Shown here piece after piece: positions 1-64,000 of a stretch of 64,000 nucleotides of DNA. Location: NCBI RefSeq assembly GCF_016124105.1, contig NZ_JADGMQ010000015.1, positions 1 to 64,000 of the forward strand, in the 5' to 3' direction. The DNA is from Aquamicrobium zhengzhouense. Its GTDB lineage: Bacteria; Pseudomonadota; Alphaproteobacteria; Rhizobiales; Rhizobiaceae. The notes under the pieces are model-generated. The model was given only the letters and a program-made list of their open reading frames with translations. It was not told the origin of the DNA and did not search any database. A program made the position numbers and the translations under genes. Position 1 is the first letter of the stretch, and every line of letters starts with the position of its first letter.

Positions 1-98
1 GCTCCCCCACGGGCTTGGTGTCCCCAGGTGGCTGCGGCCTCGCATCCGCCACCGCACCAACAATGATAGCAGATGCGGCGGGATTTAACTTACAAGGT

Positions 99-111
99 GC
101 CCCGAAGGGGC
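99..111 (-). terminator. Weak hairpin downstream of pncA
   Basis: GCCCC-GAA-GGGGC is a 5-bp GC stem starting about 23 bases beyond the pncA stop codon. On the minus strand it is followed by a mixed A/T stretch with no clean T-run. It may be a weak terminator. The rest of bases 1-133 shows no gene that I can support. Confidence 0.3.
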
Positions 112-133
112 GGAGGGGGCGTCTGGCGCTAGC

Positions 134-733
134 TTACGCCAGCACCACGCCCTCATCGCGCATCTTTTGCTTCATCGCTTCCAGCGAGCCGCCGAGGTCG
201 ATGGCGCGGCAGGCGTCCATCAGGACGGTGGCCTTGAAGCCGAGGCGCATGGCGTCGATGGCGGAGTAGGCGACGCAGAAGTCGGTGGCGAGGCCGACCA
301 GCGTCACATCCGAAATGCCGCGCTCGCGCAGATAGCCGGCAAGGCCGGTCGGCGTTTCGTGGTCGTTTTCAAAGAAGGTCGAATAGGAATCGATCGCGCT
401 ACGGAAGCCCTTGCGGATAACAAGCTCGGCCTTGGTCCATTCGAGGTCCGCATGGAATTCTGCGCCCTTGGTACCTTGCACGCAGTGGTCGGGCCAAAGC
501 GTCTGTGGACCGTAAGGCATCTCGATGGTGCTGAAAGGATCGGCGCCCGGATGCGACGAGGCAAAGCTGGAGTGGCCAGTCGGGTGCCAGTCCTGCGTCA
601 GGACCGCATGGTCGAACTCGCCGATCAGGCGATTAACCAGCGGCACGATCTCGTCGCCGCCATTTACGGCGAGCGCGCCGCCGGGGCAAAAATCGTTCTG
701 CAGGTCGACGACGATCAGGGCGTTGGCGCTCAT
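134..733 (-). CDS. pncA: Nicotinamidase (isochorismatase-like hydrolase)
   Basis: Hydrolyses nicotinamide to nicotinate and ammonia in the cytosol, for NAD salvage and, here, probably to feed nicotinate catabolism. The 199-residue length is typical. Visible family residues are Asp10 in 'VDLQNDF', Lys108 and the nucleophile Cys153 in 'TDFCV' (catalytic triad), and Asp48, His50 and His83 (metal site, 'QDWHP' and 'DHC'). The ATG at 733 is chosen because GGAG lies seven bases upstream; the in-frame TTG just before it is less likely. The gene is transcribed divergently from the molybdenum hydroxylase genes. The 127-bp gap between them carries a palindromic operator candidate, which makes pncA a likely member of the same regulon. 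Confidence 0.95.
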   Translation of the reverse strand: MSANALIVVDLQNDFCPGGALAVNGGDEIVPLVNRLIGEFDHAVLTQDWHPTGHSSFASSHPGADPFSTIEMPYGPQTLWPDHCVQGTKGAEFHADLEWTKAELVIRKGFRSAIDSYSTFFENDHETPTGLAGYLRERGISDVTLVGLATDFCVAYSAIDAMRLGFKATVLMDACRAIDLGGSLEAMKQKMRDEGVVLA

Positions 734-792
734 CAAGAATCTCCTTCACAGCTTCTGCCGGGACGCTCGACCCAAACGCAGCGCAGTGCAAG

Positions 793-824
793 TTGCCGCA
801 GGGTAATATCGTTTGCATACGAAT
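793..824 (+). promoter_or_regulatory. Divergent promoter with palindromic operator, site 1
   Basis: GTTTGCATACGAAT (811-824) is an imperfect palindrome that matches site 2 (12270-12283) at 10 of 14 positions. A plausible plus-strand promoter is TTGCCG (793-798), a 17-bp spacer and CATACG (816-821), which would place the operator over the -10 element. The site lies between pncA and the molybdenum hydroxylase operon. The MarR-family regulator encoded at 7744-8163 is the natural candidate to bind it; this is an inference. Confidence 0.55.
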
Positions 825-860
825 GAGTTTCGGCGCATCATTTTGCCGGGAGCATATCAG

Positions 861-1718
861 ATGCGCTACGCGAAACCGAAGTCAGTGGACGAGGCAATCG
901 CGCTTCTCGGCGACGGGAGCTGGCGGCTTATTGCCGGTGGCACCGACTTTTATCCCGCTCAAGGCAACCGACCGATCCATGATGACGTGCTCGACCTCAA
1001 CGGATTGCGCGACTTGCGCTTCATTATCGAGGATGACGAGTATTTTGTCTTTGGCGCGCGTGCGACCTGGAGCGATATCGCCAAGGCCGCGCATCTGCCA
1101 CCAGCCTTCGACATGCTGCGCCTTGCCGCGCGCGAGGTCGGCTCGGTGCAGATCCAGAATGTCGGCACGATTGCCGGCAACCTCTGCAACGCGTCGCCCG
1201 CTGCCGACGGCGTGCCGCCGCTTCTGGCGCTGGATGCCGAGGTAGAACTGCGGTCGATCGAGGGCACGCGGTATCTGCCGCTATCCGATTTCGTTCTTGG
1301 CAATCGCCAGATCGCGCGGCGGTCAGATGAGCTGGTCACAGCCGTCCAAGTGCCAAAGCGCGCGGCCGAAGGCGTTAGCCATTTCGTCAAACTTGGCGCG
1401 CGGCGCTATCTCGTCATCTCGATTGCGATGGTGGCGGCGAGGCTGGTGCTGGATGAGAACCGTCGTATCGCGGATGCCGCGATTTCCGTTGGTTCGTGCT
1501 CGGCGGTCGCGGTGCGTTTGAGCGAACTGGAAGCTCAACTGCGAGGCGCTTCGGCAAGCCAGGTCGAGGCGGTCATCGCAGCGTCCAGCCTCGCTGAAAT
1601 ATCGCCGATCGATGATGTGCGTGCGACGGCAGATTATCGGCGTGAGGCCGCGCGAGAGATCGTCGTGCGGGCAGTCAGAGCCTGCCTTACCTACACAGAA
1701 GGGCAGAAAGCGGCATGA
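861..1718 (+). CDS. Molybdenum hydroxylase FAD-binding subunit (CoxM/XdhB type), probably of nicotinate dehydrogenase
   Basis: This is the medium subunit of a xanthine dehydrogenase-family enzyme, carrying FAD between the iron-sulfur clusters and the electron acceptor. The 285-residue protein has the PCMH-type FAD motif 'LIAGGTD' at 23-29 and the second flavin motif 'VGTIAGNLCNASPAADG' at about 101-117. The C-terminal half matches the CO dehydrogenase flavoprotein C-terminal domain. ATG 861 is chosen for its GGGAG ribosome site. A longer TTG start at 813 would run through the operator and is unlikely. The next gene starts inside its stop codon (ATGA), indicating translational coupling. From the neighbours (nicotinamidase, 6-hydroxynicotinate reductase) I infer nicotinate as the substrate; sequence alone cannot separate nicotinate from other N-heterocycles. 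Confidence 0.85.
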   Translation: MRYAKPKSVDEAIALLGDGSWRLIAGGTDFYPAQGNRPIHDDVLDLNGLRDLRFIIEDDEYFVFGARATWSDIAKAAHLPPAFDMLRLAAREVGSVQIQNVGTIAGNLCNASPAADGVPPLLALDAEVELRSIEGTRYLPLSDFVLGNRQIARRSDELVTAVQVPKRAAEGVSHFVKLGARRYLVISIAMVAARLVLDENRRIADAAISVGSCSAVAVRLSELEAQLRGASASQVEAVIAASSLAEISPIDDVRATADYRREAAREIVVRAVRACLTYTEGQKAA

Positions 1719-4444
1719 GCGAGATGCGCCTTTCCCTCGACGTGAATGGAAAGGCGCACACGCTTGATGTTGCACCGTTGGCGCGGCTTTCTGCGGTTTT
1801 ACGCGACGAGTTGAAACTGATCGGAACCAAGGTTGGCTGCGACGCGGGCGATTGCGGTGCGTGTACCGTACTTGTCGATGGCGAGACGGTGTGCGCGTGC
1901 CTGACGCCCGCCGCGGGTGTTGATGGAGCCAAGGTGCGCACGGTCGAGGGCATCGCCAATGGCAGCCTCTCGGCGCTGCAGCAATCGTTCCTGCGCCACG
2001 GCGCGGCCCAATGCGGCATTTGCACGCCGGCCTTTCTGGTCGCGGGCGCTGCGCTTCTCGAAAAGAACCCGACGCCTAGCGAAGAGGAAGTGCTGGATGC
2101 GTTGGGCGGTATCCTTTGCCGCTGCACCGGCTATCGCAAGATCATCGCGGCGGTGATGGACGCGGTCAACTTGACGCCGTGGCCGACGAACGACTGGGGC
2201 GTCGGCGCGTCGATCCCAAGGCTGGATGGCGAGCCGAAGGTGCGCGGGACGGAACTGTTTGGTGCAGATGAGCGGCCGGACGATGCGCTGTCGGTCATCG
2301 CGATCCGCTCGCCCTACTGGCACGCGCGGTTTGCGTTCGGCGATCTTGATGCGTTCGTGGCGCAGCATCCCGGCATAGTTGCCGTCTATACGCGCAGGGA
2401 CATCGAGGGCCGCAACGCCTTTGGCGTCATCCCGGCCTTTGCCGATCAGCCGGCACTGGCCGAAGATGTGGTGCGGTTTCGCGGTGAGGCGGTGGCGGTG
2501 ATTGCCGGCGAGCGCGAGGCGGTGGAAGAACTCGACCTTTCGACCTTCCCGATCAGCTGGGAAGAGCTTCCGCACGCGCTGACGCCGGACGTCGCGAAGA
2601 ACGGTTTTGTGCGTCTGCATGAGGGCCGTGAAAACAATATTTTGCTGCAAGGCGTCGTTGAGCGCGGCGATATCGAGACGGCGCTGAACGAGGCGGCAGT
2701 GATCGTCACGGGTGCGCTCGAAACCTCCTATGTCGAGCACGCCTATATCGAGCCTGAGGCGGGTTATGCCTTCATGGATGGCGATGTGCTGGTCATCAAG
2801 GCGTGCACGCAATCGCCGGTGATGGACCGGGACGACACTGCGATGGTGCTCGGCTTGCCGCGTGAAAAAGTCCGCGTGATTCCGACCGCGACCGGTGGCG
2901 GCTTTGGCTCGAAGCTTGATCTATCTGTACAGCCGCTGATCGGGCTGGTGGCGCTGAAGACCGGGCGACCCGCAGCGATGGTCTATTCGCGGCAGGAATC
3001 GATGGCCTCGACCACAAAGCGCCATCCGGCTTCCATGGTGGCGACGATCGGGGCCGACCGCGATGGGCGCATTCAGGCGATGGCGTTTGAGGGCGAGTTC
3101 AATACCGGCGCTTATGCCAGCTGGGGACCGACGGTTGCCGTGCGCGTGCCGGTGCATGCATCGGGTCCGTATTTTACGCCGAACTATCGTGCCGTCGGGC
3201 GCGGTGTGCATACGAATGGGCCGATCTCTGGGGCATTTCGCGGCTTTGGCGTGCCGCAAGCCGCGCTGATGCAAGAGACGCTCTACGACGAACTCGCCGA
3301 GCAGCTTCGCCTTGACCCGCTGGACCTGCGCCTCACAAACGCGCTGCGCGATGGGCAGTCGACGGTGAGTGGGCACGTGATCGAGAGCGGCGTTGGCATT
3401 GTCGCTTGCCTCGAAGCGCTGAAGCCGCACTGGCAGCGCGCGCGCAAAGACGCGCAAGCGTTTAATGCAACGCATGAGCATGTGAAGCGCGGTGTCGGTG
3501 TTGCTTCGTGCTGGTACGGTTGTGGCAATACTGGCATTCCGAACCCGTCGACGATGAAGATGGGCGTGACGCGCGATGGGCGCATCGTGCTGCATCAGGG
3601 CGCGGTCGATATCGGGCAGGGTTCGAACACGGTGATCGCGCAGATTGCGGCTGAGGCGCTGGGCCTGCCGCTTGACGCCTTCGACTTCGTCTATGGCGAC
3701 ACGGCGCTGACACCGGACGCGGGCAAAACGTCGGGCTCGCGGCAGACATACATTTCCGGCAAGGCGGCAGAACTTTCCGGCAAAGCGTTGCGCGATGCGA
3801 TCTTGCGCTTTGCCAATGTGTCGGGCGCAGCGACGCTGTCGCTTGACGGTGGTGCGTTGCAAGTGCGTGAGGGAGATGCCAGCCGCACGATTGCTCTCGG
3901 CGATCTTCCCGCTGATGAGGATGGTTTCGTCTTTGCATCATGTGAAAGCTATGATCCGCCGACCGTACCTCTCGACGCCAAGGGGCAGGGCAAGCCTTAC
4001 GCCGTTTATGGCTGGGGCGCGCAGATTGCTGAGCTTGAGGTTGATCTGAAGCTTGGCACAGTGAAGCTGATCAAGATCACGGCGGCGCATGATGTTGGCC
4101 GCGCGATCAACCCGCTTCTGGCGGAAGGGCAGGTTGAGGGCGGCATCGCGCAAGGCATCGGGCTCGCGCTGATGGAAGAATATGTTCCGGGCCGTACCGA
4201 AAACCTCCACGACTACCTCATTCCAACCATTGGCGACGTGCCGCCGATCGAAACCATTTTGATTGAGGTGCCGGATCCGGAAGGTCCTTATGGCGCGAAG
4301 GGACTTGGCGAACATGTGCTGATCCCGACCGCACCAGCCATCTTGAACGCGATACGCCATGCGTGCGGTGCGCGGGTGACGAAGGTGCCAGCAATGCCGG
4401 AGCGCGTGCTTGCAGCCATTCGTGCTGCGGGGGCGGTGAAATGA
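1715..4444 (+). CDS. Fused [2Fe-2S]/molybdopterin subunit, probable nicotinate dehydrogenase (6-hydroxylating)
   Basis: This 909-residue protein joins two subunits that are usually separate. Residues 1-150 are the small iron-sulfur subunit: plant-type cluster cysteines Cys42, Cys47, Cys50 and a fourth near 60, then 'QCGICTPAF' near 98-106 and 'CRCTGY' near 135. Residues from about 165 to 909 are the molybdopterin-cytosine-dinucleotide catalytic subunit, with 'GGGFGSK', 'GAFRGFG', 'GQG' and the terminal 'GAKGLGE' containing the expected base-catalyst Glu866. The family hydroxylates N-heterocycles with water-derived oxygen. The context argues for nicotinate to 6-hydroxynicotinate. The fusion lacks a cytochrome c domain, so electrons presumably leave through the FAD subunit. 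It overlaps the upstream stop by four bases. Confidence 0.85.
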   Translation: MSEMRLSLDVNGKAHTLDVAPLARLSAVLRDELKLIGTKVGCDAGDCGACTVLVDGETVCACLTPAAGVDGAKVRTVEGIANGSLSALQQSFLRHGAAQCGICTPAFLVAGAALLEKNPTPSEEEVLDALGGILCRCTGYRKIIAAVMDAVNLTPWPTNDWGVGASIPRLDGEPKVRGTELFGADERPDDALSVIAIRSPYWHARFAFGDLDAFVAQHPGIVAVYTRRDIEGRNAFGVIPAFADQPALAEDVVRFRGEAVAVIAGEREAVEELDLSTFPISWEELPHALTPDVAKNGFVRLHEGRENNILLQGVVERGDIETALNEAAVIVTGALETSYVEHAYIEPEAGYAFMDGDVLVIKACTQSPVMDRDDTAMVLGLPREKVRVIPTATGGGFGSKLDLSVQPLIGLVALKTGRPAAMVYSRQESMASTTKRHPASMVATIGADRDGRIQAMAFEGEFNTGAYASWGPTVAVRVPVHASGPYFTPNYRAVGRGVHTNGPISGAFRGFGVPQAALMQETLYDELAEQLRLDPLDLRLTNALRDGQSTVSGHVIESGVGIVACLEALKPHWQRARKDAQAFNATHEHVKRGVGVASCWYGCGNTGIPNPSTMKMGVTRDGRIVLHQGAVDIGQGSNTVIAQIAAEALGLPLDAFDFVYGDTALTPDAGKTSGSRQTYISGKAAELSGKALRDAILRFANVSGAATLSLDGGALQVREGDASRTIALGDLPADEDGFVFASCESYDPPTVPLDAKGQGKPYAVYGWGAQIAELEVDLKLGTVKLIKITAAHDVGRAINPLLAEGQVEGGIAQGIGLALMEEYVPGRTENLHDYLIPTIGDVPPIETILIEVPDPEGPYGAKGLGEHVLIPTAPAILNAIRHACGARVTKVPAMPERVLAAIRAAGAVK

Positions 4445-4469
4445 GTGATCTGGCGCTGGCGTGGCGATT

Positions 4470-4741
4470 ACTTCCACCCCTAACTCCTGCCCACAGGGAG
4501 GAGGGGGATTTGAGTGTGTACTCGCGTCTGCGGGCAGCAGTTCAACACTTTGCGCTGGCGCTTGAGGATAGAGCGAAGAGAGTGGGGACGAGGTTGGCGC
4601 GACAAGTAGCCTCGACCCTTTCCCCTCCCCACGAGGGGGAGAGGGATATTGAGAGGTACCACACCGAGAGACGGAATATCGAACGGCGCATGCCTCACCG
4701 TTTCCCCTCCCCCTTGAGGGGAGGGGTGAGGGGTGGGGGTA
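4470..4741. repeat. Three REP-like palindromic elements
   Basis: The 351-bp gap between the hydroxylase and the reductase holds no convincing gene. It does hold three imperfect GC-rich palindromes near 4470-4510, 4612-4652 and 4697-4741, each built on a CCCCTCCC/GGGGAGGGG stem. The third has a directional tail of the form GGGGTGAGGGGTGGGGGT. The same unit recurs as an inverted pair at 9952-10092. They look like repetitive extragenic palindromes. They could form mRNA hairpins that lower expression of the downstream genes. Confidence 0.7.
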
Positions 4742-4795
4742 TTTCAGCCGCTGCGGTTCTAAGTGTTGGGGTCTGCAATCGCCTCGGGTGTTGCC

Positions 4796-6304
4796 ATGGA
4801 TGAACTCACCCAAACCCAACCCGCCACCTCCCCAGCTGAAAAGCTGCGCTGCGATGCGTGTCCGGTGATGTGTTACATCGCCGAAGGTCGGACCGGGGCA
4901 TGCGATCGGTATGGCAATTTTGGCAATAGGATCGTGCGTTGTGATCCGGTGGCGATCCTCGAACATCGTGCGGAAACCGGCGGAGAGGCGGTTGCGGTTT
5001 CGGACAACTGGGATGGCAATCCGGTCAATTGCGAAAGGCGGTTTGTCAGCGGGATTGGCGCTGGCACGACCTATCCCGACTTCAAGCCCGCCCCGTTCAT
5101 CGTCAGCCAGGAGGTCGAGGGCGTTGATCTGGTGACGGTCGTGACCGAGGCGATCTTTTCCTATTGCGGCGTCAAGGTGAAGATCGACACGGATCGCCAT
5201 ATCGGCGCAGAAACGGCGATCGTGCGGGCGCAAGGCGAGCCGATCGGGCATGTAACGACGGCCGAATATGGCTCGCAGATGCTGTCGATCGGCGGCGTGC
5301 GGCATCTTACCGGCGGATCAAAGTCCGAAGGGCGCGTGACCTGCGAAGCGATGCTGGCGCTGTGCAATCGCCAGCCGGTAGAACTCACCATCGATGACGG
5401 CTCGACGATTATCGTGCAGGCCGGACAGCCGCCGATCATCGATGGGCGCACCGAGCATCGCATGCGTGTTGGCTGCGGTTCGGCGACGATCGGCATGTTC
5501 GCGACACAGTGGAAGGGGCTCGTCGACGAAGTGGTCGTGGTCGATGACCACATTACCGGCGTGGTGTCAGAACATCAGGCCGGCAAGGTGATCGGCTGGC
5601 AAGATACCGGCATCAAGATCGTCGGGCGACGCTCGACGCCGGGCCGGTACTTCAGGGTGTCGGAGCCGGGTCTCGGCTGGGGCGGCACGATGCTGAACGA
5701 TCCGCTCGAGATTTTGGGGGACTGGAACGCAAAGAAGGGCGCGCGGCCGGGCCTGTCGCTGATGATGGTGTCGACGACCGGCGAGCAGTTTGCCTATTTC
5801 GAACTCGACGATGATCTGAAGCCCGTCGAAAAACCATTTCCGGAACGGCTACGCAAATCCGTTGATCTGATTGAGGACAATTGTGAGCCGGCTTTGTGCA
5901 CCGTGCTTTTCATGGGCGGGGCGGGGGGCTCACTGCGTGCAGGCGTGACGGAAAATCCGGTCAACCTGACGCGCTCGGTGCAACGCTTGCAGACCTATGT
6001 CACGTGCGGTGGCGCGCCCGTCTATGTCTGGCCGGGCGGCGGCATCACGCTGATGGTGGACGTGACGCGACTGCCCGACAATTCATTTGGCTATGTGCCG
6101 ACACCGGCGCTGGTCGCGCCTCTCGAATTCACCATGCGCCGCGATCACTATGAGGCGCTGGGCGGCTATGCGGGCGAGATCCGCAGCGTGGACGATGTGC
6201 TGGATCGGGGCGGTGAATATTTCAATCCGCGCGCGACGCCGCAGGCACCGAGCGGCAATCCGTGGCCGCCGCTGGCGCAATTGCGGCGCGAGCGGCCGTC
6301 ATGA
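4796..6304 (+). CDS. 6-hydroxynicotinate reductase-like iron-sulfur flavoprotein
   Basis: The family reduces 6-hydroxynicotinate to 1,4,5,6-tetrahydro-6-oxonicotinate with reduced ferredoxin; it is known from nicotinate fermentation in Eubacterium barkeri. The 502-residue protein has an N-terminal cysteine cluster, Cys19-x2-Cys22-x3-Cys26-x9-Cys36 ('CDACPVMC'), suited to a [4Fe-4S] centre, and several glycine-rich stretches ('GSATIGMF', 'GGAGGSLRAGV'). ATG 4796 starts just before this cluster. A GTG start at 4763 would add 11 unremarkable residues. Its position between a nicotinate-type hydroxylase and a flavin-transferase-like gene supports the assignment. I recognise the family from overall pattern; substrate specificity is inferred from context. 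Confidence 0.75.
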   Translation: MDELTQTQPATSPAEKLRCDACPVMCYIAEGRTGACDRYGNFGNRIVRCDPVAILEHRAETGGEAVAVSDNWDGNPVNCERRFVSGIGAGTTYPDFKPAPFIVSQEVEGVDLVTVVTEAIFSYCGVKVKIDTDRHIGAETAIVRAQGEPIGHVTTAEYGSQMLSIGGVRHLTGGSKSEGRVTCEAMLALCNRQPVELTIDDGSTIIVQAGQPPIIDGRTEHRMRVGCGSATIGMFATQWKGLVDEVVVVDDHITGVVSEHQAGKVIGWQDTGIKIVGRRSTPGRYFRVSEPGLGWGGTMLNDPLEILGDWNAKKGARPGLSLMMVSTTGEQFAYFELDDDLKPVEKPFPERLRKSVDLIEDNCEPALCTVLFMGGAGGSLRAGVTENPVNLTRSVQRLQTYVTCGGAPVYVWPGGGITLMVDVTRLPDNSFGYVPTPALVAPLEFTMRRDHYEALGGYAGEIRSVDDVLDRGGEYFNPRATPQAPSGNPWPPLAQLRRERPS

Positions 6305-7170
6305 TCGGCCCGCAAGCGGCGATGTTGGCCGATGGCAAACGGCTGCATCTCAATCATGGTCCGATCGATCTGATCATCGAAGCCTTTGGCGATTATGCCG
6401 AGGTCGAGGCCGCCTATTCGCAGGCGAAGGTCCGTTTTGCGACGATCTTGACCGAGCTCGTTGAAGAACTTGCCGCGTTGCGCGCGCCTTCGACGACCAT
6501 CGCGAGGCCGTTTCGAGGGCGGACGGCACAGCGCATGGAGGCTGCGGTTAGCCGCCTTGCCAGCGGAAAATTCATCACGCCGATGGCGGCGGTGGCGGGC
6601 AGTGTGGCGGATGAAATGATGGCTGCGATGCTGCGCGGGCGACGTCTGCGCCGAGCCTATGTCAACAATGGCGGTGATAACGCGCTCTTCCTCGCGCCGG
6701 GCGAGGAGATGAAGGCGGCGATTGCCGGTACCGGGCATAGTTTTGCTGATCGCGTGACGATCCGTTTTGATGATCCGGTGCGCGGGATCGCCACCAGCGG
6801 CTGGCGCGGGCGCAGCCACTCGCTCGGCATTGCCGATGCAGTGACGGTGCTGGCCGAGGATGCGGCATTAGCTGATGCGGCCGCAACGTTGATTGCCAAC
6901 GCCGTGGATCTGCCGGAGCATCCGGCGATCGAGCGCACCCCGGCGAACGTGCTTGCGCCTGACAGCGATCTTGGCGCGCGGTTGGTGACGACGGGGGTGG
7001 GCGCGCTTGATGATCGCGAGATTGCGCAGGCGCTGGAGCGCGGATTGCTGGTCGCAGAAGAGTTTGTGGCGCGGGGGCTGATTGTCTCGGCAGCGCTGTT
7101 CCTGAAAGGTCAAAGCCGCCTTGCCGGCGCGCTGGCCAATGAGACGCGGAGGAGTTTGGTTCATGCCTGA
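6301..7170 (+). CDS. UPF0280 family protein (ApbE-like fold)
   Basis: A 289-residue protein of the UPF0280 family, which shares the fold of ApbE FMN transferases. Its biochemical role is not established. Visible features are 'GPIDLIIEAFG' near 20-30, the 'AAVAGSVADEMM' segment near 97-108, 'AYVNNGGDNALFL' near 119-131 and 'GIATSGWRGRSHSLGIADAVTVLA', which resembles the ApbE-type 'GIATSG' and 'H..G.ADA' motifs. ATG 6301 overlaps the preceding stop (ATGA). Tight coupling to an iron-sulfur flavoprotein suggests it may flavinylate or mature that reductase. It has no signal peptide, unlike periplasmic ApbE, so any action would be cytosolic. Confidence 0.8.
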   Translation: MIGPQAAMLADGKRLHLNHGPIDLIIEAFGDYAEVEAAYSQAKVRFATILTELVEELAALRAPSTTIARPFRGRTAQRMEAAVSRLASGKFITPMAAVAGSVADEMMAAMLRGRRLRRAYVNNGGDNALFLAPGEEMKAAIAGTGHSFADRVTIRFDDPVRGIATSGWRGRSHSLGIADAVTVLAEDAALADAAATLIANAVDLPEHPAIERTPANVLAPDSDLGARLVTTGVGALDDREIAQALERGLLVAEEFVARGLIVSAALFLKGQSRLAGALANETRRSLVHA

Positions 7171-7747
7171 ATTCAAGGTGCGCAAGATCGCGGTGGTGAC
7201 CGAGGAGATCATGCATGATGGCGGGCCGGTGGCTGAGACACCACGCCGGCGCGGCGCAGCAATGGCGCTGGTGTCGAACCCGTTTGCTGGCACCTACGCC
7301 GAGGAATTGCAATCGGCGATGGATGATCTGACGGCTCTCGGGCTGGCACTCACCGACAAGCTAATCGGGGCGCTGGGCGGCGATATTTCTACCATCGACG
7401 GCTACGGCAAGGGCGCGATTGTCGGCACGGCGGGTGAGATCGAGCATGGCGCGCTGTGGCATGTGCCGGGCGGCTATGCGATGCGCGAGCGGCTGGGCGC
7501 GACCAAGGCGATCGTGCCATCGGCGATGAAGGTCGGCGCGTTTGGCGCCAGCCTCGACGTGCCACTCGGCCATGCCAACGCTGCCTATGTGCGCAGCCAC
7601 TTTGATGCGATCACGGTGACCGCGCCGGACGGGCCGCGGCCGGATGAAATCCTGTTCGTGCTCGCCATGTCCTGCGGTGGGCGCGTTCATTCGCGCATGG
7701 GCGGGCTTGAAGTCTGGCAGATCAAGGGCGAGGACGGGCTGCGGTGA
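7163..7747 (+). CDS. AA_synth (PF06684, formerly DUF1185) family protein
   Basis: A 194-residue cytosolic protein of the 'amino acid synthesis' family, whose function is unproven. Motifs seen include 'KIAVVTEEI' near 7-15, 'NPFAGTY' near 41, 'GKGAIVG' near 83 and 'SAMKVGAFGASLDVPLGH' near 120-137. ATG 7163 has an excellent GGAGGAG site and overlaps the upstream gene by eight bases; the next gene overlaps its stop. It therefore belongs to the same transcript as the reductase and UPF0280 genes. A role in handling the ring-opened or reduced nicotinate intermediate is possible, but that is inferred from location only. Confidence 0.75.
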   Translation: MPEFKVRKIAVVTEEIMHDGGPVAETPRRRGAAMALVSNPFAGTYAEELQSAMDDLTALGLALTDKLIGALGGDISTIDGYGKGAIVGTAGEIEHGALWHVPGGYAMRERLGATKAIVPSAMKVGAFGASLDVPLGHANAAYVRSHFDAITVTAPDGPRPDEILFVLAMSCGGRVHSRMGGLEVWQIKGEDGLR

Positions 7748-8163
7748 GCAGCCCGAAGAACTACGTTCTCGACGAGCAGATAGGCTTTGTGCTGCGCAAG
7801 GCGAACCAGCGCCACATCGCGATCTTTGCCAAGCATATCGGCGAACTCACCCCGCCGCAATTTGCGGCGCTCGCCAAGCTTGATGAGGTCGGCGAGACCT
7901 CACAGAACCAGCTTGGCACCTTGGTTGCGATGGATGGCGCGACGATCAAGGGCGTGATCGACCGGTTATGCAGCCGGGGGCTCGTCGCGCTCGGCAAGCA
8001 TGAGGATGATCGCCGCCGGTTGATGGTGAGCCTCACCGACACGGGGCGTGAAGCGGTGACGCGGCTCAAGCGCATGGCGGCCGACATTTCAGCAGAAACG
8101 GTCGCGCCGCTGACGCCGGACGAAACTGCAACTTTGATGCGGCTCTTGTCGAGGATCAGTTGA
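7744..8163 (+). CDS. MarR-family transcriptional regulator
   Basis: A 139-residue winged-helix repressor of the MarR type. The recognition region 'TSQNQLGTLVAMDGATIKG' lies near residues 54-72, followed by the wing with 'HEDDRRR', the family's hallmark. The GTG start overlaps the stop of the preceding gene, so it is co-transcribed with the pathway enzymes. That arrangement fits an effector-released autoregulator of the catabolic island. The two near-identical palindromes at 811-824 and 12270-12283 are the predicted targets. A pathway substrate or intermediate such as 6-hydroxynicotinate is a reasonable guess for the ligand. It meets hyuB tail to tail with an eight-base overlap. Confidence 0.88.
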   Translation: MSSPKNYVLDEQIGFVLRKANQRHIAIFAKHIGELTPPQFAALAKLDEVGETSQNQLGTLVAMDGATIKGVIDRLCSRGLVALGKHEDDRRRLMVSLTDTGREAVTRLKRMAADISAETVAPLTPDETATLMRLLSRIS

Positions 8164-8166
8164 TCC
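8153..8166. terminator. Palindrome across the convergent marR/hyuB stops
   Basis: GGATCA-GT-TGATCC is a perfect 6-bp inverted repeat that contains the stop codons of both converging genes. The stem is short and has no T-run, so terminator activity is uncertain. The symmetry itself helps both reading frames end within eight shared bases. Confidence 0.3.
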
Positions 8167-9898
8167 GGCTGCGACAGGAAGCCGTTGCGGCGGTGTCTAT
8201 CGTGCCATCGCGGATCACGACGCCGAACAGCTCTTCGGCCTGCGCTTCCGAATAATAGCCGAGGCGCACATCGTTCAGCACCTTTTCGGGCGAACGCTCG
8301 TTCGGATTGCCATAGCCGCCACCGCCGGGTGTTCCGACGCGAACGCGATCGCCGGCCTTCAGCGGAATATCCTGTTCCTTCGATAGATGCGGCGGGACAT
8401 GTTCTTCGCCGTCGCGGAAGACGGTGACGGTATTGACCCCGCCATCCTTACCGCCGAGCGCGCCTTGCGGGCCGAAACGGCCGTGATCCATGACGAAGGA
8501 GGCGCGTGCGTCGCCGCGCAGAAGTTCGATCTCGTAGTCGAGCCCCATGCCGCCGCGCTGTTTGCCGGCACCGCCAGAGCCTTCTCGCAGGCGATAGTGG
8601 TTGTAGAGGATCGGGTAGCCTTGCTCCATGATTTCGACCGGCGGCGATTTCGAGATGCCGATGGTCGAGCAGCCATTGGAGAGGCCATCATGGTCGGCAT
8701 TGCCGCCATAGCCGCCGCCCGACAATTGGTAGAGCACGAAGGCGCGGTTGCGCTCGGGGTCAAAACCTCCAAGGCCGAAATTGCCGCTGGAGCCGGCGGG
8801 CGCTGCCGTCACCTGATCAGGCAGGGCTTTGACCATGGCCGAGAAGACAGCTTCGGCGATGCGTTGCGAGACTTCCGCCGCGCAGCCCGAGACGGGGCGC
8901 GGATACGCGGCGTCGAGGAAGGTGCCTTCCGGTTTGCGGATCACCAGTGGTTCGAACGCGCCGGCGCTGATCGGTACATCGGGGAAGATGTGGCGCATCG
9001 CGAGGTAGACCGACGAATGCGTCGTCGCCAGCACCGAGTTCATCGGCCCTGCACAAGGCGGGCTTGAGCCGGCAAAGTCGAAGGTCAGCGTATCGCCGGC
9101 CTTGTCGATGGCGAGACGGATTTCGAGTGGCTCATTCACCACGCCGTCGGAATCGACATAGGCGATGCCGTGATAGGTGCCATCCGGGATCGCCGCGATG
9201 CGGGCGCGCATGCGGGTGGCGGCGCGGCGACGAAGTTCCGCGATGGCGTCGATAACGGTCTCGTCGCCGTAGCGGTCAAGGATCGCGAACAGACGCTCCT
9301 GGCCGACATGGAGCGCCGCCGCTTGAGCCTTAATATCGCCGATGCGCTGCTCGGCAATGCGGATGTTCGACGTGATGATGGCGTAGATCTCGGGGTCGAG
9401 CGCGCCCTTCTTGAAGAGTTTCACCGGGGGAAGGCGAAGGCCCTCTTGCTCGACGGCGGTGGCTGAAGCCGAAAAGCCGCCGGGCACTGCGCCGCCGATG
9501 TCCGGCCAATGGCCGGTATTCGACAGCCAGCAAAAGATCTTGTCATCGCGAAAGACCGGCATGGCAAAACGCACATCCATCAGATGGGTGCCGCCAAGAT
9601 AGGGGTCGTTGACGATGTAGATATCGCCCTCTTGTGGCGCGAGAACCCGGCCTCGCGCGATCATCTCGATGATCGTGCGAGTGGAATACTGCATGACCCC
9701 GACAAAGACCGGCAACCCACCGACGCCCTGCGCAATCAGCGAGCCGTCTTCTGCGGAATAGATCCCATCCGAGCGATCATTGGCCTCGGCGATGATTGGC
9801 GAAAATGCCGAGCGCGAAAAGGCCAGATCCATTTCATCGCAAACCTGCTGGAGGCCTGCTTCGATGACGGACAGCGTGACGGCGTCGATGGGGGTCAT
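8156..9898 (-). CDS. hyuB: Hydantoinase/oxoprolinase subunit B
   Basis: A 580-residue member of the hydantoinase B/5-oxoprolinase C-terminal family, the partner of the ATP-dependent subunit A encoded upstream at 10119-12188. Such pairs hydrolyse cyclic amides such as N-methylhydantoin or 5-oxoproline at the expense of ATP; related proteins carboxylate ketones. Family features seen are 'RSAFSPIIAEANDRSDGIY' near 29-47, 'DPYLGGTHLMD' near 96-106, 'GHWPDIGG' near 128-135 and glycine-rich C-terminal stretches near 'GTPGGGGYG'. In this context it could open the lactam ring of 6-oxo-tetrahydronicotinate in place of the enamidase used by Eubacterium. It is separated from hyuA by 220 bp of REP-like DNA. 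Confidence 0.85.
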   Translation of the reverse strand: MTPIDAVTLSVIEAGLQQVCDEMDLAFSRSAFSPIIAEANDRSDGIYSAEDGSLIAQGVGGLPVFVGVMQYSTRTIIEMIARGRVLAPQEGDIYIVNDPYLGGTHLMDVRFAMPVFRDDKIFCWLSNTGHWPDIGGAVPGGFSASATAVEQEGLRLPPVKLFKKGALDPEIYAIITSNIRIAEQRIGDIKAQAAALHVGQERLFAILDRYGDETVIDAIAELRRRAATRMRARIAAIPDGTYHGIAYVDSDGVVNEPLEIRLAIDKAGDTLTFDFAGSSPPCAGPMNSVLATTHSSVYLAMRHIFPDVPISAGAFEPLVIRKPEGTFLDAAYPRPVSGCAAEVSQRIAEAVFSAMVKALPDQVTAAPAGSSGNFGLGGFDPERNRAFVLYQLSGGGYGGNADHDGLSNGCSTIGISKSPPVEIMEQGYPILYNHYRLREGSGGAGKQRGGMGLDYEIELLRGDARASFVMDHGRFGPQGALGGKDGGVNTVTVFRDGEEHVPPHLSKEQDIPLKAGDRVRVGTPGGGGYGNPNERSPEKVLNDVRLGYYSEAQAEELFGVVIRDGTIDTAATASCRSRIN

Positions 9899-9951
9899 GG
9901 CCGGGCACCATGCGGTTTTCTACGATGGGCGTGGTGTGAGGCGGAGACGGT

Positions 9952-10092
9952 GCTACCCCCACCCCTTACCCCTCCCCACAACGGGGAGGGGGATTCTGGA
10001 AGGGTTACGCCTAGGGCTAGTGGGATCGTGAGGCGCATGGTTTCATGTTTCCCCTCCCTCTTGTGGGGAGGGGTAAGGGGTGGGGGTGCCTT
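9952..10092. repeat. Inverted pair of REP-like elements between hyuA and hyuB
   Basis: Two copies of the element described at 4470-4741 face each other here (about 9952-10000 and 10046-10092). Each has a CCCCTCCC/GGGGAGGGG-type hairpin with a GGGGTAAGGGGTGGGGGT-like tail pointing outward. The pair fills most of the 220-bp gap and could fold into a long hairpin in the hyuA-hyuB transcript. No gene is seen in the gap. Confidence 0.75.
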
Positions 10093-10118
10093 GGCACCAG
10101 CATTTCCAGCCACCGCTC

Positions 10119-12188
10119 TCATCCGCCTACCTCAATGATCAAATTGCCATCTCTGTCGGTGGTGACGTGATCGTTGGGTTCGACGACCGTCGTGGCGTCG
10201 AATTGTTCGATGATGGCGGGGCCGGGGAAGGTGGCGTCTAAGGGGAGTTTTTCGCGGGCGTAGACGGGCGTGTCGATCCAGGCACCGTCGAACCAGACCG
10301 GACGGCGCTCGATGAGTGCGGCGTCGAGCGTTGCTTGCCGGCCAGACGGGTCGATCAGCGTGGAGAGATCAATGTCGGGGCGCTCGCCGATGACGGATGT
10401 GTTGAGGTTGACGAGGTTGGCGCGGATTTCGGGAAGCTCGACGCGGAAGCGGGCGAAATAGGCTTGTTCGAACAGTGCCTGCAATTCGGCCCGGCGGATT
10501 TCTCGGCTCGGCAACGGCACGTTGATGAGGTGCGTCTGGCCGACGAACTGCATGTCGGCAGAGTGGATGAAACGCAGCGCCTTGGGACGGATTGCTTCTT
10601 TGGCGATCAGTTTTTCGCCCTCCGCTGCTTGCGCCGCGAGAAGGTCGGTGAGTGCGGCTTCGTCGACGTCAGCGACGGGTCGGTTCACGGTGCGCACAAA
10701 ATCGTGGCGAAGGTCGGCGACGACGCAGCCGAGCGCATTGGTAATGCCGGGGCGGGCAGGCACGATCACTTTTGGGATCGAAAGCTCACGCGCGATGGCG
10801 CAGGCGTGGAGCGGGCCGGCACCGCCGAAGGCGAAGAGTGCGAAATCACGCGGGTCACGACCCTTGGCGACCGAGACCATACGGACCGCGCCAGCCATTT
10901 TCAGGTTGCCGAGTTTGAGGACTGCGCCGGCTGCGGCAACGCCATCAAGGCCGATGCCATTGCCGATCTTGTCGGCGAAGATTTGCTCGACGGTCTCGAG
11001 CGCGACGGGATTGTCGACGGCGAGCAGCTTTTTGCGGTTGAGGCGGCCAAGGACGAGATTGGCGTCGGAAAGGGTTGGCTCAGTGCCGCCGCGGCCATAG
11101 CAGATGGGGCCGGGGGTTGCGCCGGCGCTTTCGGGGCCAACCTTGATGAGGCCGGCTTCGTCGAGCCGGGCAATCGAGCCACCGCCAGCGCCGACAGTGT
11201 GCACGTCGACCATCGGCACGTGGATCGGCATCGCATATTCGATCTCGATTTCGTTCGAGACCGATGGCTGGCCGTCGCGGATGAGGGCAACGTCGGTGGA
11301 AGTGCCGCCCATGTCATAGGTGACGATGTTGGCAAAGCTGGCGCGGCGCGCGGTGTAGGCGGCGGCCATGACGCCGGACGCGGGGCCTGACATGACGGTT
11401 TTTGCGGCCTCATCGGCGACGAACCGTGCGGAAATCATGCCGCCATTGCCGTTCATGACGAGGAAGTCGCGGGCATAGCCACGCGCCGACAATTCACCGG
11501 CAAGGCGCGCGACGTAGCGCTTGAGGATTGGCTGGACCGAGGCGTTGACAGCGGCGGTGACTCCGCGTTCGAACTCGCGTGCTTCGGACAAAAGTGAATG
11601 GCCGGTCGTCACATGCTCGTTAGGCCAGATGGCGCGCACGATCTCGGCGGCGCGCTGTTCGTGAGCCGGATTGGCATAGGCGTGGAGGAAGTGGATGACG
11701 ACGGATACGCACCCCTTGGCGAGGAGATCGCGCGCGGCTTCAGCGACGGCTTCCTCGTCGAGCGAGATGCGGACCTTGCCGCTTGCCTCCATGCGTTCGG
11801 GCACTTCAAGGCGCAGATCGCGCGGGATGACCGGCACGAAGATCCCGGTCATGCCGTAGGCTTGCGGGCGGGTGCGCCGGCCAAGCTCGATCACATCGCG
11901 AAAGCCGGCGGTGGTGATCATGCCCGTGCGGGCAAGCCTGCGTTCAAGAACCGCATTGGTCGTCGTGGTGGTTCCGTGGACGATAAGATCTATATCAGCT
12001 AAGGAAACGCGGGTTTCGTCCAGTGCTGCGATGACCCCGAAGGCCTGATTTTCGACGGTGGTGGGAACCTTGGCCAAGCGGATCTGGCCGTTGCCGCTGC
12101 TATCGATAAGGAGAAGATCAGTGAAAGTTCCGCCGACGTCGATCCCGGTCACAACCCCTCCGGATGACATTGCGGCATTTTCATTCAT
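10119..12188 (-). CDS. hyuA: Hydantoinase/oxoprolinase subunit A
   Basis: A 689-residue ATP-dependent subunit of the hydantoinase A/oxoprolinase N-terminal family, with the actin-like ATPase fold. Motifs are the phosphate-binding 'GIDVGGTFTDLLL' at about 15-27, 'DMGGTSTDVALI' near 290-300 and 'VGAGGGSIA' near 330. The expected substrate is a cyclic amide; from the neighbours I suggest the lactam made by the 6-hydroxynicotinate reductase. The first ATG (12188) is used, although a second at 12170 is also possible. It heads the minus-strand arm of the island. Its upstream region shares an operator-like palindrome with the ferredoxin reductase promoter. Confidence 0.87.
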   Translation of the reverse strand: MNENAAMSSGGVVTGIDVGGTFTDLLLIDSSGNGQIRLAKVPTTVENQAFGVIAALDETRVSLADIDLIVHGTTTTTNAVLERRLARTGMITTAGFRDVIELGRRTRPQAYGMTGIFVPVIPRDLRLEVPERMEASGKVRISLDEEAVAEAARDLLAKGCVSVVIHFLHAYANPAHEQRAAEIVRAIWPNEHVTTGHSLLSEAREFERGVTAAVNASVQPILKRYVARLAGELSARGYARDFLVMNGNGGMISARFVADEAAKTVMSGPASGVMAAAYTARRASFANIVTYDMGGTSTDVALIRDGQPSVSNEIEIEYAMPIHVPMVDVHTVGAGGGSIARLDEAGLIKVGPESAGATPGPICYGRGGTEPTLSDANLVLGRLNRKKLLAVDNPVALETVEQIFADKIGNGIGLDGVAAAGAVLKLGNLKMAGAVRMVSVAKGRDPRDFALFAFGGAGPLHACAIARELSIPKVIVPARPGITNALGCVVADLRHDFVRTVNRPVADVDEAALTDLLAAQAAEGEKLIAKEAIRPKALRFIHSADMQFVGQTHLINVPLPSREIRRAELQALFEQAYFARFRVELPEIRANLVNLNTSVIGERPDIDLSTLIDPSGRQATLDAALIERRPVWFDGAWIDTPVYAREKLPLDATFPGPAIIEQFDATTVVEPNDHVTTDRDGNLIIEVGG

Positions 12189-12254
12189 GCGGGCAACCGG
12201 GAACGTTGCATCTACCCTCGACGCCTAATTTGGAATGCCAGTTTAGACCCTGAT

Positions 12255-12283
12255 CTTGACGCAATAATCATTTGTATACTAAT
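12255..12283 (+). promoter_or_regulatory. Divergent promoter with palindromic operator, site 2
   Basis: ATTTGTATACTAAT (12270-12283) is symmetrical at 12 of 14 positions and matches site 1 upstream of the molybdenum hydroxylase. CTTGAC at 12255-12260 is a strong alphaproteobacterial -35; with a 16-17 bp spacer the -10 (TACTAAT) falls inside the palindrome. That promoter would serve the ferredoxin reductase gene. On the other strand TTGCCA (complement of 12293-12298) gives a possible hyuA promoter with its -10 in the same palindrome. Confidence 0.6.
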
Positions 12284-12363
12284 AATTGTCGCTGGCAAGC
12301 ATCAAGCAGAAGCGGTTGGCCTCGCGCCGCGCAGCCAGATAATCAGAAGACAGGACCGACGGA

Positions 12364-13191
12364 ATGAATACAGCTGCGCGCCAGGAAATCGGCAACGCAC
12401 GTCCCGTGGAATTTCCGATTCCAGCGAACGTACACGCGGAAAAAGTTGTTTCCGTGCGCCACTATACAGACAGGTTGTTTTCTTTCCGTATCACGCGGCC
12501 TCAATCATTTCGGTTCCGCTCGGGCGAGTTTGTCATGATCGGTCTGCCGAACGCTGAAAAGCCGGTGTTCCGCGCCTATTCCGTTGCCAGCCCGGCCTGG
12601 GATGATGAGCTGGAATTCTATTCGATCAAGGTTCCAGATGGCCCGCTGACGCAGCACCTGCAGAAAATCCAGCCCGGCGACACGGTGCTGATGCGGCCAA
12701 AGCCGACCGGGACCTTGGTGCTTGACGCGCTGACGCCGGGCAAGCGCCTGTGGATGATCTCGACCGGCACCGGACTTGCGCCGTTCGCCAGCCTGATGCG
12801 CGATCCTGAGACCTATGAGAAGTTCGAGGATGTCATCCTCACGCATACGTGCCGGGATGTCGGCGAGCTGACCTATGGCGAGGAGCTGTCGAAGGCGCTG
12901 GTGGAAGATCCGCTGATCGGCGAACTGGTTGACGGACGGTTCCGTCATTACGCCACGACGACCCGCGAGACCTCAGCGAAGATGGGGCGCATCACCGACC
13001 TCATCGAGAGCGGCAAATTGTTCGAAGATCTTGGCGTGCCTGCCTTCGATCCGGCGGTTGATCGGGTGATGATCTGCGGCTCGATGGACATGATCCGCGA
13101 TGTGAAGGCGCTGGTGGAAAGTTTCGATCTCACCGAAGGTGCGAACAACAAGCCGGCTGAATTTGTCGTCGAGCGCGCTTTCGTCGGCTAG
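12364..13191 (+). CDS. fpr: Ferredoxin-NADP(+) reductase
   Basis: Transfers electrons between NADPH and ferredoxin or flavodoxin in the cytosol. The 275-residue protein has the FAD motif 'RAYSVASP' near 74-81, the pyrophosphate/NADP motif 'STGTGLAPFASL' near 136-147, 'CGSMDMI' near 239-245 and the C-terminal 'VERAFVG' typical of alphaproteobacterial subclass enzymes. It is divergent from hyuA across an operator-like palindrome that matches the one controlling the nicotinate genes. It could therefore supply reduced ferredoxin to the 6-hydroxynicotinate reductase. It may equally be the general-purpose Fpr of the cell. It converges on the GGDEF gene with an eight-base gap. Confidence 0.92.
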   Translation: MNTAARQEIGNARPVEFPIPANVHAEKVVSVRHYTDRLFSFRITRPQSFRFRSGEFVMIGLPNAEKPVFRAYSVASPAWDDELEFYSIKVPDGPLTQHLQKIQPGDTVLMRPKPTGTLVLDALTPGKRLWMISTGTGLAPFASLMRDPETYEKFEDVILTHTCRDVGELTYGEELSKALVEDPLIGELVDGRFRHYATTTRETSAKMGRITDLIESGKLFEDLGVPAFDPAVDRVMICGSMDMIRDVKALVESFDLTEGANNKPAEFVVERAFVG

Positions 13192-13199
13192 CGGATTTC

Positions 13200-14342
13200 T
13201 CACGCCACGGCCTGATAATCTTCGTCAAGCACCACGCGATCGCGTCCGTCGTCTTTGGCGCGATAGAGTGAGGCGTCGGCGCGGTGGAGGACTTCATCGA
13301 AGCTGGCGCTGTCATTCGCGGCGAACGCAATGCCGGCGCTGACAGTCGCGGAAAGCCTTCCTGACGGGGTTTGCATAGCGCTTAGCGCACATAGCATTCG
13401 GATGCGATCCGCAACGGCAGTCGCCACTTTGGGCGACGCGTGATGGAGCACGAGAACGAATTCTTCGCCTCCGGTTCGTGCTGCGATGTCGCCCTCGCGT
13501 ATGTTCTCCCGCATGATCGATCCAAAGCAGCGTAGAACCTCGTCACCAGCGGCATGACCGAAGCGGTCGTTGATGCTCTTGAAATGGTCGAGGTCGAAAA
13601 CAATCACCGCGCTGCCCGCCCTTAGCGGCCGCGTCTCCATCATGGAGAACAAGGCGCGCCGGTTCAGAAGTCCCGTGAGCGGGTCGGTGCGGGCTTCCTC
13701 CCGGTGTCGGCGTGCGGCGCGCAGATTGTTGAGGCTCAGCGACAGGGCGCCTATGCCGGTGATGCCTGCGATGCAGGCGATCGCGTTGATCTGCTCGGCC
13801 CAGTTGGCTGGGGGAGCGTGAAGCACAAGCTGTCGCTGCTGAATAAGTACGACGCCGCAAGCGAAGAATGACAAGGCCGACAGGACGTAGATCGCGGACA
13901 TCGCGGTGATGGCTGATGGCGCTTCCGCACGCGCCTTCCAGTAGTGAAGGCCTGTCGCCACGAGGAGCGCGGCAGCCATGAAGTTGTAGATGGCGATGCC
14001 CAGGCCGTCATATCCTGCGAGGGTCGGCACGACGACCGGGGGGATTGTGGCAAGTAAGATTACAAGGGTCTGTCGTGACGTGCGGTGCCCGGTGAATTTT
14101 CTTGCTGCACAATATATGACCATAAAGCCGGCAAGCTCGGTGCCGAAGGCGAGTGCAACCAGTCGCATATTATCGGTGGGCATTAGGTGATAGCCGAGCA
14201 CACCAACGGCCAAAAGTAACATGCCGAGCGTCCAGCCGACCAGAAAGATGTCTGCCCGGCTGGAAAACCATGCGCTCAGGATCGTCAGGGCCAGCGCAGC
14301 AGCGCAAATGCCTGCGGCGATGAATAGAGATGCCTGATCCAT
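13200..14342 (-). CDS. Membrane diguanylate cyclase (GGDEF domain)
   Basis: Predicted to make cyclic di-GMP from GTP. The 380-residue protein has about six hydrophobic helices between residues 5 and 205, forming an uncharacterised membrane sensor, then a GGDEF domain from about 215. The active site reads GGEEF at 291-295, a functional variant. An allosteric I-site 'RxxD' (Arg282-Asp285) lies exactly five residues upstream, so product inhibition is expected. 'FDLDHFKSINDRFGH' near 249-263 is the usual metal- and substrate-binding region. No EAL domain is present. It is transcribed alone and no partner is evident nearby. Confidence 0.93.
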   Translation of the reverse strand: MDQASLFIAAGICAAALALTILSAWFSSRADIFLVGWTLGMLLLAVGVLGYHLMPTDNMRLVALAFGTELAGFMVIYCAARKFTGHRTSRQTLVILLATIPPVVVPTLAGYDGLGIAIYNFMAAALLVATGLHYWKARAEAPSAITAMSAIYVLSALSFFACGVVLIQQRQLVLHAPPANWAEQINAIACIAGITGIGALSLSLNNLRAARRHREEARTDPLTGLLNRRALFSMMETRPLRAGSAVIVFDLDHFKSINDRFGHAAGDEVLRCFGSIMRENIREGDIAARTGGEEFVLVLHHASPKVATAVADRIRMLCALSAMQTPSGRLSATVSAGIAFAANDSASFDEVLHRADASLYRAKDDGRDRVVLDEDYQAVA

Positions 14343-14428
14343 GATGAGTGCGTCCCCCGCGCCTGATCGCCCGCAGGGTGACGCAAGGTCATATAACGCA
14401 CAGTTAAACTCGGCGCTCGAAATATTCC

Positions 14429-14875
14429 TTATTGGCGGTTTTCCTGGATCAGCTCCAGCATTGCGGCCATCGCCGTTCGATAACCCTTCGGACCAAGACC
14501 AGCGATGACCGCCGTTGCCACCCTGGACATCAGCGAGTTGTGATAGATGGCTTCCCGCCGATGAATGTTGGAGATGTGCAGCTCGATGATCGGTCGAGGA
14601 AACATCTTCAGCGCGTCCATGATCGGAACCGACGTGAAGGTCAGACCCGCAGGATTGATGATGATGCCCGCAGCATCTGCATCGATCGCCTCGTGGATCC
14701 AGTCGATGAGTTCGTATTCGCGGTTCGACTGATGAAACTCGACCGGCGTTTTACCTGCTGCCTCGCGGCACATCGCTTCGACCTCGGCAAGCGTCGTATA
14801 GCCGTAGATTTCAGGCTCACGCTTGCCAAGGCGATTGAGGTTCGGTCCGTTGAGAACGTAAATCGGTTTGGTCAT
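14429..14875 (-). CDS. Type II 3-dehydroquinate dehydratase paralogue with altered substrate residues
   Basis: The type II dehydroquinase family interconverts 3-dehydroquinate and 3-dehydroshikimate. The 148-residue length and the 'LNGPNLNRLG' motif (8-17), Arg19, Tyr24, Asn74 and His100 in 'ELHISN' match the family. Two positions that normally contact substrate differ. The usual 'YTHTS' histidine is Phe80, and the usual arginine of 'FRHHS' is Tyr111 ('IYHNS'). This points to a catabolic or repurposed enzyme rather than the biosynthetic AroQ. It lies 15 bp downstream of the TRAP transporter genes, probably in their operon, with a shikimate dehydrogenase-like gene nearby. Confidence 0.85.
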   Translation of the reverse strand: MTKPIYVLNGPNLNRLGKREPEIYGYTTLAEVEAMCREAAGKTPVEFHQSNREYELIDWIHEAIDADAAGIIINPAGLTFTSVPIMDALKMFPRPIIELHISNIHRREAIYHNSLMSRVATAVIAGLGPKGYRTAMAAMLELIQENRQ

Positions 14876-14890
14876 AGATAGTCTCTAGGT

Positions 14891-16192
14891 TCAGGCACCG
14901 TAGCCAGCCATACGCGGCAGCCACAGGACGATCTCGGGGAAGAAGGTAATCAACCCAAGGCAGACAAACATCCAGAACAGGAATGGCATGCAGTCGCGGA
15001 TGATATCCTTGACCGGTGCGCCGGATATGTTCGTCATGATGAAAAGGAGAAGGCCATAGGGTGGCGTCACCAGTCCCAGCATGATGTTCACCACAACGAC
15101 GACGCCGAAATGCACAAGGTCAATACCCAGCGCCTGAGCCGTCGGGACAAAGACTGGCACGATGATCAAAAGGATAGCCGTCCCCTCCAGCACGCAACCG
15201 AGCAGGAGCAGCACGACGTTGACCATGATCAGGAATTGTATCGGTGTCAGCTCCCAGTCTATCAGGAGCATTCGAAGCGTGTTGGGGATGTTCTCGATCG
15301 TAACGACATAGTTGAAGACCAGCGACCCCGCGATCAGCATGCCGATCGAGGCGCTTGTTTTCGTCGAAATCAGGAGCGCGTTGTAAGCTTCCTTCGCTGA
15401 AAGGCTACGGTAAAGCCCGACAGAGATTACCAGGGCGTAGAACGCGGCAAGGGCTGCTGCCTCGGTCGGTGTCGTAACGCCCGTATAGATGCAGCCCAGC
15501 AGGATGACGGGCATCATCAGCGCCGGGAACGCGCGCCAGGTGATCCGTGGGATTTCACGAAGCGGTACGGCTTCCTCGACTGGGAAGTTGTTGCGTCGTG
15601 CAGTCCAGGCAACCTGCCCCATCTGCAGCACCGACATCAGAAGCCCCGGCATAACACCTGCCAGGAAGAGATAGCCAATCGAGGCATCGGAGACGAGCGC
15701 GTAAAGAACAAGCGGGATCGAGGGCGGAATGATCGGGCCAACGACCGCTGTGACGGCGGTGAGCGCTGCGGCATAGCTCGGCGTGTAGCGTCCTTCGCGC
15801 GTCATCATGTTCTGCATCATGCGCCCGCTGCCGGCCGCATCGGCAATCGCGGATCCTGACATGCCGGCAAAGATGATCGATTGGACGATATTGACCTGTG
15901 CAAGGCCGCCACGGAAGCGGCCGACAAGTACGTTACAGAAGCGAAGCAGGCGCTCGGTCATCGAGCCGCTGTTCATGATCTCCGCCGCAAGAATGAAGAG
16001 CGGTACAGCGAGGATCACGTAGTTGGAATACATGCCGTTCAGGAACTGCTCGGCCACGGTGCCCATGTCGAGCCCGGCCATGAACAGATAGAGGATAGAG
16101 CCGCACAGCATGGCAAGACCGATCGGCAGACCGAGCAGAGCGAGTGCCGTGATAACGACAAGCGAGATGGAGAAGGGGCTGGCCAGGTTCAT
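14891..16192 (-). CDS. dctM: TRAP transporter large permease (DctM)
   Basis: The large membrane subunit of a tripartite ATP-independent periplasmic transporter, which imports an organic acid with sodium or proton symport. The 433-residue protein is hydrophobic throughout with about a dozen helices. It has the family signatures 'GMSGSAIADAAGSG' near 112-125 and 'GPIIPPSIPLVLYA' near 152-165. Its start overlaps the DctQ stop by four bases (ATGA). Given the adjacent dehydroquinase and shikimate dehydrogenase-like genes, a hydroaromatic acid such as quinate or shikimate is a plausible substrate; TRAP permeases do not reveal substrate by sequence alone. Confidence 0.93.
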   Translation of the reverse strand: MNLASPFSISLVVITALALLGLPIGLAMLCGSILYLFMAGLDMGTVAEQFLNGMYSNYVILAVPLFILAAEIMNSGSMTERLLRFCNVLVGRFRGGLAQVNIVQSIIFAGMSGSAIADAAGSGRMMQNMMTREGRYTPSYAAALTAVTAVVGPIIPPSIPLVLYALVSDASIGYLFLAGVMPGLLMSVLQMGQVAWTARRNNFPVEEAVPLREIPRITWRAFPALMMPVILLGCIYTGVTTPTEAAALAAFYALVISVGLYRSLSAKEAYNALLISTKTSASIGMLIAGSLVFNYVVTIENIPNTLRMLLIDWELTPIQFLIMVNVVLLLLGCVLEGTAILLIIVPVFVPTAQALGIDLVHFGVVVVVNIMLGLVTPPYGLLLFIMTNISGAPVKDIIRDCMPFLFWMFVCLGLITFFPEIVLWLPRMAGYGA

Positions 16193-16710
16193 ACGCCGGA
16201 GCTCGCCTTTGTAGGGTCATACGCCTCGGGAGCCTGCCCGCGAACCGCAAGCCATGCGATCCATATGTAGCGGACGATCATCGCGACAGCGAAGACGATG
16301 TAGATCGAATAGAGGTAATCGAAACGGATTTTCATGTAGGCGGACTTTTCCACCTTCATGAATGTCACGTAGTCGATGACCGCGGGCAAAGACACGCCGA
16401 AGAGAACGATTAGCGCGGCGGCGGTGATGAAACCCATCACTCTGCGGGCGCGATCAGTGGCGGGTCCGTAGATCAGGTCGAACCTGATCTCCTCGCTTTC
16501 GCGTACCACGAAAGCGCTACCAAACAGGACGAGCCAGATCCAGAGAACAACGCTCAGCTCATGCGTCCAGCCGATTGGCAGGTTGAGCAGATAGCGAAAT
16601 GCGATCTGGAGCATGAAAGCAACGAACATGGCAGCGAGCATCGCGCAGGCGATATTTTCTGCTCGACTTCGTAGCCATTCGAAAATGTGACGTGCAGAGG
16701 AACTGCGCAT
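16189..16710 (-). CDS. dctQ: TRAP transporter small permease (DctQ)
   Basis: The small membrane subunit, which pairs with DctM. The 173-residue protein has four hydrophobic segments: near 18-38, then the 'HELSVVLWIWLVLFGSAFVV' region, a third near 90-110 and a fourth near 132-155. The conserved Trp-rich stretch 'WIWLVLFGSAFVVRESEEIRF' region is typical of DctQ. It is translationally coupled to dctM and follows dctP by 71 bp, so the three genes form one transcript in the order dctP-dctQ-dctM-aroQ. Confidence 0.9.
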   Translation of the reverse strand: MRSSSARHIFEWLRSRAENIACAMLAAMFVAFMLQIAFRYLLNLPIGWTHELSVVLWIWLVLFGSAFVVRESEEIRFDLIYGPATDRARRVMGFITAAALIVLFGVSLPAVIDYVTFMKVEKSAYMKIRFDYLYSIYIVFAVAMIVRYIWIAWLAVRGQAPEAYDPTKASSGV

Positions 16711-16781
16711 CGTAACCTCCTGTCAGATTGCCGCCGCTGCAACCAGCGACGGCACAGATCTGAATTTCTGGAAGGAGTGCG

Positions 16782-17774
16782 TCAGAGCGCGTTGATCTTG
16801 TCGATCAGACCTTCAGGCCAGCTCTTTGCGAGATCCGACTCCAGATACATCTTCTGGGCGTGCGCCCGGAAAGCGTCGAGATCAGGCGTGTAGATGTCGA
16901 GGCCCTTCTCCTTGAAGGAGGCGGCGAGCTCTTCTTCCTGCTTCAGATGCTGTTCGGTGCTCCAGGCAATCGCCTCATTAGCCGCCGTCTGCACCTTTTC
17001 CTGCTGTTCAGGCGTTAGCTTGTTCCAGGTGTCCGCAGAGATCGTCAGAAGGTCGAAGCCGATGAGGTGCGAGGTCATCACGATCTGAGACATGACTTCG
17101 TAGAACTTCATGTTCTGGACATTCGGCAGCGGATTGTCCTGGCCGTCAATCGCGCCGGTCTGAAGGCCGGTATAGACCTCAGCATAGGCCATCGGCGTCG
17201 GGTTTGCGCCAAGCGCCTGACCGAGGAACTGCCAGGAATCGCCGCCCGGCATGCGCAGCTTGATGCCCGCCATGTCAGCTGGCGTGTTGATCTTCTTGTC
17301 AGACTTCAGGCCAACCTGACGGGTGCCAAAGAAGGTCGGGCCTAGAACGCGGACGCCGAGCTTGTCTTCGGCCATCTTCTTCATTTCTTCGCCCAGTTCG
17401 CTGTCGAAGAACGTCTGCAGGTGCGCGGCGTCACGGAAGAGGTAAGCGGAAGTCAGGATTGACCATTCCGGGACCTGATTTGAAATGTCCTGCGGGGCGA
17501 TGTTGCCCATTTCAAGATTGCCGCGCTGGAGCGCAACGAGTTCGGTGCCCTGCTTGAACAGCATGCCACCGTAAAAACCTTCGAACTCGAACTCGTCACC
17601 GATGCCGTCGGCAAACTTCTTCATCATCTCGGCGCGAATGTCCTGTTCGGAGAACACAGCCGAGAAGCGGATCTTGGTCTTGTCTTGTGCGAGCGCTGGC
17701 GTCAGCGCGGATGCAGCCAGAAGCATTGCGCCGGCAGCAGCAAGCGCAGTCCTTCGCGTGATCGAAGCAAGCAT
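16782..17774 (-). CDS. dctP: TRAP transporter solute-binding protein (DctP)
   Basis: A periplasmic receptor that delivers the solute to DctQM. The 330-residue precursor begins with 'MLASITRRTALAAAGAMLL' and a cleavage region near 'ALTPALAQ'. The paired arginines make Tat export possible. The DctP-family core includes 'FYGGMLFKQGTELVALQRG' and 'GIKLRMPGG' near 158-166, where the arginine commonly binds the ligand carboxylate, and 'AYAEVYTGLQTGAIDGQDNPL', the family's signature. The ATG at 17774 is chosen for its GGGAGGAA ribosome site; an upstream in-frame start would place the signal peptide internally. It is divergent from two GntR regulator genes. Confidence 0.93.
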   Translation of the reverse strand: MLASITRRTALAAAGAMLLAASALTPALAQDKTKIRFSAVFSEQDIRAEMMKKFADGIGDEFEFEGFYGGMLFKQGTELVALQRGNLEMGNIAPQDISNQVPEWSILTSAYLFRDAAHLQTFFDSELGEEMKKMAEDKLGVRVLGPTFFGTRQVGLKSDKKINTPADMAGIKLRMPGGDSWQFLGQALGANPTPMAYAEVYTGLQTGAIDGQDNPLPNVQNMKFYEVMSQIVMTSHLIGFDLLTISADTWNKLTPEQQEKVQTAANEAIAWSTEQHLKQEEELAASFKEKGLDIYTPDLDAFRAHAQKMYLESDLAKSWPEGLIDKINAL

Positions 17775-17844
17775 TGGGTTCCTCCCGTTCAAGAATACCG
17801 CCCTTGGCTCCACCCCGGCGGTTGCCGTATTCATGACATTCGAC

Positions 17845-17894
17845 AAAATCAATTTCAATAGGCATGATTATTTTCGTATGAGATTTTTGATTTT
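17845..17894. promoter_or_regulatory. AT-rich divergent control region with inverted repeat
   Basis: The 215-bp gap between dctP and the first GntR gene contains AAAATCAA (17845-17852) and its inverse TTGATTTT (17887-17894). They flank an AT-rich core that includes TTTTCGTATGAG. The stretch contrasts with the GC-rich surroundings and probably holds both divergent promoters and a GntR operator. The exact operator cannot be fixed from one instance. Confidence 0.4.
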
Positions 17895-17989
17895 ATCATT
17901 TCTGTGCGGAAGCTGTCGGGCGCTTCCGGTGCCTCTTGTGCGTTTCGTGGGCCGTGTGCAAACGTCGCCCTATCAATCTGGAGGAAGGC

Positions 17990-18664
17990 GTGGCAGCAGA
18001 CGTGTCGCCTGAGACGGCAAGCGACAACACCTATAAGCGGATAAGGTCCGACATCATTTTCGGGCGGTTGGAGCCCGGAAAGAAGTTGCGGCTTGAGAAG
18101 CTTCGCGCCCAATACATCACAAGTGTCAGCACTCTGCGGGAGGTGCTTTTCCGTCTTGTGTCCGAAGGGCTTGTCACGGCCGAGGGGCAACGCGGATTTG
18201 GCGTCGTCGATATTTCGGTGGCGAACCTGCGCGAGGTCGCCGCGATGCGGAACCTTCTTGAAGGGCACGCGCTGCGCCAGTCATTCGCGAGTGGCGATAT
18301 CGAGTGGGAAGGGCGGGTTGTCGCCGCGTATCACAAGCTGTGTCGCCTCGAGGAAATGATGCTGAATGGTGAGCAGGAGCGCACCATGCAGTGGAAGAAC
18401 TATGATCGCGAATTCCACGGTGCGCTGATTTCCGCCTGCGGTTCGCGCGCGCTGTTAGAGACCCACTCGGTCATCTTTGACCAGTTCCTGCGCTATCAGA
18501 TTCTGGCTGTGGTGTTCCGCGGCAAACAGGCAGCTCAAGAGCACAAGGATCTGTTGCAGTGCGCTTTGGAAAGGGATGCCGACCGCGCGCTCGAAATTCT
18601 CGATCGCCATATTTCGGCTTGCATCGAATATACCGTTTCGCTTGGCACGCTGCCTGAGCGGTAA
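17990..18664 (+). CDS. GntR-family regulator (FadR/FCD subfamily), copy 1
   Basis: A 224-residue transcription factor. The N-terminal winged helix spans about residues 8-75 ('YKRIRSDIIFGRLEPGKKL', 'STLREVLFRLVSEGLV', 'GQRGFGV'). The C-terminal all-helical FCD ligand domain includes 'EFHGALISACGS' near 140-151, typical of metal/carboxylate-binding FCD proteins. The GTG start at 17990 has a GGAGGAA site and removes an unlikely cysteine-rich extension. It is divergent from the TRAP operon and followed 33 bp later by a close paralogue. It probably controls the transporter and downstream dehydrogenases in response to the imported acid. Confidence 0.9.
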   Translation: MAADVSPETASDNTYKRIRSDIIFGRLEPGKKLRLEKLRAQYITSVSTLREVLFRLVSEGLVTAEGQRGFGVVDISVANLREVAAMRNLLEGHALRQSFASGDIEWEGRVVAAYHKLCRLEEMMLNGEQERTMQWKNYDREFHGALISACGSRALLETHSVIFDQFLRYQILAVVFRGKQAAQEHKDLLQCALERDADRALEILDRHISACIEYTVSLGTLPER

Positions 18665-18697
18665 AACACGGATCACAAGGCAGCGGGTGCTGGAACA

Positions 18698-19366
18698 ATG
18701 AGTGCCGAACCAGTTGAGACCATAGGCGAGAGCGCATACCGCCGCATTCGCGCGGACATCATATTCGGGCGGATCGCGCCGAAGCAGAAGCTGAAGCTGG
18801 ATTGGCTCAAGGACAGCTATGGCGCGAGCGTCAGCACCCTGCGCGAGATACTCAGCCGGCTGACTTCCGAGGGCCTTGTCTCTGCTGAGGGCCAACGCGG
18901 TTTCGAGGCTTCTGCCGTGTCTGTCGACAATCTGCGTGAAGTGGCAGCACTGCGGCTCCTCCTCGAGGGTTTTGCGCTCGAACAGTCATTTGCGGGCGGC
19001 GATGTTGAATGGGAAGCGCGCATTGTGGCAGCCCATCACAAGCTGGCGGCCCTGGAAGCGCGCATGCGTGACGGCGATCTGAGCCAGACCGAGATGTGGA
19101 AGCGGTACGACTGGGAATTCCATCAGGCTCTGATCTCCGCCTGCGGTTCGAAGGTGCTGATGGAAACCCACGCAGCGGTGTTCGACAAATATCTGCGCTA
19201 TCAGATGATCGCGCTCTCCTTTCGCGGGGACATCGCAGCCAATGAGCACCAGATCATGCTGGATGCAGCGCTGGCCCGCGACGCTGCAACTGCCAAGAGA
19301 GTTCTGGAGGAGCACGTGAGCGGCGGCGTCGAACATGCTCTCGCCACCGGAGCCATCGGCGCCTAG
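18698..19366 (+). CDS. GntR-family regulator (FadR/FCD subfamily), copy 2
   Basis: A 222-residue paralogue of the preceding protein, colinear along its whole length. It shares the 'IRADIIFGRIAP' helix, 'SVSTLREILSRLTSEGLV', 'AEGQRGFEA' and the FCD segment 'EFHQALISACGSKVLMETH'. The tandem arrangement indicates local duplication. The two may form a heterodimer or respond to different ligands. Its DNA-recognition helix ('GASVSTLREIL') is almost the same as that of copy 1 ('ITSVSTLREVL'), so overlapping operators are likely. It is followed by the shikimate dehydrogenase-like gene on the same strand. Confidence 0.9.
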   Translation: MSAEPVETIGESAYRRIRADIIFGRIAPKQKLKLDWLKDSYGASVSTLREILSRLTSEGLVSAEGQRGFEASAVSVDNLREVAALRLLLEGFALEQSFAGGDVEWEARIVAAHHKLAALEARMRDGDLSQTEMWKRYDWEFHQALISACGSKVLMETHAAVFDKYLRYQMIALSFRGDIAANEHQIMLDAALARDAATAKRVLEEHVSGGVEHALATGAIGA

Positions 19367-19489
19367 CCGCGACTGACCTCTCTGGACATCGGGTTTTCCA
19401 GAAAATATATGATGTTTCAGGAAATGTCGGCTGTCGACGCATTGAATTGCGCGGCGGGCAGGCCACGCTTATGCGGAGAGGACCGGAAG

Positions 19490-20332
19490 ATGGTGCGGCT
19501 CGGATTGATCGGCGACAATATCAAGCGCTCCAAGTCACCGCTTCTGCATCGTCTTGCAGGCAGGCTTTGCGGCCTGGAAGTCACCTATGAGTCTCTCATA
19601 CCAGCAGATCTGGACCTCGATTTCGACGCGGTGTTCGAGCGATGCCGGAGCGAGGGCTTTGCCGGCATCAATATCACCTATCCGTACAAGGAGACCGTTT
19701 TCTCGCGCCTCGTGGTCGATGATCCGCGGGTGCGTGCGATCGGTGCCTGCAACACCGTTCTTTTTCGCGAAGATGGGTCTTACGGGCTGAACACCGACTA
19801 TACCGGCTTTATCGCCGCCATAAGAGGCGGGCTCCAGGGCGCAGCACCCGGAACGGTTGCAATGGCCGGCGCGGGCGGTGTTGGCAAGGCGGTCGCTTTC
19901 GGTCTTGCGGATCTCGAGGCCGATGAGCTTCGCATCTTCGACATGGACCCGAACAAGGCTGAGGCACTTGCGTCTTCCTTGAGGGCGGCAAATTCGTCGA
20001 TGAAAGTGGCCGTCGCGTCGACGATTGAAGAAGCCGTCGGTGGCAGTGACGGGTTGGTCAACTGCACTCCGCTCGGCATGAACGGGATTGCAGGAACGGC
20101 GATCCCGCGCCAGCTTATTCCGGGACGCCGGTGGGCCTTTGACGCGGTCTACACCCCGGTAGACACAGAGTTTCTTCTGGATGCGCGTGCCGAAGGCGTG
20201 ACGACAATCAGCGGTTACGAACTGTTCTTCCACCAGGGAGTCGACGCTTTTCGAGCGTTCGTTGGACGTGATGTCGATCCTGATGCGCTGAGGGCAGCTC
20301 TTCTGTCGGAAGCTGCCGGATCATCTGACTGA
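19490..20332 (+). CDS. Shikimate/quinate dehydrogenase-like protein (AroE family)
   Basis: An oxidoreductase of the AroE family, 280 residues. The N-terminal substrate domain has 'SKSPLLH' near 14-20, 'NITYPYKE' with Lys67 as the catalytic lysine, and Asn101/Asp103 in 'LNTDYTGF'. The Rossmann loop is 'GAGGVG' at about 127-132. After the second beta strand the sequence reads 'IFDMD' rather than the basic motif of NADP-dependent AroE, which suggests NAD preference and a catabolic direction. ATG 19490 is preferred over an in-frame upstream ATG because the fold starts there. Together with the dehydroquinase paralogue and TRAP genes it suggests use of quinate, shikimate or a related acid. Confidence 0.85.
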   Translation: MVRLGLIGDNIKRSKSPLLHRLAGRLCGLEVTYESLIPADLDLDFDAVFERCRSEGFAGINITYPYKETVFSRLVVDDPRVRAIGACNTVLFREDGSYGLNTDYTGFIAAIRGGLQGAAPGTVAMAGAGGVGKAVAFGLADLEADELRIFDMDPNKAEALASSLRAANSSMKVAVASTIEEAVGGSDGLVNCTPLGMNGIAGTAIPRQLIPGRRWAFDAVYTPVDTEFLLDARAEGVTTISGYELFFHQGVDAFRAFVGRDVDPDALRAALLSEAAGSSD

Positions 20333-20459
20333 CAAGAATCGTGGACGAAGGCGATCGCGCCATTGGACTGTTCCCATCGACTGATTTCCCGTTAGTGTTG
20401 GGCTCATGATCTGAGCAATGCAGCGCATCAGGGCTGCACGACACATGATGGAGAAGTGG

Positions 20460-21980
20460 ATGACACAGGCTGTGGACGTGAAACAGGAAGCTGCCGCAAT
20501 CCTCGACAGGCTTGGCGTGGAGCGTGACGCCTGGACCGGGGGCGAGATGGCATCCAGCAGCCCGGTTACTGGTGAGGAAATTGCCCGCTTAAAGGTGACA
20601 TCTGATACCTCGGCGGCAATCGAAGCCGCGCACGCCGCGTTCCTGGAGTGGCGCCTTGTCCCGGCCCCGCGGCGCGGCGAATTGGTGCGTCTTCTGGGCG
20701 AGGAACTGCGCGCTGCAAAGGCCGATCTTGGGCGTCTTGTGTCCCTTGAGGCTGGCAAGATTACCTCCGAAGGTCTTGGCGAAGTCCAGGAAATGATCGA
20801 CATTTGCGACTTCGCGGTTGGTCTGTCTCGCCAGCTCTACGGGCTGACCATCGCGACCGAGCGACCCGGCCACCGCATGATGGAAACGTGGCATCCTCTG
20901 GGAGTCGTTGGCATCATCTCCGCCTTCAACTTCCCGGTCGCGGTGTGGTCGTGGAACGCAGCCCTAGCGCTAGTCTGCGGCAATTCGATTGTGTGGAAGC
21001 CATCGGAGAAGACACCGCTTACCGCACTGGCGAGCCAGGCGATACTTGAACGGGCGATCGCGCGGTTTGGTGAAGCACCGAAGGGCCTCAGCACACTGCT
21101 GATCGGCGACCGTGCGGTCGGCGAAGCGCTGGTGGATCATCCGAAGGTCGCGTTGGTCTCCGCTACCGGATCCACCCGCATGGGCCGAGAAGTCGGACCA
21201 CGCCTCGCAAAACGGTTTGCCCGCGCCATCCTGGAACTTGGCGGAAACAATGGCGGCATCGTCTGCCCGTCCGCAGACCTCGACATGACCCTTCGCGCAG
21301 TGGCTTTTGGCGCTATGGGAACGGCAGGCCAGCGCTGCACCACCTTGCGTCGTCTCTTCGTTCACGTCGACGTTTATGATCAGCTGGTCCCGCGCCTGAA
21401 GAAGGCTTACGAAAGTGTATCGGTCGGCAACCCGCTTGAGACCTCCGCATTGGTGGGTCCTTTGATCGACAAGGCGGCCTTCGATGGAATGCAAAAAGCT
21501 CTCGAAGCGGCACGGGCGGCGGGAGGTGTCGTGACCGGTGGCGAGCGTGTGCGCGAGGCAGGCAAGGATGAGGCCTTTTACGTGCGCCCGGCTCTGGTCG
21601 AGATGCCGGAACAGGCGGGGCCTGTGCTGGAAGAAACCTTTGCCCCAATCCTCTATGTCATGCGCTATTCAGATTTTGACGAGGCGCTGCGACTGCATAA
21701 TGCCGTGGCAGCTGGGCTGTCATCATCGATCTTCACGCTGAACATGCAGGAGGCCGAGCGCTTTCTGGCTGCCGACGGCTCCGACTGCGGCATTGCCAAT
21801 GTGAATATAGGCACGTCCGGAGCGGAAATTGGCGGAGCATTTGGCGGTGAGAAAGAAACGGGCGGTGGCCGTGAGAGCGGATCAGACGCCTGGAAGGCCT
21901 ATATGCGCCGCGCAACCAACACGGTGAACTATTCGAAAGCCTTGCCGCTCGCGCAAGGTGTCTCATTCGACATCGACTAG
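20460..21980 (+). CDS. ALDH7-family aldehyde dehydrogenase (aminoadipate semialdehyde dehydrogenase-like)
   Basis: Oxidises an aldehyde to an acid with NAD(P). The 506-residue protein resembles the ALDH7/AmaB group, known for L-piperidine-6-carboxylate (2-aminoadipate semialdehyde) oxidation in lysine degradation. Visible residues are the Glu in 'LELGGNNGGIV', the nucleophile Cys in 'GTAGQRCTTLRRLFV', the cofactor segment 'IISAFNFPVAVW' and 'SATGSTRMGREV'. The group signature 'GAEIGGAFGGEKETGGGRESGSDAWK' region is present near 460-485. ATG 20460 follows GGAGAAG; earlier in-frame ATGs exist. It lies between the shikimate-type genes and the D-amino-acid genes, so either setting could supply its substrate. 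Confidence 0.85.
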   Translation: MTQAVDVKQEAAAILDRLGVERDAWTGGEMASSSPVTGEEIARLKVTSDTSAAIEAAHAAFLEWRLVPAPRRGELVRLLGEELRAAKADLGRLVSLEAGKITSEGLGEVQEMIDICDFAVGLSRQLYGLTIATERPGHRMMETWHPLGVVGIISAFNFPVAVWSWNAALALVCGNSIVWKPSEKTPLTALASQAILERAIARFGEAPKGLSTLLIGDRAVGEALVDHPKVALVSATGSTRMGREVGPRLAKRFARAILELGGNNGGIVCPSADLDMTLRAVAFGAMGTAGQRCTTLRRLFVHVDVYDQLVPRLKKAYESVSVGNPLETSALVGPLIDKAAFDGMQKALEAARAAGGVVTGGERVREAGKDEAFYVRPALVEMPEQAGPVLEETFAPILYVMRYSDFDEALRLHNAVAAGLSSSIFTLNMQEAERFLAADGSDCGIANVNIGTSGAEIGGAFGGEKETGGGRESGSDAWKAYMRRATNTVNYSKALPLAQGVSFDID

Positions 21981-21998
21981 AGAGCCAACTATCGCTCT

Positions 21999-22030
21999 GT
22001 CCTCCCCGTGCTGCGGCGAAGGGGAGGACA
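21999..22030 (+). terminator. Hairpin after the ALDH gene
   Basis: TGTCCTCCCC (21999-22008) pairs with GGGGAGGACA (22021-22030), a perfect 10-bp stem just beyond the aldehyde dehydrogenase stop. There is no T-run, so it may be a terminator or a processing or stabilising structure. Confidence 0.5.
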
Positions 22031-22100
22031 GTTGGCCATGCCACTGGTGGGGAACGAAGCGCTGCGGGCAGCGTTGATCGGGCCAACAAGGAGTGGCCCC

Positions 22101-22607
22101 ATGAAAGAACAGCAGCACGACAATCCGGCATCGCCGGCAGAAGTCGCCGACCGTATCTGGGAACTTGCCGAGAAAATCGATATCTGCATGCTGACCACCT
22201 GGACGGGCGAAGAGCAGCACAGCCGCCCGATGTCCGCGCGTCCGCGCAGGGACGAAAACGCTTTTTACTTTCTGGCAGACGTTTCCGGCGAGAAAAATGC
22301 CGAGATCGAGCGGTTTCCGACCGTGTCGCTAGCTTGGGCCGACAACAGCAATTACCGCTATGTTCTGGTATCCGGCAAAGCCGAACTGTCGGACGACCGC
22401 ACGAAAATTGCAGAGCTGTGGTCCGAGACGGACAAGATCTGGTGGGAGGACATGGATGACCCAACCATCCGCGTCCTGAAAGTGACGCCAGAGCGCGGTG
22501 AGATCTGGGATAGCCCCAACAAAGTAATCAGTGGTGCCAAGATGCTGATGTCGTTTGTGACGGGTTCAGCACCAGATCTGGGCGACAACGCCGAAGTGCG
22601 CCTCTGA
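22101..22607 (+). CDS. Pyridoxamine 5'-phosphate oxidase-like flavin-binding protein
   Basis: A 168-residue member of the small split-barrel flavin-binding family that includes general stress protein 26. These proteins usually bind FMN, F420 or heme, and function is rarely known. Visible features are 'ICMLTTWTGEEQHSRPMSA' near 31-49, 'FYFLADVSGEKNAEIERFP' and 'LAWADNSNYRYVLVSGKAELSDD', the barrel strands of the family. ATG 22101 has an AAGGAG site seven bases upstream. It stands alone between the ALDH hairpin and the convergent dadA gene. Confidence 0.82.
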   Translation: MKEQQHDNPASPAEVADRIWELAEKIDICMLTTWTGEEQHSRPMSARPRRDENAFYFLADVSGEKNAEIERFPTVSLAWADNSNYRYVLVSGKAELSDDRTKIAELWSETDKIWWEDMDDPTIRVLKVTPERGEIWDSPNKVISGAKMLMSFVTGSAPDLGDNAEVRL

Positions 22608-22623
22608 CGACAAACTCTGGCGT

Positions 22624-23874
22624 TCAGCCATAGCGGCTGATCGCCAGATCCTTCGCATCTATCTCAGGCGTGCGGCCACTGACGAGGTCACTAATGACCC
22701 GCGCAGACCCGGTGCTCATCGTCCAGCCAAGTGTTCCGTGTCCGGTATTCAGGAAAAGCCCCTTGATGTGGGTTCCGCCGATGACCGGCGTTCCGTCGGG
22801 CGTCATCGGACGCAGGCCCGACCAGTAGATCGCCTTGCTGATGTCGCCGCCGGGGAAGAGATCCATCACCGAATGATTGAGGGTGCTGCGCCGTTTAATG
22901 CTGAGATCATTCGTGTAGCCTGATATCTCGGCCATCCCACCGACCCGGATGCGGTCTCCGAGGCGCGTGATGGCGATCTTGAACGTCTCATCCATGATCG
23001 TTGAGACTGGCGCGCGGGTCGGCTCAACCACCGGCATGGTGAGAGAATATCCCTTCACTGGATAGACCGGCAGCTGGATGCCGTGTGGCTTGAGAAGAAG
23101 CGGCGAATAGCTGCCAAGCGCAACCACGGCAGCGTCGGCCTCCAGCCGTCCATTTTTTGTGATCACGGCTCGGAGGCCGCCTGCCTCGATATCCAAACCA
23201 GTGATAGGCGTTTCGTAAAGAAAACGAACCCCCAGCGCTTCAGCCTTTGCTGCCAGGGCGTTTGCGAACTTGAAGCAGTCGCCGGTCTCGTCCTGCGGGG
23301 TAAGGAGACCGCCGACAATCTTGTCCCGGACATGCGCGAGCGCAGGTTCAGCCCGGATGCACCCGTCGCGATCCAGAACTTCATAAGGAATGCCATCAGC
23401 GGCCAGCGCCTTGACGTCCTTGGCCGATGCGTCCAGCTGCGCCTCGGTGCGAAACAACTGCAAGGTGCCCTTCATCGCCTCGTCATAGGCGATGCCGGTT
23501 TCTTCGCGCAGGGCTGCAAGAGAGATGCGGCTGTAGTCCGACAGGCGCAACATCCGGCTCTTGTTGATGGCGTACCGCTCCGCCGTGCAGTTAGACAGCA
23601 TGCGAAACAGCCAGGACAACATCGCAGCGTCGAACTTTGGCCGTAAGATAAGCGGCGCGTGCTGCATGAACAGCCACTTCACCGCCTTGAGCGGAATGCC
23701 GGGAGCTGCCCATGGCGAGCAGTAGCCAAAGGAGACCTCGCCAGCATTGGCAAAGCTGGTTTCGAGAGCCGGGCCGGTCTGGCGATCGACAACGGTAACC
23801 TCATGGCCAGCCTTGGCCAGCTGATAGGCCGTGGTGACACCGATAATTCCAGCGCCAAGAACGATCACTCTCAT
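22624..23874 (-). CDS. dadA: D-amino acid dehydrogenase small subunit
   Basis: An FAD-dependent, membrane-associated dehydrogenase that deaminates D-alanine and other D-amino acids to 2-oxo acids, passing electrons to the respiratory chain. The 416-residue protein opens with the dinucleotide motif '[18 protein letters not shown]' and ends with '[26 protein letters not shown]', both typical of DadA. ATG 23874 follows AGAGGGG. It is the second gene of a two-gene minus-strand operon, 29 bp behind the alanine racemase, which converts the L-isomer into its substrate. Confidence 0.92.
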
Positions 23875-23903
23875 TCTATTTGCCCCTCTTTGCTCTAGCC
23901 CGG

Positions 23904-25025
23904 TCAAACGTAACGTCGCCGGTATCTGCCGCCGAGACTGGTGAGAATTTCATAAGAGATGGTGCCGGCCGCATGTGCCACCTCGTCGAGGCTCTGGTTG
24001 GGGCCTATCACTTCGACGAGGCTCCCAAGGTCGAGCGCGCCCTCTGGCAGTGCGGAGATGTCGATGATGATGGAATCCATCGACACGCGCCCGACAATTG
24101 GCAAGCGAGTGCCTTCGAAATAGACCGCCCCCCGGTTGCTCAAGGTGCGGGGCAGTCCGTCAGCATAACCGGCGGCGATCGTTGCAAGCCGCATTTCGCC
24201 GGTCGCCAGGAAACTTGCGCCATAACCAATAGCGGTGCTGGCCGGGACCCGGCGTGTCTGGACGACAGCGACTTCGAGGCGGACCACCGCTTCCATCGGG
24301 TTTGGAACCCCGAAGGTCGGCGCACCGCCATAAAGCGCGATGCCGGGTCGAACGAGCCCCCCGTGATAATCCGAACCAAGAAACACCCCGCCGGAATTGG
24401 CGAAGCTGAGCTCAGTTCTTTGAGTGTCGGCGATTGCGCGCTGCATCTCCGCAAGTTGCTGGACGTTTTGCGGATGCGCAGCCTCATCGGCGCAGGCAAG
24501 GTGGCTCATGATGAAAAGGACATCGAGCGGTGCATCCTCAAGGATCGCGCGCACGGCTCCACGCTCCTCAGGCGCGATGCCAAGCCGTGACATCCCGGTG
24601 TCGAACTGAATGACGACCTTCAGTCTGCGCCCAAGCGTCGTGGCGGTTTCCCGCCAGCGCCTCAGCTGAAGCAGGGAGTTTGCGACGGGGATCGCATTGA
24701 TGCTGGCGCACAACGCTTCATTCCCCGGCTGAAGACCGTTCAGGACGAAAAGGCGTGCTTCCGGCGGAAGGTGCGGGCGCAGCTGGACAGCTTCAACAAA
24801 CTCCGCGACGAAAAAATCCCGGCAACCTTCAGCCAAGAGCGCTGCAGCGACCTGGCGCGCCCCAAGGCCATAGGCGTTCGCCTTTACGACACCGGCTGCG
24901 CGAGCTGGTGCAACACGGTTTGAGATCTGCGCATAATTGCGTCTCAAGGCAGCAAGATCGATCGTCAGATAGCCCGAAGGCGTGAGCTCGTTGATCAGGC
25001 TTGTTTCTACCGTCTCGTAAATCAC
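23904..25025 (-). CDS. dadX: Alanine racemase (catabolic, DadX-like)
   Basis: A PLP enzyme interconverting L- and D-alanine. The PLP lysine lies in '[11 protein letters not shown]' near residue 50, and the second catalytic base Tyr in '[12 protein letters not shown]'. The C-terminal beta domain has '[17 protein letters not shown]', the conserved cysteine/methionine-rich signature region. I chose GTG 25025 because AAGGAG lies six bases upstream and the resulting 373 residues match the family; longer in-frame extensions are AT-rich and non-homologous in look. Position before dadA and next to an Lrp-type gene indicates alanine catabolism. A peptidoglycan role cannot be excluded. Confidence 0.92.
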
Positions 25026-25148
25026 GTCGCACTCCTTGATAAAAGAAGGGTATCGAATGATCGACGACATTTCTTGCTGTTTTTTCGCATTAAATTTGTT
25101 CAAATATTCCAAAATGGCAGACGATGAGATGGTTTCGAACAAAGTGCT

Positions 25149-25613
25149 ATGATCGAATTTGACAGAACAGACCGAGAGATTCTGCGCTTGCTACGTCTTG
25201 ACGGGAGGATGACGAACGCCAGACTGGCGGAGCAGGTTGGGCTATCGCCATCGGCGTGCCTGCGCCGGGTCAAGCTGATGGAGCAATCCGGCCTGATCCG
25301 TGGATATACGGCCCTTGTGGACCCTTCACGCACCGAGGCGTCAATTGCCGTCATCATCAACATCACACTTGAACGCCAGACAGAAGAATATCTGGACCGG
25401 TTCGAGGCGGCCGTGCGGAAGCATCCTGAAATCAAGGAGTGCTTTTTGATGACCGGGGGCGCTGACTATCTGCTGCGTGTCGAAGTCGGCAATGCGGGCG
25501 AGTTCGAGCGGATCCATAAGGAGATCCTGTCGAAAATGCCTGGTGTTCTGCGGATTCACTCCAGTTTCGCCATCCGCAATGTTCTTGCGACACGGACGAG
25601 GACGCGAAGCTGA
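25149..25613 (+). CDS. Lrp/AsnC-family transcriptional regulator
   Basis: A 154-residue amino-acid-responsive regulator. Residues 1-60 form the helix-turn-helix ('DREILRLLRLDGRMTNARLAEQ', 'SACLRRVKLMEQSGLI'). Residues 65-150 form the RAM ligand domain ('ECFLMTGGADYLLRVEV'). It is divergent from the racemase-dehydrogenase operon across 123 bp, the layout expected of its direct activator (DadR/Lrp-like), with alanine as likely effector. Confidence 0.93.
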   Translation: MIEFDRTDREILRLLRLDGRMTNARLAEQVGLSPSACLRRVKLMEQSGLIRGYTALVDPSRTEASIAVIINITLERQTEEYLDRFEAAVRKHPEIKECFLMTGGADYLLRVEVGNAGEFERIHKEILSKMPGVLRIHSSFAIRNVLATRTRTRS

Positions 25614-25912
25614 GCGGGTGAGGACCTGCAGGTCTTGGCGGGCGTTCCCGGGCGGGGTCGTGGTCGATACCACTTCGATAAGCGTGAAGCATCCCAGATC
25701 TTCGATACATTAGAATAAGCTAAGCTTCTCCAAGAATTGGTCGCAACACATAAGTGAACGGTCGCCCTGCACCTATTATGCGTCGAGAGAGTTCGTCGTT
25801 AGCGGCCTGTTAACCTGCCATTGTCATCAACTGAGCTGGGGTGCCGCGCAGATTTGTGTGCGGTCAGGGGACTAACCGGTTTGATCCGGGTCGTGGAAAG
25901 GCGGGGGTTGTT
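25614..25912. other. Intergenic region, no gene seen
   Basis: About 300 bases between the Lrp-type gene and the chemoreceptor. I see no convincing short gene or strong hairpin. Base composition becomes more AT-rich around 25705-25790, which may hold the chemoreceptor promoter. A GGAAAGGCGGGGG stretch just before 25913 is the likely ribosome site. Confidence 0.5.
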
Positions 25913-27868
25913 GTGCTGATCACGAACTTGAGAATATCGCGCAAACTTGCATTGGGATTCTTTGCCGTGGTGGCAACCATCCTGGCAATGAGCGCGACGA
26001 TATACTGGAATCTCGTCAGTTCTCGCGTCGCGCAGGAAGAGCGCGCGCTCGTGAATCAGGTGATGGAGCGTGTTCAGAACGCGATCACCCTGAACGCCCG
26101 TCAGGAGAACAGCTATCGCGGCTTCCTGCTGACGAACGATCCCTTTTATTTTTCGCGGCTCGAAGAGCACCGCGACAATTTCAATGAGCAGATCGAGCAT
26201 TTGAGGGCGCTCACCACCGGCTTCCCTGAAATGGGTGAGCATATCGATGTCGCATCGGAGGCTTTGAACGCCTGGTGGATGAATGTTGTCGACACCGGCA
26301 AGGCCTTGTCGGCGGACCCGGCGCGACGCCCTCGCGCTATCCAGATGGTCGGACGCTCCGGCATTGCCGATACCTATATGAACAAGGTCGAATCGGCGAT
26401 CCAGACCGTCAGCGAAGCCGCGAATGTGCGCATTCAGGCGGCTCGCGTGGCTGCAGATGAGGCGCTCGAATTCAACGAGCTCGCGCTCGCAATCGGTCTG
26501 GTCATCGCAATCATCATTGCAACCGCTCTCGGCTTCCTCCTGACACGCATGATTGCAGGACCGATTACCGGATTGACGGGCGTGATGGGGCGCCTCGCTG
26601 CTGGCGATCATTCAGTTGAGGTTGAAGGCCTCGATCGTCGCGATGAGATCGGCGAGATGGCGCGGGCGGTTCAGGTCTTCAAGGAGGGCGCAATCGAAAA
26701 GCTCCGTGTCGAAGGCGAGGCTGAACGCGTTCGCAACATGACCGAGAGCGAACGCCAGCTCCACGAGGCCGAAAAGGCACGCGCTGCCGAGGAAGATCAG
26801 GTTGCGATCACCGCGATCGGCCGCGGACTTGCTGCGCTGGCCGGTGGCGATCTGACGTTCCGCGTGACAGAGGCCTTCAGTGCGAAGGCGCAGCCGTTGA
26901 AGGATAATTTCAACCGTACGGCCGAACAGCTTCAGGAGACGATGGCGACGATCTTCAGGGCGATCGAGGGCATGCGCTCGGGGACCGGTGAGATCAGCCA
27001 GGCCGCTGATGATCTGTCGCGCCGCACCGAACAGCAGGCAGCAAGCCTCGAAGAGACTGCTGCGGCGCTTGACCAGATCACGGCAACCGTCAAAACGACT
27101 GCGGAGGGCGCAGTCCGTGCCTCCGACCTGACCGGCCAGGCCCGACAGGGCGCAGAGCGATCCGGCATCGTCGTTCGCGATGCGGTATCGGCAATGGCGC
27201 AGATCGAGAAGTCGTCCGACCAGATCAGCCAGATCATCGGCGTGATCGATGAGATCGCGTTCCAGACCAACCTTCTGGCTCTGAATGCAGGCGTAGAAGC
27301 TGCCCGTGCTGGCGACGCGGGCAGAGGCTTTGCCGTGGTTGCATCGGAGGTGCGTGCACTGGCTCAGCGGTCCGCCGAGGCGGCCAAGGAGATCAAGGAG
27401 CTTATCTCCACGTCGACCCAGCAGGTGGGTCAGGGAGTGGATCTCGTGGGGCAGACGGGCACCGCTCTTGAGAAGATCGTTGCGCAGGTCGCCGAGATTA
27501 CAGGCCTTGTAACCGAGATCGCTGCATCCGCACGTGAGCAGTCCACGGGTCTGGCCGAGGTCAACTCGGCGGTGAACCAGATGGATCAGGTCACCCAGCA
27601 GAACGCCGCGATGGTCGAGGAATCCACTGCTGCAAGCCATAGCCTCGCTCAGGAGGCGGAGGAGCTTGGCCGCCTTGTGTCGAAGTTCAGGCTGGGCGAG
27701 GTGTCGGGAACGATCGGCGCCTCGGCAACCAGGACCAGAGAGACGAAGACCCACGCACTTGCGCCTTCCGCCAAGGCACCTGCCCTGAAATCGGTCAGTG
27801 GTGGGGCAGGTCTTGCTGCGGCGCTTCTGTCCGAGCAGGCGGACGAGGAAAACTGGGACGAGTTCTAA
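25913..27868 (+). CDS. Methyl-accepting chemotaxis protein with C-terminal NWDEF tether
   Basis: A transmembrane chemoreceptor, 651 residues from GTG 25913. TM1 is at about 12-32, followed by a helical CHASE3-like periplasmic domain to about 185, TM2 at about 189-211, a HAMP domain to about 265, a second HAMP-like helical segment, and the signalling domain with the hairpin tip '[23 protein letters not shown]' region. The protein ends in the pentapeptide NWDEF, which matches the NWxxF docking motif that recruits CheR and CheB. That fits the cheR and cheB genes just downstream. No ligand can be assigned; CHASE3 domains usually sense small extracellular signals. Confidence 0.93.
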
Positions 27869-27891
27869 CCCAAGGTTCATCCGGACAATCG

Positions 27892-27924
27892 GACAGGGGA
27901 TGCAGTGAGGCTGCATCCCCTGTC
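27892..27924 (+). terminator. Strong hairpin between the chemoreceptor and cheW
   Basis: GACAGGGGATGCAG and CTGCATCCCCTGTC form a perfect 14-bp stem around a five-base loop, 24 bases after the receptor stop. No T-run follows, so it may attenuate or stabilise rather than terminate fully. Confidence 0.55.
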
Positions 27925-28053
27925 GCTATGCGCTCCCGGTTCTTGCCCGCCTGAGGAACGCTGCGGCTCTAAACCGCAAATTAACGATGAGGCCCGACAC
28001 TCGGTTGTGCGGGGCGTCTGCAGCATCACGGTTTGCAAGACTTTGGGGAAACC

Positions 28054-28527
28054 ATGAACCAGGTTCTGAACACAAAGGCATCTGATCAGCGGCGTGAACT
28101 GATCGCTTTCCGGATCGGTGACCAGGAATATTGCGTGGACATCATGATGGTCCGCGAAATCCGTGGCTGGACACCGGCTACGCCACTTCCACACGCGCAG
28201 AGCTATATTCGCGGGGTCATCAACCTTCGCGGCACGGTTCTGCCAATCATTGATCTCTCCGAGCGTCTCGGCCTTGGAACGACGATCGCGGAAGCGCGCC
28301 ACGTCATCATTGTCGTGCGTTGCGAAAATCGCGAAGTGGGGCTCCTGGTCGACGCTGTCTGCGACATTCTCAGCGTCACCGACGAAGAGATCCAGCCGAC
28401 GCCGAGCGTTGCGAGCGACACTGTGAAGTCGTTTGTACGCGGAATTCTCGCCGTTGAAGGACGCATGATCGGGCTCATCGGGCTCGACCGGATCCTTCCG
28501 GACGAGTTTGAGGCCGAAGCTGCATGA
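28054..28527 (+). CDS. cheW: Chemotaxis coupling protein CheW
   Basis: The scaffold protein that links chemoreceptors to the CheA kinase. The 157-residue length and motifs '[21 protein letters not shown]', '[18 protein letters not shown]' (the receptor-binding SH3-like strands) and 'VGLLVDAV' are standard. ATG 28054 follows GGGGAA. Its stop overlaps the cheR start (ATGA), giving a cheW-cheR-cheB-cheD operon. No cheA is present in the window, so the partner kinase must be encoded elsewhere. Confidence 0.96.
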
Positions 28528-29408
28528 CAATCACCACGCGGCCTGGAGCATCCGGGCGCAAGAAGGCATTGGTCGAGGGCGAATTTCTTTTCACCAACGA
28601 CGATTTCCTGTCGATCGCGCGTATGCTTTACGACGACGCCGGGATCGCCTTGTCCGAAAGCAAAGCTTCCCTGGTTTATTCGCGCCTCGCCAAGCGGCTG
28701 CGCGCGCTGGGGCTTGAGAGCTTTCGCGACTATTGCAGCTATGTCGCGGGCTCAGAAGGAGCCGGCGAGCGTATGAACATGCTTGCCGCGCTGACGACCA
28801 ATGTGACGCGCTTCTTTCGCGAGCCGCACCATTTCGACCACCTGAGGACAAAGGTGCTGCCTTCACTGGTGCAAAAGGCGCGAGCAGGCGGTCGTGTTCG
28901 CTTTTGGTCGGCAGGATGTTCGACGGGACAAGAGCCGTTTTCGATTGCCCTGACCGTGTTGCAGTTGATGCCGGAAGCTGCGGATTATGACGTGCGCATT
29001 CTCGCCACTGATATTGATCCGAACGTCGTCGCAACAGGTCGCGCGGGCGTCTATTCCGACGAAGCCGTACAGCCAGTTCCAGCGTCGCTTCGCGACCGCT
29101 GGATGGTCCGCGTCAAGGATCACGGCCGTGACGCCTGGGGCGTCTGCGAAGAGATGCGCAGGCTCGTGGCGTTCCGTGAACTCAATCTGATGGCGCAGTG
29201 GCCGATGAAGGGCAAGTTCGACGCCATTTTCTGCCGCAACGTGGTGATCTATTTTGATGAGCCGACCCAGGCTCGTATCTGGGCAAGATTTGCGCCGTTG
29301 CTACAGCCAGGTGGCCGCCTCTATGTCGGCCATTCGGAGCGGGTGACGGATATGACGAAATTCGAGAATGACGGTCTCACGACCTACAGGCTCAAGGACG
29401 GTTTTTAG
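28524..29408 (+). CDS. cheR: Chemotaxis protein methyltransferase CheR
   Basis: Methylates receptor glutamates with S-adenosylmethionine during adaptation. The 294-residue protein has the helical N-terminal domain (about 20-90) and the methyltransferase domain with '[18 protein letters not shown]' (SAM loop, near 130-147), '[17 protein letters not shown]' and '[13 protein letters not shown]' (near 235-247). The N-terminal 20 residues are an unstructured extension. It is coupled to cheW by a four-base overlap. It presumably docks on the NWDEF tail of the receptor encoded upstream. Confidence 0.95.
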
Positions 29409-29411
29409 AAA

Positions 29412-30449
29412 ATGAGCGGGGTCAAAGTGCTCGTGGTGGACGACAGTGCCACCATGCGTAGTCTTATTTCAGCTGTGCTTCGCCGTGATCCGGACATTGA
29501 GGTTGTCGGACATGCCGGTGACCCGTTTGAGGCGCGTGAAGCGATCAAGCGGCTCAATCCGGATGTCATCACCCTCGACGTCGAGATGCCCAATATGAAC
29601 GGGCTGAGCTTCCTTGAAAAAATCATGCGGCTTCGGCCGATGCCGGTGGTGATGGTCTCGACGCTGACGCAGGTTGGCGCAGATGTCACGCTTGCTGCTC
29701 TTGAACTGGGTGCCGTTGATTGTGTTGGCAAGCCGGGAATGGGCGCTCCCGTCGAGGAAGCGTTCGGCGATCTGGCTGTGAGAGTGAAGTCTGCAGCGCG
29801 CGCACGTGTTCGTGCGGGCTCCGATCGAACTCCCGCGTATTCTGCCAATAGCGTCTTCAGGCCGGATGGCCGCATCGTCGCGATTGGATCGTCGACGGGT
29901 GGCGTTGAGGCGCTGATGAACGTGCTCTCGGCATTTCCAGCCAATTGCCCGCCGACTGTCATTACGCAGCATATGCCCGCCACATTCACCAAAAGCTTTG
30001 CAGAGCGGCTCAATCGCGTCTGCCCCGCACATGTGAGCGAGGCGACAGAGGGTGCACCGCTGACGCCGGGAAACATCTACATCGCCCCCGGTGGCGACTA
30101 TCATCTGACCGTCGGTGGGACTGCGCAGTTGCGTTGCCGTCTTAGCACCCACGAGCCGGTGAACGGTCATCGCCCGTCCGTCGACGTCCTGTTCGAATCC
30201 GTCGCTCGTCACGCGCGCGCGAGAGCAGTTGGGGTCATCCTTACCGGAATGGGTCGTGATGGCGCGCGCGGGCTGCACCTCATGCGCTCCGTCGGCGCAC
30301 ATACGATCGGGCAGAACGAGGCGACGTCGGTAGTGTACGGAATGCCCAAAGTGGCCTATGAGATCGGCGCTGTCGAACGACAGTTGCCGCTCGAGCGCAT
30401 TGGCGCCGAAATCATCAATCGCTGCAATGCAGTGCGGGAAGCAGTCTAG
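29412..30449 (+). CDS. cheB: Chemotaxis response regulator/methylesterase CheB
   Basis: Removes receptor methyl groups and deamidates glutamines once phosphorylated. The receiver domain (1-120) has Asp10/Asp11 and the phospho-acceptor Asp56 in 'TLDVEMP', with Lys108 in 'VGKPG'. The esterase domain (about 150-345) carries the Ser-His-Asp triad: 'GSSTGG' (160-165), His187 in 'QHMP' and the Asp in 'LTGMGRDGA'. It starts three bases after the cheR stop. All catalytic residues are intact. Confidence 0.96.
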
Positions 30450-30513
30450 TGGTCCTCAGCCTGGTCGAACTTACTATCGGTCGCGTACCAAGCGTCATGG
30501 TGAGCCAGCAGCC

Positions 30514-31098
30514 ATGACGATCCGACCCTCCGTCGGCGCGCATTCCCTGCCGAGACGGGATGAAGACAGGCAAAAGCGGGTTCACATCGTTCAGGGTGAG
30601 CAATATGTCAGCGACGACCCCGAGATGGTGCTGACCACGCTGCTGGGCAGCTGCGTGGCTGCGTGCATTCGCGATCCGTTTGCCGGGGTGGGCGGCATGA
30701 ACCATTTCCTGCTGCCAGGCGGTTTCGAGAATGAACGCGCGTTGGAACGTCATGGCGTTCACGCGATGGAGCTGCTTCTCAATGAACTGCTTAAGCGCGG
30801 CGCGCGGCGGGAGCGGCTTGAGGCAAAGCTGTTCGGCGGCGCGAGACTGATCGACGGGCTGACAGATGTCGGCCGGCAGAACGCCAAGTTCGCCGTCGCC
30901 TTCCTGGACAATGAGGGCATCCGCCACGTCGGCGGCAGCCTGTTGGGCGAGCACGGGCGCAAGATCCAGTACTGGCCGGTTTCTGGGCGTGCGCGCCAGT
31001 CATTGCTCGAGCGCGAGACCGCGAAGGTGTTCGATAATGAAAGGAACAACCGCCCCGCAGCGAGTTCGGTCGCAAGCGGGACGGTCGAGCTTTTCTAG
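30514..31098 (+). CDS. cheD: Chemoreceptor glutamine deamidase CheD
   Basis: Deamidates receptor glutamines and can interact with CheC-type phosphatases. The 194-residue protein shows the catalytic Cys47 in 'LGSCVAAC' and His64 in 'GGMNHFLLP', plus 'AKLFGGARL' near 108-116 and the C-terminal '[15 protein letters not shown]'. ATG 30514 lies 64 bp after cheB. It closes the chemotaxis operon and converges on msrB with only four bases between the stops. Confidence 0.94.
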
Positions 31099-31102
31099 CT
31101 GC

Positions 31103-31510
31103 TCAGCCGGCGTCCGGCTCAAATTCGAGCGCAATGCCGTTGATGCAGTAACGCAATCCGGTCGGCGGAGGGCCATCCGGGAAAACATGGCCCAGATGGC
31201 TGCCACAAGTTGCGCAATGCACTTCGGTGCGGACCATTCCGTAGGAGCGATCCTCGCCCATGGCGACGGAGCCGGGGAGGGGATCATTGAAGCTCGGCCA
31301 GCCGGTGCCGCTCTCGAATTTCAGCGTCGACGCAAAAAGCGGTGTGTCGCAACCGACGCATTGGAAAGTGCCGGGTCGGGTTTCATGAAGAAGAGCGCAG
31401 CTGCCGGGCCGTTCCGTGCCGTGTTGGCGCATCACCTGATACTGCTCCGGCGTGAGGAGTGCGCGCCACTCCGCATCGGTGCGGGTGACAGGAAAACTTT
31501 GTTCAGTCAT
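31103..31510 (-). CDS. msrB: Peptide methionine (R)-S-oxide reductase MsrB
   Basis: Repairs the R epimer of methionine sulfoxide in proteins. The 135-residue protein has two zinc-binding CxxC pairs (Cys51/Cys54 in 'CVGC' and a second in 'CATC'), the substrate-binding 'SGTGWPSF' and the catalytic cysteine in 'RYCINGIAL'. No signal peptide, so cytosolic. Transcribed alone. Confidence 0.96.
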
Positions 31511-31565
31511 CGGGAAAAGCTCCGCTATGTCGGTGCAGCAAATGTAAGGCGTCGGCCGGCCCGGC

Positions 31566-32756
31566 TCAATGGCGGCGCGACAACTCGCGGGTAGCAGCCT
31601 CCAGTCCCGCCAAAGTCAGAGGATACATCCGCTGGCTGAAAACATCGCTGATCATCTTGATCGAGTGCGTGTACTGCCAGTGGTTCTCCCGCACGGGGTT
31701 CATCCATACGGCGTTCGGCCACTGGTTCAGCACCCGATAAAGCCAGACGATGCCGGCTTCCTGGTTCCAGTGTTCGACTGAGCCGCCTGGCGAGTTGATT
31801 TCATAGGGGCTCATCGAGGCGTCGCCGACGAAGACCACCTTGTAGTCCGGACCGAATTTATGCAGGACGTCATAAGTCGGTATCACCTCGGAGTGACGGC
31901 GCCTGTTGTCCTTCCAGAGGCCCTCATAGATGCAGTTGTGGAAGTAGAAATACTCCATGTGCTTGAACTCGGAGCGGGCGGCGGAGAAGAGCTCTTCGAC
32001 AATCTTGATGTGGTCGTCCATCGATCCGCCAACGTCAAAGAACATCAGCAGTTTTACCGCGTTGCGCCGCTCTGGCCTGGTCTTGACGTCGAGATATCCA
32101 TGTTCGGCGGTGGCAGTGATCGTACCGGGCAGGTCCAGCTCTTCTTCAGCGCCCTCACGAATCCAGCGTCGCAACCGCTTCAGCGCAACTTTGATGTTGC
32201 GGGTACCAAGCTCGACGCTGTCATCGAAATTGCGAAACTCGCGCTTGTCCCAGACCTTGACCGCCCGGCGATGACGGCTTTCGGCCTGGCCGATGCGCAC
32301 GCCTTCCGGGTTATAGCCATAGGCGCCGAAGGGTGACGTGCCCGCCGTGCCAATCCACTTTGACCCGCCCTGGTGACGTTCCTTTTGCTCTTCCAGACGC
32401 TTCCTGAGCGTCTCCATCAGCTGATCGAAACCACCGAGGGTCTCGATCAACTTTTTCTCTTCCTCACTCAGGTGCTTTTCGGCGAGCCTTCGAAGCCACT
32501 CTTCGGGCAAGTTCGCCACGTCGATGCCATCGTCTCCCGCAAGGGCGTCGAGCCCCTTGAATACATGCGCGAAAACCTGGTCGAAGCGATCGATATAGCG
32601 CTCGTCTTTGACGAGGGCCGAGCGGGCCAGATAGTAGAACCCCTCGACATCATAATCGACCAGACCCGATTTCAGGCCCTCGAGCAGCGCCAGATATTCG
32701 CGCAGCGAGACAGGAATCTTCGCGGCCTTGAGCTCAAGGAAGAAGGGGAGGAACAT
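31566..32756 (-). CDS. VWA domain protein (CoxE-like)
   Basis: A 396-residue protein with a C-terminal von Willebrand A-type domain whose metal-ion site reads 'FDVGGSMDD' (DxGxS) near residue 245. It also has '[14 protein letters not shown]' near 315. The N-terminal half is helical and charged. Such proteins act with MoxR-type AAA+ ATPases in assembly or maturation of enzyme complexes; the MoxR gene is directly upstream with a six-base gap. The target complex is unknown. The CO-dehydrogenase-type genes at the left end are the only obvious molybdoenzyme in the window, but they lie 28 kb away. Confidence 0.88.
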
Positions 32757-32762
32757 CGAGCT

Positions 32763-33596
32763 CTAGCGCCTCGACATGAACGCAAGGCGTTCAAACAGGT
32801 GCACGTCCTGCTCGTTCTTGAGCAGCGCGCCATGCAGACGGGGAAGTGCACTTTTGGCGTCGCCGCGCAAATCTTCAGGTGAGATGTCGTCGGCGACAAG
32901 CAGGCGAATCCAATCCAGCGCCTCAGATGTCGACGGCTTCTTCTTCAATCCCTGGGTTTCGCGGATTTCATAGAATTGGGTCAGTGCCGCGCGCACGAGA
33001 TCCTGCTTGATGCCGGGGTAATGGACATCAACGATCTTCTGCAGCGTCTCCATGTCCGGAAAGCGGATGTAATGGAAGAAGCATCGGCGAAGGAATGCGT
33101 CCGGCAGTTCCTTTTCATTGTTGGAGGTGATGATGACGATGGGGCGGTTGACCGCGCGGATGGTCTCGCCGGTTTCGTAAACGTGGAACTCCATGCGGTC
33201 GAGTTCCTGCAGCAGATCGTTCGGGAACTCGATGTCCGCCTTGTCGATCTCATCGATCAGCAGCACGACCTTGCGGTCTGTGGTGAAGGCGTCCCACAAT
33301 TTGCCGCGACGGATGTAGTTGCCGATGTCGTTGAAACGCTCGTCGCCAAGCTGGCTGTCACGCAGGCGCGATACGGCATCATATTCGTAAAGGCCCTGTT
33401 GAGCACGTGTGGTCGACTTGACGTTCCACTCGATGAGCTCGACGCCGAGGGCGTCCGCGATCTGGCGGGCAAGTTCCGTCTTGCCGGTGCCAGGTTCGCC
33501 CTTCACGAGGAGCGGGCGTTCCAGAGCGATGGCGGCGTTGACGGCCACCATGAGGTCCTTGTCGGCGACATAGGACGCCGTTCCTTCAAAGCGCAT
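32763..33596 (-). CDS. MoxR-family AAA+ ATPase
   Basis: A 277-residue chaperone-like ATPase. Walker A is 'GEPGTGKTELARQI' near 36-49, Walker B 'VVLLIDEIDKADIEF' near 110-124, and sensor 1 is 'IVIITSNNEKELPDAFLRRC'. It forms a two-gene operon with the VWA protein, the classical MoxR/VWA pair that remodels or activates a client enzyme. The client is not identifiable here. The 6S RNA candidate lies on the other strand upstream of its start. Confidence 0.9.
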   Translation of the reverse strand: MRFEGTASYVADKDLMVAVNAAIALERPLLVKGEPGTGKTELARQIADALGVELIEWNVKSTTRAQQGLYEYDAVSRLRDSQLGDERFNDIGNYIRRGKLWDAFTTDRKVVLLIDEIDKADIEFPNDLLQELDRMEFHVYETGETIRAVNRPIVIITSNNEKELPDAFLRRCFFHYIRFPDMETLQKIVDVHYPGIKQDLVRAALTQFYEIRETQGLKKKPSTSEALDWIRLLVADDISPEDLRGDAKSALPRLHGALLKNEQDVHLFERLAFMSRR

Positions 33597-33671
33597 CAGA
33601 CTTCATTCCTCAGGTATCATTTCGGGGCGAACCTAAGGAGAGCCAGGCTTTGGTGCAAGCCTCACATTGGG

Positions 33672-33700
33672 GCTGGCGGTGACGCGCCGAGCACCCTATA
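33672..33700 (+). promoter_or_regulatory. Promoter for the 6S RNA candidate
   Basis: CTATAT at 33695-33700 is a consensus alphaproteobacterial -10, with a weak -35 (CTGGCG, 33672-33677) 17 bases upstream. It predicts a start near 33706, exactly where the closing stem of the RNA begins. Confidence 0.5.
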
Positions 33701-33705
33701 TCTGC

Positions 33706-33867
33706 GGGTGACGATCTGCGCTTCTCGACAGGAGCAACACTTCCCCGGGGCCTTACTGATCCTTAGGGAGCTGTCCCTGTCCGGACCCGTGGGTCCGGGC
33801 ACACGGCGCCCACCTACTTTGTAGGCCACCGGGATCAACCGCGCCATCGGTCGTCGCGGATCGTCGC
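33706..33867 (+). ncRNA. ssrS: 6S RNA (ssrS) candidate
   Basis: 6S RNA mimics an open promoter and sequesters the housekeeping RNA polymerase holoenzyme. The predicted transcript is about 160 nt. Its ends pair (GACGATC at 33709-33715 with GATCGTC at 33859-33865), and an inner helix pairs TGATCC (33757-33762) with GGATCA (33832-33837). The terminal part has a perfect hairpin, CCGGACCC-GT-GGGTCCGG (33781-33798). A small hairpin CCTAC-TTT-GTAGG lies on the 3' side, as in the central bubble of known 6S RNAs. The segment GGGAGCTGTCCCTG resembles my memory of alphaproteobacterial 6S. I cannot run a covariance search. The usual zapA and 5-formyl-THF cyclo-ligase neighbours are absent. Confidence 0.65.
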
Positions 33868-33897
33868 TTAACTCATGTCCGGTGCAAAAGAGGCTGA

Positions 33898-34587
33898 TCA
33901 GGCTTCCTGCATCGCGTAGCCCGCGCCGCGGATCGTGCGGATCACATCGACATCGGCACCCTTGTTGACCGCCTTGCGCAGGCGACCGACATGGACGTCC
34001 ACCGTCCGCTCGTCGATGTAGATGGTTTCGCCCCAGACATTGTCGAGCAGCTGGCTGCGGGAAAAGACGCGTCCCGGATGGCGCATCATGAATTCAAGCA
34101 GGCGGAACTCGGTGGGCCCAAGCTTGATTTCGGTCTCGCCGCGATGGACGCGGTGAGTTTCGCGGTCGAGAATGATATCGCCGACCTTGAGCACCGACGA
34201 CAAGACTTCAGGGTTCGCCCGGCGCAGCAAGGCGCGCACTCGTGCGATGAACTCGGGCGTTGAGAAGGGTTTGACGAGGTAGTCGTCCGCGCCGGTGGCA
34301 AGGCCGCGGACGCGGTCGGTTTCTTCCCCGCGCGCCGTCAGCATGATGATGGGCAGGCGCTCGGTTTCCGGGCGCAGGCGCAGGCGACGGCATAGCTCGA
34401 TGCCCGAAACTGCCGGCACCATCCAGTCCAGGACCAGCAGGTCTGGTACATGCTCACGAAGCCGGACCTCGGCCTCGTCGCCTCGAGCGATGACTTCAAC
34501 CTGATAGCCTTCAGCTTCCAGATTGTATTTGAGGAGGATGCCCAGCGCTTCCTCGTCTTCGACAACCATGATCTTAGGCGCAATCAT
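33898..34587 (-). CDS. phoB: Phosphate regulon response regulator PhoB
   Basis: An OmpR-type activator of phosphate-starvation genes. The 229-residue protein has a receiver domain with Asp54 in 'LVLDWMVP' as phospho-acceptor and 'YLVKPF' near 105. The winged-helix domain includes 'PTEFRLLEFMMRHPGRVFSR' and 'RTVDVHVGRLRKAVN' (recognition helix region). It is the last gene of the pst-pho transcript, 14 bp behind phoU. It should bind the Pho box upstream of pstS. Confidence 0.96.
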   Translation of the reverse strand: MIAPKIMVVEDEEALGILLKYNLEAEGYQVEVIARGDEAEVRLREHVPDLLVLDWMVPAVSGIELCRRLRLRPETERLPIIMLTARGEETDRVRGLATGADDYLVKPFSTPEFIARVRALLRRANPEVLSSVLKVGDIILDRETHRVHRGETEIKLGPTEFRLLEFMMRHPGRVFSRSQLLDNVWGETIYIDERTVDVHVGRLRKAVNKGADVDVIRTIRGAGYAMQEA

Positions 34588-34601
34588 CAGCCGTCACTCC
34601 T

Positions 34602-35306
34602 TTATGCGGGATCCTGAACAGTCGTCTCGTCACTTTTGGGTCGATTAAGCGGCAACTGGCGACCGGTCGAAATGTAGTAGGCGTTTTCCGCGATGTTGGT
34701 CACGTGGTCGCCGATGCGCTCCAGGTTCTTGGCGCAGAAGAGAAGATGGGTACACGCCGTGATGTTGCGGGGATCTTCCATCATGTATGTCAGAAGTTCG
34801 CGGAAGATCGAGGTGTATTGGACGTCAATTTCCTGGTCATCGAGGCGCAGCGTTTCCAACCGCTTCTCATCGCGCGCCTCATACGCCGAGACCGCCTCGG
34901 AGATCTGGTTCATGACCAGCTTGGCCATCACATCGATTGAGTGTGACAGGCTTTTCGGCGTTGCGCCTTCGCTCACGGCGTTGACGCGCTTGGCAATGTT
35001 CTTTGCCAGATCGCCAATCCGCTCAAGCTCAGCAGCCATACGAATGGCACCGACAACGATGCGCAGATCCTGCGCCATGGGCTGGCGCAGCGCGATGATC
35101 GTGATGGCGCGTTCGTCCAGCTCACGCTGGCGCGCATCCATGATCGCATCTTCGGAGACGACGCGTTGCGCGAGTGCGGCATCGTTATCAAACAGGGCGC
35201 GTGTCGCGTCCGTGACCATGAGCTGGGCCAGATCGCCCATGTCATGGATGAGCTGGTTGATCTGGCCGAGATCCTCATCAAAAGAGGTGACGATGTGAGC
35301 TGCCAT
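34602..35306 (-). CDS. phoU: Phosphate signalling protein PhoU
   Basis: A metal-binding helical protein that transmits the transport state of PstSCAB to the sensor kinase and dampens PhoB activation. The 234 residues comprise two PhoU three-helix repeats. Metal-motif-like segments 'AAELERIGDLAKNIAKR' (near 92-108) and 'AKNLERIGDHVTNIAENAY' (near 193-211) occupy equivalent positions. It follows pstB by 11 bases. Confidence 0.96.
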   Translation of the reverse strand: MAAHIVTSFDEDLGQINQLIHDMGDLAQLMVTDATRALFDNDAALAQRVVSEDAIMDARQRELDERAITIIALRQPMAQDLRIVVGAIRMAAELERIGDLAKNIAKRVNAVSEGATPKSLSHSIDVMAKLVMNQISEAVSAYEARDEKRLETLRLDDQEIDVQYTSIFRELLTYMMEDPRNITACTHLLFCAKNLERIGDHVTNIAENAYYISTGRQLPLNRPKSDETTVQDPA

Positions 35307-35317
35307 GAAGTGCCTCC

Positions 35318-36196
35318 TCAGCCGTAGCGGCCGGTGATGTAGTCTTGCGTCCGCTTTTCGCCGGGGCTCGTGAAGATGAGGTCAGTTGGACCTTCCTCAA
35401 CCAGATTGCCGAGGTGGAAGAACGCCGTGCGCTGCGACACGCGCGCTGCCTGCTGCATGGAGTGAGTGACGATGACGATGGTGTAGTTCTGCTTCAACTC
35501 ATCGATCAGCTCTTCGATACGTGCGGTCGCGATCGGGTCAAGCGCCGAGCACGGCTCGTCCATCAGGATGACCTCTGGTGAGACCGCAATCGCACGAGCA
35601 ATGCACAGACGCTGCTGCTGGCCGCCCGAAAGGCCGGTGCCTGGCTCGTGCAGGCGATCCTTAACCTCGTTCCAGAGGCTCGCCTTCTGCAGGCTGCTCT
35701 CGACGATGGCATCCATGTCGGCCTTCGAGCGGGCAAGGCCATGGATGCGCGGGCCGTAAGCGACGTTCTCGTAGATCGACTTTGGAAAGGGATTTGGCTT
35801 CTGAAAAACCATGCCGACGCGGGCACGCAGTTCCACAACGTCGAGCGCCGGATCGTAGATGTCGCCGCCATCAAGTGAGATCTTGCCGGTGACGCGGCAG
35901 CCTTCGATAGTGTCGTTCATCCGGTTAAAGCAGCGCAGGAAAGTCGACTTTCCACAACCGGACGGGCCGATAAAAGCGGTCACTGCCTTTTCCGGAATGT
36001 CGATCGAGACATCGAACAGGGACTGCTTGGGGCCGTAGAAAACGCTCACATTGCGTGCGGTGACACGAACGGGGCGTTGCTCCGCATCTGGCGTGCGAAC
36101 CGTGGAAGATTCCATTTCATAAAGGTCCGAGCGTGCGACGATTTTTTCCGTAGGCATGTGCATCTCTCTCGCCTCCAGTTGTGTGTTCTCGTTCAT
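35318..36196 (-). CDS. pstB: Phosphate ABC transporter ATP-binding protein PstB
   Basis: Powers phosphate import. The 292-residue protein has Walker A 'GPSGCGKST', the Q-loop region '[11 protein letters not shown]', the ABC signature 'LSGGQQQR', Walker B 'VILMDEP' and the switch His in 'VTHSM'. The ATG at 36196 overlaps the pstA stop (ATGA), although the conserved domain begins about 40 residues later at '[13 protein letters not shown]'. The N-terminal extension is rich in charged residues. Confidence 0.96.
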
Positions 36197-37527
36197 GCGC
36201 GCTTCTCCAGTTTCGAGCGCAGGAAGATCGCGATAGCGTTGAGCGTCAGCATCAAGCCCAGCAGGACGATGATGGCTGCAGACGTTCGCGCTTCGAAGAA
36301 ATTGCGGTTCTCGTTGCCCTGCCAAAGGAAGATCTGGACGGGGAGGGCGGACGATTGGTCAAGGGGAGTTGCCGGGACCTGGGCCACGAACGCGTTCATG
36401 CCGATCAGAAGCAGCGGAGCGGTTTCGCCAAGGGCCTGTGCGACACCGATGATCGTCGCGGTGAGGATGCCGGGATAGGTCACCGGCAGAACGTGGTGGA
36501 ACACGGTCTGCGTCTTCGATGCCCCAAGACCAAGTGCAGCTTGGCGCAGCGATGGGGGAACGGCGCGCAGCGCCGAGCGCGTGGCGATGATCACAGTAGG
36601 CAACGTCATCAGCGTCAAGACCAAGCCGCCGGCCAAGGGTGCGGAGAGCGGCAGGCGGAAGTAGTTGATGAACACGGCCGCGCCCAGAAGACCGAACACG
36701 ATCGATGGGACAGCTGCCAGATTGTTGATGTTCACCTCGATCAGATCCGTGAAGCGGTTCTTTGGAGCGAACTCCTCAAGATAGACCGCGCTCATCACGC
36801 CAATGGGTACTGCGAGGACGATCACGACGAGGATCATGTAGAGCGAGCCGACGAAGGCACCGGCGAGACCTGCAGAAGCTGGAGCCGACCGAGAGTCGAC
36901 ATTGGTGAAGATGTGCCAGGCGAAAGCGTTTCTGATCTTGCCCTCGGCCATCAGCTGATCTGCGAGCGCACGAGCAGGATCACGCAATTGTTGCTGCGCA
37001 TCTGGCAGTGAGCGGTCGATGTTTCCCTTCAGCCAGTTGTCAGCATTCGCCGAGGCGAGCATGCGCACCGGTACGGTTTTGCCGAGAAGCGCCGGATCGG
37101 CGACGAACATGTCACGAAGCTCGAAACGAGCGTTCGTTTCAACGATCGACAAGATCTCACGGGAATTGGCAGTGGTTTCCGGCGCGGCATTGCGGACAGC
37201 CGCCTCGATCACCTTGTTCCAGTTCACCATCGTGACCTTGCGCTCCCATGCGCTGATCTCCTTTGCGTATTCCGCAGGAGATTGCTCGCTGGACCGGACC
37301 GGCTTCTTGTCAACCTTGACGATTGCCGGGTCGAAATGGACGTCGAGCGAAAAGGTCGCTTGGGTAAAGGCTGGAAGGCCGCGCGACAAGATCATCGCGA
37401 ACAGCATCGCAACGAAGCCAAGCGCCAGGACGATTGCAGCAATACCGTAGAAGCGGAAGCGTTTTTCGCGGCGATGCCGGGCGGAAAGTCCAGCGCGCAC
37501 GAGAGCCAAGCGTTCGTTGGAGGTCAT
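36193..37527 (-). CDS. pstA: Phosphate ABC transporter permease PstA
   Basis: One of two membrane channel subunits. At 444 residues it is longer than the enterobacterial protein (about 300). The extra length is a periplasmic region of about 150 residues between the first helix (about 27-48) and the second (about 225-250). The EAA-type cytoplasmic loop '[30 protein letters not shown]' region contacts PstB. The long form is common in alphaproteobacteria. It overlaps pstC by four bases. Confidence 0.95.
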
Positions 37528-38900
37528 TCATACTGCTCCCGATAACGACGCACGATGTACAGCGCGGCGACGTTGAGGATTAGGGTCATGATAAAGAGCG
37601 TGAGGCCCAGCGCAAAGGCGACAAGCGACTGTGGTGATGCGAAATCGGTATCGCCCGTCAGCTGGTTGACGATTGTCACCGTTACGGTGGACACCGGTTC
37701 GCCCGGGTTGAGGCGAAGGAATGGGCTGTTGCCTGCGGCGAGAACCACGATCATCGTTTCGCCGATCGCACGGCTGACGGCGAGCAGGAATGCGCCGACG
37801 ATGCCGGGAAGTGCCGCCGGGAGGATAACCCGCTTGATCGTCTCGGACTGGGTCGCCCCAAGGCCAAGTGAACCGTCGCGCATGGCACGCGGGACCTGGC
37901 GGATGATGTCGTCGGACAAAGACGAGATGAAAGGGATGATCATGATCCCCATGACGATACCGGCGGTCAGCGCGCTGGTCGCCCGAATGTCGATGCCCAA
38001 AGTATCGCCGACGCCAGCAAGGAAGGGGCCTACTGTGACGAGGGCGAAGAAGCCGTAAACGATAGTGGGAATACCGGCGAGGATCTCGATGACAGGTTTG
38101 ACCGTGCTGCGTGTGCGCTGCGAGGCGTATTGCGTCAGGTAGATGGCGGTCATCAGACCAATCGGCAGTGCAACCAGTATCGCGATGGAAGCGACCATCA
38201 GCGTGCCCCAAAGGAGCGGGAGGAGGCCGTATTCGCCCGCTGCACCCTGGCCGGTCGTTGAAAAGCCGGGGTTCCAGACCGTTCCGAAGAAGAAGTCGAT
38301 GGGGCTGACGAAGCTGAAGAAGCGGAGAGCCTCAAATAGCAGGGAAGCAACGATGCCTGCTGTCGTCAAAATCGCCACGACCGAGCAGGTGATCATGGCG
38401 GCAGAGACGACCCGCTCAACCTCGTTGCGAGCACGAAGGCGAAGGCTGATGCGTCTGTTCGCCAGCCAGAGGGCAAGCGCGCCCGTGCCAGCGGCAGCGG
38501 CGATCACCGCAGCGTAGGTCAGGGTGCTGAACTCACGCAGAGCCTGTGCCGCCTGATTTTCCCAAGGAAGCGCGTCGCCAACAACGCCAAAACCGCTTTC
38601 GATCTGACGAATGCGGCGAAGGGTGGATTCAAGCTCGGCGGAACCAAGTGCCAATACATCGGGAGGAAGCTGAGCCAGAAGATAGGCTCTGCTGGCTGTC
38701 TCCCCGAAAAGCGCCCAGAGCGCGAAGATCAGGAGCGCGGGAACCAGCGTCCAAATGGCCGCAAGCGCGCCATGATAGACAGGGCGCGAATGAAGCTTGG
38801 TTTCGCCGGCAGGTGCGAGGCGTCTGCTGCGCGACCAACCGGTCTGATAGGCAAGCCCCAGCAGAACCAGCAGCAAAGTGGCGATGATGGCGGTGTTCAT
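37524..38900 (-). CDS. pstC: Phosphate ABC transporter permease PstC
   Basis: The partner permease, 458 residues from ATG 38900. The first helix is at residues 3-22, a second near 45-65 and the core helices after about 120. The EAA loop reads 'VPRAMRDGSLGLGATQSETIKRVILPAALPG', with 'GLGAT' as the signature. Like PstA it has an enlarged N-terminal part containing a periplasmic segment. The start is preferred over an in-frame upstream ATG because the hydrophobic helix follows at once. Confidence 0.95.
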   Translation of the reverse strand: MNTAIIATLLLVLLGLAYQTGWSRSRRLAPAGETKLHSRPVYHGALAAIWTLVPALLIFALWALFGETASRAYLLAQLPPDVLALGSAELESTLRRIRQIESGFGVVGDALPWENQAAQALREFSTLTYAAVIAAAAGTGALALWLANRRISLRLRARNEVERVVSAAMITCSVVAILTTAGIVASLLFEALRFFSFVSPIDFFFGTVWNPGFSTTGQGAAGEYGLLPLLWGTLMVASIAILVALPIGLMTAIYLTQYASQRTRSTVKPVIEILAGIPTIVYGFFALVTVGPFLAGVGDTLGIDIRATSALTAGIVMGIMIIPFISSLSDDIIRQVPRAMRDGSLGLGATQSETIKRVILPAALPGIVGAFLLAVSRAIGETMIVVLAAGNSPFLRLNPGEPVSTVTVTIVNQLTGDTDFASPQSLVAFALGLTLFIMTLILNVAALYIVRRYREQYE

Positions 38901-38972
38901 GAACGGGCCTTCCCGGTCTCGCAAACGACGAACCCGGCGGGCCGCAGCTGGCGGCCCGCCGGGTCTCGATGA

Positions 38973-40013
38973 TTACTTCACGTCGTCGACGGTGATGACC
39001 TTGCCTTCCTGGAAGTTCGCCAGAACTTCAGCAATCTCTTCGGCCGGAGCCGGGATCAGGCCAGCAGCTTCAAGCGTGCCGCCGAGGCCAGCCATCTGGT
39101 CCGACAGATAGAACTCGACGAACTCGGCAATGCCCGGAACGACGTCGATGTGCTCGCCCTTGACGTAGAAGAACAGCGGACGCGAGACCGGGTATTCTCC
39201 GGCGGCAACGGTTTCGAGCGACGGGGTGACGCCCGAGACGGTCGCAACCTTCAGGGTGTCGCGGTTCTGGTCGTAGAAGGAGAGGCCGAAGACGCCGATC
39301 GTGTCCTGGTTCGACTGAAGGCGTGCGAGGGTTTCGGTGTAGTCACCGGCGATCTCGACCACGACGTCCTGACGGAACGAGGTGGTGACCTTCTCGAGCT
39401 CTTCCTTGGACAGCTCCGGCAGGTCCGCAGCCTTTGCGCCCTCAGCAATCACGCGCTCCTGGAAAACTTCGCGAGTGCCGTGGTTGGATGCCGGGATCGC
39501 CAGGGCAATCGGCTGATCCGGGAGAGAAGCGTCGATTTCGTTCCACTTCTTGTAAGGGTTGTCGACCAGCTTGCCATCAACGGCAACCTGTGCGGCAATT
39601 GCCTTGAAAACATGGACCGGCTCGATAGCGAAGTCGGCGCGCTGGGCGCTCGATGCGAAGACGATGCCGTCATAACCGATCTGGACTTCGAGGATCTTGT
39701 TGACGCCGGCGGTGTTGCAGGCCTCGACTTCGCCAGCGCGGATACGGCGCGATGCATTGGCGATGTCGATGGTGTTTTCGCCAACGCCTGCGCAGAACTG
39801 GCGAAGACCGCCACCAGTGCCACCCGAGCCAACGATCGGGGTCTTGAATTCCGGGAACGCTTGACCGAATTCTTCGGCGACGATGCTGGAGAACGGCAGG
39901 ACGGTGGAGGAACCCGCGATCTGGATGATGTCTCGTGACTGTGCCTGTGCGGCGCCGAGGGAAGCGGCGACGGCTGCAGTAGCGACGGTCGCTGCGAGGA
40001 AATACCTGGTCAT
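38973..40013 (-). CDS. pstS: Phosphate-binding protein PstS
   Basis: Periplasmic phosphate receptor, 346 residues. The signal peptide is 'MTRYFLAATVATAAVAASLG' with cleavage after 'AQA'. Phosphate-binding loops 'GSSTVLPFSS' near 32-41 and 'GSGGTGGGLRQFC' near 60-72 are present. 'GTREVFQ' supplies the conserved arginine/threonine contacts. It heads the pst-pho operon, 72 bp upstream of pstC, and has a Pho box in its promoter region. Confidence 0.95.
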   Translation of the reverse strand: MTRYFLAATVATAAVAASLGAAQAQSRDIIQIAGSSTVLPFSSIVAEEFGQAFPEFKTPIVGSGGTGGGLRQFCAGVGENTIDIANASRRIRAGEVEACNTAGVNKILEVQIGYDGIVFASSAQRADFAIEPVHVFKAIAAQVAVDGKLVDNPYKKWNEIDASLPDQPIALAIPASNHGTREVFQERVIAEGAKAADLPELSKEELEKVTTSFRQDVVVEIAGDYTETLARLQSNQDTIGVFGLSFYDQNRDTLKVATVSGVTPSLETVAAGEYPVSRPLFFYVKGEHIDVVPGIAEFVEFYLSDQMAGLGGTLEAAGLIPAPAEEIAEVLANFQEGKVITVDDVK

Positions 40014-40077
40014 AATGCCAACTCCCGAAATTCGGATGAGACGCTCCTTGCGTCGGGAGTGCAATTAACGACGGTTT

Positions 40078-40095
40078 GTAACAGCTAGATGACAG
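40078..40095 (-). promoter_or_regulatory. Pho box upstream of pstS
   Basis: On the minus strand CTGTCAT-CTAG-CTGTTAC is a near-consensus PhoB site (two seven-base direct repeats spaced by four), about 65-80 bases upstream of the pstS start. It predicts phosphate-starvation control of the whole operon, including phoB itself. Confidence 0.85.
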
Positions 40096-40119
40096 TTATA
40101 TGTCGGTCTTATTACGCGG

Positions 40120-43100
40120 TCATGCGAGCGCGAATCCCGCGTCATTCTCCGCGTTGAGCCACATGGATATCTTCTGTGTCAGCGCCTTCGGGCTGATTGG
40201 CTTGGACAGATAATCATCCATTCCAGCGTCCAGGCAGCGTTCTCGATCATCCTTGAGGGCATGGGCAGTTACCCCTACGATCGGTGTGTGACGGTCCGAC
40301 CCTTCCTCCAGCTGCCGGATCCGGGCGGTAGCCTCCAGTCCGTTCATCTCCGGCATCGAAACGTCCATCAGGATCATGCGAGGACGTAATTGCGAGTAGG
40401 CTTCAACCCCAAGGCGCCCATTGCCGACAATCTGGAACGAAAGCCCCGTCTCCCCAAGGATCTGTGTAAAGACAAGCTGGTTCACCTCATTGTCTTCCGC
40501 GACAAGAATGTCGACCTTGTGCTGCAATCCATCTTCAGTTGGCGGGGGAACGACCTTGAGGGTCGGCTTCGATACGGGGCGTTTTTCTGCATTTTCGCTC
40601 AAGCGTGGCGCTTCCGCCGCGGCTTGCTCCACAATTTCCTCGGGGCGCTGGCGGTGCTTCTGGATTGTCGCAACGATGGCTTCTAAAAGCGCGGATGATC
40701 TCGCCGGCTTGATGAGATGGGCATCGATATCAAGTGAGCGGTAGATCGCATTTCCGAGGCTCTGATCGACCGAGGTCAGCATGACGATTGGCGTATCAGC
40801 TATTTCGGGAATTGCGCGCACCAGACGAGCGACGTCAGCTCCGGTCAGGTCCGGCATCTGGTAATCGAGGATCATGCAGTCGACGCGAAGGCCATGCTTA
40901 TGAACGGCCTTGAGAACCGCGATACCTTCCATGCCGCTTTCTGCAGCACAGGCGTCGAAGCCCCAACTCGTCATTTGCTCCATCAAGATCGCCCGGTTCA
41001 CCGCGTTGTCATCGACGATGAGAATCCGCGCACCTGAAACATCGACGGGGGTTGGCCGGTTTACACGGTGATCACCGGCTCGCGGGAACCTGACGGTGAA
41101 CCAGAAGGTCGAGCCCTTTCCGTGCGTGCTTTCCACCCCGACATCGCCGCCCATCAAGGCGACCAGCCGCGATGTGATGGCCAGTCCAAGGCCGGTGCCT
41201 TCATGGCGTCGAGTGGAAGACGCGTCGACCTGGCTGAACTTTTCGAAGACCTGCTCGAGCTTGTCCTGCGGGATACCGATTCCGGTATCCGTTATGGACA
41301 CGCGCAACTCGACATCATCACCGACATCGTGGCCCGACACATCCACCAGAACGTGTCCGGCTTCGGTAAACTTGACCGCATTGCCGACGAGATTGGTCAC
41401 GATCTGGCGGAAGCGTCCGACATCCCCCACAACGACCGTTGGCAAGCCTGGCTGAACGCGAACGATGAGTTCGAGATCCTTCTCCTTCGCCCGGGTGGAC
41501 ACAAGGGTGGCGACGTCCTCGATCGCTTCCGCGAGATGGAAGGGGGAGGGATCAAGAACGAGTTGGCCAGCGTCGATCTTCGAAAAATCGAGGATGTCGT
41601 TGATGATTGTGAGCAAGGCGTTGCCGGACTTCACGATGATGTCGGTGAAGGTTCGCTGACGATCATCAAGCTTCGAGCGGGCAAGCAGCTCCGCCATTCC
41701 GAGGACGCCATTCATCGGCGTGCGGATCTCGTGGCTCATATTGGCCAGGAATTCTGATTTGGCGCGGTCCGCAAGGATTGCCTTCCGCTGAGCCTCTTCA
41801 AGCTCTTCCTCGCGTTGCTTCAGCTCTGTGATGTCGATCCGAATGCCGATGAAAGAACCGTCGGCCGTCCTGGTGTCGATGGCCTGATACCAGCGACCGT
41901 TTGGATTTTGACGAATGTAGGTACGGTGAAGTTCTCTTCGACGTTCAAGATAGGCGTCCATCCACGCCTCGCAATCAAGGTCGTAAAGTTCGTCCACCTC
42001 CTGGTTGCCGCTTGCGCGGAAATGCCCCTGGGCGTGGCCCAGCCGCAAAGCGTCCCGGAAGGGGCAACCGACATGCCAGGCATCCTGGACTTCGGGCATC
42101 GTTTCCTGCAACTGCCTGTTGGCAAGGACGAAACGGTCTTCCGTGTCGTAGATGATAATCCCGGCTGGAAGGGATTCGAGAACGTTCTCCAGATAGGTGC
42201 GCGCGCCGCGACTGTCGAGCTCGCGTTGCTTCAGTTCAGTTACATCGAAGATCGAACCAACGACATAGTTCTTCCCGCTGCGGGTATGAACACGCGATTT
42301 CCGCACCATGCGAAAATGCTTTTTGCCACCCTGTTCGAACTCCTCTTCGATTTCGAAGGTCGTGCCGGCGTTGAGAACCTGTCGTTCACTTTCCTCAAAC
42401 TCATCGGCTGCAGCCATAACGCCAAGATCCGTGGCGCGGCGGCCAAGCATCTGCGGCGGGGTCATGTTCCAGAGTTGTGCGTATGCCTGGTTGACCATGG
42501 CGTAGCGCAAATCGGAATCCTTGACGAAAATCGCGTCCGGAACGCTGTCGATGACCGTTTCCGCAAGCCGCGCCTTCTCGAGCGCAATGGCCACCTGCTT
42601 CTCGCGCTCCTTCATGTCGGTGATGTCATAGTAGCAAACGAGGCGTTTGCCGCCGGACAGCGCGGTCACCGAGTAGATCATGGTGCGCCCGTCGGCGCGG
42701 GAAAACTCTCTCGGCTCAACGCTGCCTTTGCGAATTTCAGCCAACCTCATCGTGACGTAGGCTTCCCACTCGGAAACGGGAATGTCGTAAACGCCGTTAT
42801 TGCGGTTGAAATCAATCAGGGCGCGGAAGGAACTGCCGGCAGAAAAAACACTCTCGTCGAAGTTCCAGATCCGATAAAATGCCTTGTTGACAATCTCGAG
42901 ATTGAGTTCCTCGTCGAGGATCACGACGCCCATATACATTGCGTCGAGGCTACGCCGCAGATCCTCCAGTAACTGATCTGCGTTCTGCTTTGCGGAATTC
43001 ACTTCGTTTTCGCGGCGTTTCAACGCGGTTACGTCCGTGCAGACGCAGATCATGCCCCCTTCATCGGACGGCATTTCGCGGTGGATTGCGTAGCGACCAT

Positions 43101-43854
43101 CGGAAAACGGGATCAGAACTTCGGAAGGTGCCCGATTGGCACGTCCGGCCCTGATCTGCTCGAGGAGCACGGCAATATCGAGATCGTCTTGCGACCAGAT
43201 GTTGCGATCTATCGCGGCATGTACGAGGTCTTCAAACCGGGTGCCACGCCGTATCAGGTCTTCAAGCCCCGCATACATCGTGATCATGGCCTGGTTGTAG
43301 AGGACCAGCCTGCCTTGCGCGTCATAGTAACAAAAGGCGTCCTGCAATGCGTCGAGCATCGATGCCAGGCGGGTGTCGCGCTGCGGAAGCTGTGACAGGG
43401 CGCGACCGGTGATGCCGGAGATGTTACGGGCGGTTCCGCGATAGCCGCGGAACTTGCCATCCGAATCGACCACCGGAATACCGGAGAGTGATACGTCGAT
43501 CGGCTTACCGTTGGCTGTGCTGAGCTGGCAGATGCAATCTCGAAACGCGCGCCCTGCGATCAGGCTGTCGAGGCAGGCAGTCGAGCTGCGCGAGCCGGCA
43601 TTATCAAGCAGCTTGTCCAGCCTTGTGCGCCCAACGGCTTCGGCAGGATCAGCGCCCGTGACCTGGCTGTACCCATCCGATAGGTAGCGGATTATGTGGG
43701 CCTCGTCGGATTCCCAGACCCAGTCCGTATCATTTGCGAGCAGATGAACGGCGTCGTCAGAAAGTTGCATGATCGATTGCACGTGCCGCTCGACGGACAA
43801 CCTTTCCGCCAGGCTTTCATGCGATGCCGATAATGTATCTGCTTTCTCCTGCAT
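40120..43854 (-). CDS. Five-PAS hybrid sensor histidine kinase with two receiver domains
   Basis: A 1244-residue hybrid kinase. In order: five PAS-type sensor domains at about 25-150, 165-280, 297-412, 430-545 and 557-680; a HisKA domain with His708 in 'SHEIRTPMNG'; an ATPase domain with 'NLVGNAVKFTE', 'DTGIGIP' and 'GTGLGLAI'; receiver 1 (about 943-1070, Asp997); and receiver 2 (about 1115-1240, Asp1164). No transmembrane helix and no HPt domain are seen, so it is a soluble sensor needing a separate phosphotransfer protein. ATG 43854 has a GGGAGGGGG site. It sits directly upstream of pstS, where rhizobia often have phoR. It is not a PhoR orthologue, and its signal is unknown. Confidence 0.9.
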   Translation of the reverse strand: MQEKADTLSASHESLAERLSVERHVQSIMQLSDDAVHLLANDTDWVWESDEAHIIRYLSDGYSQVTGADPAEAVGRTRLDKLLDNAGSRSSTACLDSLIAGRAFRDCICQLSTANGKPIDVSLSGIPVVDSDGKFRGYRGTARNISGITGRALSQLPQRDTRLASMLDALQDAFCYYDAQGRLVLYNQAMITMYAGLEDLIRRGTRFEDLVHAAIDRNIWSQDDLDIAVLLEQIRAGRANRAPSEVLIPFSDGRYAIHREMPSDEGGMICVCTDVTALKRRENEVNSAKQNADQLLEDLRRSLDAMYMGVVILDEELNLEIVNKAFYRIWNFDESVFSAGSSFRALIDFNRNNGVYDIPVSEWEAYVTMRLAEIRKGSVEPREFSRADGRTMIYSVTALSGGKRLVCYYDITDMKEREKQVAIALEKARLAETVIDSVPDAIFVKDSDLRYAMVNQAYAQLWNMTPPQMLGRRATDLGVMAAADEFEESERQVLNAGTTFEIEEEFEQGGKKHFRMVRKSRVHTRSGKNYVVGSIFDVTELKQRELDSRGARTYLENVLESLPAGIIIYDTEDRFVLANRQLQETMPEVQDAWHVGCPFRDALRLGHAQGHFRASGNQEVDELYDLDCEAWMDAYLERRRELHRTYIRQNPNGRWYQAIDTRTADGSFIGIRIDITELKQREEELEEAQRKAILADRAKSEFLANMSHEIRTPMNGVLGMAELLARSKLDDRQRTFTDIIVKSGNALLTIINDILDFSKIDAGQLVLDPSPFHLAEAIEDVATLVSTRAKEKDLELIVRVQPGLPTVVVGDVGRFRQIVTNLVGNAVKFTEAGHVLVDVSGHDVGDDVELRVSITDTGIGIPQDKLEQVFEKFSQVDASSTRRHEGTGLGLAITSRLVALMGGDVGVESTHGKGSTFWFTVRFPRAGDHRVNRPTPVDVSGARILIVDDNAVNRAILMEQMTSWGFDACAAESGMEGIAVLKAVHKHGLRVDCMILDYQMPDLTGADVARLVRAIPEIADTPIVMLTSVDQSLGNAIYRSLDIDAHLIKPARSSALLEAIVATIQKHRQRPEEIVEQAAAEAPRLSENAEKRPVSKPTLKVVPPPTEDGLQHKVDILVAEDNEVNQLVFTQILGETGLSFQIVGNGRLGVEAYSQLRPRMILMDVSMPEMNGLEATARIRQLEEGSDRHTPIVGVTAHALKDDRERCLDAGMDDYLSKPISPKALTQKISMWLNAENDAGFALA

Positions 43855-43988
43855 GACGAGCGAGCCCCCTCCCTGCCTGCATGTCTGCGCATGCAATCTG
43901 GAGAACAAGGCTTAACGATTCGCTAACCATGATCGGATTCGCGACGAAAACCGCTGAATGACGTGTCGTTGAGGGAAGTGAGAAAGAC

Positions 43989-44063
43989 TGGTACGCCCAA
44001 GGGGAATCGAACCCCTGTTTGCGCCGTGAGAGGGCGCCGTCCTGACCGCTAGACGATGGGCGC
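43989..44063 (-). tRNA. tRNA-Glu (anticodon CUC)
   Basis: Read on the minus strand, a full cloverleaf is visible. The acceptor is GCGCCCA/TGGGCGT, the D-arm contains GTCTAGCGGTCAGGAC, and the anticodon stem is GCGCC/GGCGC around loop CTCTCAC (anticodon CUC at 44028-44030). The T-arm is CAGGGGTTCGAATCCCCT, and an encoded CCA occupies 43989-43991. Confidence 0.96.
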
Positions 44064-44214
44064 TGACCAGATCAGCGCATATAAAGACGATTCGCAGCAA
44101 TTGCAACCGGGGTGATGTAGCTTCTGCGAAAAAACTTCACCCTGTAAGCGAAGGGTACCCGCTGAAAGGCGAGGAGGTGGCCGGGAAGATCAGGGCCGAC
44201 CACCAGGCCGGGAG

Positions 44215-44595
44215 CTACTCTTCCTTGATGTCGAAGCGCGCGAGCAGGCGGGCCTCGGTCATATCGTAGATGAAGATCGTGCGGCTGCCGTCCGCCAGTT
44301 CCAGCGACAGGCTCAATCGGTTTCCGGAAATAGCGTGGCTGATGATATTGGCACCACGCGGCAGCGAGATTTCGCCATAGGCAGCTGTACCCGACGGCAC
44401 CGGCAGTTCCCGGACAGGCGCGGTAGGCGTTTCCACGCGCGTTGCGCGGTAGACAAGCGCTGCGACGACCGCCATAAGGGCCAGGAACAGAATTCCCAGA
44501 TTGATGGCGATAAAGCGGACAAGCTTACGCCTGACCCGTTCAACAGCGGGATCGAGCGGCTTTTCCTCAATCTGGTCGTCTTGATCCTGAATCAT
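44215..44595 (-). CDS. Small single-pass membrane protein (DUF6476-like)
   Basis: A 126-residue protein of unknown function. A charged N-terminus ('DPAVERVRRKLVRF') leads into one transmembrane helix near residues 30-52. A soluble, probably periplasmic, domain with 'GEISLPRGANIISHAISGNRLSL' and 'TIFIYDMTEARLLARF' follows. It resembles small conserved proteins paired with rluD in alphaproteobacteria. It is divergent from the pseudouridine synthase with 26 bases between starts. ATG 44595 is chosen because longer frames run into that gene. Confidence 0.7.
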   Translation of the reverse strand: MIQDQDDQIEEKPLDPAVERVRRKLVRFIAINLGILFLALMAVVAALVYRATRVETPTAPVRELPVPSGTAAYGEISLPRGANIISHAISGNRLSLSLELADGSRTIFIYDMTEARLLARFDIKEE

Positions 44596-44621
44596 CGAGA
44601 AATTCCAGTCCGGTCCAGTAG

Positions 44622-45653
44622 ATGAGCGCCCCTGATAGCGAAGCCGAAGCTGCATTGAAAGAGTTCGTTGCCGATATGGACGCCCATGGCGTTCGGATGG
44701 ACCAGTGGCTTGCGACACAGACGGGACCGGAGCTGTCGCGCAGCCGGGTGCAGGCGTTGATCCGGGACGGGCAGGTGACGCTGAACGGCAATGTCATCAC
44801 CGAGCCGAAGAAGAAGCTCGTTGAAGGTGACAGGCTGGTGCTGCAGATGCCAGAGCCGGAGCCCGCGGAGCCGGAGGGCGAAGATATCCCGCTGTCGGTG
44901 CTTTACGAAGATGATGAGCTAATCGTCATCGAGAAGCCGGCCGGTCTTGTCGTGCATCCGGGGGCTGGCAACTGGACTGGTACGCTGGTCAACGCCTTGA
45001 TCCACCATTGCGGCGCCTCTTTGTCGGGAATCGGCGGCGTGAGGCGCCCGGGTATCGTCCATCGGCTCGACAAGGATACCAGCGGCGTTCTGGTCGTGGC
45101 GAAGACGGATCGTGCACACCGCGCGCTTTCCAATGCGTTCGCAGATCATGGCCGCACAGGTGATCTCGAGCGGGCCTATGTCGCGCTGGTGTGGGGTACG
45201 CCGCCGCGCATGCACGGCACCATCGATGCAGCTTTGGGGCGTTCGACCAGTGACCGCACCAAGCAAGCGGTGGTTCGTGAAGACCGGGACGATGCGCGCC
45301 ATGCAATCACGCACTTTTCCGTGCTCGAACGCTTCGGCGAAAAGCCGGACGCAACAGCCATGGCATCATTGGTAGAATGTCGCCTTGAGACAGGGCGCAC
45401 GCACCAGATCCGTGTCCATATGGCTCATATAGGCCATCCGCTCGTCGGAGACCGAGACTACGGCCGCGCGTTCTTCACCAAAGCGAATGTGCTGGAAGAA
45501 CCACTCGGCGAAATGGTCCGGACTTTCACCCGTCAGGCCCTTCATGCCCGGCTTCTCGCCTTCCGTCATCCGGTCACGGACGAACTGATGGAATTTGAAG
45601 CCTCTTTGCCGGCAGATTTTGCGGAACTCATTCAGGGCTTCCGCGGTTTGTGA
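44622..45653 (+). CDS. rluD: RluD-type 23S rRNA pseudouridine synthase
   Basis: Isomerises uridines in large-subunit rRNA. The 343-residue protein has an S4 RNA-binding domain (about 24-75, 'SRSRVQALIRDGQVTLNG') and the catalytic domain with Asp150 in 'HRLDKDTSG'. 'EKPAGLVVHPG' (104-114) and 'LVECRLETGRTHQIRVHMAHIGHPLVGD' region motifs are typical of the RluA/C/D group. The assignment to RluD rather than RluC is by order in alphaproteobacteria (next to rpoH) and is moderately firm. Confidence 0.9.
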   Translation: MSAPDSEAEAALKEFVADMDAHGVRMDQWLATQTGPELSRSRVQALIRDGQVTLNGNVITEPKKKLVEGDRLVLQMPEPEPAEPEGEDIPLSVLYEDDELIVIEKPAGLVVHPGAGNWTGTLVNALIHHCGASLSGIGGVRRPGIVHRLDKDTSGVLVVAKTDRAHRALSNAFADHGRTGDLERAYVALVWGTPPRMHGTIDAALGRSTSDRTKQAVVREDRDDARHAITHFSVLERFGEKPDATAMASLVECRLETGRTHQIRVHMAHIGHPLVGDRDYGRAFFTKANVLEEPLGEMVRTFTRQALHARLLAFRHPVTDELMEFEASLPADFAELIQGFRGL

Positions 45654-45830
45654 GGCTGGCGGCGGCGAACCGTCCGTTCATATTTACGTGACGCAGCGTT
45701 TCGCAGCGTTACGTTACGTGTTTTTGCCGCATTCGTACCTATATATGACCTACGGCGTGGTGCGCGCTAAGCGCGACCGCGCCTGAAAGCTCGCCGATGA
45801 ACGGGGGCGTTAACTAAGGGAGGGTGCTAT

Positions 45831-46739
45831 ATGGCCCAAACACTACCGAGCATCGTTTCGGGTGAAGGCGGTCTAACCCGCTACCTCGAAGAAATTCGTC
45901 GTTTTCCCATGCTGCAGCCGCAGGAAGAGTACATGTTCGCCAAGCGGTATCTGGAGCATGACGACACTGAAGCTGCTCATAAGCTCGTTACCAGCCATCT
46001 GCGTCTCGTTGCGAAAATTGCAATGGGGTACCGAGGCTACGGCCTGCCGATCGGAGAAGTGATCTCTGAGGGCAATGTCGGCCTCATGCAGGCGGTCAAG
46101 AAGTTCGAGCCGGAGCGCGGTTTCCGCCTCGCGACCTATGCCATGTGGTGGATCAAGGCTTCGATCCAGGAATACATCCTGCGTTCGTGGAGCCTTGTGA
46201 AGATGGGAACGACCGCGAACCAGAAGCGGCTGTTCTTCAACCTCCGCAAGGTCAAGGGCAAAATCCAGGCGCTGGATGAGGGTGACCTCAAGCCGGACCA
46301 GATCACTGAGATCGCGACGCGCCTTAATGTGAGCGAGGAAGAAGTCGTATCGATGAACCGTCGCCTGTCGGGCGATGCGTCGTTGAACGCACCGATTCGC
46401 GCATCAGAAGGTGAATCCGGTGAGTGGCAGGACTGGCTGGTGGACGACTCCGATAGCCAGGAGACGCTGCTCATCGAGCAGGACGAACTGGAGAACCGCC
46501 GTGCAATGCTGTCCGGGGCGCTGGCCGTCCTGAATGAGCGGGAGCGTCGCATCTTTGAAGCGCGTCGTCTCGCGGAAGATCCGATGACGCTCGAAGAGCT
46601 GTCGACCGAATTCGACATCAGCCGCGAACGCGTTCGTCAGATTGAGGTGCGCGCGTTTGAAAAGGTTCAGGACGCCGTACAGGCGGCGGCTCGCCGCCAG
46701 GCGCAAGCCCTGCGCACCATCGAGGCCGAGCCGGCGTAA
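45831..46739 (+). CDS. rpoH: RNA polymerase heat-shock sigma factor RpoH
   Basis: Sigma-32 type factor, 302 residues. Region 2 contains 'GEVISEGNVGLMQAVKKFEP' and 'FRLATYAMWWIKASIQEYIL' (-10 recognition). It is followed by the RpoH box 'QKRLFFNLRKVK', diagnostic of heat-shock sigmas. Region 4 has 'LEELSTEFDISRERVRQIE'. AGGGAGGG precedes the ATG. The 177-bp upstream gap has a CTATAT element at 45739-45744 but no clear -35. Confidence 0.97.
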   Translation: MAQTLPSIVSGEGGLTRYLEEIRRFPMLQPQEEYMFAKRYLEHDDTEAAHKLVTSHLRLVAKIAMGYRGYGLPIGEVISEGNVGLMQAVKKFEPERGFRLATYAMWWIKASIQEYILRSWSLVKMGTTANQKRLFFNLRKVKGKIQALDEGDLKPDQITEIATRLNVSEEEVVSMNRRLSGDASLNAPIRASEGESGEWQDWLVDDSDSQETLLIEQDELENRRAMLSGALAVLNERERRIFEARRLAEDPMTLEELSTEFDISRERVRQIEVRAFEKVQDAVQAAARRQAQALRTIEAEPA

Positions 46740-46762
46740 GCCGAGTTGGATACCTGGAAACC

Positions 46763-46798
46763 AAAAAGCCGCCAGCAGATATCTGCTAGCGGCTTTTT
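46763..46798. terminator. Bidirectional terminator between rpoH and the convergent gene
   Basis: AAAAAGCCGC at 46763-46772 pairs with GCGGCTTTTT at 46789-46798, and the interior AGCAGAT/ATCTGCT continues the helix. T-runs on both strands make it a good bidirectional Rho-independent terminator. Confidence 0.9.
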
Positions 46799-46823
46799 CT
46801 TTGTTTGGCGTAAGTGACGGCGA

Positions 46824-48344
46824 TTAGCCGGCTGTTGCCTGTTCCCACGCCTGCAGCGCTTCCTTGAAGACGCGGTCGCCGGGAAGACCCTTTTCGAGCG
46901 ACAGAAGAGCACGGCGTCCCGACTGGTAGACGATCGGAATGTCGATCCAGCTTTGCTGGCGCAACAGCGTCGTGTTGGCCTGGATTTCTGCCGGGGCATC
47001 GCCGAGTGCGATCAGGAAGAAGCCATCGGCAATTTTGGCCGGGATGCCGATCAGAGGGCTTCCGGGTGCCTGTTCCGTTTCCTTGAACGACATGCGCGAG
47101 ACGTTGGAGATCGTGCCGCCTTCAAAGCCTTCAGGCGTCAGGAAGATCATTTCGACAATGTGGCTCGCCGGCAGCGTCGTATCACCGTTGCGGCGGATCG
47201 TCATGCGCAGCTGGACATCCATGCCGGGAATGGCAGCTTCGGCGCGAATGGCTGGCTCCGGAGCAAGGTCCCCGCCCGGAGATTCCTGCACCAAGGACCA
47301 GACGATATTGCCAAGCTCTGCCGAGCCCTGAGCCGAGCTGGTGCGCTCCTCATAGAAGATTGCGCGCTGGCCGACTGCGACGCCGGATTGCTGTCCTGAC
47401 GCGTCGCTATTGGCAGGCGCAGAGCCATTGTTTGGTGCGCCTTGTGCGGGCGGCTGGTTGCCAGCGGGTTGTTGGAGCGTCGCCACCGAGGTGCCCTCAC
47501 CAATGGTGGGTTGTTCACCTGCCGGCCCGTCATCCACTTCGCTGCCATCCGGAAGGAGGCGCTGGGTAAACTTTTCCGCTTCAGCCTCCTCCGAGGTTTC
47601 TGGCGCGGGGGCCTCGGGGGCTGCCGCAACCTCTTCCTCGGCAGGTGCCGCCGGAGCATCTGCAGTTGGCTGCCCGTTTTCAGTCTCGGTCGCGAGTTGT
47701 GGCTGATCGCTGTCCTTTGTGAGCACGTAGCCAATGCCGGCTGCTGCAGCGACTGCGATCAGGGCTGCCGCAGCAACTCCCACCAGCTTGCCTTTCGAGC
47801 GCTTCTCACCGGTCGGGAATGTTGGTGAAACGCGCTCGCGCTCTTGCTGCGGTGCCGGATCGGCAAGCAGCGTATCGAGGCCTTCGCCTGCCCTGGAGGC
47901 GGGCGAAGCCTGTTCTGCGACGGGCTCGGAGACTGGTTCTTCGGATGCGGCTGGAACCGTCGCGAATGGTTCGCTTACAACCGGATCAAGCTTCTCGGGC
48001 GCAGTAGGAATTGGAGCCGGCGCCACCGTCTCGCGCGGCGCGGGCTGAGGAGCCGGCGGTGGTGTCACATCCGGCTGTTCGTGCAAACTCGCGAAGATGT
48101 CCTCGAGCTCGTCGTCCTCGACCGCGGCTTCTTTTTCCGCGTAATCGGCACGAACGACCGCAATGGCGTCTTCCAGCGCCTTGCGCTGGCGCTCCATCAC
48201 TGCCGCAGGAGGCGGCGGATTGATTGCAGCGAGCTTGGTTTCGATCGTGGAGCGGGCTTTGTCGTAGACCTTCTCGCGCATCTCGGGCGTATTCTCACCG
48301 AGATTGCTGATTGCCTTCCTCAGAACCGCTACGAAATCGGCCAT
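46824..48344 (-). CDS. Pro/Ala-rich single-pass membrane protein of unknown function
   Basis: A 506-residue protein that I do not recognise beyond being conserved-looking in Rhizobiales. The N-terminal 90 residues are helical ('ADFVAVLRKAISNLGENTPEMREKVYDKAR' region). A Pro/Ala/Glu-rich linker runs to about 180, one transmembrane helix spans about 186-209, and a second low-complexity linker runs to about 335. A folded C-terminal domain (about 340-500) contains 'AIPGMDVQLRMTIRRNGD' and 'GDRVFKEALQAW'. The layout, with a cytosolic helical head and a periplasmic domain on a flexible stalk, suggests an envelope role. ATG 48344 begins the helical domain. Confidence 0.7.
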   Translation of the reverse strand: MADFVAVLRKAISNLGENTPEMREKVYDKARSTIETKLAAINPPPPAAVMERQRKALEDAIAVVRADYAEKEAAVEDDELEDIFASLHEQPDVTPPPAPQPAPRETVAPAPIPTAPEKLDPVVSEPFATVPAASEEPVSEPVAEQASPASRAGEGLDTLLADPAPQQERERVSPTFPTGEKRSKGKLVGVAAAALIAVAAAAGIGYVLTKDSDQPQLATETENGQPTADAPAAPAEEEVAAAPEAPAPETSEEAEAEKFTQRLLPDGSEVDDGPAGEQPTIGEGTSVATLQQPAGNQPPAQGAPNNGSAPANSDASGQQSGVAVGQRAIFYEERTSSAQGSAELGNIVWSLVQESPGGDLAPEPAIRAEAAIPGMDVQLRMTIRRNGDTTLPASHIVEMIFLTPEGFEGGTISNVSRMSFKETEQAPGSPLIGIPAKIADGFFLIALGDAPAEIQANTTLLRQQSWIDIPIVYQSGRRALLSLEKGLPGDRVFKEALQAWEQATAG

Positions 48345-48368
48345 TCCTGTCCGCCTTTGCCTATGTCG

Positions 48369-48397
48369 AAAGCGGCGCTGCAATTCAGCGCCGCTTT
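48369..48397 (-). terminator. Terminator after purA
   Basis: AAAGCGGCGCTG and CAGCGCCGCTTT form a perfect 12-bp stem around five bases, 18 bases beyond the purA stop on the minus strand and ending in TTT. Confidence 0.75.
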
Positions 48398-48415
48398 ATC
48401 GCTACCTAATGGAAC

Positions 48416-49711
48416 CTAGTCTTGAAAAGGATCCGTCACAAGAATCGTGTCATCGCGCTCAGGGCTGGTTGAAAGCAGCGCGACCGGCGCTCCGATCAAT
48501 TCCTCGATGCGACGGACATACTTTACCGCCTGTGCAGGAAGATCGGCCCAGCTGCGCGCGCCAGCGGTCGTGCCGCTCCAGCCTTCGAGCGTCTCGTAGA
48601 TCGCTTCGACCCGGCTCTGTGCGCCCTGGCTGGCCGGCAGATAGTCGATCAGCTGGCCATCGAGCTTGTAGCCGGTGCAAACCTTGATTTCCTCAAGGCC
48701 GTCGAGGACGTCCAGCTTCGTGAGTGCGATGCCGTTAATGCCGTTGACGGCGACCGCCTGGCGAACCAGCACGGCGTCGAACCAGCCACAGCGGCGCTTG
48801 CGGCCTGTGACGGTGCCGAACTCATGGCCGCGGGTGCCGAGGAATTCGCCAACCTCGTTGTCCTGCTCGGTCGGGAACGGGCCTTCGCCGACGCGAGTGG
48901 TGTAGGCCTTCGTGATGCCGAGCACATAGTCGATGGAGCCAGGGCCAACGCCGGAACCTGCAGCAGCCTGGCCAGCAACAACGTTGGAAGACGTGACGAA
49001 CGGGTATGTGCCGTGGTCAACGTCGAGGAGGGTGCCCTGCGCGCCTTCAAACAGGATGCGCTCACCTGCACGGCGCTTCTCGTCCAGAATCTTCCAGACG
49101 CGATCCATGTAAGGAAGGACCTGATCGGCGATGGCGGTCAGTTCTTCCATCAGCGTTTCACGCGCAACCTCCGGGAAGCCGAGGCCAACGCGCAGCGGAT
49201 TGTGGTGCGAAAGCAGGCGGTCGATCTTTGCCGGGAGCGTGTCGAGATCTGCAAGGTCCATGACTTTGATGGCACGACGGCCGACCTTGTCCTCATAGGC
49301 GGGTCCGATACCGCGACGCGTCGTTCCGATCTTGGTGCCTGAGGCTGCAGCGTCTTCGCGGTAGCCGTCGAGATCGCGGTGAACCGAAAGGATAAGGGGG
49401 GTATTCTCGGCAATCTTCAGCCGATCGGGGCCGAGGTCCACGCCGAGGTCGCGCAGGCGCTGAAGTTCGGCAACGAATGCATGCGGGTCAAAAACCACGC
49501 CATTGCCGATCACCGACAATTTGCCCGGGCGGACAACGCCTGATGGCAGCAATGACAGCTTGTAGACCTTTCCATCGACCACGAGCGTGTGGCCGGCGTT
49601 GTGGCCGCCCTGGAATCGCACGACAATGTCGGCGCGTTCCGAGAGCCAATCGACGATTTTGCCTTTGCCTTCGTCGCCCCACTGCGAGCCGACGACCACC
49701 ACATTGGCCAT
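48416..49711 (-). CDS. purA: Adenylosuccinate synthetase
   Basis: Catalyses the first committed step from IMP to AMP, using GTP and aspartate. The 431-residue length is standard. The N-terminal P-loop '[14 protein letters not shown]' contains the catalytic Asp and Lys, 'GGHNAGHT' with the catalytic His follows, and '[13 protein letters not shown]' and '[10 protein letters not shown]' are family motifs. ATG 49711 is preferred because it puts the P-loop near the start, with an AGAGGAAG site; an upstream in-frame extension is rejected. Confidence 0.97.
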
Positions 49712-49931
49712 GGAAACTTCCTCTTCCTTATGCCGGGCCTCACGCCCAGAAAATGACAGGCCTCTATAACCGCAAGTCGCAAACAACGCGACCCCCCGGT
49801 TGCAACACCAGGGCAAGAACCGCATCTAGCAGCAACAGTGTGCTCATTTACAGCCAAACGGGGAGGGATTAAGGCTCGCCCAAAGGTTTTCGCACTTAGG
49901 GCCGCGAAGTTCGGCAAAAGCAAGGATTTCA

Positions 49932-50831
49932 ATGTTTCGCCACGCCTACACGCTGCTTCTGCTGGCGTCCTTTTTCTGGGCCGGGAACGCCATAGGTGGC
50001 AAGCTGGCTCTGGGTCACGTGTCGCCAATGGTGCTGAACAGTGCACGCTGGGCGATTGCGATCATAATTATCGCGGCAATCGGCCGGTCCGAGTTCCGCA
50101 AGGATTGGCCGGTTTTGAAGAGCAGGCTGCTCTACATATTCCTGCTCGGAACCGTCGGTTTCACTCTGTTCAATGTCGTCCTTTACAACGCGGTTCGCTA
50201 CACGACCGTGATCAATGTGTCGATCGAGCAGGCGGCAATGCCGATGTTCATCTTCGCGCTCAATTTCCTGCTTTTCCGCACTGGCGTCGGCGTCGGTCAG
50301 ATAATCGGCTTCCTGCTCTCGGTCGTCGGCGTAGCGTTGACGGCGTCTCACGGTGATCTTTCAACCCTGGCGCAGCTGCAGATGAATTTCGGCGATGCCC
50401 TGATGATGATCGCGGTCATTGCCTATTCCGGCTATACGGTGGCGCTGCGAAACAAGCCCGATGTGCATTGGAAGAGCCTGATGCTGGCCATGTGCATTTC
50501 GGCCTTTGTCTCCTCAATCCCGTTCACGATGTGGGAGATCGCAGCTGGAAACGCCATTATGCCTACGCTGCGCGGCTATGCGATCATCGCCTATACGTCG
50601 TTATTCCCATCGATCGTCAGTCAGATCTTCTACATCCGCGGTGTGGAGCTGATTGGAGGGAACCGCGCGGGCCTGTTCGTCAACATGATCCCGATCTTCG
50701 GCACGCTCATGTCCGTCGTGCTGCTTGGCGAAGCCTTCCAACTCTACCACGCAGCATCGTTGCTTCTGGTGTTTGGCGGAATCTGGCTTGCAGAACATAG
50801 CGGTCGTCGCCGCGCCCTCCAGGCTGGCTGA
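49932..50831 (+). CDS. EamA/DMT-superfamily permease
   Basis: A 299-residue inner-membrane protein with ten hydrophobic helices in two EamA repeats (about 5-140 and 150-285). The motif 'SFFWAGNAIGGKLALGHVSP' region is near 13-32, and 'GFLLSVVGVALTAS' closes repeat one. The repeat-two motif 'PSIVSQIFYIRGVELIGGNRAGLFVNMIPIF' region is typical. The family exports metabolites or amino acids; the substrate is unknown. It is divergent from purA across 220 bases with no other gene. Confidence 0.88.
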   Translation: MFRHAYTLLLLASFFWAGNAIGGKLALGHVSPMVLNSARWAIAIIIIAAIGRSEFRKDWPVLKSRLLYIFLLGTVGFTLFNVVLYNAVRYTTVINVSIEQAAMPMFIFALNFLLFRTGVGVGQIIGFLLSVVGVALTASHGDLSTLAQLQMNFGDALMMIAVIAYSGYTVALRNKPDVHWKSLMLAMCISAFVSSIPFTMWEIAAGNAIMPTLRGYAIIAYTSLFPSIVSQIFYIRGVELIGGNRAGLFVNMIPIFGTLMSVVLLGEAFQLYHAASLLLVFGGIWLAEHSGRRRALQAG

Positions 50832-50837
50832 CTAGAC

Positions 50838-50868
50838 AAAAAAAACCGCCGGCACGAGGGCCGGCGGT
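50838..50868 (-). terminator. Rho-independent terminator of serA
   Basis: On the minus strand ACCGCCGGCC-CTCGT-GCCGGCGGT forms a strong GC stem followed by eight Ts. It ends the serC-serA transcript and lies just past the EamA stop. Confidence 0.92.
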
Positions 50869-50903
50869 CGGTTAGCCTTGGGAGGAGGCTGGTAAACTGC
50901 GCG

Positions 50904-52505
50904 TTATATCGACGAGACGTCGAAGTGCAGCGGCTTTGCCGAGTTGATGCGAGCATCGGCACGCAACTCTTCCAGAACGTGATCCGGGAACGGAGCGTCG
51001 AGGTAAAGCAGAGCAATGGCGTCGCCACCCGGACGGTCACGGCCAAGGTGGAAGTTGGCGATGTTGACGCCGTGCTTGCCGCAGATCGTGCCCAGAAGGC
51101 CGATGATGCCCGGCGCATCGTCGTTGGTCGTGTAGAGCATGTGCTCACCGACTTCCGCATCGAGATTGATGCCCTTGATCTGGATGAAGCGCGGCTTGCC
51201 ATCGGAGAAGACCGTACCAGCAATGGTGCGGGTCATCGTGCCGGTCTTGACGGTCAGCTTGATGTAGCCATCGAAGACGCCCGACTTGTCACGCTTGATC
51301 TCGGACAGGATGACACCACGCTCCTTTGCCATGATCGGCGCGGAAACCATGTTGACGTCGGACACCATCGGGCGGATCAGACCGGCAAGAGCTGCGCTGA
51401 TCAGGGCACGCGTGTTCATCGATGCCGTTGCACCGTCGAACAGGATTTCGACTTCCTGGATCGGCTCGTCGGTTGCCTGGCCGACGAAGGTGCCGAGAAC
51501 TTCAGCCAGCTTGATGAGCGGCTTCAGGCGCGGTGCTTCCTCGGCCGAGATCGACGGCATGTTGATGGCGTTGGAGACAGCGCCCTTGATCAGGTAGTCG
51601 GACATCTGCTCGGCAACCTGAAGCGCAACATTTTCCTGCGCTTCGGAAGTCGACGCGCCAAGGTGCGGCGTGCAGACGACGTTATCCATGCCGAACAGCG
51701 GGCTTTCGGTTGCAGGCTCGACCTCGAAGACGTCAATGCCAGCACCGGCAACCTTGCCGCTCTTGAGTGCTTCGACTAGATCAGCCTCGACCACCAGGCC
51801 ACCACGAGCGCAGTTGATGATGCGCACGCCGTCCTTCATCTTGGCGAAGGCGTCGTTGTTGATGATGCCGCGCGTCTTGTCGGTCATCGGCGTGTGCAGG
51901 GTGATGAAGTCCGAGCGCGTGAAGATTTCTTGGAGTTCGACCTTCTCGACACCCAGCTCTTCTGCCCGGCTCTCCGATAGGAATGGATCGTAGGCGATAA
52001 CCTTCATCTTGAGGCCGACGCCGCGCGTTGCGACGATCGAACCGATGTTGCCGCAGCCGATGACGCCCAGCGTCTTGCCGGTGATCTCGACACCCATGAA
52101 GCGGTTCTTTTCCCACTTGCCGGCATGCGTTGATGCATTGGCTTCCGGCAGCTGGCGGGCAACGGCGAACATCAGCGCGATCGCGTGCTCGGCAGTCGTG
52201 ATCGAGTTGCCGAAGGGCGTGTTCATTACGATCATACCGCGACGCGATGCAGCCGGGATGTCAATGTTATCGACGCCGATACCTGCGCGGCCGATGACCT
52301 TGAGGTTGGTCGCCGCGGCGATCAGCTTTTCGGTGACCTTGGTCGCCGAGCGGATGGCAAGGCCATCATACTGGCCGATGACTTCAAGGAGCTTTTCCTT
52401 GTCCTTGCCAAGGTCTGGCAGGTAATCAACCTCAACGCCGCGATCCTTGAAGATCTGGACGGCAGTCGGCGAAAGTTTGTCGGATACGAGTACGCGGGGT
52501 GCCAT
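50904..52505 (-). CDS. serA: D-3-phosphoglycerate dehydrogenase
   Basis: First step of serine synthesis, oxidising 3-phosphoglycerate with NAD. The 533-residue long form has substrate and nucleotide domains with 'GRAGIGVDNID', the Rossmann loop 'GCGNIG', the catalytic Arg in 'NCARGGLV' and the catalytic His in 'CTPHLGAST'. An intervening ASB domain and a C-terminal ACT domain (about 455-533, 'DDAPGIIGLLGTICGKHGVNIANFHLGRD' region) follow. The ACT domain suggests serine feedback. ATG 52505 follows AAGGAGG; the TTG just upstream is not needed. Confidence 0.97.
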   Translation of the reverse strand: MAPRVLVSDKLSPTAVQIFKDRGVEVDYLPDLGKDKEKLLEVIGQYDGLAIRSATKVTEKLIAAATNLKVIGRAGIGVDNIDIPAASRRGMIVMNTPFGNSITTAEHAIALMFAVARQLPEANASTHAGKWEKNRFMGVEITGKTLGVIGCGNIGSIVATRGVGLKMKVIAYDPFLSESRAEELGVEKVELQEIFTRSDFITLHTPMTDKTRGIINNDAFAKMKDGVRIINCARGGLVVEADLVEALKSGKVAGAGIDVFEVEPATESPLFGMDNVVCTPHLGASTSEAQENVALQVAEQMSDYLIKGAVSNAINMPSISAEEAPRLKPLIKLAEVLGTFVGQATDEPIQEVEILFDGATASMNTRALISAALAGLIRPMVSDVNMVSAPIMAKERGVILSEIKRDKSGVFDGYIKLTVKTGTMTRTIAGTVFSDGKPRFIQIKGINLDAEVGEHMLYTTNDDAPGIIGLLGTICGKHGVNIANFHLGRDRPGGDAIALLYLDAPFPDHVLEELRADARINSAKPLHFDVSSI

Positions 52506-52583
52506 CAAGGCCTCCTTCGTCAGGTCAGAATTTAAAAGATGGGAAGTAGCGGGTCGCTCCCAACCGCAACCCGCTGAAAGAAA

Positions 52584-53759
52584 TCAGGCGGCAGCCTTCA
52601 GCGCAGCTTTCTGCTGGGCAAATGCCCAGTCCAGCCACGGCATCAGCTTCTCAAGGTCCGCCGTCTCAACCGTTGCACCTGCCCAGATGCGCAAGCCGGC
52701 TGGTGCGTCGCGGTAAGCGCCGATGTCGAAGGCAATGCCTTCCTTGTCGAGCAAGGTGGCAATGCCCTTGGCAAAAGCGGCCTGTGCATCGGCGTCGAGC
52801 GCGGTGATTTCCGGGTCAACGATGGTCAGGCACACCGAAGTGTTGGAGCGCGTCGCCGGATCAGCGGCGAGGTTCCCAATCCACGGCGTCCTTTCGACGA
52901 AGGCGTCAATGACGGCGAAGTTGGCGTCAGCGCGAGCAACGAGACCATCAAGGCCGCCAACGCTTTTCGACCATTCAAGCGCGTCAATATAGTCTTCAAC
53001 GCAGAGCATTGACGGAGTGTTGATCGTCTCGCCCTTGAAGATGCCTTCAATGAGCTTGCCGCCCTTGGTCATGCGGAAGATCTTCGGCAGCGGCCAGGCC
53101 GGGGTGTAGCTCTCGAGACGTTCGACTGCACGCGGTGACAGGATCAGCATGCCGTGCGCTGCTTCACCGCCGAGAACCTTCTGCCAGGAGAAGGTGACGA
53201 CATCGAGCTTTTCAAAGTCGAGACGCTGTGCAAATGCGGCCGAGGTGGCGTCGCATATGGTCAGGCCTTCGCGGTCAGCCGGGATGAAGTCGGCGTTCGG
53301 GACGCGGACACCGGAGGTGGTGCCGTTCCAGGTGAAGACGACGTCGCGGTTGAAGTCGATCTGGGTGAGGTCCGGCAGCTTGCCGTAGTCGGCTTCGAAC
53401 TTGCGTACGTCCGGCAGCTTCAGCTGCTTGACGACGTCGGTGACCCAGCCAGAACCGAAGGATTCCCAAGCGACCATGTCGACGCCGCGCTGACCGAGCA
53501 GCGACCAGAGCGCCATCTCGACCGCGCCGGTGTCGGACGCCGGCACGAGGCCGATGCGCCAGTCAGCCGGAACCTGAAGAATTTCACGGGTGAGGTCCAT
53601 TGCGTATTGCAGCTTCGTCTTGCCGATCTTGGCGCGGTGCGAACGACCGAGCGGGGCATCAGCAAGGGCTTCAAGCGACCATCCGGGACGCTTGGCGCAA
53701 GGACCAGAAGAAAAATTGGGATTGGCCGGACGCACGTCCGGCTTGGCGGTATTCATCAT
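52584..53759 (-). CDS. serC: Phosphoserine aminotransferase
   Basis: PLP enzyme of serine synthesis, converting 3-phosphohydroxypyruvate to phosphoserine. The 391-residue protein belongs to the alphaproteobacterial SerC group. The PLP lysine lies in '[15 protein letters not shown]' near 196-210. Other motifs are '[13 protein letters not shown]' near 15-27 and '[20 protein letters not shown]'. Two adjacent ATGs occur and I take the first. It is followed 78 bp later by serA, forming one transcript, and is preceded by a structured leader. Confidence 0.96.
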
Positions 53760-53780
53760 ATCTGTTCTATCCTCTCAGAT

Positions 53781-53825
53781 AGCTCGCCTCTCGTTGGGGA
53801 GAGGTGGCCCGCTGCGGGGATTACG
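53781..53825 (-). promoter_or_regulatory. serC leader RNA candidate
   Basis: On the minus strand, 22 bases before serC, two consecutive hairpins are seen. CCCGC-A-GCGGG (53808-53818) is followed by CCTCTC...GAGAGG (53787-53804), joined by CCAC and followed by CGAGCT. Position and hairpins fit the serC motif described upstream of serC in alphaproteobacteria. I recognise it from memory; a covariance search would settle it. Its ligand or mechanism is not known. Confidence 0.5.
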
Positions 53826-53897
53826 CGCGTGAACCAGAAATCGCAAGCGCCAATTTCAGAAATCGATGAAATAGTTGTGGCAGATCCGCTGAAACGC

Positions 53898-53923
53898 AAA
53901 ACGGCGGGCACGCGCCCGCCGTT
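53898..53923 (-). terminator. Terminator of the first outer-membrane protein gene
   Basis: On the minus strand AACGGCGGGC-GCGT-GCCCGCCGTT is a near-perfect 10-bp stem followed by TTGCGTTTC, about 25 bases after the stop. Confidence 0.8.
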
Positions 53924-53947
53924 GAAAATGACTGCGAAAGCAGAAGT

Positions 53948-54637
53948 TTACCAGAGGTCGTAGCGCAAGCCGACCTTCAGCAGATGCTGCTGTTGGCCTT
54001 CGCGGATCTCGAGCCGCTCGGTGTCGAGATAATCCATCTTCGGTGTGTGCAGGAAGGTATAGCCCGCGTCGATAGATACGTTATCGGTCACCTTGTAGCT
54101 GGCACCGGCCATAAGCGAGTAGGCGAAATTGAATTGCCTGTCGGCCAGATCGACCGTTCCAAGGAATGACGGGTCGAGGGAAATTTTGTGCCTGGAATGG
54201 GTAAAGCCAACGCCAGCGCCGATATACGGCGTGATACCCACAACGGTTGCGATATCCAGGTAGCCGTTGACCATGCCGCTCCACACTGTGTGCGAAGCCT
54301 CGTAGTCAGTTCCGAAGATTCGGCCGTTCAGATCGTCCTTCCCAAGGTAGGACGCAGTTATGTCGCCTCTGATGTGCTCGGAGAAATGGTAGCCAACGCC
54401 AATCGAGCCAGACCAGCGGTTGTTATCGACCTTGTAGGGACCGACCCAATTATAGAGCGGGCGGGCGAAGTCGTATCCAACATCGCCTCGCAGGTACCAG
54501 CCATTGCCGATTTCGACCGGCACATATTCCGGTACTTCCTCGACGTAGATCGGAGGGTCGTAGTCCGCAGCAAATGCAGGAATGGCGGTAAGTGAAAGTG
54601 CCGCGCAAGCGGCGAGAGTCTTGTAGCAGAAACGCAT
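53948..54637 (-). CDS. Outer-membrane beta-barrel protein (Omp25/31-like), copy 1
   Basis: A 229-residue secreted barrel. The signal peptide is 'MRFCYKTLAACAALSLTAIP' with cleavage near 'AFAAD'. The mature part starts with an acidic/proline segment ('YDPPIYVEEVPEYVPVEIG'), then 'GWYLRGDVGYDF', 'GVGYHFSEHIRGDITASY', 'TPYIGAGVGFTH' and 'AYSLMAGASYKVTDNVSIDAGY', the alternating strands of an eight-stranded barrel. It ends in tryptophan after 'LKVGLRYDL', as expected for outer-membrane insertion. Two in-frame ATGs are adjacent; the second has better ribosome-site spacing. It resembles the next gene over its whole length. Confidence 0.88.
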   Translation of the reverse strand: MRFCYKTLAACAALSLTAIPAFAADYDPPIYVEEVPEYVPVEIGNGWYLRGDVGYDFARPLYNWVGPYKVDNNRWSGSIGVGYHFSEHIRGDITASYLGKDDLNGRIFGTDYEASHTVWSGMVNGYLDIATVVGITPYIGAGVGFTHSRHKISLDPSFLGTVDLADRQFNFAYSLMAGASYKVTDNVSIDAGYTFLHTPKMDYLDTERLEIREGQQQHLLKVGLRYDLW

Positions 54638-54778
54638 CATGAGTCTCCAAGCCCACGGCATCTAGATCGGGTTGCCGCCTGTGAGGCCGGATTGTTAACC
54701 ATGATGGTTAAGTCACGGTTAAGCATAAGCTCGGCGGGGGCGATTGGCGCTAGCTGCTGGCGTTGCCGATAGAATCAA

Positions 54779-54804
54779 ATCGCCCGGCTGAAGGGTCGGG
54801 CGAT
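54779..54804 (-). terminator. Terminator of the second outer-membrane protein gene
   Basis: ATCGCCCG (54779-54786) pairs with CGGGCGAT (54797-54804), 12 bases after the stop on the minus strand and followed by TTGATTC. Confidence 0.65.
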
Positions 54805-54815
54805 CAGGTCAACGA

Positions 54816-55676
54816 TTATTTGTAGACCGGTGGTGGGGAGTATGGCTCCGGCGGGATGTAAACCAGCTGCTCGTCACCGCATCGATCTCCGGCACCGCCA
54901 AACTGGTAGCGGAGGCCTGCGCGCGCCTCATGTGTGAACAGTCCCTTGTCCCAGCCCGGGCCGGCATTGTTGGCATAGCCGAACATCCGGCCACCCTGAA
55001 TGTGGGTGAAGCGGTAGCCGAGATCGGCGTGCCAGTTCTGTGTGAGACAGTAGGATGCGCCGGCCATCAGTGAGTAGGCAAATCTCCAGCCCTTGCCGCC
55101 ATTGTGCCCGGTCTCGCCATTATCATCGAGGTTGCGCAACGAGTCCCACTTGACCCAGGCACCGCCGATACCTGCACCGACATATGGCGTGATCTTGTTC
55201 CATGTCCCGAGATCGACATAGGCATTCGCGAGCAGCAGCCACGCAGAATAGGCCGAGCGGTCAGTCGATGAGCAGGGAAGTTGGTCCGGCCCGCAAACGC
55301 CGGTTGTTTGACCGCGGAAGTCTGACTTGCCGAACCAGTCGAGTGTGACGTCAGTTCGCAAATGGCGGTTGATCTGATATCCGACGCCGCCGCCGATCGA
55401 GTAAGATCCCTTCAGGTCGCCGAAGTCGAAGAAGCCGGGAGGCGGAACCGGATCGTCATAGCGGATATATTCGCCGCCGCGGTATTTTGAATGTCGGTAC
55501 GCGACATCACCGCGAAGATACCAGCCGCCGAACGGCTCAGCCGTGCGGGCAGCCGGAGCAGGTATTTCGTACTCAATGACCTGAGGTTCGGAATAATCCG
55601 CACCAAAAGCGGGGGCCGTCATCAGGACGCCTGCCGCGCCAGCCCCGGCGAAGCGCAAAAACGTACTTGCCATCAT
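54816..55676 (-). CDS. Outer-membrane beta-barrel protein (Omp25/31-like), copy 2
   Basis: A 286-residue barrel related to the preceding gene. The signal peptide has 'FLRFAGAGAAGVLMTAPAFGAD'. The shared segments are 'GWYLRGDVAY', 'GGGVGYQINRHLRTDVTLDW', 'TPYVGAGIGGAW' and 'AYSLMAGASYCLTQNWHADLGY'. It differs by loop insertions, including 'GVCGPDQLPCSSTD' with two cysteines that could pair, and by a proline-rich C-terminal tail ('PPEPYSPPPVYK') after the last strand. Such a tail is unusual for an outer-membrane protein, which normally ends in an aromatic residue. It has its own promoter region, since 178 bases with a terminator separate it from copy 1. Confidence 0.87.
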   Translation of the reverse strand: MMASTFLRFAGAGAAGVLMTAPAFGADYSEPQVIEYEIPAPAARTAEPFGGWYLRGDVAYRHSKYRGGEYIRYDDPVPPPGFFDFGDLKGSYSIGGGVGYQINRHLRTDVTLDWFGKSDFRGQTTGVCGPDQLPCSSTDRSAYSAWLLLANAYVDLGTWNKITPYVGAGIGGAWVKWDSLRNLDDNGETGHNGGKGWRFAYSLMAGASYCLTQNWHADLGYRFTHIQGGRMFGYANNAGPGWDKGLFTHEARAGLRYQFGGAGDRCGDEQLVYIPPEPYSPPPVYK

Positions 55677-56053
55677 CCTATCCCGTTGCCCGCTGGACGA
55701 GATGCCCAGACCACATGCCCTACTGTCGCGGCAAAGATGAAGGAGAATGGTTAAGTGGCGATTAATCGCGGTCATTTGAGGCAGTTTTTATTAAATATCA
55801 ATCCAATCGGAGCTGATAGAGATGTTGTTGAGTATATGGCGACAATTGGCGTTGTACTCCTTCGTAGTGTTTGTGGAGGGAGGATGGATGTTGTGCGATA
55901 GATCAGGTCTAAGGTAAAATTAGAAGGGCCAATATAACTTTTATATAAACAGTAGAAAAGATATACAAATACAATAATGGTAAAGAATAGGGTAAGTTTC
56001 GCTCAAGTTTGGATTACTAGTAAAAATTAAAGTAATATCATTGGGGGAGCGAG
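55677..56053. other. AT-rich intergenic region upstream of the hook gene
   Basis: About 377 bases without a supportable gene. From about 55790 the composition drops sharply in GC compared with both flanks, with runs such as TTTTTATTAAATATC and ACTTTTATATAAAC. It presumably holds the flgE promoter. A GGGGGAGCGAG ribosome site ends it. No sigma-54 or sigma-28 consensus could be fixed by eye. Confidence 0.6.
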
Positions 56054-58048
56054 ATGAGTCTAAATGGTATGATGCGTACCGGTATTTCCGGAATGAATGC
56101 GCAATCAGTTCGTCTTGCAACAGTTGCAGACAATATCGCAAACTCCGGTACTAACGGATATAAGAAAGCCAGCGTCGAGTTTTCATCACTCGTTGCACCG
56201 AATACAGGCAGCAGCTACGTGTCAGGTGGAACGCATCTAAGCGTTCGATATTCCATGGCACCGGGGAATCTACAATATACGACCTCGGTGAACGATCTCG
56301 CGGTTGACGGCAGCGGGTTTATGGTCGTCCAGGATCAGGCCGGCAAAATGTTGCTGACAAGGGCCGGGTCATTCATACCGGATGGAAATGGCAACCTGCT
56401 TAACGCTGCTGGCCTTTATCTGATGGGACGGAGCTTCGCTCTGGGCGAGCCGGGCACTACCACAACGTTCGGTGACTACGAACGGGTCACCATCCCCACG
56501 ACCGGATTGGAGCGCGTCCCCTCAACGGCGGGATCAATCGCATCCAACCTGCCATTTACCTCGCTTCCAGTTGCCGGGCATCGACCGTCCACCTTCCCGC
56601 CCACCGATATCCAGGTGCAGAAAGGCATGGAGAATGGATCGATCTACAAGTCCGGGCTGACGGCTATTGGCAATGCGGGAGAGCCCATCAGGTTGGACGT
56701 TTATTTCACGCGCACGAGCGTGAAGGATCCCAGTGGTGTTACCGTTAATCCCAACAGCCCGCTAATTGCTGGCTACGGGCATTCACCATTGCCGCTACCT
56801 TATACGGTCGCACATCCGAACAGTTCGACAACGTCGAGCTATTGGGCAGCACCTACAAATATTGCTGGAGGGGCGAGCGAAAGCTTCAGCTTCCCAGGAT
56901 TTTCTGGATTGGAGTGGGGTGCGGGAGATACGACGTCATTCACGGTCAGCATCAATGGTGCGCCGATAAGTGTCACCGGAACATTTGACGGTGGCTCATG
57001 GTCTTTCGTGCCAGACAATGCCGCAGCAATTCCAGGTGGAGTGTCCTTCAGCTACAGCACCGCGGGTGGGAACCTTGAGATCGCCGTCACCAATTCGACC
57101 GGTGCGCCTATCACCGCAGGCGTCGGTAATTTTATCTCACGCGAGTTTCACACCGAGCGTCAGAGCACCTTCCCCGATTTTGGCCGCTATCACTGGGAAG
57201 AGGGCGACACTGTCAGCTTCGATGTCGACATCAGTGGAACAGCGCACCGAGTGACTGGCGTCCGCTCTTCCGGGGCCTGGGGTTTCGCGCCTGATGATCC
57301 GGCAACATTTCCGGCTGGTATTGATCTTGTAGTCGATGCAAGCGGCGTGAACCTGGACATCACGATCAGCAACAACACCGGAGGCGCTGTAGATGGCGGG
57401 CTTAGTAATTTTACGTCAACGACCCTCGCGCTTGCCGACAAATGGGAGATGACCGTTTATCATCAGCCAGACGCATCGCACAGTGGATTTCCCTATTCGG
57501 AGCCGCCGCTCACGACGGTCGTGCTCGAGTTTGATCGCGAGACCGGAAGTCTGGCAGCTTCTTCCCCCACCTCTCTCGATCTCGATCTCACGAACTACAA
57601 TGGTGGAAATGTGCATGTAGACATATCGGGAATGCGGCAGCTGGCGACGGACTACATGCCTTTAGCTGCTGAGATGAACGGATCCAGACCTTCAGCGATT
57701 GATCGGGTCGTGATCGATAATGACGGGATCGTTTCTGTCCAGTACGCCAATGGAGCGATGACAAAGCTTTACCGTCTCGATCTGGCATATGTGCAAAGCC
57801 CAGGTCATTTGACGGTGCTACCCGGCAACGTCTTCCAGGAAAGTCTCGGCTCTGGTCAGGTCAATTTTGGCAAGCCGAACGAGATTTCACTCGGGGCGAT
57901 CAAGTCTGGGGCGCTTGAAGCCTCCAATGTCGATATCGCCGAAGAGCTGACGTTGATGATCGAATCGCAGCGCAACTACACGGCAAATTCAAAGGTGTTC
58001 CAGACAGGCGGCGATCTGATGGATGTGCTGGTAAATCTAAAGCGCTAA
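56054..58048 (+). CDS. flgE: Flagellar hook protein FlgE with a central tandem-repeat insertion
   Basis: Subunit of the flagellar hook, exported through the flagellar type III apparatus. The rod-like N-terminus ('MMRTGISGMNAQSVRLATVADNIANSGTNGYKK' region, 6-38), 'DLAVDGSGFMVV' (81-92) and the C-terminal helix ('SGALEASNVDIAEELTLMIESQRNYTANSKVFQ' region) are diagnostic. At 664 residues it exceeds the roughly 400 usual in Rhizobiales. The extra length is a central insertion with two tandem domains at about 285-365 and 377-458, spaced 93 residues apart. No other flagellar gene lies within the window; the neighbours are outer-membrane proteins and glmM. Confidence 0.92.
   Translation: MSLNGMMRTGISGMNAQSVRLATVADNIANSGTNGYKKASVEFSSLVAPNTGSSYVSGGTHLSVRYSMAPGNLQYTTSVNDLAVDGSGFMVVQDQAGKMLLTRAGSFIPDGNGNLLNAAGLYLMGRSFALGEPGTTTTFGDYERVTIPTTGLERVPSTAGSIASNLPFTSLPVAGHRPSTFPPTDIQVQKGMENGSIYKSGLTAIGNAGEPIRLDVYFTRTSVKDPSGVTVNPNSPLIAGYGHSPLPLPYTVAHPNSSTTSSYWAAPTNIAGGASESFSFPGFSGLEWGAGDTTSFTVSINGAPISVTGTFDGGSWSFVPDNAAAIPGGVSFSYSTAGGNLEIAVTNSTGAPITAGVGNFISREFHTERQSTFPDFGRYHWEEGDTVSFDVDISGTAHRVTGVRSSGAWGFAPDDPATFPAGIDLVVDASGVNLDITISNNTGGAVDGGLSNFTSTTLALADKWEMTVYHQPDASHSGFPYSEPPLTTVVLEFDRETGSLAASSPTSLDLDLTNYNGGNVHVDISGMRQLATDYMPLAAEMNGSRPSAIDRVVIDNDGIVSVQYANGAMTKLYRLDLAYVQSPGHLTVLPGNVFQESLGSGQVNFGKPNEISLGAIKSGALEASNVDIAEELTLMIESQRNYTANSKVFQTGGDLMDVLVNLKR
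56906..57427 (+). repeat. Tandem domain repeat inside flgE
   Basis: Residues 285-365 and 377-458 of FlgE align without gaps over 66 positions, with 26 identities counted by eye. Shared anchors are W...GD, 'VTG', 'W.F.PD', 'G.NL.I' and 'N.TG...G..NF'. The sequence looks like a small beta-sandwich repeated with a 93-residue period. DNA identity is clearly lower, so the duplication is old. Confidence 0.85.
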
Positions 58049-58054
58049 GCGCTT

Positions 58055-58090
58055 GGTGGCGATGCAGTGCGTCAAGCATCGCCACCGTTT
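58055..58090 (+). terminator. Terminator between flgE and glmM
   Basis: GGTGGCGATGC (58055-58065) pairs with GCATCGCCACC (58076-58086), an 11-bp stem followed by GTTTG. It lies between convergent stops and may serve both. Confidence 0.75.
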
Positions 58091-58092
58091 GT

Positions 58093-59445
58093 CTAGGCTG
58101 CGCTCTTGGTGGCGGCGATGACATCGACGATCTCGTCGACAACCTGTTCGACCAGAGACTGGTCATCCGCCTCGGCCATGACGCGGATGAGCGGTTCGGT
58201 GCCAGATGGGCGGATGACGAGGCGGCCACTCTTGCCAAGCTTGGCCTGCGCATCCTGGATCGCGGATTTGACCAGCTTGTCTTCGAGCGGCGCTCCGCCA
58301 GAAAACCGCACGTTTTTCAGAAGCTGAGGCACCGGTTCGAACATGCGGCACACTTCGCTGGCGGGTTTGCCGGACCGCTTGATGCAGGCGAGGACCTGAA
58401 GCGCCGAGACGAGACCGTCGCCGGTGGTCGAAAAGTCTGTCAGGACAATGTGGCCCGACTGCTCGCCGCCGACGTTGAAGCCATGCGCGCGCATATGTTC
58501 AACGACGTAGCGGTCGCCGACTTTGGTGCGCTTGAGCGACAGGCCCTGATCTGCGAGATATCGCTCAAGGCCGAGGTTGGACATGATCGTGGCAACGACG
58601 CCCCCACCCGCCAAACGGCCGTTCTGGTGCCAGGATTCGGCAATCAGAGCCATCAACTGATCGCCGTCGATGACGGTGCCATTCTCATCGACCATCAGCA
58701 CACGGTCAGCGTCGCCGTCGAGTGCGATGCCGACGTCAGCGCGGACTTCATGGACCTTCTTTGACAGGCCGAGAGGATGGGTCGAGCCGCAATCCTCGTT
58801 GATGTTGAGCCCATTGGGATCATCGTTGATGGCGATGACCTCCGCTCCGAGTTCCCAGAGGGCTGCAGGCGCGACCTTGTATCCTGCGCCGTTGGCACAG
58901 TCGATGACGATCCGAAGGCCCGACAGCGACATTGAGCGGGGCAAAGTCCGCTTTGCGAACTCGATATAGCGATCATGGACACCGTCTATGCGCTTGGCGC
59001 GGCCAAGAGCCTCGGCGTCGGCGAGCGCAATGTCGACTTCCTTGTCGAGAAGCTGCTCGATGCGGCCCTCGATCTCGTCGGAGAGCTTGTACCCGTCCGG
59101 TCCGAACAGCTTGATGCCGTTGTCGTAATAGGGGTTGTGCGAGGCAGAGATCATCACGCCGATGTCGGCGCGCAGAGAGCGCACGAGCATGGCGACACCC
59201 GGGGTAGGGATGGGGCCAAGCAGAAAGACGTCCATACCAGCCGCACAAAAACCGGCGACCATGGCGTTTTCGATCATGTAGCCCGACAGGCGTGTGTCTT
59301 TGCCGACCACCACGCGATGGCGATGGCTACCGCGCTGAAAGGACATCCCGACTGCCATGCCTACGCGCATCGCAATTTCAGGGGTCATCGGCGATCTGTT
59401 GGCCCGTCCGCGAATGCCGTCGGTGCCAAAATAGCGTTTTGTCAT
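58093..59445 (-). CDS. glmM: Phosphoglucosamine mutase
   Basis: Interconverts glucosamine-6-phosphate and glucosamine-1-phosphate for UDP-GlcNAc, peptidoglycan and LPS synthesis. The 450-residue protein has the phosphoserine loop '[12 protein letters not shown]' with Ser102, the metal loop 'DGDADR' near 244-249, the sugar-binding 'GEQSGH' and the phosphate-binding '[14 protein letters not shown]' at the C-terminus. It follows ftsH on the same strand, a conserved alphaproteobacterial order. Confidence 0.97.
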
Positions 59446-59660
59446 CTTCTGACCTGCGTTTCCGCTTCGTTCAGCCGAGATTTGCCACAGCGACCCCGGT
59501 GCTTCGCATCACATTATGTGAGTAACTGTTACGATTGTGGTTCCAGCGCTGGTTAACGGATGGAATCTAACGGTCTCATCCGCAGCGTCGAGTTGACGAA
59601 TATGAGGCCCCCTAACACTTTTGGCGGCAGGAGCACAGTCGTGAGGGCTTCTCCGATAGC

Positions 59661-59687
59661 AATTCGCCGCGCAGAGCGCGGCGAATT
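59661..59687 (-). terminator. Perfect hairpin between ftsH and glmM
   Basis: AATTCGCCGCGC-AGA-GCGCGGCGAATT is a perfect 12-bp inverted repeat 26 bases past the ftsH stop. No long T-run follows, but the stem is strong enough to act as a terminator or mRNA 3' stabiliser. The rest of 59446-59712 holds no gene. Confidence 0.6.
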
Positions 59688-59712
59688 TAATCCTGGGTCA
59701 ATCAGGGCCGAT

Positions 59713-61644
<1,932 letters not shown>

Positions 61645-61711
61645 CGTGCTTCCCGTTGGTGTCCACCGCAGCAGAGAGCGGACACAGGTGCCATCTCGGT
61701 GGGTGCTGAGC

Positions 61712-63052
61712 TTAACATAGGGACGGTGCAGGGCCTTGCCAAGCAGACTCACCGCGTTCGGTTAAAGGTTGTGGCTCAATTTGTTGCTTCCATGGCAGCG
61801 GCGGAAATTTAGCTCCTCCCGTCAAGCGACCAAGCGCCAGTGCGAGCTGGAGATCGAACTCGGGCAAGAAGCGCGAGTATGGCGCTATGACGGGCTGAAG
61901 GGTTATCGCGCCGGTTGCATCGCCTTTGTGACCAGACAAGAACGGCATGGTTTTTCCGGCGGATCGGGCAATGCTGCCGGGCACGTCCCCGGAAGAAGGT
62001 GTCTCGTCGAGCATGAGGTGAGAGGGTGTAATGGTTCCGCCTGCGGCCCCACGAACACGCCAGCGCCCATCCCAGATAATCTCGTCCCGGTCCACGAGGA
62101 GGTCGCTGAGGTTCCTGTTTTCGCGGTAGATGAAAATCGCATCGCGGCGCTGGTCAATTATCGCACGCGACAATGTGGCGCGCACATTCTTCCCGGTCGC
62201 CAGCCTCTCGAAAATATTGCGTGCGGCTGGAAGCTCCGGAAAGCGAGGAGTGCCTCCGGCCGTGGCAAGGCACGCGCGTAAAGTCAGGATGGCAGCGCGC
62301 TCTTCCTGCTCAAGCAGATCAGGAAGCAAGCGGAACACGCCCGGAAAGGGCATCGAAATGAAGCGCGCGACAAGGCCTGCAGCGGTCTCCATGAGTAGCC
62401 TGCGCGCCCTTGCCTCCGCCGCAGCGCGGGAAACAAGCCCGGCGACAGCGTCTTTATCCAAAAGCCGTCGGGTGCGGACCCGCTCGTAAGCATCACTCTC
62501 GTTTGACGGGTCATCGATCCATGAAACGCCCAGCCCTTCGAGATATGCCCGCAGACGGTTGCGCCGCTCGTTCAAAAGTGGGCGGACGATCCAGAAGCGT
62601 TCCCGGTAGAGCGTCGCCGGTGCCATCCCCGACAAACCGGTGCCTTCGCCGCGGCGCAAGCGCATGGCGACAGTTTCCGCCTGATCGTCCAAGGTGTGTC
62701 CAACCAGGATGATGTTGGTTCCCGCTTCCTCAGCGGCCTGCGCAAGTAATTGGTATCGAGCCTCTCGTGCCGCTTCACTTATGCCGGAAGCGGGCTTTGC
62801 GCCCTCCCAGACCATCGTGCGATGGGTGATGCCATAACGGGCGCAAAGGGAGCCGACCATCTCGGCTTCCGCCGCAGATTCACGGCGAAGCTGGTGATCC
62901 ACCGTCACCGCATGGAGCGGCAATTTCCGATCGTGGAAGATTTGTCTGGCAAGGAGAAGCAGAGAGAGCGAATCGCTGCCGCCCGATAAGGCGACAATGG
63001 CACCATGCGGCGCATCAAGCTCTGAAAAGGTGTGGCGAAGGTCGGGGCCCAT
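61712..63052 (-). CDS. tilS: tRNA(Ile)-lysidine synthase TilS
   Basis: Converts the wobble cytidine of the tRNA-Ile CAU anticodon to lysidine, letting it read AUA. The 446-residue protein has the PP-loop 'SGGSDS' at 23-28, '[16 protein letters not shown]' near 50-65 and '[16 protein letters not shown]' near 116-131, all catalytic-domain motifs. The C-terminal domain is degenerate, as is common in alphaproteobacteria. It lies between cpoB (eight-base gap) and ftsH (67 bases), probably in one transcript. Confidence 0.95.
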
Positions 63053-63060
63053 CGGCCTGA

Positions 63061-63927
63061 TCAGCAGGAAGCGGCAGTCTGTTCCTGCTTGAGACGTTCG
63101 CGCAGGGCATCGGACGCGTTCGGGTAACGCTGCACGACTTCTTTGAAGGTGGCACAGGCGAGATCGCGCTGTTTCATCGAGGCAAGGGAGACACCAAGCT
63201 TGAAAAGCATGTCGGGAGCCTTGCGGGCCTGGGGGTAGTTGCGGTTTGCGGCGAGAAAGATTTCGGCAGCTTCACGCGGCTTTTCCTGGCCAAGCAGGGA
63301 TTCGCCAAGCCAGAAATGCGCGTCTGCAGCGTGCTCGCTATCGGGGAAGCGGGCAATCAAATCGCGAAAACCAGCTTCTGCCGTAGCGTAATCGCCCGAT
63401 AGGACGAACTGGTACGCATTGCGGTAAATCTCATCGTCCGCATCTCCGCCGGGTGGAAGAGCGGCTACGGTTGTCTCGTCTGCCGCAGGTGCGGGAGCCG
63501 CTACGGCACCGATCGGATTGCCCTCGGCATCAAAGGTAATGGAGCCAAGATCCTGTGGCGGCGTGCCCCTGATCTCTGCACCTTCCTGAACGCGCGGCAG
63601 ATTGGCGTAGAACTCGTCATCGCCGCTCGAATCCTGCGATGCGGCGTGATCGCGTGGCGCGACATCCTGAGGGGATGCCGGCCCCGCGTCCGAGCGGCGC
63701 TCTTCCAGTTCCTGGAAGCGCTGCTCGTTGTCTTCCTGCATGCGACGCAGCTGATCCTGCATCTGCAGGATCTGGAAGTTGAGTTCCTCGACCGTGCCGG
63801 TGAGCTGACGAATCTGGTCTTCCAGCTGCGCCACGCGCGGATCTACGACTTGCGCAGAAGCAGTGGCCGCCAGAGACATCGTCAGCGTCAGCGCGACGAG
63901 ACCGCTGAACAAGGTTCGCAGAAACAT
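63061..63927 (-). CDS. cpoB: Cell-division coordinator CpoB (YbgF, tol-pal accessory)
   Basis: Periplasmic protein that links peptidoglycan synthesis with outer-membrane constriction via the Tol-Pal complex. The 288-residue precursor has a signal peptide ('LFSGLVALTLTMSLAATASA', cleavage near 25), a coiled coil at about 30-75 ('VAQLEDQIRQLTGTVEELNF'), an acidic low-complexity linker, and three TPR-like repeats from about 165 ('AYQFVLSGDYATAEAGFRDLI', 'AHFWLGESLLGQEKPREAAEIF', 'LFKLGVSLASMKQRDLACATF'). AAAGGA precedes the ATG. The upstream pal gene would be expected beyond the right edge. Bases 63928-64000 hold no gene. Confidence 0.94.
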   Translation of the reverse strand: MFLRTLFSGLVALTLTMSLAATASAQVVDPRVAQLEDQIRQLTGTVEELNFQILQMQDQLRRMQEDNEQRFQELEERRSDAGPASPQDVAPRDHAASQDSSGDDEFYANLPRVQEGAEIRGTPPQDLGSITFDAEGNPIGAVAAPAPAADETTVAALPPGGDADDEIYRNAYQFVLSGDYATAEAGFRDLIARFPDSEHAADAHFWLGESLLGQEKPREAAEIFLAANRNYPQARKAPDMLFKLGVSLASMKQRDLACATFKEVVQRYPNASDALRERLKQEQTAASC

Positions 63928-64000
63928 GGATCCTTTACCTCGATTGCGTGACCTTGAGATGAAGCCCCCCTGATTTATGGCAGGCCGGCAGTTCTTATCA

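Follow-up and report, generated by a model that had tools for sequence, protein, structure and literature searches.

The gene group at the start of the window (the whole stretch of 64,000 nucleotides from Aquamicrobium zhengzhouense that was analysed) raises the question of which compound it degrades and, if that compound is nicotinate, which enzyme opens the reduced ring. All of the genes named by the initial annotation were found where it had placed them, within positions 134-13191 (Table 1), and two genes that it had overlooked, encoding UPF0280 and DUF1185, lie between Hnr and MarR. Many of the fetched loci show the same succession of nicotinamidase, hydroxylase, Hnr, UPF0280, DUF1185 and MarR, often with HyuB-HyuA and FNR after it, and the grouping is therefore not due to chance. 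Nicotinamidase, however, is close to Hnr in only 58 of the 115 hnr loci. The aerobic reductive nicotinate route proposed in the initial annotation is still the best available reading in view of Hnr, the adjoining nicotinamidase, the NicB-like swaps and the common operator, but an aerobic version of that route had already been published.

Table 1. Positions of genes, operator copies and repeat elements in the window.
Feature	Position	Strand	Evidence or remark
Nicotinamidase (PncA type)	134..736	-	NCBIfam equivalog NF008623, 213.6 bits vs cut-off 174
Operator copy 1, MarR-type palindrome, GTTTGCATACGAAT	811..824	+	One mismatch to ATTNGYATRCNAAT; profile score 24.3
FAD subunit, molybdenum hydroxylase	813..1718	+	Pfam PF00941, PF03450
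Fused [2Fe-2S] + molybdopterin subunit, presumed nicotinate 6-hydroxylase	1715..4444	+	Pfam Fer2, Fer2_2, MoCoBD_1, MoCoBD_2
Palindromic repeat element, hydroxylase-hnr interval	4469..4741	.	Repeats D1, D2 and D4; inverted pair I3 with 41-nt arms
Hnr, 6-hydroxynicotinate reductase-like Fe-S protein	4796..6304	+	ORF listed from GTG 4763
UPF0280/COG2122, distant ApbE-superfamily protein	6301..7170	+	ORF listed from GTG 6262
DUF1185/PF06684 (AA_synth)	7163..7747	+	Pfam E 1.1e-65; ORF listed from TTG 7121
MarR-family regulator, presumed operator reader	7744..8163	+	Pfam PF01047
HyuB, metal-bearing subunit of ATP-dependent lactamase	8156..9898	-	Pfam PF02538 E 7.7e-159; PDB 6yra_B E 6.5e-73
Palindromic repeat element, hyuA-hyuB interval	9954..10087	.	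Inverted pair I2 with 37-nt arms, 95% complementary
HyuA, ATP-binding subunit of ATP-dependent lactamase	10119..12188	-	Pfam PF01968, PF05378, PF19278
Operator copy 2, hyuA-fpr interval, ATTTGTATACTAAT	12270..12283	+	Exact pattern match; profile score 21.9
Fpr-type ferredoxin-NADP reductase, presumed electron supply for Hnr	12364..13191	+	NCBIfam NF008178 146 bits, under cut-off 390

We consider it likely that the cluster is an operon group for aerobic reductive nicotinate catabolism in which an ATP-dependent lactamase, HyuAB, serves as the ring-opener in place of an enamidase (Ena). Gene content was computed along with three features that are new, namely the HyuAB/Ena replacement, the operator common to the hydroxylase and hyuA/fpr, and the Hnr-UPF0280 coupling, and the reactions are assigned from homology and gene context. 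Nicotinamidase would supply nicotinate, which the molybdenum hydroxylase would convert to 6-hydroxynicotinate, and Hnr would reduce the latter to 1,4,5,6-tetrahydro-6-oxonicotinate (THON), a six-membered lactam, with electrons passing from NADPH through Fpr to Hnr. HyuA would activate THON with ATP, and the metal site of HyuB would hydrolyse it to the enamine 2-(aminomethylene)glutarate, from which DUF1185, or water alone, would free ammonia to give 2-formylglutarate. The conversion of 2-formylglutarate to glutarate would complete the route as reportedly described by Kitts et al. in 1992; genes for that conversion were not found in the cluster. UPF0280 is proposed to mature Hnr, and the MarR protein would use a single type of palindromic operator to repress both the hydroxylase promoter and the hyuA/fpr promoters.

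The nicotinate fermentation cluster of Eubacterium barkeri (ndh, hnr and ena among others), said to have been described by Alhapel in 2006, is similar in its molybdenum hydroxylase, in Hnr and in THON as the presumed intermediate. The window differs in that its host is aerobic, in that its FeS and Mo subunits are fused whereas the E. barkeri Mo subunit is split, and in that HyuAB stands in for Ena with UPF0280, DUF1185, MarR and Fpr also in the cluster. The oxidative NicAB-NicCDX (maleamate) route of Pseudomonas likewise has 6-hydroxynicotinate as its first product, and NicB-like proteins are found in a few hnr loci. In contrast to that route, the cluster's own proteins matched no flavin monooxygenase or ring-cleavage dioxygenase family in Pfam, in agreement with the initial annotation. 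In 2012 an hnr cluster was reported to be conserved across Azorhizobium and Bradyrhizobiaceae, together with an aerobic strain that mineralises nicotinate via 6-hydroxynicotinate. The genes of the first three steps were said to lie in that cluster, where Blast searches with the E. barkeri genes had located them, and an enamidase is thereby implied (PMC3511419, in the sections consulted). The same sections do not mention a hydantoinase in the Azorhizobium and Bradyrhizobiaceae SG-6C cluster, whereas the genome of the window is without an enamidase match.

The top PDB matches of the fused hydroxylase subunit were the aldehyde oxidoreductases 1dgj (E 1e-132) and 1sij, and nicotinate dehydrogenase 3hrd_A matched at E 1.2e-83, behind 1dgj; the family fits, and the substrate is not fixed by sequence. 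The subunit also scored under every NCBIfam equivalog cut-off. These results would also fit a cluster whose main substrate is not nicotinate but some other N-heterocycle, be it a substituted nicotinate, a pyridone or a pyrimidine, as would a related HyuA-DUF1185-MarR group that adjoins nucleoside hydrolases, without hnr, on a Sinorhizobium plasmid. Such a substrate appears decidedly unlikely, however, given that the adjoining nicotinamidase passes its own cut-off and shares one intergenic operator with the hydroxylase, that a NicB-like protein replaces the fused hydroxylase in 3/115 hnr loci with both together in none, and that, in the consulted part of PMC3511419, a strain with an hnr cluster grows aerobically on nicotinate via 6-hydroxynicotinate. 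For the FAD subunit, the ATG at 861 is more likely to be the start than the listed TTG at 813, since the latter falls within operator copy 1.

Hnr, which is present in 76 of 199 family genomes, gave no Pfam or NCBIfam match at 0.001 and is a putative 6-hydroxynicotinate reductase by homology only, its identity to genes carried by 26 plasmids being 58-70%, and many of those genes are annotated with that function. When residues were numbered from window position 4799, cysteines 18, 21, 25, 35, 123, 182 and 226 were invariant in 115/115 sequences and cysteine 362 was present in 114/115, while residue 257, in the motif DDHITGxx[S/T]EH, was Ser or Thr in all 115. The mean pLDDT of the AlphaFold model was 75.9. 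A relationship between Hnr and DUF39 was rejected when a Pfam scan of six Hnr sequences at E values up to 10 gave no DUF39 match; the scan returned GCV_T_C (0.0052, 6/6), one topoisomerase match and nothing else. DUF39 also had no match in the genome of the window.

UPF0280 was found in 115/115 Hnr-bearing genomes and in 1/362 others. Its PDB match was 2o34 (E 2.1e-11) and its model had a mean pLDDT of 94.8. The profile-profile comparison with ApbE gave a probability of 90 and an E value of 1.6e-6 over 94 columns, in the C-terminal half only, and hhalign against one single ApbE sequence gave a probability of 0.4. Residues D192 and T196, invariant in 53 sequences, align with ADAxAT of ApbE, an instance of the ADxxxT motif whose Asp and Thr we take to be the metal site. 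The ApbE flavin transferase shares this Asp and Thr with UPF0280 but not the His of SHIxDP, presumably catalytic, which is invariant as H252 in 11 ApbE sequences and is W or L in some rows of UPF0280. UPF0280 is a candidate maturation factor for Hnr. The Hnr of E. barkeri carries covalently bound flavin, and Ser/Thr257 is a possible flavin attachment site in the protein studied here. More tentatively, UPF0280/COG2122 may be a general ApbE-derived maturation enzyme of unusual reductases that installs or loads flavin on Hnr, and perhaps likewise on the DUF39 enzyme of homocysteine synthesis, with the pathway existing in two interchangeable forms, ATP-free (enamidase) and ATP-spending (HyuAB). 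In the homocysteine system, according to the consulted part of PMC5764234, COG2122 also goes with a dedicated redox-type enzyme, but that partner is DUF39 whereas in the window cluster it is Hnr. Through this coupling, the question of UPF0280/COG2122 function raised by the homocysteine work could be addressed in a common aerobic laboratory bacterium. A fusion of the Hnr and UPF0280 genes, suspected in one locus (L065), was discarded after 213 adjacent pairs yielded 0 fused frames.

HyuA matched 7hk5_A (E 1.9e-128) and 6yra_A (6.1e-107) in the PDB, and its phosphate-binding motifs, aligned to 7hk5, are intact (GIDVGGTFTD at 15 and DMGGTSTD at 292). In HyuB, D41, H105, D108 and H130 align with Asp41, His99, Asp102 and His124 of caprolactamase CapB, leaving the Asp-His-Asp-His metal site intact. 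The scores against the caprolactamase equivalogs were well under the cut-off of 1000 bits (CapA, 491 for HyuA; CapB, 317.5 for HyuB). Judged from these comparisons, HyuAB is a relative of caprolactamase and not a caprolactamase, and its sequence does not fix the substrate. The enzyme resembles caprolactamase CapAB (PMC8453981) and 5-oxoprolinase OplAB (PMC11033972), as described in the consulted sections, in being a two-subunit ATP-dependent lactam hydrolase type with the metal tetrad and the phosphate motifs kept, and OplAB opens delta-valerolactam, a six-membered lactam, at the expense of ATP. The proposed substrate of HyuAB differs in being an unsaturated lactam, the product of which would be an enamine.

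The distribution of HyuA and Ena bears on the ring-opening step. With a search seed that matches enamidase 2vun at E 2.4e-111, Ena had 0 matches at E 1e-60 in the genome of the window. Among the 115 hnr-bearing genomes, 79 had only the window-type HyuA, 33 had only Ena, one (G051, with Ena at 62% identity) had both, and two, both incomplete, had neither. Similarly, the 26 hnr-bearing plasmids carried HyuA (10) or Ena (16), with 0 carrying both and 0 neither. On the Hnr tree the HyuA/Ena label changed 12 times, with 7 changes forced by starred branches, and a single Ena clade was rejected (p-AU 6.7e-58). Genomes with the same label group together on the tree (12 changes against a shuffled mean of 28.6), so that the Fisher value for the split overstates the case; in independent pairs on starred branches, Ena was opposite to HyuA in 6-7 of 8 (median p 0.031). 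Three close relatives (G118, G156 and G074) have an otherwise window-like cluster without HyuAB and DUF1185, and carry an Ena-like gene elsewhere at 70% identity in G156 and G074 and 57% in G118. Because the split is nearly exclusive and has switched repeatedly on the Hnr tree, HyuAB probably replaces Ena as the ring-opener.

An alternative is that HyuAB acts at another step and that ring opening falls to some other protein, for example DUF1185 or a hydrolase that went unrecognised, with the HyuA/Ena split marking two pathway lineages and not two enzymes for the same step. DUF1185 lies close to hnr in 93/115 loci and also adjoins Ena-like genes in genomes without hnr, which places it in the ring-opening stage too, and acetophenone carboxylase is among the matches of HyuAB, whose relatives also carboxylate ketones. 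This alternative appears unlikely, since enzymes of different steps should often co-occur whereas HyuA and Ena were together in only one genome and the split switches repeatedly, and since the known chemistry of the family is the hydrolysis of lactams, of which THON is one. DUF1185 was ruled out as an obligate partner of HyuAB by its position beside Ena genes. Its PDB matches were 3byq and 2qtp; the consulted part of PMC2954203 gives its fold as Bacillus chorismate mutase-like and does not mention YjgF, and its placement in the YjgF/RidA fold class was dropped. No ATP-dependent lactamase assigned to nicotinate was found in the literature searched. If HyuAB is the ring-opener, most sampled hnr genomes would open a reduced pyridine ring with an ATP-dependent lactamase, and genomes annotated only with hydantoinase or oxoprolinase would gain a substrate. 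It would also be a natural case of non-homologous enzyme displacement, several times over, in which the difference in cost between ATP and no ATP wants explaining.

HyuA is not confined to hnr loci. Orthologues without Hnr accounted for 4 of 61 matches in family genomes (one at a contig break), 8 of 32 in class genomes and 7 of 17 on plasmids (at least 60%), and the HyuA-FNR pair was kept in 19/20 fetched loci unlinked to hnr. MarR is close to Hnr in 87/115 loci. The operator pattern alone is weak in the window (2 matches against 0.30 expected, with 4/100 shuffles reaching 2), and its choice followed inspection of both sets of promoters. The profile was trained on just one of these sets, the nicotinamidase-hydroxylase promoters of 55 loci, and sites were called at scores of at least 15. 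Such sites were found upstream of HyuA in 52/66 cases and of FNR (fpr) in 58/64, compared with 14/19,146 control stretches in which all promoter stretches were masked. They were also found upstream of the NicA-like gene in 2/3 cases and of Ena in 8/27 cases in hnr genomes and 0/8 in other genomes. All 19 of the HyuA-FNR regions away from hnr were above the 99% control level; none was above the 99.9% level, but that level derived from stretches that themselves overlap the site. For linked regions, 0/27 exceeded the 99% level against controls containing the operator, and the masked control was used instead. At class-level HyuA loci outside the family, the operator was present at 1/14 and is thus not conserved far out.

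These data bear on whether HyuAB and fpr lie near hnr through a common catabolic neighbourhood, as inherited linkage without joint function. The clustering of the HyuA/Ena label on the tree would fit such linkage, but HyuAB-fpr is often away from hnr and yet retains the operator, and genomes that lack HyuA tend to carry Ena, so we regard linkage of this kind as very improbable. The fpr gene is the sole copy in the genome at E 1e-10 and may therefore be a household gene sited in the cluster by chance.

A TRAP transporter at 14891-17858 was ruled out as a member of the cluster, as it adjoins a class II dehydroquinase and a shikimate dehydrogenase-like gene. The spacing between the hydroxylase and Hnr and between HyuA and HyuB is accounted for by the palindromic repeats in the gaps at 4445-4795 and 9899-10118.

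The packed island proposed in the initial annotation was upheld, and its ten genes encode nicotinamidase, a FAD subunit and a fused FeS-Mo subunit of the hydroxylase, the 6-hydroxynicotinate reductase-like iron-sulfur protein (Hnr), UPF0280, DUF1185, MarR, HyuB, HyuA and a ferredoxin-NADP reductase (Fpr or FNR). The genome comprises 4.07 Mb in 29 contigs, and because the window starts at the beginning of contig 7, the DNA upstream of nicotinamidase is missing; the corresponding upstream position in many relatives holds a branched-chain-type ABC transporter. Many hnr loci also have, next to the cluster ABC transporter, a membrane protein that matches no Pfam family. In the window, co-directional cluster genes are separated at two places by palindromic, MITE-like repeat elements.

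A profile built from six Hnr sequences matched 76 of 199 genomes sampled from the family and 41 of 279 sampled from the class. The latter included the present genome and a weak match (G380, E 3.4e-4), and leaving out these two gave 39 hnr genomes outside the family. Together with at least 588 confirmed relatives in a scan of named genome contigs, of which 80 were kept, these matches indicate that hnr clusters are widespread; Hnr was also present in 26 plasmid records. An aerobic hnr cluster was published in 2012 for Azorhizobium and Bradyrhizobiaceae (PMC3511419).

For ring opening, enamidase (Ena) is the known enzyme of the reductive nicotinate route. The Ena search seed was a plasmid-borne amidohydrolase adjoining hnr (locus L005), which matched the solved enamidase 2vun with an E value of 2.4e-111; at E 1e-60, it had no match in the present genome. 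Using thresholds of 1e-60 for Ena and 1e-200 for HyuA, the 76 family hnr genomes were divided into 56 with HyuA only, 18 with Ena only, one with both (G051, its Ena at 62%) and one with neither (G043, 76% complete). Across all 199 family genomes, HyuA was found in 61 (57 with hnr) and Ena in 27 (19 with hnr, and eight without it at 53-61% identity). Outside the family, where the thresholds were 1e-100 for Ena and 1e-200 for HyuA, the 39 hnr genomes comprised 23 with HyuA only, 15 with Ena only, none with both and one with neither (G424, 70% complete), while the 239 hnr-less class genomes held Ena in one and HyuA in eight. Ena at 65% or more was present on 16 of the 26 Hnr plasmids, and HyuA at 60% or more on the other 10. 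G118, G156 and G074, all related to the window, have a cluster that matches except for the lack of HyuAB and DUF1185; each genome holds an Ena-like gene at another place (57% identity in G118, 70% in the other two). The literature searched, by listings and mostly non-subscription, yielded no paper that connects hydantoinase or oxoprolinase to 6-hydroxynicotinate or enamidase in this way.

The influence of shared descent was assessed with a phylogeny of 115 Hnr sequences, of which one was assembled from two fragments and the shortest had 273 residues. The HyuA/Ena label required 12 changes, at least seven of them on starred branches, and holding the Ena rows together was rejected (p-AU 6.7e-58). 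In the eight independent pairs on starred branches, Ena went the opposite way in six to seven (median p 0.031). The plain Fisher value, 2.8e-25, ignores relatedness.

The four metal ligands of ATP-dependent lactamases are conserved in HyuB, and their phosphate motifs in HyuA. 1,4,5,6-Tetrahydro-6-oxonicotinate is a six-membered lactam, as is delta-valerolactam. HyuA and HyuB score far below the caprolactamase equivalogs, which argues that HyuAB is a relative with a predicted substrate of its own. Relatives of this lactamase family open delta-valerolactam, according to PMC11033972. In three loci (L149, L151 and L159), HyuA and HyuB are continuous in a single reading frame of roughly 1300 codons, comparable to the single-chain enzyme 7hk5. 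Among plasmids, HyuA at 60% or more was found without a plasmid-borne Hnr on seven more, six from Sinorhizobium medicae and one from Rhizobium rhododendri. The S. medicae plasmid pMl3 (locus L277) carries HyuA (66% identity), DUF1185 and MarR in the absence of hnr, along with an isochorismatase-like hydrolase, two nucleoside hydrolases and ABC genes; this HyuAB-DUF1185 unit may serve ring opening in a different pathway, perhaps one that acts on a nucleoside.

An operator profile learned solely from 55 nicotinamidase-hydroxylase intergenic stretches gave the palindrome CATTTGTATACAAATG (24 bits), and operators were counted at a score of at least 15 within 300 bases upstream. They were found upstream of the FAD subunit in 78/96 cases (partly the training set), nicotinamidase in 47/57 (the same stretches), HyuA in 52/66, FNR in 58/64 (largely the same intergenic stretch as HyuA), NicA-like genes in 2/3, MarR in 16/90, Hnr in 7/115, and Ena in 8/35 (8/27 in hnr genomes, 0/8 in others). 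By this measure there was none upstream of HyuB (0/62) or UPF0280 (0/114), and random control stretches gave 14/19,146. Of 20 HyuA-FNR loci fetched away from hnr, 19 kept the pair; all 19 intergenic stretches exceeded the 99% control level, and 16 were at most one mismatch from the operator pattern. Outside the family, 1 of 14 HyuA loci had the operator, which is therefore a family-level trait.

UPF0280 was present in 76/76 hnr genomes versus 1/123 others in the family sample, the lone case (G089) having a contig break right there, and in 39/39 versus 0/239 in the class sample. On plasmids, it occurred on the same 26 as Hnr and on one of Hydrogenophaga sp. BPS33, an exception to the rule with four copies and no Hnr on the plasmid. 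One copy adjoins a Rieske oxygenase gene. The BPS33 stretch viewed (L276) holds UPF0280, Rieske oxygenase, PDR/VanB reductase, MarR and IS1071. The Hnr of Eubacterium barkeri carries a covalent flavin, and we hypothesize that UPF0280 loads or attaches the Hnr flavin. Profile comparison tied UPF0280 to ApbE (probability 90, E 1.6e-6, 94 columns), while comparison with a single ApbE sequence gave no tie; within ADxxxT, Asp and Thr do not vary, and the ApbE His is not kept. PMC5764234 reports that homocysteine synthesis needs COG2122 (UPF0280) together with DUF39, that COG2122 is a distant relative of ApbE, and that the likeness seems not to reach the flavin-binding region of ApbE. The predicted models had a mean pLDDT of 94.8 and pTM of 0.92 for UPF0280, and 75.9 and 0.74 for Hnr.

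Near hnr, the fused hydroxylase was found in 102 of 115 loci, nicotinamidase in 58, and a NicB-like protein in three, each without the fused hydroxylase; in 10 loci, neither the fused hydroxylase nor a NicB-like protein was in view. The window hydroxylase scored best with aldehyde oxidoreductases. Fpr is the sole copy in its genome, shares an operator-bearing stretch with HyuA, and adjoins Hnr or Ena in relatives too (L003, L005). A plausible electron path would run from NADPH through Fpr, and possibly ferredoxin, to Hnr; no ferredoxin gene was identified within the cluster.

A DUF1185 copy lies near hnr in 93/115 loci, and a second type in 29/115. DUF1185 also flanks Ena-like genes in hnr-less genomes: each of the eight family loci (L195-L203 except L197) has DUF1185 in two copies along with a MarR-like gene, and would represent a related unit for ring opening that operates in the absence of Hnr. 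A DUF1185 homolog, TgnF, belongs to the trigonelline pathway, as described in PMC7913881. For DUF1185, a role after ring opening would fit, as a guess.

Coordinates of features in the window and in fetched loci
Sequence	Feature	Positions
Window	Nicotinate cluster	134-13191
Window	Operator copy 1	811-824
Window	Operator copy 2	12270-12283
Window	MITE-like repeats	4469-4741; 9954-10087
Window	Dehydroquinase, TRAP and regulator-like genes	14429-19366
Window	Shikimate dehydrogenase-like gene	19409-20332
L006	Membrane protein	6773-8236
L002	Membrane protein	16897-18270
L276	UPF0280	7938-8870
L277	HyuA-DUF1185-MarR region	6932-15992

Beyond the cluster, the window encodes a class II dehydroquinase, TRAP components DctM, DctQ and DctP, and two regulator-like genes named from ORF reading. 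With the shikimate dehydrogenase-like gene, this region looks like a system that takes up and uses quinate/shikimate and stands apart from the nicotinate cluster.
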